From a bacterium (GTDB lineage: Bacteria > SM23-81 > DAOVCL01): a DNA stretch of 21,974 nt. The notes beneath the pieces were generated by a model. The model worked only from the letters and a program-made list of their open reading frames with translations. It was not told where the DNA came from and did no database searches. Below, piece by piece: positions 1 through 21,974 of this stretch. A program made the position numbers and the translations under genes. The stretch spans positions 1 through 21,974 of the forward strand of contig JAOZPP010000054.1 in the NCBI GenBank assembly GCA_029932675.1, written 5' to 3'. Numbering within the stretch: the stretch's first letter is position 1; the number at the start of each line of letters is the position of its first letter.

Positions 1-28
1 AAGTGAAAAACTCCGTTTTTTCTTTTTT

Positions 29-44
29 GGGCAAGTTACTTGCC
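29..44 (+). promoter_or_regulatory. candidate sigma-54 promoter / palindromic operator upstream of the kinase-regulator gene
   Basis: The sequence GGGCAA-N5-TTGCC places the invariant GG and GC ten bases apart, as in -24/-12 promoters (consensus TGGCAC-N5-TTGCW), matching at GGCA and TTGC. The same bases form a perfect palindrome, GGCAAGT-T-ACTTGCC (30-44), so the site could equally be an operator. Transcription would begin near 55, leaving about 170 nt of leader before the gene at 224. The rest of 1-223 shows no convincing sigma-70 promoter, and any upstream activator sites would lie outside the window. Confidence 0.35.
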
Positions 45-223
45 GATTTCAGGTTGAAATGAGCATTAATCAGGAGACGTCAACGGAACAATGGTTCCTA
101 TAAAATCCCAATGCCTAAGCCCACCATCCTTCACCTACTTAACACTCCCCCCTACCCTGGAGTGCGCAACGAGCCGGGGAGGGCTCTGCGGAATGTACCA
201 CAATTGGGAATGAGCAAGATACC

Positions 224-3200
224 ATGAGAACATTTGCCCAAGAGATCAAGCTTAAAATAGATAACGAGATAATCGATGGACGCTACCAAATCCTCCAGAA
301 GTTAGGTGAAGGGGGAATGGGAGAGGTATACAAGGTCCGCGATTTGGATAGCGGAAGGGAGATCGTGCTGAAGATGCTCTTGCCGGAGATCACTGAAGGC
401 GAGGATTTTCTGCATTTTAAGAGGGAGTTCTACAATATGACCAAGGTGAGGCATCCCAATATCGTTGAGGTTTATGACTATGGGATTACACCTGAGGAGA
501 GGGCATACTTCACGATGGAGTATTTAGAGGGGAAGAACATCGTCGATTTTTTCAAATTCGAGGAAAATTTTAAATACCTCACCTCAACAGTCGCCCAGAT
601 TTGCAGCGCCTTGAGTTTTATCCATTCACGCGGACTTATCCATTATGACCTTAAACCTTCCAACATCATGATCCTCCAAAAGGGCAAGGCTAAGCTGCTT
701 GACTTCGGATTGGCCGAACCCATTGACCTCTCAGTACCCAAAACCATCAGAGGGACCTTGAGTTATATGGCCCCCGAGATGGCCAAAGGGGTCAAAGTTG
801 ATCAGAGAGTGGATCTCTATTCCCTGGGGGTTCTCCTTTATGAAGTTGTCACTGGAAAGGTCCCTTTCCAAGGGAAGAACCCAGTCTCCGTTATCAAAAA
901 ACACCTGGAGAAAAAGCCTCACCTCCCCCAGAGCAAAAAACTTCCCCAAAACCTCCGGGGGATAATCCTGAAACTAATGGAAAAGGACCCAGAGAGGAGG
1001 TTCCAATCTGCCAATGAGGTAATTGATAGCTTAGACTCAAGTGTGAGGTGCAAGCTCTTTAAGCAAGGCCAGCTCTTTCCACCAAAATTTATTGGTAGAA
1101 AAGAGGAGGTGAAAACCCTCCTCAGGTTGTTGGATGCGCCCAAATTTATCCTCGTTAGTGGCGAGTCCGGTATCGGTAAGTCCAGGTTAATGCAAGAGTT
1201 TAAATTCGAGGTGCAGCTAAGAGGTGGGCTGTTTATAACTGGGAAATGTCTTTCGGACGGAAGAATCCCTTATAACCCCTTCGCGGAAATCTTACGCCAA
1301 CTCGTTTGGAGCGTAGAATCAAATGACAAAAGGGTAATTGCAAAATATGGAAGTGAACTGGTTAAACTTGTTCCTAAACTGAAGGGGAAAGATTATTTAA
1401 AAGAGAACCTTCAATCCCCACCCCTAAGATCTGACCAGGAAAAGTTGAGAATGTTCAATGCGGTAATCGAATTTATCGATAAGAGTAGTCACTTGCTCAC
1501 CAGATCGGCAGATAAGCCAATGGTCCTCTTGATAGAAGACCTCCAATGGGTAGACCCCCAATCCTTAGAGCTATTGGGTTATCTCATCAGATCAAAGGCG
1601 CTCAAGAACGTATCGATCTGTGGGACCTTTCGAGACGAGGAGGTCACATCCAGTTTAAGGTTGAAACAGGCTGGTTTTGGGAGCAGCCCTCACCCCCTGT
1701 TGACATTTATAGACCAACTGAAGCAGGGAAATCGCCTCATCCAAATAGGTTTGAAAAGACTTAATTTTGAGGCTACTGCCTCCCTTATTGGTTCTATGTT
1801 GGGTTCATCACCCATTGACCACCGATTGGCACTGGACATATTCGAGCTTACCCAGGGAAACCCTCTCTTTACCAGTGAAATGGTAAGGGCATTAGCCGAG
1901 GAAGGCGGTTTACACCATCAAGATGGGGGTTGGAGGGTGGACTATCGGAAACTTAAGGGGTTAAAAATTCCGAAAAAAGTAAAAGGGCTCTTGGGGGAGA
2001 GATTGGGTAAGTTGAGCCGGGAAGCTCTGCGGATCCTAAGCATAGCAGCAGTAATTGGGAAGGAGTTTAGATTAGATGTGCTTAAAAAAGTAGGGGAATG
2101 TGATGATGAGGACCTTTTCTCTATGATCGAGGAAGGGATTGGGGCAGGAGTAATAAAGGAGAGCCGAATTAGAGGGAGGTTAAAATATGATTTCACTCAT
2201 CCCTTGATAAGGGAGGTGCTCTATAGGGAGATCAGGCCTTTGGTGAAGAGAACCCTGCACCAGAGGGCGGCCAGGGCATTGGAGAGGACCTATGAAGGAA
2301 GGATAGATGAAGTGGTCGATCAGCTTGCCTATCATTTTTCGCGGGGAATAGACCAAGTTAAAGCGATTGCATACCTGGAAAAATCTGCCCATCAGGCCAA
2401 AAATCAATATTCCAATGCGAAGTCCATTGCTAACTATAAACTTGCCTTGAAGTTAATGGAAAAGAAAGGTCTGAACAGGGATAAAATAAGGATCTTGGAG
2501 GCCCTCGGCGATGTCTATGATCTGGTTGGTGAATATCAAAAAGCAATAAGGACTTATCGAAAAGCCCTTTCCCTATTGGCTTCAACCGGGCCCTCTGCAG
2601 GAAAGCTGGCTACCCTGTACAGAAAGATAGGAAATGTCCTGGAGAAAAGAGGAAAACACGAAGAAGCATTAAAATCCTTTCAAGCCGGGCTCCATCAGCT
2701 TGGGGAAACGGAAAATCCTATCGAAAAAGCGAAATTATATGATAAAATCGGTTGGACCCTTTACAGAAAAGGAGAGTATGAATCTGCAATCGAGTACTGT
2801 AAGAGGGGTCTAAGGATAGCGGAAAGGGAAAATGCAGCAGGTGAAATACCTCAGGTCTATAACATCCTGGGGGTTATCCATTGGAACAAGGGAGATTTCC
2901 AAACTGCCAAAATATATTATCAAAGAAGCCTGGAACTGTTAGAAAGGATTGGCGATACCTATGGAGTAGCCAAATTATATAATAACTTAGGCCTTCTCTA
3001 CAAAGATGAGGATAATTGGAAGGAAGCCCTAAAGTGCTACCAGAAGAGCTTAGATATAAAGAAGAGAGTCGGTGATATAAAGGGTTTAGCCTACGCTTAC
3101 AGTAATTTAAGCATAATTTACAAAGATAAGGGCCAATGGGATAGAGCGGAAAACTACTACAAAAGCAGCTTAAAAATATTGGAAAAGATAGGTGAACTCT

Positions 3201-5440
3201 CCGCTGTTGCTACCTTGCTGAACAACCTGGGATTAATCCACCGGAGGAGGGGAGATTGGGATAAAGCAATGGATTATCTGAAAAGGAGCTTGAAACTTAA
3301 CAGGGAATTGAAAAACAGCCAAGGGATAGCCCTATGCTATGAGAACATTGGGGAACTCTATATCTCCCAAGGAAATTGGGGAAAAGCATTGGCTTACCTT
3401 AGGAAGGGTTTAACAACCTTCCGTAGTCTGGGGGTTAAGTCCGAACAGGCCACGGTCTATAGATTATTGGGGGAGGTTTATCTAAGAAAAGCTATGGCCC
3501 AAAAGGCCTTAGAATCATGCAACAGATCTTTAGAGATCTCTAAGAAACTGCGAAATAGGCTCGAAGAGGGAAACGCCCATAGAGTCTTGGGGAGCCTCTA
3601 TGGTTTTATTGGGGAAAATTCCAAAGCGAAGGGATCCTTTGCGAATAGCATAATGATATTGAAAAAGCTGGGGGCAGATTACGATCTGGGGAGAACTTTC
3701 CTTGATCTTGGATGCTGGATGCACCAAAAGGGAATTGAGGGGATGAACATCGGTTCAGTGATAAAAGGCCCTTTGCAGTTTTTGACCGAAGCAAAGGAGA
3801 TCTTCAAAAAATTGGGGGCAAAGAAAGAGATGAAAAGAGCAGACGAATTCATTCACAAGGAGGAGAAGAGAAGGCTGGGTCTGCCTGAAGGGGAGGATCG
3901 GCTTTTGGCCCTCTATCGGATCAGCCAAATCATCAATTCCATCCGAGATATTGATGAACTCCTTACCAATCTGATGGATCTGGTGAACGTTGAGCTAAAA
4001 GCCCAGAGGGGTTTAATATTTCTCCTCGATGAGGGCACTAACCGGTTGGACCTGAGGGTGGCCCGCAATGTGGATAGGGAGACCGTTGAAGATGCCACGA
4101 AAATAAGTAGAAAAGTCGTTCGTGAGGTGTTAAGGGGGGGGCAACCGATAATCTCATCCGATGCCGCAAATGATTCCAGATTCAAAGACAACAAAAGCGT
4201 TATCCTCAATGGAATCAAATCTTTGCTGTGCGTTCCCTTGAAAATAAAGGAGAAGGTCATCGGAACCATCTATGTAGATTCATGTATCTCCTCCAATATC
4301 TTCTCCGCACAGGACCTTAAATTTTTAACCAGCCTCGCCAATCAGGCAGCCATAGCCATCGAGAATGCGAGACTCCATCATAGGCTCCGGAAGGAGTGCG
4401 AATATTTAAGGGAAGAGGTCAGGACCAAATACCACTATGAGAACATTATTGGCAATAGCGTTAAGATGCAAAAGGTCTATGAAACGCTGGAGAAAGTAAT
4501 AAGAAGTTCAGCCACTGTTCTCATCTATGGAGAGAGCGGCACAGGCAAGGAGCTCATTGCCCGCGCAATACACTACAATGGGGAAAGAAGAACAAAGAAA
4601 TTTGTGGCTCAGAATTGCAGCGCCCTCCCCGAGCAGCTATTGGAAAGTGAACTTTTCGGCCATGTAAAAGGTGCCTTCACTGGAGCAGTCAAGGATAAAA
4701 AGGGGTTGTTCGAAATAGCGGATGGAGGGACTTTCTTTCTGGATGAGATAAGTGAGATGAGCCCAAATCTCCAGGCCAAACTACTCCGGGTTTTAGAAGA
4801 TGGTCAGATAAGAAAGGTAGGAGGGGTGGAGGCTCGAAGGGTGGATGTGAGAATCATTGCCGCCACCAACAAAGACTTGGGCCAACAGGTCAAAGAGGAG
4901 AAATTCAGGGAGGATCTATACTACAGGCTGAATGTAGTGAAAATAGACCTCCCCCCCTTAAGGGAAAGGAAGGAGGATATCCCTCTGTTGGCCAACCATT
5001 TCCTAAAGAAATACTCCCTCCAAAATTCAAAGGAGATCACAGGGTTCACTGAGGAGGCTATGGAACTTTTAACCCTATATCACTGGCCAGGGAATGTAAG
5101 GGAGTTAGAGAATGAAGTGGAAAGGGCAGTTGTTTTAACAACCAATCAAAGCATCATTTCCGCTGAAGTCCTCTCCCAAAGGCTAAAGAAAAGTTTGAAA
5201 CCAACGAAGATCCCCTTTAAGGGGGAATCCCTGAAAAGGATGATGGACGATGTGGAACGTAGGTTGCTTAAAGAGGCTTTGGAGAAGAATAACTGGAATC
5301 GCACTAAGACCGCCAAGGCCTTAGGACTAAGCAGACAAGCCCTAATTAAGAAGCTATCCAAATATAGCCTCAAATATCCCCTCCCCCATCCCCAACTTTA
5401 CAATCCGAGGAGAGGGCGCCAAACCTCCCTCGATCGCTAA
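224..5440 (+). CDS. Ser/Thr kinase - STAND ATPase - TPR - GAF - sigma-54 activator fusion regulator
   Basis: This is a giant cytoplasmic one-protein signalling chain of 1738 residues. Domains in order: Hanks-type kinase (about 20-270; G-loop GEGGMG 28-33, Lys50, HYDLKPSN with catalytic Asp142, DFG 160-162, APE 183-185); STAND/MalT-like ATPase (about 288-690; Walker A GESGIGKS 313-320, Walker [12 protein letters not shown] from 434); roughly ten TPRs (about 755-1205); GAF domain (about 1225-1385); sigma-54 AAA+ domain (about 1405-1640; Walker A GESGTGKE 1436-1443, GAFTGA 1483-1488, Walker B FFLDE 1504-1508); Fis-type HTH (about 1680-1713). Each catalytic motif is intact, so both phosphotransfer and sigma-54 activation are plausible. 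PknK-like kinase-ATPase proteins and NtrC-like activators are known separately and as fusions. The ATG at 224 has only a weak ribosome site but begins just before the kinase fold. Likely targets are the palindromes and -24/-12 promoter immediately downstream (inference). Confidence 0.93.
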
Positions 5441-5477
5441 GCTCTCTCTCCTGAACTCGGTAAGAGCTCCCCCAATG

Positions 5478-5497
5478 GTGTAAATTAAAGTTTACAA
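5478..5497. promoter_or_regulatory. upstream activator site 1 (distal palindrome)
   Basis: The 20-bp site GTGTAAATTAAAGTTTACAA contains TGTAAA-N6-TTTACA. It shares 16 of 20 bases with the second site at 5570, with centres 92 bp apart. Its centre is about 240 bp before the predicted sigma-54 transcription start. Repeated dyads at this distance are typical of enhancer sites for Fis-type HTH dimers, and the gene just upstream encodes such a protein. Assigning it as the binder is inference. Confidence 0.7.
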
Positions 5498-5569
5498 TCT
5501 TAGCCGCAACAAAATTTCACATCAAAACCATCATATAATTTCGCCAGATACAAATATAGACAAAATTTA

Positions 5570-5589
5570 GTGTAAACAATAGTTTACAC
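5570..5589. promoter_or_regulatory. upstream activator site 2 (proximal, perfect palindrome)
   Basis: GTGTAAAC-AATA-GTTTACAC is a perfect 8-bp inverted repeat with a 4-bp spacer. It has the same TGTAAA-N6-TTTACA core and the same 20-bp frame as the site at 5478. Its centre lies about 150 bp upstream of the expected transcription start of the -24/-12 promoter at 5704, within the usual enhancer range for sigma-54 activators. No second T-rich tract follows, so it is not a normal terminator. Confidence 0.75.
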
Positions 5590-5659
5590 ATCCCACCCGC
5601 CGACTGCCAGAGGTCTTCTGGCCTCAAAAATCTTTGCATTCATAACTCATTATTTTAAA

Positions 5660-5695
5660 GTCATTTAAGTCCATCTTAAATGGCTTTTCTTTTTT
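5660..5695 (+). terminator. intrinsic terminator of the kinase-regulator gene
   Basis: A perfect 8-bp stem, CATTTAAG / CTTAAATG with loop TCCAT, is extended outward by a T-G and a G-C pair and followed by TTTTCTTTTTT. It ends only nine bases before the -24/-12 promoter, so it should insulate the small-peptide unit from read-through. A second, weaker hairpin, GCCAGA / TCTGGC, lies at 5606-5622 without a good T tract. Confidence 0.8.
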
Positions 5696-5703
5696 CCAAA
5701 CCC

Positions 5704-5719
5704 TGGCATATCAATTGCT
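5704..5719 (+). promoter_or_regulatory. sigma-54 (-24/-12) promoter for the small secreted peptide
   Basis: TGGCAT-ATCAA-TTGCT matches the consensus TGGCAC-N5-TTGCW at all but one defined position, with GG (5705-5706) and GC (5717-5718) exactly ten bases apart. The expected start of transcription is near 5730, giving a leader of about 40 nt before the ATG at 5772. Two palindromic activator-type sites lie 150 and 240 bp upstream, and a sigma-54 activator gene is immediately adjacent. Confidence 0.85.
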
Positions 5720-5771
5720 CTCTTATGGTTTAGTAAAGATCAAAAACTTTTAAACCGAAAGGAGGTTTGCG

Positions 5772-6014
5772 ATGTGTTTCAAACCCTCTTCGTGGAATGG
5801 GAAAAGGGGAAAGTTGAGCTTAATGCTGATTCTACTCCTCATCTTTAATCTCCTTCTTCTCACCGGCCAGATCTATGCTGGTGGCGATGGAAAATTACCG
5901 GAGGATTTAGATGCCTCCAATAGTTCGAGCGGCAACATGGTCACCTCAGCTTACCACCTTCTGGTGGATAACGTCTCGGACTTCTTTCTCTACCTTACTA
6001 TGGAGCTATTATAG
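5772..6014 (+). CDS. small secreted peptide precursor (80 aa), sigma-54 controlled
   Basis: I do not recognise a family. The start is well set: AGGAGG at 5760-5765 stands six bases before the ATG. Residues 1-36 form a classic Sec signal sequence: a basic n-region (K4, K11, R12, K14), a Leu/Ile-rich core at 15-30, and an IYA site before Gly37. The predicted mature part is 44 residues, acidic, without cysteine. Its first half is Gly/Asp/Ser/Asn-rich and flexible, and its last 24 residues are hydrophobic and could form a helix (ending FFLYLTMELL). The gene directly follows the -24/-12 promoter at 5704 and precedes a small HTH gene. Export is well supported. A role as signal, toxin-like peptide or envelope-stress product is open, and no maturation enzyme is adjacent. 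Just after it, a six-codon ORF with a good ribosome site (6025-6045) may only be chance. Confidence 0.75.
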   Translation: MCFKPSSWNGKRGKLSLMLILLLIFNLLLLTGQIYAGGDGKLPEDLDASNSSSGNMVTSAYHLLVDNVSDFFLYLTMELL

Positions 6015-6146
6015 TAAGGGAAGGATGGCAGAGTTGGCTTTCTAAAGGCCCGAAAAATTAAAAGCGGTGTCTCCCTGGTGGGACCATTATTTATAGGTTT
6101 CACTGAGGGGGGACTCAATTACACGATGAACCTGATAAGGATTAAA

Positions 6147-6314
6147 ATGGGAGATATAGAAAAGGAGGAGATCCTTCGGGCCCTCCACAGGAACAAGTGG
6201 GACAAGGCAAAGACTGCCGAGGAATTGGGGCTGACCATTTCCGAATTGCTAAATGAGATGAGAAAACTGAATATTGAACTTCCTTCGAAACCTGATTGGA
6301 TGGTTTTTGAGTGA
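6147..6314 (+). CDS. stand-alone Fis-type HTH mini-protein (55 aa)
   Basis: Nearly the whole protein is one Fis/HTH_8-like DNA-binding domain: KEEILRALHRNKWDKAKTAE followed by ELGL and the recognition-helix segment. It aligns without gaps to residues 1682-1715 of the large regulator (shared pattern L..N.W...KTA..LGL...L). It has no AAA+ module and no membrane segment. The ATG at 6147 is preferred because AAGGA (6137-6141) lies five bases upstream; an ATG at 6126 or a GTG at 6078 would add 7 or 23 residues. It lies 132 bp after the small-peptide gene with no terminator between, so it is probably on the same sigma-54 transcript. A competitor or partner of the big regulator at the palindromes is a reasonable inference, but it could also bind elsewhere. 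Confidence 0.75.
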   Translation: MGDIEKEEILRALHRNKWDKAKTAEELGLTISELLNEMRKLNIELPSKPDWMVFE

Positions 6315-6340
6315 AGGCCTTCTGGGCTCCTTATAAGGGG

Positions 6341-6461
6341 GGACGTGGTCCAGTGGGTGAGTAAACCTCCAACTCTTCCCTTAGCTTTGTGTGGAGGCCG
6401 AAAGCCCACTGGATTAAAAAAATGGGGAGAATGGCCTGACTCCTCCAGGGCCTTTTCTCCC
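6341..6461 (+). ncRNA. structured RNA element in the 3' part of the peptide-HTH transcript
   Basis: Two compact folds lie back to back. The first has an outer stem CCAGTGGG (6350-6357) / CCCACTGG (6405-6412), extended by T-A and G-T pairs. It encloses CCTCCA (6366-6371) / TGGAGG (6392-6397), with unpaired joining segments TGAGTAAA and CCGAAAG. The second is a long hairpin, GGGAGAA (6425) / TTCTCCC (6455) plus GGCCTG / CAGG-GCC, with no T tract. No known riboswitch motif was recognised. It could be a 3' UTR structure, a processed small RNA or a leader for 6650, although a terminator follows at 6517. Confidence 0.45.
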
Positions 6462-6516
6462 TTCAGAAGAGATGATACGATGCCCCTTCTGTTGCTAAAA
6501 CCCCACAGGATCAATT

Positions 6517-6560
6517 AGCCCCGCAGGAGAAAATGGCTTGACGGGGCTTTACTTTTTCTT
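6517..6560 (+). terminator. intrinsic terminator closing the peptide-HTH unit
   Basis: A perfect seven-pair stem, AGCCCCG (6517-6523) / CGGGGCT (6542-6548), has an 18-nt loop and is followed by TTACTTTTTCTTT. It would end a transcript of about 830 nt beginning at the -24/-12 promoter. Confidence 0.7.
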
Positions 6561-6566
6561 TATATT
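6538..6566 (+). promoter_or_regulatory. sigma-70-type promoter for the 6650 gene, overlapping the terminator
   Basis: TTGACG (6538-6543), a 17-bp spacer and TATATT (6561-6566) make a good vegetative promoter. The -35 box includes part of the terminator stem and loop, and the spacer holds the T tract. The predicted start is near 6573, leaving about 75 nt before the TTG start codon. Confidence 0.6.
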
Positions 6567-6649
6567 ATATAGTGTGATCCTTCTGAGGGGTTATGAAGAT
6601 AAAACGCTTTAAGGGGAAACGGGGCACTATTATCTATGGGGGGTAATCA

Positions 6650-7312
6650 TTGGCCATTGAAGGGCTTCAGGGACTAAAAAAGGAGATAGAAGGGGCCATC
6701 AACGAACTTCAGGGGATAATATCCTCCTATGTAACCTTTGATGGAAGCCAAAATATCGAGGAGATCCATGTCCTTGCCAACTTTGACCGTTCTCCAAAAC
6801 AGATTGTGCGGGATATCGAATCCGCATTAGTGACCAGGTTTGGGATAAGAATTGATCACAAGAAAATCTCAGTTGCTCAGGTAAAGGGAGAGGAACGTCC
6901 TGCGGCCCTTTCCTCCCGGATAAAATTTTCTGGCCTTGACCTCTCTATATCTGGACTCCAAATGGAAGCGCAGGTTGAGTTAGTGAGGGATAATGTGATC
7001 TCCTCTGGAGTGGCTTCAGGCCCGAGTTCAAAGAAGAACCAACTCAGATTGATGAGCCAGGCAGCCCTAAAAGCTGTAGAAAGATTCCTTAAACCCAACC
7101 ATTCCTTAGTCTTAGAGGATGTAATTTCAGTTCCAGTGGGTAACCAAGAAGTGATTTTAACTTATATCACCTCGCTCTCTGCCCGCGAGGAGATGAAGCT
7201 TATCGGCTGTGCCTTTGTAAAGGGAGATTTGGGAAGAGCTGTTGTCTTCGCCACCTTAGATGCCCTTAACCGCGCGATCGGTTCCCTCTTGGAGGAGGAG
7301 AATGAAGTCTAA
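6650..7312 (+). CDS. conserved protein of unknown function (220 aa)
   Basis: A soluble protein with no signal peptide or membrane segment. The N-terminal part (about 30-80) has an alpha/beta pattern with the phrase IEEIHVLANFDRSPKQIVRD followed by a segment ending GIRIDHKKIS. I recall this from unannotated proteins of Firmicutes and candidate phyla. The C-terminal half (about 95-215) reads as another alternating beta/alpha domain. No catalytic motif is evident and I assign no function. The start is TTG at 6650, after a purine-rich GGGGGG stretch at 6638-6643; the nearby ATG at 6636 is out of frame. It has its own promoter (6538-6566) and terminator (7341-7367), so it is probably monocistronic. 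Confidence 0.75.
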   Translation: MAIEGLQGLKKEIEGAINELQGIISSYVTFDGSQNIEEIHVLANFDRSPKQIVRDIESALVTRFGIRIDHKKISVAQVKGEERPAALSSRIKFSGLDLSISGLQMEAQVELVRDNVISSGVASGPSSKKNQLRLMSQAALKAVERFLKPNHSLVLEDVISVPVGNQEVILTYITSLSAREEMKLIGCAFVKGDLGRAVVFATLDALNRAIGSLLEEENEV

Positions 7313-7340
7313 ATCTACCCATCAAAGCTCGTTCTATCCA

Positions 7341-7367
7341 GCCGAGTGCTAAGGAACTCGGCTTTTT
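7341..7367 (+). terminator. intrinsic terminator after the 6650 gene, abutting the next start
   Basis: GCCGAGT (7341-7347) pairs perfectly with ACTCGGC (7356-7362) around an 8-nt loop and is followed by TTTTT. It finishes eight bases before the ATG of the radical SAM gene, leaving no room for a usual promoter and leader between them. Confidence 0.75.
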
Positions 7368-7374
7368 GCTTATT

Positions 7375-8955
7375 ATGGCTAATAATATACTTCAGGCGGA
7401 AAAAGGAGCAAGACCCCGGAGAAAGGGAGGGAGGTTAAAGGTAGCGGTGGGATACGCAAATCGTTACCGAGTGGGAATCTCTAACCTTGGCTTTCAAACT
7501 GTGTGGAGACTCTTTGACCTGCAGAATGGTGTAAGCTGTGAAAGGTTCTTCCTGGAGAAGCCCTTAGGAAAGACTCTGGAGAGCCATACCCCTTTAAGGG
7601 ATTTCGACTTGGTCTGTTTCTCTTTCGCCTATGAGCTTGACTACATCAACTGCATCCAAATCTTAAAAGGGGCCAAAATCCCTCCCCTTTCCTCCCATAG
7701 AAATAGGCCATTACTTCTGTGTGGGGGGGCGGCTCCCACCATTAACCCCGAACCGCTGGCTCCCCTCTTTGATCTCATCTTTATCGGTGAGGTTGAAGAA
7801 ACAGTGGAAGGAATTTGTAAAATCCTTATGGAGGGTCAAAAATTGAAGAAAGAGGACCTCCTCTGGGAGCTTGCTCAAATAGAGGGGACATATGTCCCCA
7901 GCCTCTATCAGGCAGCCGCCCTTGGTCCACCTATCCCCCGAGAGAGAAGCCTACCAAAAAGGATAAAACGGAAATGGGTGAAGGATCTAAATGGTCTCCC
8001 TCCCCTTCCACAGGTTGTTACCCCCCTGGCCCATTTTCAGGATATGTTCCTCATAGAGGTGAGCAGGGGATGCGGGAGAAGATGCCGGTTCTGTGCTGCA
8101 AAACAGATCTATCGCCCGTTAAGGTTTAAGAGCAAGGAGAGGATAAATCTTGAGTCTGAAGGGGCCAAAGGATTGACCAAAAGAATCGGGCTTATCGGCT
8201 CTTCCCTCTCCGATTTGCCCTGTTTGGAGGAAGTATGCACCGATATGGTTGAAAAGGGTTACTTTCTCAGTTTCTCCTCCCTCAGGGTTGATTCCTTCCG
8301 TCCCGGGCTCTTAGCGGCAATCCACGGCTCCGGAGCTTTCGGGCTTACCCTATCCTTAGAAGGGGGAACAGAGAGAATCAGGCGGGTCTTGGGGAAACCA
8401 ATTGAGGAGGAGATCATCTTAAAAGGGATTGGATTTGCCTCTCAAAGTGGCTTCGAAAGATTGAAGGTTTATTATATAGTAGGAGCTCCCCAGGAGGGGG
8501 TAGAAGAGATAGAGGCAATATTAAATTTAACCCAGAAAATATCCAAGAGCTTCCCATCCGGAGCAAAAGGAATAACGGTATCTATTAATCCTCTCATTCC
8601 CAAACCACATACCCCCTTTCAATGGCTCCCTATGGATAGAGAGCTGAAGGTAAAGCTTAAGCGATTAGAGAGGGGAATAAAAAGAATGGGAGCAAAATGG
8701 ATTCCGAAAAGTTTGCGACAGGCCAACCTTCAAGCCATTATCTCCTTAGGAGATAGAAAGGTGGGGATGGCCCTCTATCATCGGGTAGTAGAGAATATAA
8801 GCTGGAACCAAGCTTGGAAGAGAGCTAACGTTGATCCTTCCTCCTACATCTACAGGCAGAAAGAGGAGGAAGAACCTTTCCCTTGGGAGATAGTAGAGGG
8901 GGGAGAAGAAAGGGATAAGCTTTGGGAGGAGTATAGGAAGGCTTTAGCTATCTGA
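7375..8955 (+). CDS. radical SAM protein, B12-binding-like N-terminus (526 aa)
   Basis: The central domain has the radical SAM cluster motif CGRRCRFC (cysteines 233, 237 and 240 from this start) in the context EVSRGCGRRCRFCAA. The segment before it resembles the Rossmann-like (cobalamin-binding type) domain of TIGR03960-like proteins: KVAVGYANRYRVGISNLGFQ near residue 22, a CGGAAPTINPEP stretch, and FIGEVEE. I see no DxHxxG lower-ligand motif, so B12 binding is doubtful. The C-terminal third carries the expected SPASM-less beta/alpha continuation (SINPLIPKPHTPFQW). The substrate is unknown. No ribosome site precedes ATG 7375 or the TTG at 7366 inside the terminator. A GTG at 7447 behind GGGAGGGAGG is a possible shorter start. 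The stop overlaps the convergent gene by eight bases. Confidence 0.85.
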   Translation: MANNILQAEKGARPRRKGGRLKVAVGYANRYRVGISNLGFQTVWRLFDLQNGVSCERFFLEKPLGKTLESHTPLRDFDLVCFSFAYELDYINCIQILKGAKIPPLSSHRNRPLLLCGGAAPTINPEPLAPLFDLIFIGEVEETVEGICKILMEGQKLKKEDLLWELAQIEGTYVPSLYQAAALGPPIPRERSLPKRIKRKWVKDLNGLPPLPQVVTPLAHFQDMFLIEVSRGCGRRCRFCAAKQIYRPLRFKSKERINLESEGAKGLTKRIGLIGSSLSDLPCLEEVCTDMVEKGYFLSFSSLRVDSFRPGLLAAIHGSGAFGLTLSLEGGTERIRRVLGKPIEEEIILKGIGFASQSGFERLKVYYIVGAPQEGVEEIEAILNLTQKISKSFPSGAKGITVSINPLIPKPHTPFQWLPMDRELKVKLKRLERGIKRMGAKWIPKSLRQANLQAIISLGDRKVGMALYHRVVENISWNQAWKRANVDPSSYIYRQKEEEEPFPWEIVEGGEERDKLWEEYRKALAI

Positions 8956-10996
8956 CCCTGATTACCTTCTTACCTGTCCCTATGTTCAAGAGGAGATCTT
9001 TGGCCTTAACAACTATGGTATGTTCCCCCTTTCTTAAGGGACCTATGGGAAAGGAGAATCCCTCCCGGGGGCTGTCAAACAGCCCATCAAGGGGGGAAAG
9101 GAGAACCCAATCCCTCCCGTCTAAGGAAAAGGAGAGTTCCTTCACCAAACTGGCCTTGTCTATTACCTCACCCTCAACCCTATATTTCCTCTTCCCTGTG
9201 GAGGTAACTGAAATGATCTTTACCCCAGGAGGGGTATTGTCCACCAGAATTGAGCGGCTTACCTTCTCTCCCCAAAGGGCCGTACCAGGCGGATTAGAGC
9301 AAGAATCTGTGGCTACAAGTTTAAGGAGGTAGGTCCCGTCCGGAAAGCAACGGGTATCCCAGGAGAAGACCGTCCTTCTCATCCCCGTCTTCAACGGCCT
9401 CCACTCCTCCTCATCTTTCCCCCTAATATAAATCGAGAATCTCAATTGATCCTCATCAGGATCTTCTGCCTCCCATTTAACCACCCTCAGGCCCTGGGGA
9501 ACCCATCCTCCCTTCTCACTGGGATAGGGGATTTCCTCCTCCCCCACGGATGATGGCTGGGCTCCCAATGTAGAGGTAAGGAGTTCATAACCCTTTCCTG
9601 GTGGGAAAACCTTAAGTGAAGATACCTTGGGCCTTCGATTCCGCGGGAGGTAAGATATGGTGAGCTCGGTTAGGGATGGAGAAAATTGGCTATCCTTTGT
9701 GGAGAGGAGAGCTTGAAACTGGATAAATCTGGCTGGAGGGCTCTTTATCCTTTCCCCTTCCTTATATGGGGGGGACCAATTGCTCCAAGTTGCATCGGGC
9801 TCGCCCGTGTTGCCGGTTCTGGTCTTCACACTCAGCTTAGTCCAATTAGGGATCGAACCCCTCCAGCTTATCCTCCCCCAGTGAGAGATGGCCTGAGCAT
9901 CATAGACCTGGGAATAGTATTTCCCCTCCCGGCCAAAGCCTGCGGAGACCTTATAGATTTTACCCCCACCAGCCGTTCCCAGGATAACCTCCCCTCCCTT
10001 CCCCCTTAAGAGGCAGAGGATACGCAAACCCTCGAGTTGAGCCAAATCCCCCACCTCCCCTAAGGAGTTTAAGGTGAAGAGTTCCCCTTCCGATCCCAAG
10101 AGGAGTTCTCCTTCCTCCCTGAGGATGAGGCAATAGATCGGTTTCTTCGGAAAAGCACTGAGCTGGGATACCCTACCATCTGGGGAAACCTTATAAACAG
10201 CCCCCTTCCCCCCTCCTCCCCCCTTCTTCTCTCCTTCTCCGGGTTCAGCAACCTCCAAGGCCCCCAAGTACACATTCCCCCTTCCATCCCAATCTAAGGA
10301 CCTCACCTCTCCATATGGGGGATCGTAGAGGACAAAGCCCCTTCCTTGAGGGGTAATCCTATAGGCAACCCCCTCTCCTTGGCTCCCAGCAAGAAGCCTT
10401 CCTCTTGTCCAGAGAAGGCATAGAATATGCTTCTCCCCAGTCGAATAAAAGGAACTACCCCTCCCCTTTGGGTCAATTCGATAGATTCTGCCTTGGGGCC
10501 CAGTCCCTGCATAGATGTTCCCTTGCGGGTCAACATCGAGGGACCAGACATAATTCTCCTCGGTTTTGAAGAAGGTAGAGGCCTCACCCTTGGTGGTAAT
10601 CTTATAGACAAGGCCATCCGGGGAGGTGCCTGCATAGATGTTCCCCTTCGAGTCCACAGTCAAGCTGAGGATTTCCAGTTCAGGGGAATCGAAGAAAAGG
10701 GAATGTTTGGCCTTTTTGTCAATTTTGAATATCTTCCCCCCGTCCCCAGTTCCTGCATAGATGTTTCCTTGTTGATCCTGGGCTAAGGCCCAGATATAGG
10801 GTTCCCCGGTATCCACTAAAAGCTCGATCTGGGGGGCAATCCTCAATTCTCCTCGCTCAGAGATGGAGATCCCCACTGGCCTCCCCTTCTCAAAATCCTC
10901 CTTAAGTTCCACCTTCCAGAAGGATGTGGTGGTGGCAAAAGAATAGACAAACCAAAAGGAAACAGAAAAAAACAGATAAAAAATGATTTTTCTCAT
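8948..10996 (-). CDS. secreted seven-bladed beta-propeller protein with C-terminal beta-sandwich
   Basis: This predicted envelope or secreted protein has 682 residues. The start ATG (10996) has GAGGAG just upstream and overlaps the stop of the peptidase gene as ATGA, so translation is probably coupled. A signal peptide is followed by seven repeats of the type GNIYAGTG.xG.I(F/Y)(K/R)I, spaced about 41 residues in blades 1-3, matching a seven-bladed NHL/SMP-30-like propeller. Blade 5 has an inserted Glu/Lys/Gly-rich loop ending GGGGGKG. After the propeller come a region like a discoidin/jelly-roll fold (about 370-450) and fibronectin/Ig-like segments to the end (FSLDGRDW ... KAKDLLLNIGTG). No catalytic residues were recognised. 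A scaffold or ligand-binding role with the co-transcribed S55 peptidase is inferred from context. Confidence 0.82.
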   Translation of the reverse strand: MRKIIFYLFFSVSFWFVYSFATTTSFWKVELKEDFEKGRPVGISISERGELRIAPQIELLVDTGEPYIWALAQDQQGNIYAGTGDGGKIFKIDKKAKHSLFFDSPELEILSLTVDSKGNIYAGTSPDGLVYKITTKGEASTFFKTEENYVWSLDVDPQGNIYAGTGPQGRIYRIDPKGRGSSFYSTGEKHILCLLWTRGRLLAGSQGEGVAYRITPQGRGFVLYDPPYGEVRSLDWDGRGNVYLGALEVAEPGEGEKKGGGGGKGAVYKVSPDGRVSQLSAFPKKPIYCLILREEGELLLGSEGELFTLNSLGEVGDLAQLEGLRILCLLRGKGGEVILGTAGGGKIYKVSAGFGREGKYYSQVYDAQAISHWGRISWRGSIPNWTKLSVKTRTGNTGEPDATWSNWSPPYKEGERIKSPPARFIQFQALLSTKDSQFSPSLTELTISYLPRNRRPKVSSLKVFPPGKGYELLTSTLGAQPSSVGEEEIPYPSEKGGWVPQGLRVVKWEAEDPDEDQLRFSIYIRGKDEEEWRPLKTGMRRTVFSWDTRCFPDGTYLLKLVATDSCSNPPGTALWGEKVSRSILVDNTPPGVKIISVTSTGKRKYRVEGEVIDKASLVKELSFSLDGRDWVLLSPLDGLFDSPREGFSFPIGPLRKGEHTIVVKAKDLLLNIGTGKKVIRVR
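10506..10770 (-). repeat. three 123-bp-spaced DNA repeats encoding propeller blades
   Basis: The plus-strand string CCTGCATAGATGTT begins at 10506, 10629 and 10752, exactly 123 bp (41 codons) apart. It encodes the GNIYAGT core of three adjacent blades. Near-identity at the DNA level, not only in protein, suggests fairly recent tandem duplication or strong local codon constraint. Confidence 0.85.
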
Positions 10997-12714
10997 CTTC
11001 TGCTCCTCAGAAATTTTTTTATCTTCAGGGGGACAGATCGGCAACCAGATACTGAATAATCCAACCCCAGCCAGTGCTCAAAGAGCTTCTTCCCCTTGAT
11101 TAAACCGTCACCGCCGTCTCCTGAAGTAGACCTCATTACCGCCAATGCCGAAGGAGGGAGGGAAAGGAGCTCCCTTCCCTTAACCGAATAACCTGGCTCA
11201 GGGCTAACTAGCTCCACCTCTACCCCATCATTCCCCCTCTGTGCACGGATAAGGTCCAGAAGCTGAGAGAAACTGTGGGGGATCGCATAGTTGGGGTTTC
11301 TCTCCCTCTCCCAACCCTCCATACATTCCCCTGCCCCGGCCTTAATCCAGAGGAGTCCTTCCGGGGCAGTAGGGGGAATGGGGACTTCTACCTCCTTTTC
11401 AAAAGGAGTACCCCCATAGGGTTGAAAGATCAGGGTAGCCTTTATCCTGCCTCCAGGAGTTGTTATATCCCGGCTAAGCCGTAGCCCTCGGAGGGTCGCC
11501 GACCTCCTCCCTTCAATCACCTTCACCTTAAGGCACACCTGCTTTATCTGAGCCCTTTCAAATTCATTGTTCTCGAGCTTATCTACCAAATCAGCTATCT
11601 TAGAGGCCAAAGGGAAAGAGGGGGCGGTGCCGGTAAAGAGGTCTTCCCTCTCCAGGGGAGGGAACCCCTGGAGATAAACCTGAGATGATACCCTGAGGGT
11701 AGTTTCCCTATTCCCCAGGGAAGAGAGAAGGGCATTAAGGGATGACCAACGAATTAATTGGGCAGTAAGGGATTTGTGATCAACGACCTCAAATCGGTAA
11801 TTCTCAGCTTCCCCTCCAGGGAAATCAACCTCGACCTCCAGGGGGATGAGACTTGCCTTTGCCTCGATGAGCCCAGATATGCCAGCGTCGGTATCCATAA
11901 TTATCTTTCCCCAAGTGGCCGCTGAGGATGTAAAGCGGAAGGAGATGACCTGACTGGGAAGTATGGAGTGAACATAGACACCAGTAAAAGGAAGATCTAC
12001 TCCCCCAACATTTAAAAAGGAGTGCCCAAAGGCATAGACCTGATTGCCATTGATGTAGGTAATGGTGCCCACGGCTATGACCTCTGCATCCCCCCTCACC
12101 AGTTGCACCCCAATGGCCGATCCGGGCATGGGCTTTGCGGACTGGCCTCCTATCCCCTGGCCTTCAGAGAGCAGAGGAAGACACCCAAGCTCCTCAAGAA
12201 ATGGAGCAATTTCTTCTAAGACCTGAGAGCAGAATCCGGAGAGCATAACCGGTGTGGCCAAAGGGGTGGGGTGGGATGTTCCGTCAGACCCCTGAGGAAG
12301 GGATCCATCCATTCCCCTCTCAGGTGGTTTGAGTATCTCCTGGATAGGGGTAATACCAGCTATCGGTTCGGTAGCGAAGGGCCAGGCATAGGCAATGGCT
12401 CCAATGAGTTTTCCCTGAATGTAGACCGGACTCCCGCTCATTCCGGCGATGACCCCAGTCTTCTCTAATGGTCCACCGGTAAGCTTAGCCAAGATGAGAT
12501 CCCCCTTGGGACGCCATCTCCTTAATACTCCTAAGATCTCCACCCCGAACTCCTCCACCTTCATCCCCTTAAATACAGTTCTCCCTATTCCCTTCATCCC
12601 TGGCCTCAGTTGATCAGGGGCCATAAACTCCTCCCCTCTGACCAGGCTGAAGAGGAGGAAAAACAACAAAGGGAACAAGAACCCCTTGGGTGGCTTTCGG
12701 TCTGACAGCTTCAT
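10993..12714 (-). CDS. S55/SpoIVB-like secreted serine peptidase (573 aa)
   Basis: A signal sequence (basic start, then FLFPLLFFLLFSLV) precedes the segment LRPGMKGIGRTVF and the S55 nucleophile motif GMSGSP (Ser at about residue 93), followed by GKLIGAIAYAW. A second S55 signature, VYAFGHSF with the likely catalytic His at about residue 231, lies downstream of the serine. In Bacillus SpoIVB the histidine comes before the GMSGSP serine, so the order here is reversed. The rest (about 280-573) is beta-rich with no recognised domain. ATG 12714 is chosen over the in-frame TTG at 12732: a TTGACA/TATTTT promoter places transcription start near 12716, implying an almost leaderless mRNA and excluding the earlier codon. 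The last codons overlap the propeller gene. An envelope protease or protease-like regulator is likely; activity is unproven. Confidence 0.82.
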   Translation of the reverse strand: MKLSDRKPPKGFLFPLLFFLLFSLVRGEEFMAPDQLRPGMKGIGRTVFKGMKVEEFGVEILGVLRRWRPKGDLILAKLTGGPLEKTGVIAGMSGSPVYIQGKLIGAIAYAWPFATEPIAGITPIQEILKPPERGMDGSLPQGSDGTSHPTPLATPVMLSGFCSQVLEEIAPFLEELGCLPLLSEGQGIGGQSAKPMPGSAIGVQLVRGDAEVIAVGTITYINGNQVYAFGHSFLNVGGVDLPFTGVYVHSILPSQVISFRFTSSAATWGKIIMDTDAGISGLIEAKASLIPLEVEVDFPGGEAENYRFEVVDHKSLTAQLIRWSSLNALLSSLGNRETTLRVSSQVYLQGFPPLEREDLFTGTAPSFPLASKIADLVDKLENNEFERAQIKQVCLKVKVIEGRRSATLRGLRLSRDITTPGGRIKATLIFQPYGGTPFEKEVEVPIPPTAPEGLLWIKAGAGECMEGWERERNPNYAIPHSFSQLLDLIRAQRGNDGVEVELVSPEPGYSVKGRELLSLPPSALAVMRSTSGDGGDGLIKGKKLFEHWLGLDYSVSGCRSVPLKIKKFLRSRR

Positions 12715-12722
12715 CCTAAAAG

Positions 12723-12751
12723 AAAATACCAAATAGGAGAGGAAGTGTCAA
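12723..12751 (-). promoter_or_regulatory. sigma-70 promoter of the peptidase-propeller operon
   Basis: On the minus strand, TTGACA (12751-12746) is followed by a 17-bp spacer and TATTTT (12728-12723). The predicted start of transcription, near 12716, falls within a few bases of the ATG at 12714, which has no ribosome-binding sequence. Confidence 0.7.
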
Positions 12752-12807
12752 TAACTATTTCTCTCCTTGGGCTAGCCACCCCCCTCCGCCACCGGCTGCA
12801 CCGGTGA

Positions 12808-12840
12808 GGCAAACAAGAAAGGGGGAACCACCGGGGGTTC
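12808..12840 (-). terminator. probable terminator of the DUF2089-DUF4097-SHOCT operon
   Basis: Read on the minus strand, GAACC (12840-12836) pairs with GGTTC (12829-12825), and the pyrimidine-rich run CCCCTTTCTTGTTT follows. The stem is short and the tract interrupted, so efficiency is uncertain. It lies about 40 bp after the last gene and before the next promoter. The 146-bp gap 12733-12878 otherwise shows only the palindrome CACCGGTG. Confidence 0.4.
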
Positions 12841-12878
12841 TCAGGCGGCTCCCCCTCTTGAACACTGGGGAAAACGCA

Positions 12879-13235
12879 TTATTCCAAAAAGATCTCCACC
12901 CTTTCGCCCTCCTCCTCCACATCTACTATCCTTCCTTCTGCGCCCGCTTCTATTTGTTGGACGATTTCATCCAGGTCAATCTCCTTCTCCCTAAACTTAG
13001 CTCGGGCGGATTCAGGCACGAACCGGGTGGCAAGTTTAATCAGCCCAAGGGGGATGTTCACGTTGACTTTAGGCTTTTCTAAATTTCCCTCATAGACCCT
13101 TATCTTCAGAAACCTCTTCTTCCCCTTCACTTCCTTAGAAGGTTCCCCTACAGTCTCCAGAAGCCTTGCCCCCTCCTCAGCGTTTAACTTCCCCTCCTCG
13201 ATCATCTTTAATATCCTTATCTTTTCCTCTTCCAT
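12879..13235 (-). CDS. SHOCT-like/YvlB-type small protein (118 aa)
   Basis: The N-terminus (about 6-28: IRILKMIEEGKLNAEEGARL) is the two-helix SHOCT-like motif found at the start of YvlB/LiaX-type proteins. A middle segment, FLKIRVYEG...KVNVNIPLGLIKLA, and a C-terminal strand, GRIVDVEEEGERVEIFLE, match proteins usually encoded beside DUF4097 genes. It is probably cytoplasmic, with no signal peptide. AAAGGAGG lies five bases before the ATG. It is third in the operon, 43 bp after the DUF4097 gene. The role is likely in an envelope-stress-type module by analogy with LiaX/YvlB; the biochemical function is unknown. Confidence 0.78.
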   Translation of the reverse strand: MEEEKIRILKMIEEGKLNAEEGARLLETVGEPSKEVKGKKRFLKIRVYEGNLEKPKVNVNIPLGLIKLATRFVPESARAKFREKEIDLDEIVQQIEAGAEGRIVDVEEEGERVEIFLE

Positions 13236-13278
13236 ATTTATCCTCCTTTACGGTTTACTGAGGTGAACAACCTCCCTC

Positions 13279-14133
13279 TCAACCGGAGATGGCCTCTTTT
13301 AATTTGGAAGCTTCATCTTCGGTTATCCTCCCCTCTTTTACCATCTTGGCGATGAGTTCCTCCTCCGGCGCTAAATGATAGCCCTCCCCTGATTCGGCTA
13401 TAGTTATCCTCCCGCTCATACTCTTCAGCTCCACTTTAGCCCCTCCCTCTCCCAAGGTTCCGGATAGTCTGAATCCACTTCTCTTCAATCTTTTCAATTG
13501 CAGTTGACAATCAATCTCTCCTCGCATGCTCTTGGCCTCTATGAATGCATTTGAGCTCCGGGGGATGAGGAATTCAATTTCCCCCTGCATACTTTTTAGC
13601 CGGTAATTACCATTCGGGTTAATTGTGGTCTCTATGGTTAGGGAACCATTCATAGCCTTAACCTCCAACCCAGCGAAGGAACAGGAGCGGGCCACTATCC
13701 TGCCATTCATTGCCTTTAGGATGGGCTTTCCTGAACACCCCTCAGCTTCCAGCTTTCCATTCATACTTTTCAGTTCGTCCAAACGGCTAAACCCTACGGT
13801 TCTTATGCTCCCATTGAGGTTTTTTGCTCTGAGGGAAACCCATTGAGGGGCCTTGATGAGGAGGTCTACCCGAGCCGACTCTCCTCCGGATCTCCATCCC
13901 CAAAGTCTCCTTGATCCAGTTGGCTCTACCTGGACGGTCACCTGGTTGGAGGTCTCCTCCACTACCACATCCGTCTCATCGACCACTTTCTGGTTATTTG
14001 AACTTATCTTGGCCTCAATGTGTAGGGTATTCCCCTGACAGGAGATCAGTTCAATGGGACCGTTTAGGTTTTTGATGATCAAGGACTGATTATCGGTCAG
14101 TTCAATCTCCCTTTGGAAAAACTTGTTAAACAT
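13279..14133 (-). CDS. DUF4097 beta-repeat protein with C-terminal SHOCT-like motif (284 aa)
   Basis: A right-handed beta-repeat protein of the DUF4097 type. Eight variants of [SAN]-(M/L)-x-G-x-[IL] (NLNGPI, NLNGSI, SMNGKL, AMNGRI, AMNGSL, SMQGEI, SMRGEI, SMSGRI) recur along the chain, marking turns of the solenoid. A short helical SHOCT-like segment (about 260-282, IAKMVKEGRITEDEASKLKE) ends it. There is no signal peptide or membrane segment, so it is likely cytoplasmic or membrane-peripheral. AAGGGAGG precedes the ATG, and the gene overlaps the DUF2089 stop by eight bases, suggesting translational coupling. LiaX-like proteins with DUF4097 sense envelope stress in Firmicutes; a similar role here is inference. 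Confidence 0.82.
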   Translation of the reverse strand: MFNKFFQREIELTDNQSLIIKNLNGPIELISCQGNTLHIEAKISSNNQKVVDETDVVVEETSNQVTVQVEPTGSRRLWGWRSGGESARVDLLIKAPQWVSLRAKNLNGSIRTVGFSRLDELKSMNGKLEAEGCSGKPILKAMNGRIVARSCSFAGLEVKAMNGSLTIETTINPNGNYRLKSMQGEIEFLIPRSSNAFIEAKSMRGEIDCQLQLKRLKRSGFRLSGTLGEGGAKVELKSMSGRITIAESGEGYHLAPEEELIAKMVKEGRITEDEASKLKEAISG

Positions 14134-14527
14134 CTTTGCCTCCCTTTGTTGACCTCTGCCTCTGAGCCAGAAGATCCAATGCCTCCTGGAAGCCTATCTC
14201 TCCTCCTTCCAGTCTCTTAAGAACCTCTAACCTCTCCTCCTTGGTTGGACCCTCCAGGGCCACCTCAAATCCTAATGCCTCAATCACCTGATTTAATCTG
14301 TTTTTCACCGTTGGATAGGAGATCCCCAGTTCCCTCTCTATCTCCTTTATGTTGCCCCGGCACCTAAGGAATGTCTTTACAAAACCCAATTGGTCTGTTG
14401 AGAGGTTACAGAATTCACAGGCCTGGAATTGACCAGTGATTTTTGTGCCACATCCCTCACAGGTAAACTCCGTTATGGAGAGAGTTCCTCCACAGACTGG
14501 ACAGATACCTAAAAATCTTTTTTTCAC
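14126..14527 (-). CDS. DUF2089 family zinc-ribbon/HTH transcriptional regulator (133 aa)
   Basis: Residues 9-40 carry three CxxC knuckles (C9-C12, C23-C26, C37-C40) forming zinc ribbons. Residues 48-86 form an HTH resembling sigma-70 region 4, with FLRCRGNIKEIERELGISYP as the core. A C-terminal helical motif (about 101-121, EVLKRLEGGEIGFQEALDLL) matches the SHOCT-like motifs of the next two genes. DUF2089 proteins commonly precede DUF4097 genes, and autoregulation of the operon is plausible. The start is GTG at 14527, with AGGAGGAGGT directly upstream. The family's usual length and layout are present. Confidence 0.88.
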   Translation of the reverse strand: MKKRFLGICPVCGGTLSITEFTCEGCGTKITGQFQACEFCNLSTDQLGFVKTFLRCRGNIKEIERELGISYPTVKNRLNQVIEALGFEVALEGPTKEERLEVLKRLEGGEIGFQEALDLLAQRQRSTKGGKDV

Positions 14528-14573
14528 ACCTCCTCCTAAATAAAATCAATTTATTTATCCAAATTCATCAACA

Positions 14574-14601
14574 AATATAATTAAAAAATTAATATTGTCA
14601 A
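14574..14601 (-). promoter_or_regulatory. sigma-70 promoter of the DUF2089 operon
   Basis: On the minus strand, TTGACA (14601-14596), a 16-bp AT-rich spacer and TATATT (14579-14574) form a strong vegetative promoter. The start would be near 14567, about 40 nt before the GTG start codon. The surrounding 14528-14640 is unusually AT-rich and faces the divergent HD-gene promoter. Confidence 0.75.
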
Positions 14602-14644
14602 GTTATTTTTTTAATTTTTTAAATGCCTCCTTAAAAAACAGGGC

Positions 14645-14673
14645 TTGACATCTTGCGGGGGGAGATGTAAATT
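14645..14673 (+). promoter_or_regulatory. sigma-70 promoter of the HD-GWxTD operon
   Basis: TTGACA (14645-14650), a 17-bp spacer and TAAATT (14668-14673) predict transcription from about 14680, with GGAGGGA serving the TTG start at 14702. The downstream half, TGTAAATTATTAAAGTTTAG (14666-14685), loosely resembles the activator palindrome at 5478 but has a longer spacer and an imperfect right arm. Confidence 0.7.
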
Positions 14674-14701
14674 ATTAAAGTTTAGTTAGAATGGAGGGAA
14701 A

Positions 14702-15247
14702 TTGGATCGTCAGGAAGCCTCAGACCTGATCCGCTCCAAGGTCAAGAACCCCAGATTAATAAAGCATATGCTGGCCACAGAGGCGGTAATGAGGGCATTG
14801 GCCAACCACTTAGGGGAAGACGAAGAACTCTGGGGCCTGGCTGGTCTGCTTCATGATGTGGACTATGATCAGACCGCTAAGGACCCCAGCCGCCATGGGC
14901 TCATGGGGACTGAGTGGTTGGAGAAGTTGGGAATCGACAATCGAATTCTTCAGGCCATCAGATCACACCCCGGACTTATTCCCCCTCAGTCAAGAATGGA
15001 CTGGGCCCTTTATGCGGTGGACCCCCTTACTGGACTCATCGTGGCTTCCGCACTTATGCATCCGACCCGTAGCCTACAGGGGATGACTCCAGACTTTGTT
15101 CTCAAGCGATTTAAGGAGAAGAGGTTTGCTGCTGGGGCAAACAGGGAACAAATCCAGCAATGTGAAAAGATAGGATTGAGCCTCACCGAATTCATAAACA
15201 TAGCCCTGGAGGCTATGAAAGGGATTGCAAATGAAATTGGTTTATAG
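14702..15247 (+). CDS. HD-domain protein (181 aa), probable phosphohydrolase
   Basis: The metal-binding HD-superfamily residues are visible: His22, His51-Asp52 in LLHDVDYD, and Asp107 in YAVDPLTGL, with extra His65 and His89 as in HDIG-like subfamilies. Members hydrolyse phosphate esters such as nucleotides; the substrate here is unknown. No signal peptide is present. The start is TTG at 14702, supported by GGAGGGA a few bases upstream and a promoter at 14645. The 3' end overlaps the following GWxTD gene by 17 bp, indicating coupling, although the two families have no obvious biochemical link. Confidence 0.85.
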   Translation: MDRQEASDLIRSKVKNPRLIKHMLATEAVMRALANHLGEDEELWGLAGLLHDVDYDQTAKDPSRHGLMGTEWLEKLGIDNRILQAIRSHPGLIPPQSRMDWALYAVDPLTGLIVASALMHPTRSLQGMTPDFVLKRFKEKRFAAGANREQIQQCEKIGLSLTEFINIALEAMKGIANEIGL

Positions 15248-16538
15248 GAGAAGATGGTTCCTTTTTACCTTCCTCTTACTTCTCTTCTTTAATCCCTGGG
15301 CCGACCATTCCCAGGCTCAAGTGGAGTTAGGGGAAGGGCTCAAGGAAGGGCCAGAATTCGAGGTCGACTTTGCCAGCTTCAAATCAATGAGGAGGGACTC
15401 ATCCCAGCTCTTTTTCTTTTACAAATTTGGTTATTGGGAACTTCAATTTCTTAAGAGAGGGAAAGACTTCTTGGCCTCCTACGAGATCTCGTTGGTCCTT
15501 TACGATCGGAAAGGAAGACAGATCAATGGTTGGATATGGAGAGACTCTTTAAAGGTAAAGGCTTACGAGGAGACCAGATCCAAGGATCGATTTTTCATTG
15601 ATCAGAAAAGCCTATTTGTCAACCCAGGTTCCTACCAAGCGAAGGTGAGGCTTGTGGATCTCAATACCAATCAGTTCTCTCGACGGAAGAGGTGGATAGA
15701 GGTCCCCTCTTTTCAGGGAAAGGATTGGACCAAAAGCGACCTAATATTGGCTAAGGAGGTCTCCCTTTCTGAAGTTAATTGCGCTTTCCGCAGGGGAAGA
15801 TACTGTATCGCTCCAAATGTAGGGAGGACCTTTGATGATCAAGGGCCAGATCTCTTTCTATACTTTGAGATGTATGGCCTCTTCCCTGGAAAAATAGTGG
15901 AGGAGGTCTATCAATTGAAGAACAGAAAGGGAACCATTTTAGCCTCTGACTCCCTGCACACGGAGATAAGGGAGAACCAAACCTCAAGATCATATCGTTT
16001 CTCAATAGAAAATCTGGAACCGGGAAGGTATGAGGTGGAGGTAGAGCTTAAGGTTCCCCCTAATAAAAGGAAGAGGATTAAAAGGGAATTTCAAATGCAA
16101 TGGAGGGATGCTGCCCCCTCAGCAGAAGATTACTATACGGCCGTGGACCAGCTAAGATACATAGCTACTCCCCAGGAGATGAAGAGATTAAAGGAGTCTC
16201 CTCCGGAGAGGAGAAAGGAATTGCTTAAGGAATTCTGGAAGAGGAGGGACCCCACTCCAGGCACTCCTCGCAATGAGTTAGAGGAGGAGTATTACCGCCG
16301 GGTAGAATATTGCAATAGACAATTTGGGGGGTTGGAGGGAGGATGGAAATCGGATCGAGGGAAAGTATATATCATCTATGGGCGGCCTGATGAAGTAGAA
16401 AGACACCCCTTTGAGACTGAGACCCTCCCCTATCAGATATGGTATTATCTCGATAAAAGGCTCACCTTTATATTTGTAGACCGGCATGGGTTTGGGGATT
16501 ATGAACTCGTCACCCCCCTCTACCCTAGGCATCGGTGA
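15231..16538 (+). CDS. secreted GWxTD domain protein 1 (435 aa)
   Basis: A signal peptide (MKLVYRRRWF, then a Leu/Phe core, cleavage likely after SQA near residue 28) leads two beta-rich segments. The GWxTD domain follows at about 295-430: an FWKRRDPTPGTPRNELEEEY linker, then GGWKSDRGKVYIIYGRPDEV. The defining motif is GWKSD, with Ser in place of the usual Thr. The C-terminus is aromatic-rich (IWYYLDKRLTFIF). Export to the periplasm or surface is likely; the function of the GWxTD family is unknown. ATG 15231 is chosen over TTG 15225 because AAAGGG lies about seven bases upstream. It overlaps the HD gene and is 11 bp from its paralogue. Confidence 0.85.
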   Translation: MKLVYRRRWFLFTFLLLLFFNPWADHSQAQVELGEGLKEGPEFEVDFASFKSMRRDSSQLFFFYKFGYWELQFLKRGKDFLASYEISLVLYDRKGRQINGWIWRDSLKVKAYEETRSKDRFFIDQKSLFVNPGSYQAKVRLVDLNTNQFSRRKRWIEVPSFQGKDWTKSDLILAKEVSLSEVNCAFRRGRYCIAPNVGRTFDDQGPDLFLYFEMYGLFPGKIVEEVYQLKNRKGTILASDSLHTEIRENQTSRSYRFSIENLEPGRYEVEVELKVPPNKRKRIKREFQMQWRDAAPSAEDYYTAVDQLRYIATPQEMKRLKESPPERRKELLKEFWKRRDPTPGTPRNELEEEYYRRVEYCNRQFGGLEGGWKSDRGKVYIIYGRPDEVERHPFETETLPYQIWYYLDKRLTFIFVDRHGFGDYELVTPLYPRHR

Positions 16539-16549
16539 AAGGAGGAAAG

Positions 16550-17872
16550 ATGGCTAAATGGATAGTCAAGGTTGTCACTCTCTTACTCCTCCTGTGGGGT
16601 CCTAGTGGAGTGGCCATAAGTGAGAAAATTAATTTGTATACAGATTATGCATCTTTTAGGGGTGAAGGCGACCTGACCTTGGTGGAGATTTACTATTCCT
16701 TCCCCCGGCAGGAGCTGAGCTTTAGCAAGGGGGAGAAAGGATATCTGGCTATAATTGATATATCCGCTGAGGTCACTCGGGGAGGAAAATCAGTTTGGAG
16801 TAGAAACTGGTCTTTTGGCACCAAGGTAAATGCGGAATATGAGGAAAGGGAGCCATCAACTATCTTTGATTTCATCAGGCTATGGCTGATACCCGGAGAC
16901 TATTCCTATTCCCTAACCCTGCGGGATAGGGGCTCCGGTTTAGAGGGTTCTGCCACAAAGAGCTTAAAGGTGAGAGCGTACCCTGGAGGAAAATTACAGA
17001 TGAGTGACATCGAAATAGCCTACTCCATCCAAAATGGTGATAGCACGAGCAGATTCTACAAGAATGGTTTAGAGGTCCTCCCTTATCCCAGATCGGCGTA
17101 TGGTCCTAACTATCCAGTCCTCTTTTTCTATACAGAGGCATATAATTTGGGGTTCCCATTCCAAACCAACTATGAGTTGAGTTATTCCATCTTTGATGTG
17201 CAAGGGAAATTAGTTAAGAAGTTCCCCTCCAGGCTTCATCAAAAACCAGGTTCATCTGCCGTGCTTACCGGAGGGGTAAATGTGATAAGCTTAAAACCCG
17301 GGGAATACTCTCTCAAACTTCTGCTCAGGGATGAGGCAACATCGGATTCCGCTTGGGTGACTAAAGGCTTTTTCCTCCTCCCCCCACCCAGGCCAGAGGA
17401 GGCCTTCACTGAAGAGATCGCCCAACAAAGGAGAGACGAAATATCCTATCTAGCCACCAATAAGGAGTTGAAGACCTTTGATGGGCTCTCCCTCCAGGGA
17501 AAGAGGGAGTTCCTCAGGCAGTTCTGGAGATCAAGGGACCCGGACCCCTCAACACCTCAAAACGAGTTTAAGAACGAATATTATCGCCGCTGGAGATATG
17601 CGGTCGACCATTACAGCAACTTTGATCGGAAGGATGGGTGGCAATCAGATATGGGGCGGATATATATCCTCTATGGTCCCCCTGATCAGATTGAGAGAAA
17701 CCCTTTTGAGAGCGGCCAAAGGGCTTGGCAAAAGTGGACCTATTATGTCAAAGAAGGAGGGTTCTATTTCATATTTATTGATCTGGAGGGAGTTGGCCAT
17801 TATACCTTAGTCCATTCCACTGCCAAGGGGGAGAAAAAGGACCCCAATTGGCGAAGATATCTAAATCAATAG
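16550..17872 (+). CDS. secreted GWxTD domain protein 2 (440 aa), paralogue of the preceding gene
   Basis: Same layout as its neighbour: a signal peptide (WIVKVVTLLLLLWG), two beta-sandwich-like segments starting with YASFRG (compare FASFKS in protein 1), then FWRSRDPDPSTPQNEF and a GWxTD domain with DGWQSDMGRIYILYGPPDQI, again with Ser instead of Thr. Moderate similarity along the full length indicates an old tandem duplication. ATG 16550 follows AAAGGAGG by four bases; the GTG at 16535 overlaps the previous stop and is less likely. A hairpin begins at the stop codon. The pair may act as a heteromeric surface assembly (inference). Confidence 0.85.
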   Translation: MAKWIVKVVTLLLLLWGPSGVAISEKINLYTDYASFRGEGDLTLVEIYYSFPRQELSFSKGEKGYLAIIDISAEVTRGGKSVWSRNWSFGTKVNAEYEEREPSTIFDFIRLWLIPGDYSYSLTLRDRGSGLEGSATKSLKVRAYPGGKLQMSDIEIAYSIQNGDSTSRFYKNGLEVLPYPRSAYGPNYPVLFFYTEAYNLGFPFQTNYELSYSIFDVQGKLVKKFPSRLHQKPGSSAVLTGGVNVISLKPGEYSLKLLLRDEATSDSAWVTKGFFLLPPPRPEEAFTEEIAQQRRDEISYLATNKELKTFDGLSLQGKREFLRQFWRSRDPDPSTPQNEFKNEYYRRWRYAVDHYSNFDRKDGWQSDMGRIYILYGPPDQIERNPFESGQRAWQKWTYYVKEGGFYFIFIDLEGVGHYTLVHSTAKGEKKDPNWRRYLNQ

Positions 17873-17917
17873 GCGATCCCCTGCAAAAACTGTTGGATCG
17901 ATAGCCTCAGGTTTTAT
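17871..17917 (+). terminator. probable terminator of the HD-GWxTD operon
   Basis: AGGC-GATCC (17871-17879) pairs with GGATC (17895-17899) and, across a four-base bulge, GCCT (17904-17907), followed by CAGGTTTTAT. The stem is good but the T tract is only four bases. A second hairpin, TCGAGAG / CTCTCGA (17995-18022), lies further on without a T tract. Confidence 0.45.
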
Positions 17918-17934
17918 CCCGAATCACTCATAAA
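17918..17934. repeat. degenerate copy of the TTATTCATAAA-type repeat
   Basis: CCCGAATCACTCATAAA matches the arm CCCGGATTATTCATAAA (reverse complement of 21657-21673) at 13 of 17 positions. It marks the beginning of the 604-bp gene-free convergent stretch 17873-18476, which holds this motif, hairpins and a decayed ORF but no intact gene. Confidence 0.5.
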
Positions 17935-18059
17935 TCTAAAACGGCTAAGTAGTGTTTGTCTGGAAGCTGCCTAAACTGGCCTTTGATTTACTAATCGAGA
18001 GGCTGGAGGGGGGTACTCTCGAAAATCTTCAGCTCACATAGGAATTCAGGTGAAAAGAG

Positions 18060-18273
18060 CTATTGGCGTTCATACAGGTAGCTCACCTCATCCGATGGTT
18101 TGCCCTTTATCCTATCATTGCAAGGAGCCTTGAAAGCTTTCGGGGCAACGAAGCGACCTTTCACCCAACTTCCCACATAAGCCAAATCTTCACCATCTCC
18201 TTAGTTCCCCCATCAAGGGGGAAAGGAATAAAGTTTCGTCATAATCGCAACGACAATTGTACTTGCAGCTCAT
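18060..18273 (-). pseudogene. decayed short coding remnant in the convergent intergenic region
   Basis: Two overlapping minus-strand frames together look coding. The upstream frame (18273-18190) starts ATG and reads MSCKYNCRCDYDETLFLSPL before ending. The downstream frame (18200-18060) has 46 open codons, including GSWVKGRFVAPKAF, and ends in KPSDEVSYLYERQ at a TAG. Joining them needs one frameshift near 18195. The family is not recognised. Codons have a strong RNY pattern, unlike the surrounding spacer. It may be the 3' end of a lost mobile or accessory gene; chance cannot be excluded. Confidence 0.4.
18205..18223. repeat. perfect inverted repeat (hairpin)
   Basis: TTCCCCC-ATCAA-GGGGGAA forms a 7-bp GC-rich stem. 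No T tract follows on either strand, so it does not look like a terminator. It sits within the decayed ORF remnant, close to the inferred frameshift. Confidence 0.6.
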
Positions 18274-18476
18274 ATTCCTTGATTTACAGAGAGAAAACCA
18301 TAGCGTTTAGTATAGAAGTTCAGACACCATACCGTCTCTTTTTGGGTTACTCATTCTGCTCCCTGTGGTAAGTGATAACGCCTTATTTGTACTACCCCAA
18401 AAAGTCTTGATTTACCTAAAGATCCTGGCTTTTAGAGATTTGATTGGCAACAATTTTGACTAAGCCATCCAAAATT

Positions 18477-20708
18477 CTATATCCATAGTCTATACTGAAG
18501 TTTCAAAAAGATTTGGTAGTCGGTCTGCTTTAATCTGCCCGGAAGTTTTTCCACCGTATGGTTTGAACCTATGTATAGCGCAGTAAAAGGGCTTACTTGG
18601 AAGGAGAGAAGCGGGGATAAGTCCATCTTCTTTGAAGTTGAATAGTCCTGGATGATGAGTCTCGTTGTCAACTGATGGGAAAGGGAATAAGTCAACTTAT
18701 ATTGAAAAGTGCGTTGATCAAAGGCGATCCCCTTTTTGTTTTCTTCTTTGAGCAGATATTTTCCATAGTTAAAATACAGGCTCAATTGGGATAGAGGCTT
18801 AAAATCAAACCAGAAGCCACCAAAATAGAGATAGCCCAACTCCGGGGGATAGGCAAAGTAGTTGATTTCTCTTCCGTATTTGTAGTGTATGCCCGGGGAG
18901 AAAAATTTGCTGTAATTGGAACTGAAAATAACCTTAGTGGTCCATATCTTATCAAAGCGCTGATCCTGAAAGCTCTTGGCACTCCGCGTATAATTTAAAG
19001 TGAGATAAGTTTGTCCCTTGAGCCAAAAGGAAAGGGAAGGGGTCACATAGCTTTCTCTTTCTCCTCCCTTGTATCCCAGAGATCTCTCGGCAACTACCTC
19101 AAGGGTTAATCCATCTATCATATTTCTATTCGGCCTAAATTTGAGTTTTGTCTCAATTCCCTTGGTTTTCAAGTCGTTGTGATTTATGAAGCCATTTTCA
19201 GCCCTGAATTCGGGTGAATAACCCTTATACCAAAGGTCGAAGTCCAGATGTCTTGCCTTTCGGGAGAGCTCGAGGGCAAATGCTTTCCCAGTAAAGTTTT
19301 CTCCATCAAATCCGGATGTGTATTTACCGAATTTTAGCCAAGGATATCCCTCAAAAAGAGTGCTGTCATCTGGTTCCTTAGTTGCAGAGAGGACCCCTTG
19401 GAAACCAAGATAATAATTTCTCAAGCATTTTAACCTTCCGTCCAGGCCGAAGACACGATTATAACTCCCTCTGAGCTCCCTACTTGTGGCTAACAATCCC
19501 AGATGAGATTCCCCCCTGAGATCATAATTAACCCTCAAGATGTTGGAGAGAGATCTTTTGTTGCTCTTTATAGAGATGCTCTGTTCAGTAAAGGGGACAA
19601 CCCAAGGGGTATGTTTGTCCAAGGCTGTAATATAACCAATGTTCATCTTCCCCAACTTTCCTGTAAATTTTAGCGCAATCAAGGGATCATTGATTGTCCT
19701 GGTATAGATGGCCTGAATCGGGGTCTCAAATAGCCCTTTCCTTTCCAAAAAGAACGGTCTCTTCTCTGGATAGTAAAGGGCAAAGGTAGTATTCACATCT
19801 ATCTGAGGCTCATCCGATTCTATCTGTGCATAGTCAGGGCTAAGGGCCCAATCACATATAAAGTCGGAGGAGAGCCAGCACTTGCCGCTGAGCCCCAACC
19901 TGGAGGTGAAGTTTTCTCCCTCACCTTGGGCGGTAATCAAATAGGGGAGGAAAGAGAACTTCTCACTTGTTAGGAGCCTATCGTTTATGTAAAGATGTCC
20001 CATCTCGGCGAAAGGGGATGATTCATCCCTGGATAGGGGCACCCAGGAATAAGTTGCCATGCTCTCCCGTGGCCGATAGCGAAAGAAATGAGCCCTCCAG
20101 TGTTGCCTATCTCTTGAGGGGAAACGGAGGCTTTTAAAGGGGATGGCAATTTCCACTGTCCACCTATCATCAAGGATTCTGGAGGAGGCATACCATTCTA
20201 TATCAAAGGAGACATCCGGAACACTAACGTTTTCTAACGCATCTATCTGAACCCCTGAGGGATTAACGATAAAGGTGTAGGCACTGGTAAGGGCATTGTA
20301 GGTATCTAAGGTAATTTGCACATAGTCCCCTCCGCTATAAGAATCCCTCTTCCCTTCTCTGGTGCGAATTTGGGAGATGTCCTTCTCATAGCATACAAAG
20401 CCGATATAGAGGTTTTTCGCATCATACCCCAGGAGCACATTCGTCTTCACCTCAGGTTTTGCTCCCTCCCGGGGTTCTGCTTCAGTAAAATCACCTAACT
20501 TCACAGCTTCCTTCCAGCATTCGTCATTTAAAAATCCATCAATTGTGGGTGAAATTGTGAACCTGGGGATAGTGGCCTCTCGGGTTATGCCAGGATGAGG
20601 ACTTGCGAACGAATAAGTAATGAGGCAAATCAGCAAGGGAACAAATATGGCTTGACCCAGTAGATTAACCCAGATCCTGTGGGCTCTTTTTAGCATACTG
20701 TTCCTCAT
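18477..20708 (-). CDS. CBM9-like/DUF5916 outer-membrane beta-barrel protein (743 aa)
   Basis: After a signal peptide (cleavage near SFA|SP), residues about 45-250 form a CBM9-like beta-sandwich: PTIDGFLNDECWKEA, VLLGYDAKNLYIGFVCYE, GGDYVQITLDTY. The rest matches DUF5916: a segment with DEPQIDVNTTFALYYPEKRP and FFLER, then many alternating aromatic strands ending LQYRLWI, a typical outer-membrane barrel C-terminus. Such proteins are widespread in Bacteroidetes and candidate phyla, often near TonB-type uptake systems; none is seen here. The second ATG (20696) has AGGA five bases upstream and may be the true start. A small membrane-protein gene lies 117 bp upstream in the same orientation. No clear terminator follows the stop. 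Confidence 0.87.
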   Translation of the reverse strand: MRNSMLKRAHRIWVNLLGQAIFVPLLICLITYSFASPHPGITREATIPRFTISPTIDGFLNDECWKEAVKLGDFTEAEPREGAKPEVKTNVLLGYDAKNLYIGFVCYEKDISQIRTREGKRDSYSGGDYVQITLDTYNALTSAYTFIVNPSGVQIDALENVSVPDVSFDIEWYASSRILDDRWTVEIAIPFKSLRFPSRDRQHWRAHFFRYRPRESMATYSWVPLSRDESSPFAEMGHLYINDRLLTSEKFSFLPYLITAQGEGENFTSRLGLSGKCWLSSDFICDWALSPDYAQIESDEPQIDVNTTFALYYPEKRPFFLERKGLFETPIQAIYTRTINDPLIALKFTGKLGKMNIGYITALDKHTPWVVPFTEQSISIKSNKRSLSNILRVNYDLRGESHLGLLATSRELRGSYNRVFGLDGRLKCLRNYYLGFQGVLSATKEPDDSTLFEGYPWLKFGKYTSGFDGENFTGKAFALELSRKARHLDFDLWYKGYSPEFRAENGFINHNDLKTKGIETKLKFRPNRNMIDGLTLEVVAERSLGYKGGERESYVTPSLSFWLKGQTYLTLNYTRSAKSFQDQRFDKIWTTKVIFSSNYSKFFSPGIHYKYGREINYFAYPPELGYLYFGGFWFDFKPLSQLSLYFNYGKYLLKEENKKGIAFDQRTFQYKLTYSLSHQLTTRLIIQDYSTSKKMDLSPLLSFQVSPFTALYIGSNHTVEKLPGRLKQTDYQIFLKLQYRLWI

Positions 20709-20760
20709 AAAGCTTTCTATAAGGGCCGCTTTACATCAATAGCAATAGCTGAAAATGGAC

Positions 20761-20783
20761 ACCTAACCCAAGGAAACTTAGGT
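20761..20783. repeat. inverted repeat upstream of the DUF5916 gene
   Basis: ACCTAA (20761-20766) and TTAGGT (20778-20783) form a perfect 6-bp dyad with an 11-bp spacer in the gap 20709-20825. It could be an operator or a weak terminator after the small membrane-protein gene, which is followed on the minus strand by GTGTCCATTTT. Confidence 0.35.
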
Positions 20784-20825
20784 AGCCCCCCCTTTCCGTC
20801 CCTATTACTGAGCAAGAAGAACCTA

Positions 20826-21104
20826 TTACCGTTTGAATATCCTTGACATGAGAACAGCAGCAGCCCCTGCTCCACCAGCAGCTACCAAAGCAGCAAAAAG
20901 CCCTTTTACATAGTCCATTACAGTGGAAAAAGGACTAAAGATATCCCCACTAAAAATTAGCCTAAATAGCCAGCACCAAACAAACCATCCTAAAAACCAA
21001 CGAAAAAAACGATGCTCTCTCCCTATCAGTTCGAAGATTGCAACCCCTAGAACCACAAGCAGCAAGAACTTCACTATTTCAATTGGCGCAAGTAGTGTGC
21101 TCAT
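20826..21104 (-). CDS. small membrane protein (92 aa), unknown function
   Basis: A hydrophobic protein with likely membrane helices at about 9-26 (IEIVKFLLLVVLGVAIF), 33-52 (FRWFLGWFVWCWLFRLIF) and 68-88 (LFAALVAAGGAGAAAVLM), separated by short charged loops, ending in the basic RIFKR. No family is recognised. The ATG at 21104 has no clear ribosome-binding sequence, which lowers confidence. It is co-directional with the DUF5916 gene 117 bp downstream. Plus-strand frames over it look like shadows. Confidence 0.55.
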   Translation of the reverse strand: MSTLLAPIEIVKFLLLVVLGVAIFELIGREHRFFRWFLGWFVWCWLFRLIFSGDIFSPFSTVMDYVKGLFAALVAAGGAGAAAVLMSRIFKR

Positions 21105-21250
21105 CGTTAGTTAAGAGCCAAAGGAGCAAAATATAAAGGACACTATGATGGCAAAGCTGCATTTTCCCTCTACAGAGTCCCAAAACTCTCCATATCTGGC
21201 ATGGGAAAAACACCATAAAGTCCTTCCGGCGCACCCCGCTACTGAACCCC

Positions 21251-21506
21251 TTAAGAAAATTTCCAAAAGCTTGTTTTTGCATCAGGATAAAGTTGGGTAA
21301 CCCACAGTGTATCTCCATTATCCCCCTTCTTGCCGTAGAAAAAAATGTCTGCTATTCAAGGAGCCACTTGGGTTCTTGAAATCTAAAGTCACAAATTCTA
21401 CAATCGTCTCCACTGTCCATGTGTCATATCCCTTCCCTCCTATCCTGTAGTCAGGTCGAAGGATCATCCACATATGCTTTCCACTAACTTGTGAGTTTGT
21501 CCTGAA
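21251..21506 (-). pseudogene. frameshifted and 5'-truncated gene remnant
   Basis: One minus-strand frame (open from 21506, first ATG 21473, stop 21318) reads as protein: MWMILRPDYRIGGKGYDTWT, then a VETIVEFVTLDFKNPSG segment. At a run of seven T (21340-21346 as A on plus) the coding signal moves to another frame, which continues YGKKGDNGDTLWVTQLYPDA and ends in FWKFS at 21251. Removing one base from the run restores a single frame (HFFYGKKG). The upstream side stops abruptly at 21507-21509, inside the repeat arm starting at 21501. The family is not recognised. Decay, or a homopolymer sequencing error, would explain the shift. Confidence 0.5.
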
Positions 21507-21673
21507 TTATTCATAAATTGCTGCTATTCATTCTCAGCGCCGTGGCTACCTCCTTGGAGGAACTCCGCCTTGATGGAGTCCGAAAGAGGCGGATGGACAT
21601 AAATATTCGTCCCTACGGGTGATAAGGAAACCCCTGAATTACAAACTCCTCATCAGTTTATGAATAATCCGGG
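21501..21673. repeat. inverted-repeat-bounded 173-bp segment (MITE-like candidate)
   Basis: The arms at 21501-21523 and 21651-21673 are inverted copies matching at 19 of 23 positions around the core TTATTCATAAA. A second pair, GAGTTTGT (21493-21500) / ACAAACTC (21641-21648), and a direct repeat, CCTGAATTA (21501 and 21633), overlap the arms. The interior holds nested hairpins (CCTCC/GGAGG, CCGCCT/AGGCGG) and no ORF. A related arm lies at 17918. A small non-autonomous element or palindromic intergenic repeat is likely; its family is unknown. Confidence 0.5.
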
Positions 21674-21861
21674 TTTTAGGAGGACTCTCCTTATTACCAC
21701 AGCCAACAACATAGGAGAGCGAAAATCAGAATCCTTAGCGTTGCGATATTAAGATAAGCTTTTTCTTTTTAGTTATTTGGGGGATATTCCCTTTACTTTT
21801 TGGTTGAAATTAGTATCTTCTCCTGTAATAGAAGACAGATTTAGCCAAAGAGGAGGGAATA
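21674..21861. other. intergenic stretch before the edge ORF
   Basis: No gene is seen. A weak promoter candidate, TTGAAA (21804-21809) with TAATAG 16 bp later, precedes the ORF at 21862. The adjoining stretch 21105-21250, on the other side of the pseudogene, also holds nothing recognised. Confidence 0.3.
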
Positions 21862-21974
21862 ATGTGCTTGGCGATTCCCCAGAAACATAAGGAGATCCTT
21901 TTACATATCCCTTCCTTTCTCAAATATGGCAGAGATAATTACCTCCCGAGATTTGTTTTAGCATTTGTTCTTTG
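21862..21974 (+). CDS. 5' part of an ORF starting MCLAIP, cut by the window end
   Basis: ATG 21862 is preceded by a strong ribosome site, AGGAGGGA (21851-21858), and the frame stays open for 37 codons to the edge. The first six residues, MCLAIP, are identical to the start of HypC/HupF hydrogenase-maturation chaperones, including the key Cys2. The following residues (QKHKEILLHIPSF, then LKYGRDNYLPRFVLAF) do not resemble HypC in this or the other two frames. It may be an unrelated protein or a hybrid; the remainder is outside the window. Confidence 0.45.
   Translation, partial: MCLAIPQKHKEILLHIPSFLKYGRDNYLPRFVLAFVL

Follow-up and report, generated by a model that had tools for sequence, protein, structure and literature searches.

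The window analysed here is a stretch of 21,974 nucleotides that comprises one entire contig of a 3.03-Mb genome. Near its left end lies a large regulator gene, followed on the same strand by two inverted repeats, a terminator-like hairpin, a -24/-12 element, two small open reading frames and a possible terminator (Table 1). The preliminary description of this DNA had named the first gene a kinase/STAND/TPR/GAF/sigma-54 activator, and all of these domains were detected within it. The kinase motifs are intact, including the glycine loop, the lysine and the APE motif, and the sigma-54 domain (PF00158 match, 8.2e-75) carries the GAFTGA loop. The features that characterize bacterial enhancer-binding proteins (bEBPs) were found together, namely a GAFTGA-containing AAA+ domain, an HTH with dyads 5' of a -24/-12 element, and a genome-encoded RpoN, of which there is one (PF04552 at C108, 1.3e-58). 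The AAA+ and HTH domains identify the encoded protein as an enhancer-binding protein.

Table 1. Features of the regulator locus, in positions of the window.
Feature	Position	Strand	Length	Basis or remark
Regulator gene	224..5440	+	1738 aa	ORF and domain calls
Kinase domain (Pkinase)	284-1018
AAA_16/STAND domain	1085-1615
TPR superhelix, many TPRs	about 2291-3937
GAF domain	3944-4363
Sigma-54 AAA+ domain (Sigma54_activat, with its lid)	4445-4945
Fis-type HTH (HTH_8)	5246-5365
Dyad 1, GTGTAAATTAAAGTTTACA	5478..5496	.		Putative upstream activator site; centre about 242 bp 5' of predicted start
Dyad 2, GTGTAAACAATAGTTTACAC	5570..5589	.		Putative site; centre about 150 bp 5' of predicted start
Terminator-like hairpin with T-run	5657..5687	+		Between dyads and promoter
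-24/-12 promoter, CTGGCATATCAATTGCT	5703..5719	+		Pattern match; predicted start about 5730
80-aa ORF	5772..6014	+	80 aa	Signal-peptide pattern, about residues 1-36; orphan
HTH_8 mini-protein	6126..6314	+	62 aa	Neutral recognition helix; 78 aa if GTG 6078
Plausible terminator stem (6517-6548) and T-run	6517..6560	+		Fold of 3' region

The intergenic region behind the regulator gene contains TGTAAA-N6-TTTACA twice, at 5479 and 5571, with a spacing of 92 bp; in its extended form the shared dyad reads GTGTAAA-N5-GTTTACA. Among 5000 dinucleotide shuffles of this intergenic region, 9 contained a perfect 6+6 dyad repeated with an equal spacer, and the 3.03-Mb genome holds two exact matches to the extended 19-base dyad, both at the window locus. 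The two matching palindromes described earlier are thereby borne out. One further site, at C85:38738, differs by a single mismatch; it falls within coding sequence, away from any promoter, and was dismissed as chance. The near-perfect -24/-12 element and the first terminator of the preliminary description were likewise recovered; the strict -24/-12 pattern has 25 sites in the genome versus 1 for a reversed control. Downstream of the small genes the picture is less favourable. The terminator proposed for the end of the unit has a plausible stem followed by a T-run, but was missing from a consensus terminator scan. The folded RNA proposed for the same region was not upheld, since the stability of 6315-6565 lies within chance relative to shuffles (z = -1.7; main hairpin, z = -0.5), and a search of Rfam gave nothing credible in the window or in 5430-6650.

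The first small ORF encodes the 80-residue protein for which a signal peptide had been proposed, and inspection agrees with that proposal: the pattern is clear (signal peptides were called by eye, from hydrophobicity and pattern), and AAAGGAGG, a putative ribosome site, precedes the ATG. It is on this ribosome site and the signal-peptide pattern that the predicted coding status of the ORF rests. Among 193 genomes only chance-level matches to the product were found. The second ORF corresponds to the Fis-like mini-protein of the preliminary description; HTH_8 was detected, and ATG 6126 fits better as its start than the possible GTG 6078. This mini-HTH shares up to 47% identity with the HTHs of TPR-GAF regulators versus 35% with that of the window regulator, and the HTHs of other enhancer-binding proteins match it too. 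Its recognition helix has a net charge of 0 versus a mean of 2.7 (66 rows, the misread L165, L170 and L173 included), with a Glu where Lys or Arg stands in most homologues. The charge of the recognition helix has thus been lost, so that the mini-HTH could be a truncated or decoy relative; the likeliest reading is a shortened relative of the TPR-GAF-sigma54 regulators.

The arrangement of activator, intergenic region and -24/-12 element recurs in this genome, which encodes about 27 sigma-54 activators. Ten of the 25 strict -24/-12 sites follow the stop codon of such an activator at a distance of 143-509 bp, where 0.07 would be expected (P about 5e-19), and sites one mismatch off the pattern were found behind further activators at C9a, C18, C9b and C46. 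Among the targets behind activators are small genes, and also secreted proteins that bear Por_Secre_tail domains. At the window locus a generic score for paired dyads reached significance; it was suggestive at C109 (where the best pair includes a terminator stem), C98, C16, C30 and C102, and not significant at C111, C108, C9a, C47, C62 or the sister-species loci. Because the score falls short at several loci, we do not claim paired dyads at every one of them.

Conservation was assessed for the intergenic regions of two TPR-GAF regulators with orthologues in a genome of the same genus. Comparison of C30 with the sister-species locus showed that two TCGTCA/TGGCGA-type dyads and the -24/-12 element are kept while much of the remaining intergenic sequence has drifted, and the second pair, which is less diverged, gave consistent dyads and a consistent -24/-12 element. 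The unit at the window locus is not conserved in this way. Regulator, peptide and mini-HTH are absent from the syntenic place in the same-genus sister genome, which keeps the downstream gene, encoding a radical SAM protein (75% identity). Kinase-type regulators of identical architecture in two genomes of the same phylum have no such promoter or mini-genes beside them, and the same holds for the giant kinase-type regulators of three genomes that are less closely related. Conserved synteny of the unit, proposed earlier as a check, was therefore not observed either in the same genus or beside the kinase-type regulators of the phylum. As the search turned up no orthologue of the unit as a whole, the window promoter and dyads could not be footprinted.

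Operator sites confined to one locus, a repeated dyad that is rare in shuffles and the presence of RpoN are what a dedicated regulator-target pair predicts. Together with the recurrence of the layout, and with the conservation of dyads and -24/-12 elements at two paralogous loci in the sister species, they leave the dedicated pair claimed in the preliminary description well supported. From the anatomy of the locus we infer how binding, activation and export might follow one another, and what the two small proteins might do. Kinase, STAND ATPase, GAF domain and a TPR superhelix of the peptide-binding type would enable the giant regulator to sense a cytoplasmic state. The regulator's HTH would bind both TGTAAA-N6-TTTACA dyads, which lie shortly after the end of its gene, and a loop in the DNA would allow the AAA+ ring to remodel the sigma-54 holoenzyme at the -24/-12 site. 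The resulting transcript, predicted to begin at about 5730, would carry the coding sequences of the 80-aa protein, which would be exported, and of the HTH-only protein, which, given its altered recognition helix, may conceivably serve as a dimerisation decoy. We place the probability that the locus is a self-contained sigma-54 regulator-target pair of this kind at roughly 0.7.

Small exported peptides are a wider feature of related regulators. In the window genome, a small signal-peptide ORF lies directly 5' of TPR-GAF-sigma54-HTH regulators of about 930-1040 aa. A profile of the N-terminal half of these regulators has matches at 1e-10 or better in 132 of 132 genomes of the G012 phylum, most of them regulators of about 930-1040 aa, and at 1e-50 or better in 21 of 386 sampled genomes. 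Many TPR-GAF-sigma54 regulators of other phyla are also preceded by small signal-peptide ORFs (phylum assignments here are the kinship labels of the comparison genomes). Under a uniform rule, such an ORF stands before 47 of 67 TPR-class genes; of 135 large genes outside the class, 4 have one (P 3e-25). The 67 loci were chosen by regulator score rather than by ORF presence, and, as many come from related genomes, they do not amount to 67 independent events. The gap between peptide and regulator has a median of 25.5 bp (44 loci). In all 38 aligned peptides from the phyla of G000 and G012, the signal peptide is soon followed by a [P/T/A]W core; this core is W-acidic and EHPWDE-like, and reads (E/D)HPWD in many of them. 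The peptides of further genomes are without the W core and, by eye, consist of a signal peptide, an acidic or Gly-rich stretch and a hydrophobic end. No Pfam or NCBIfam family covers the peptides tested. One paralogue peptide gave a weak match to the Phr N-terminal model (0.023, below the cut-off) that falls within the signal peptide, and this match was not used. We found no published description of the pairing of TPR-sigma54 regulators with peptides, in a search outside which most subscription journals lay.

These paralogous loci offer another origin for the small genes of the window. Peptide and mini-HTH could be the remains of an ancestral module, an exported peptide with a TPR-GAF-sigma54 regulator, that came under the kinase regulator and was mostly lost save for the HTH, in which case neither small gene need work now. 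The 80-aa ORF precedes the HTH-only ORF, the same peptide-then-HTH order as at the paralogous loci, while the full regulator lies before the 80-aa ORF; the resemblance of the mini-HTH to TPR-GAF-class HTHs and its altered recognition helix point the same way. A good ribosome site, intact reading frames and an intact promoter speak against decay. Moreover, peptide-regulator operons elsewhere do not lie behind a strict -24/-12 element, and the window peptide is without the W motif: no W follows its signal peptide, and its match to the W-core peptides (3.4 bits) covers the signal-peptide part only. We consider this history doubtful, although it is the strongest of the alternatives.

The TPR region bears on what the regulators might sense. 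Predicted TPR models (mean pLDDT 89.8 and 86.2) are closest to LGN structures, mostly with bound peptides, and sequence searches with the TPRs add kinesin light chains and Rap chains (RapF, 1.4e-8; RapJ, 1.6e-7). Ligands of kinesin light chain TPRs include tryptophan-acidic determinants (PMC5450233) as well as Y-acidic motifs (PMC6214655). The EHPWDE core is of the kind found in kinesin light chain ligands, so direct binding of such peptides by the paired TPR is, by analogy, a reasonable hypothesis. It is not simply transferable to the window, where the peptide has neither a W after the signal peptide nor a homologue. The frequent pairing of exported peptides with related TPR-sigma54 regulators nevertheless renders peptide sensing, which the preliminary description had raised as a possibility for the TPRs, more plausible than the window sequence alone would suggest, and together with the predicted peptide-binding type of the TPR fold it would favour an autocrine loop, in which the regulator's TPR domain binds the 80-aa protein, whole or as a fragment, with RRNPP-like positive or negative feedback. 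Against such a loop, the 80-aa protein has no homologue and shares no motif with the other peptides, its re-import is hypothetical, and no gene of this sort adjoins the kinase-type regulators found in relatives; we regard it as unlikely. Most improbable is that the regulator acts mainly elsewhere and a housekeeping promoter drives the small genes, the dyads and -24/-12 element being coincidental: the lack of conserved promoter and mini-genes beside related giant regulators would fit, but the operator pair is unique, the -24/-12 element is strict, the layout is equal behind nine other activators, and a consensus scan of the + strand between 5440 and 5772 found no sigma-70-like site.

The dedicated regulator-target pair may also belong to a larger scheme. 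We tentatively propose, at a little under even odds, a multi-phylum family of peptide receptors unlike RRNPP, in which the exported peptide, often W-acidic (EHPWDE-like), would be bound as ligand by the TPR superhelix of the TPR-GAF-sigma54 activator encoded with it, and the activator would use a -24/-12 promoter of its own to turn on secreted proteins. About a dozen such circuits would run in parallel in the window genome, and the window locus would be a side branch marked by a fused kinase, a diverged peptide and a decoy HTH. If the adjoining peptides are indeed ligands of these regulators, uncultured phyla would possess a large set of private peptide circuits that can be tested. The window locus, with operator, promoter and two mini-genes in one compact unit, allows regulator, DNA site and output to be tested together.

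Several known systems resemble parts of this locus. The AAA/TPR part of the regulator matches the TOMM system kinase/cyclase fusion protein (TIGR03903) at 8.9e-82, below the family cut-off, but the output of the window protein is a sigma-54 activator with an HTH rather than a cyclase. Peptide-TPR signalling has been described for Firmicutes, where the RRNPP signature specifies a receptor of 250-500 aa (PMC10075063). Much as in the RRNPP pairs, a TPR gene adjoins a small gene whose product has, by eye, a signal-peptide pattern; its 80 aa lie within the 10-100 aa given for the directly adjacent propeptide, for which the signature asks a Sec signal. The sequence matches to RapF and RapJ add to this likeness. 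At 1738 aa, however, the window regulator is far longer than the signature allows and is therefore not an RRNPP receptor; its output is HTH_8 plus sigma-54, and both re-import of the peptide and its binding to the TPR are hypothetical here. The published detector, being limited to 250-500 aa (PMC10075063), would also miss the sigma-54 regulators of about 950-1040 aa. A further comparison is with the TPR-GAF-sigma54 regulators that have an upstream peptide, with which the window regulator shares sigma-54 activator, TPR and GAF domains and a signal-peptide gene next door. At those loci, however, the peptide gene comes first, and its product has a W-acidic core in two phyla, neither of which is true of the window peptide; the window regulator has kinase and STAND parts in addition. 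The likeness to NtrC/NifA-type bEBPs extends to the GAFTGA AAA+ domain, the Fis-type HTH, the inverted repeats 5' of -24/-12 and the placement of activator beside target; the window regulator differs in its kinase-STAND-TPR sensory front of about 1200 aa, and its target in consisting of an orphan exported mini-protein and an HTH-only protein. Activators that adjoin palindromic sites and sigma-54 targets are known from the sigma-54 regulome of Desulfovibrio vulgaris (PMC4641369). The window circuit thus varies a known activator-target scheme, and the family of regulators paired with peptides is the lead with greater novelty.

The window regulator has an analogue split over two genes. A kinase-TPR gene comes first and a GAF-sigma54-HTH gene second; after these lie a -24/-12 site and a protein of secreted type that exceeds 1100 aa.

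Near-identical peptides of 53-63 aa, sharing the core KKKGVWQRILEVLEEEVRKGREEESRDPSDW, occur at about seven places in the genome. They are preceded by the -24/-12 region that follows a TPR-GAF regulator, and large secreted proteins come after them. At two further loci, strict -24/-12 sites are followed by PEP-CTERM-type proteins, with a sigma-54 activator close by. In the window itself, a 698-aa Reg_prop propeller protein adjoins a 579-aa protein containing a SpoIVB peptidase S55 segment, and a DUF2089/toastrack cluster precedes two side-by-side GWxTD-domain proteins.

Coordinates of the features (within each locus, unless a contig is named)
Feature	Location	Position	Strand
Split analogue	L082	566-9896	reverse complement
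KKKGVWQRILEVLEEEVRKGREEESRDPSDW-core peptide	L083	8054-8215	
KKKGVWQRILEVLEEEVRKGREEESRDPSDW-core peptide	L086	5462-5635	
KKKGVWQRILEVLEEEVRKGREEESRDPSDW-core peptide	L087	5041-5202	
KKKGVWQRILEVLEEEVRKGREEESRDPSDW-core peptide	L110	6058-6231	
KKKGVWQRILEVLEEEVRKGREEESRDPSDW-core peptide	L091	5296-5475	reverse complement
Strict -24/-12 sites	L065/L066 (genome G000, contig C77)	29131 and 30284	
Reg_prop protein	window	8948-11044	
S55-segment protein	window	10993-12732	
DUF2089/toastrack cluster	window	12879-14527	
GWxTD-domain pair	window	15225-17872	

The TPR-GAF-sigma54 paralogue ORFs (loci L083, L084, L086-L092 and L110) have a mosaic appearance. In paralogue pairs, such as the regulators C7 and C9b, almost identical blocks adjoin divergent TPR starts or HTHs. 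This block pattern suggests that circuits have recombined with one another.

Follow-up and report, generated by a model that had tools for sequence, protein, structure and literature searches.

A stand-alone HTH_8 mini-protein with an altered recognition helix, encoded in the likely target transcript of a giant sigma-54 activator

Behind the gene for a giant sigma-54 activator, in a stretch of bacterial DNA of 21,974 nucleotides (the window), lies a short open reading frame whose product is a DNA-binding domain of the activator's own kind. What could such an isolated helix-turn-helix (HTH) do? An earlier note on this DNA proposed that a Fis-like mini-protein, resembling the regulator's DNA-binding domain and perhaps derived from it, is produced from the regulator's target transcript, occupies the same palindromes and acts there as a feedback repressor or pioneer factor. 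Judged from its sequence, the mini-protein has kept the fold of the activator's DNA-binding domain and lost the residues that read DNA. We consider below what this combination implies.

The mini-protein is an isolated activator-type HTH, of the Fis/NtrC type, without an activator attached. The translation of the forward-strand frame (MGDIEKEEILRALHRNKWDKAKTAEELGLTISELLNEMRKLNIELPSKPDWMVFE) matches Pfam HTH_8 (PF02954) at E=1e-8, scoring 35.2 bits where 22 is the cut-off; the match starts at residue 3 and covers profile positions 4-41 of 42. The AAA+ sigma-54 interaction domain is absent by Pfam, which places the protein outside the bEBPs. AAGGA can be read directly 5' of the ATG; the frame stays open upstream as far as a GTG at 6078, where a good ribosome site is absent. 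Scored against the coding genes of the window, its codon usage reaches 0.221 (coding, 0.136 +/- 0.077; non-coding stop-free stretches, 0.0 +/- 0.128). The Pfam match, the codon usage and the three-helix model described below bear out the earlier note's isolated HTH and establish the reading frame. Among the 25 HTH_8 frames of the 3.03-Mb genome, it is the only short one that is neither an activator nor a broken activator. Two further candidates, short HTH_8 frames on contigs C62 and C98, proved to be sigma-54 activators with broken frames; these interruptions suggest decay or assembly errors among the paralogs.

Table 1. Features of the locus, in window coordinates
Feature	Position	Strand	Evidence
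1738-aa activator: Ser/Thr kinase, AAA_16 ATPase, TPRs, GAF, sigma-54 AAA+, C-terminal HTH_8 (residues about 1675-1714)	224..5440	+	Pfam
Palindrome GTGTAAATTAAAGTTTACAA, candidate activator site, about 225 bp 5' of promoter	5478..5497	.	
Palindrome GTGTAAACAATAGTTTACAC, candidate activator site, about 134 bp 5' of promoter	5570..5589	.	
Terminator-like hairpin and T run, ends activator gene	5657..5687	+	terminator scan
Sigma-54 promoter TGGCATATCAATTGCT, perfect -24/-12 match	5704..5719	+	
80-aa ORF, strong ribosome site GGAGG, signal-peptide-like N-terminus (by eye)	5772..6014	+	
Stand-alone HTH_8 mini-protein, 55 aa	6147..6314	+	ORF, Pfam, codon score, predicted fold
67-nt covarying structured RNA element, one copy	6349..6414	+	genus-wide comparison
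Likely intrinsic terminator AGCCCCG...CGGGGCT then T-rich, closes transcript	about 6517..6560	+	read directly, hairpin prediction

How would the mini-protein come to be made? Because a perfect sigma-54 promoter stands between the palindromes and the open reading frames, it is placed for production from the regulator's likely target transcript, and this part of the earlier proposal stands. Perfect sigma-54 promoters number 27 in the genome, nine of them just behind an HTH_8 gene. The first frame in the transcript is that of the 80-residue product, whose codon score is not distinguishable from non-coding and for which four genomes yielded no relatives. The likely terminator that closes the transcript has a loop beyond the limit of the scan that gave the hairpin behind the activator gene. 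Operon position and promoter sequence are established; expression we infer, with the upstream kinase-TPR-GAF activator most likely switching on the mini-protein's sigma-54 transcript.

In this genome and its congener, a perfect or one-off sigma-54 promoter lies about 180-290 bp past the stop codon of most large TPR-GAF activators; the module on C76 is an exception, with its promoter about 470 bp past the activator stop. Such modules are found on contigs C9, C18, C30, C46, C76, C98, C108, C109 and C111 of this genome and on C20, C115 and C122 of the congener. On the evidence of these promoters, a self-contained module of an activator and then its own predicted sigma-54 target is the rule in this genus. 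The rule therefore supports the guess that the mini-protein is made from its activator's target transcript. A literature search on this activator architecture returned nothing relevant.

Other small products lie in these modules. A family of ~50-60-aa proteins (KKKKGVWQRILEVLEEEVRKGREEESRDPSDW) is encoded behind the sigma-54 promoters of C108, C111, C9, C46, C18 and C98 and behind the second promoter of C76; a repeat-rich leader precedes it, and in several cases a large exported-looking protein comes after. C76 also encodes two related small peptides ending in VxCHGWGFTC, about 350 and 760 bp past its first sigma-54 promoter, one of them with an export-signal-like start. They sit behind an activator whose upstream half-sites, described below, match those of the window, and are candidate secreted signal or antimicrobial peptides.

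The transcript also carries a structured RNA element. Its two covarying helices have 94.7% of cells paired, and six pairs are changed on both sides (slid controls, 0-2); the conserved loop is CUCCCGUGGCUUUGUG. Searches with a covariance model gave six clear copies here and three in the congener, with one more weak match in each of these genomes, and none in two more distant ones; a comparison with Rfam gave no family match. The other copies in this genome lie at C30:31843-31909(-) and on C73, C71, C112 and C94, and those of the congener at C115:5203-5269(+) and on C140. Two copies stand behind a gene resembling ftsZ. On C30 and on the congener's C115 the element falls directly between a sigma-54 promoter and an intrinsic terminator, a position that would suit a small RNA of about 100-130 nt driven by sigma-54.

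To what is the mini-protein related? A structure model whose input alignment contained 22 other HTH_8 domains has three helices (residues 2-15, 20-27 and 31-40; pLDDT 84.9). Among solved structures, the DNA-binding domains of NtrC4 and NtrC1 come closest, and E. coli Fis ranks lower, with 12% identity. Sequence searches point the same way: every significant relative found outside the window in 386 genomes is an HTH_8 domain, nearly always in a long activator-sized frame, and none, as far as can be judged, is a Fis protein. The nearest relatives are thus activator DNA-binding domains, and the refuting outcome that the earlier note had named, closest kinship to unrelated Fis proteins, did not appear. 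The best relative is 51% identical, and in those of the top relatives outside this genome that were read the recognition helix is still basic. No ortholog was found in the congener, in two genomes of the same phylum or in the 386 genomes. A viral origin was considered and set aside, with no viral relatives and only weak matches in PHROGs; plasmid homologs were likewise limited to weak matches (best E 5e-3).

The recognition helix of the mini-protein (TISELLNEMRKL; TISELLNEM) is another matter. Conservation of helices 1-2 is a little above average (z = +0.62, rank 39 of 49), whereas the turn and recognition helix are the most divergent of the set (z = -3.45, rank 1 of 49). The family's basic recognition helix with its DNA-contact residues is not found: the helix has a net charge of 0 and contains two Glu, and the domain has a charge of -1, both values the lowest or tied for lowest. 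This loss of basic recognition residues is established. In LuxO, alanine at G409, N410, I411, L418, V420, S423, I425, Y426, R427, K428 or L429 abolishes DNA binding (PMC11407668). The mini-protein has Asn-Glu at the positions of R427-K428, as mapped by residue number. At the K428 position 45 of the 49 other domains have K or R, four have L or M and none has an acid; the mini-protein has E. The intact scaffold and altered reading face argue both against simple decay and against binding to the regulator's sites.

Our preferred reading, held tentatively, is that the mini-protein, induced by way of sigma-54, modulates activators by pairing with their DNA-binding domains and does not read the palindromes; both the pairing and the sign of the effect we infer. 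The helix 1-2 scaffold of HTH_8 supports dimerisation in NtrC and Fis proteins. When the activator fires, the mini-protein would accumulate from the sigma-54 transcript and could pair through this scaffold with the HTH_8 domain of its own activator or of one of two dozen related activators of the genome. Mixed pairs, one half of which is blind to DNA, would leave the palindromes less occupied and weaken the response, in bacteria the equivalent of feedback by Id proteins or microProteins; negative feedback is the simplest sign of the effect. The fully Id-like form of this idea, in which an activator induces a 55-residue DNA-blind copy of its domain that pairs with it and shuts or shapes the response, is possible but on balance unlikely. 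Three points temper the modulator reading. The residues before helix 1, which may be needed for NtrC-type pairing, are not homologous in the mini-protein; no ortholog was found in the congener or in the 386 genomes; and the specificity of pairing is a guess, because related HTH_8 domains are about 35-50% identical.

Might the frame instead be a fragment without a selected role, the recently copied HTH_8 end of an activator that drifts along in the transcript? As for its origin, the gapless alignment with the HTH at the regulator's C-terminus, seen by the earlier note, is real, though it amounts to 14 identities in 43 positions. The C109 activator of the same genome is the best match, with 20/42, and about ten other HTH_8 domains share 16-18 identities; in all, at least 12 domains in this genome and its three relatives match better than the mini-protein's own regulator does. 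A tree of 50 HTH_8 domains does not resolve the relationships (support about 12-41). Topology tests reject neither a clade of the mini-protein with its own regulator (AU p = 0.61) nor an origin near C109 (0.38), nor the best free tree (0.45). Because identity is low and the tree neither favours nor rejects it, specific derivation from the neighbouring regulator is not supported; the phylogenetic check that the earlier note proposed leaves the clade unsupported and yet unrejected.

The occurrence of the mini-protein in one genome only, the absence of a clear ancestor from the tree and the broken-frame activators on C62 and C98 would all suit a drifting fragment. A good ribosome site and coding-like codon usage would not. 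Divergence is moreover concentrated in the recognition helix while helices 1-2 are fully conserved; decay would be expected to spread the changes evenly, and drift would not give this pattern by default. We consider such a fragment rather unlikely.

Alternatively, the mini-protein could dimerise and bind a different sequence elsewhere, regulating the sigma-54 response as a small protein of the Fis type. Its predicted fold is intact, recognition helices vary widely among the activators of the family, and Lys20, Lys22 and Arg39-Lys40 remain. But the domain is negatively charged, its neutral recognition helix carries two Glu, and it lacks the N-terminal dimer arm seen in stand-alone Fis-like proteins of 77-129 residues. 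A change of specificity is on these grounds improbable.

A third possibility is the earlier note's own, that the mini-protein sits on the activator's palindromes. It has the same fold as the activator domain and is encoded in the likely target operon behind these sites, which occur nowhere else in the genome. Are the sites bound by the activator, and by what residues? A general search for palindromes 5' of sigma-54 promoters was rejected as a guide: arms of 7-8 are common in shuffled sequences, so the single palindromes of most modules are not evidence. The only informative comparison among the palindrome searches is that of the GTTTAC/GTAAAC half-site: the 263-bp gap here contains three and the 467-bp gap on C76 six, whereas 14 other modules have 0-1 each and the background is 0.34 per kb. 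Both modules have activators with the recognition helix RQxLIK[KR] (TRQGLIKRIKRF on C76), which ties the half-site to that helix. Of the RQ.LIK residues common to both activators the mini-protein has none except a family-wide Leu, and it carries Asn-Glu where LuxO needs Arg427-Lys428 (PMC11407668). Since GTTTAC is enriched only at the two activators with this helix, the mini-protein probably does not read the regulator's palindromes. A repressor or pioneer at these sites is thus quite improbable, and tuning of the activator through protein contacts appears more likely than occupation of its DNA sites. Least probable of all is an accessory part for the exported 80-residue product or an adaptor for the activator's kinase/TPR part, with partners other than DNA-binding domains: co-transcription with ORF 5772-6014 is likely and the TPR and kinase parts provide docking surfaces, but the conserved face is the HTH_8 scaffold.

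If the mini-protein is indeed a modulator that pairs with activator domains, bacteria would offer a case of what plants and animals already show, a regulator kept under control by a DNA-blind miniature of the same kind of DNA-binding domain. Damping of a giant kinase-TPR-GAF activator would then not require dephosphorylation. The locus also directs attention to sigma-54 modules of this lineage that are self-contained and have been little studied, each an activator and then its own sigma-54 target.

How does the locus compare with known systems? The C30 module recalls the LuxO-Qrr circuit of vibrios, in which a sigma-54 activator is coupled with a sigma-54-driven small RNA; the input domains and the RNA are different. 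Fis, a separate global protein, assists LuxO (PMC11407668). Like the mini-protein, Fis is a free-standing HTH_8 protein, and about 43 residues of the two superpose at 0.6-0.8 A. Fis differs in its basic recognition helix and in about 50 more residues at the N-terminus, which serve dimerisation; E. coli Fis has 98 aa, and the arm and dimer helices that precede its HTH are absent from the 55-aa mini-protein. Stand-alone HTH_8 proteins as such are not new. Several traced from a survey of 41 genomes have 77-129 residues, longer N-termini and basic recognition helices, and their genes mostly adjoin housekeeping-type genes (for example dus-like), not activators. The mini-protein is unusual in bringing together a target-operon position, minimal size and a neutral recognition helix. 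With the C-terminal HTH_8 domains of NtrC4 (3E7L/4FTH) and NtrC1 (4L5E) the mini-protein shares the three-helix fold (0.7-1.0 A) and 30-35% identity; unlike them it is free-standing, its recognition helix is uncharged and the AAA+ domain is absent. Id proteins and plant microProteins are small single-domain relatives of regulators that lack DNA contacts and can poison dimers; their targets are eukaryotic bHLH, MYB and other factors, and in the literature searched on bacterial microProteins we found no HTH_8 case. The mini-protein resembles them in two respects: it is a single domain related to a regulator, and it lacks the residues that contact DNA.
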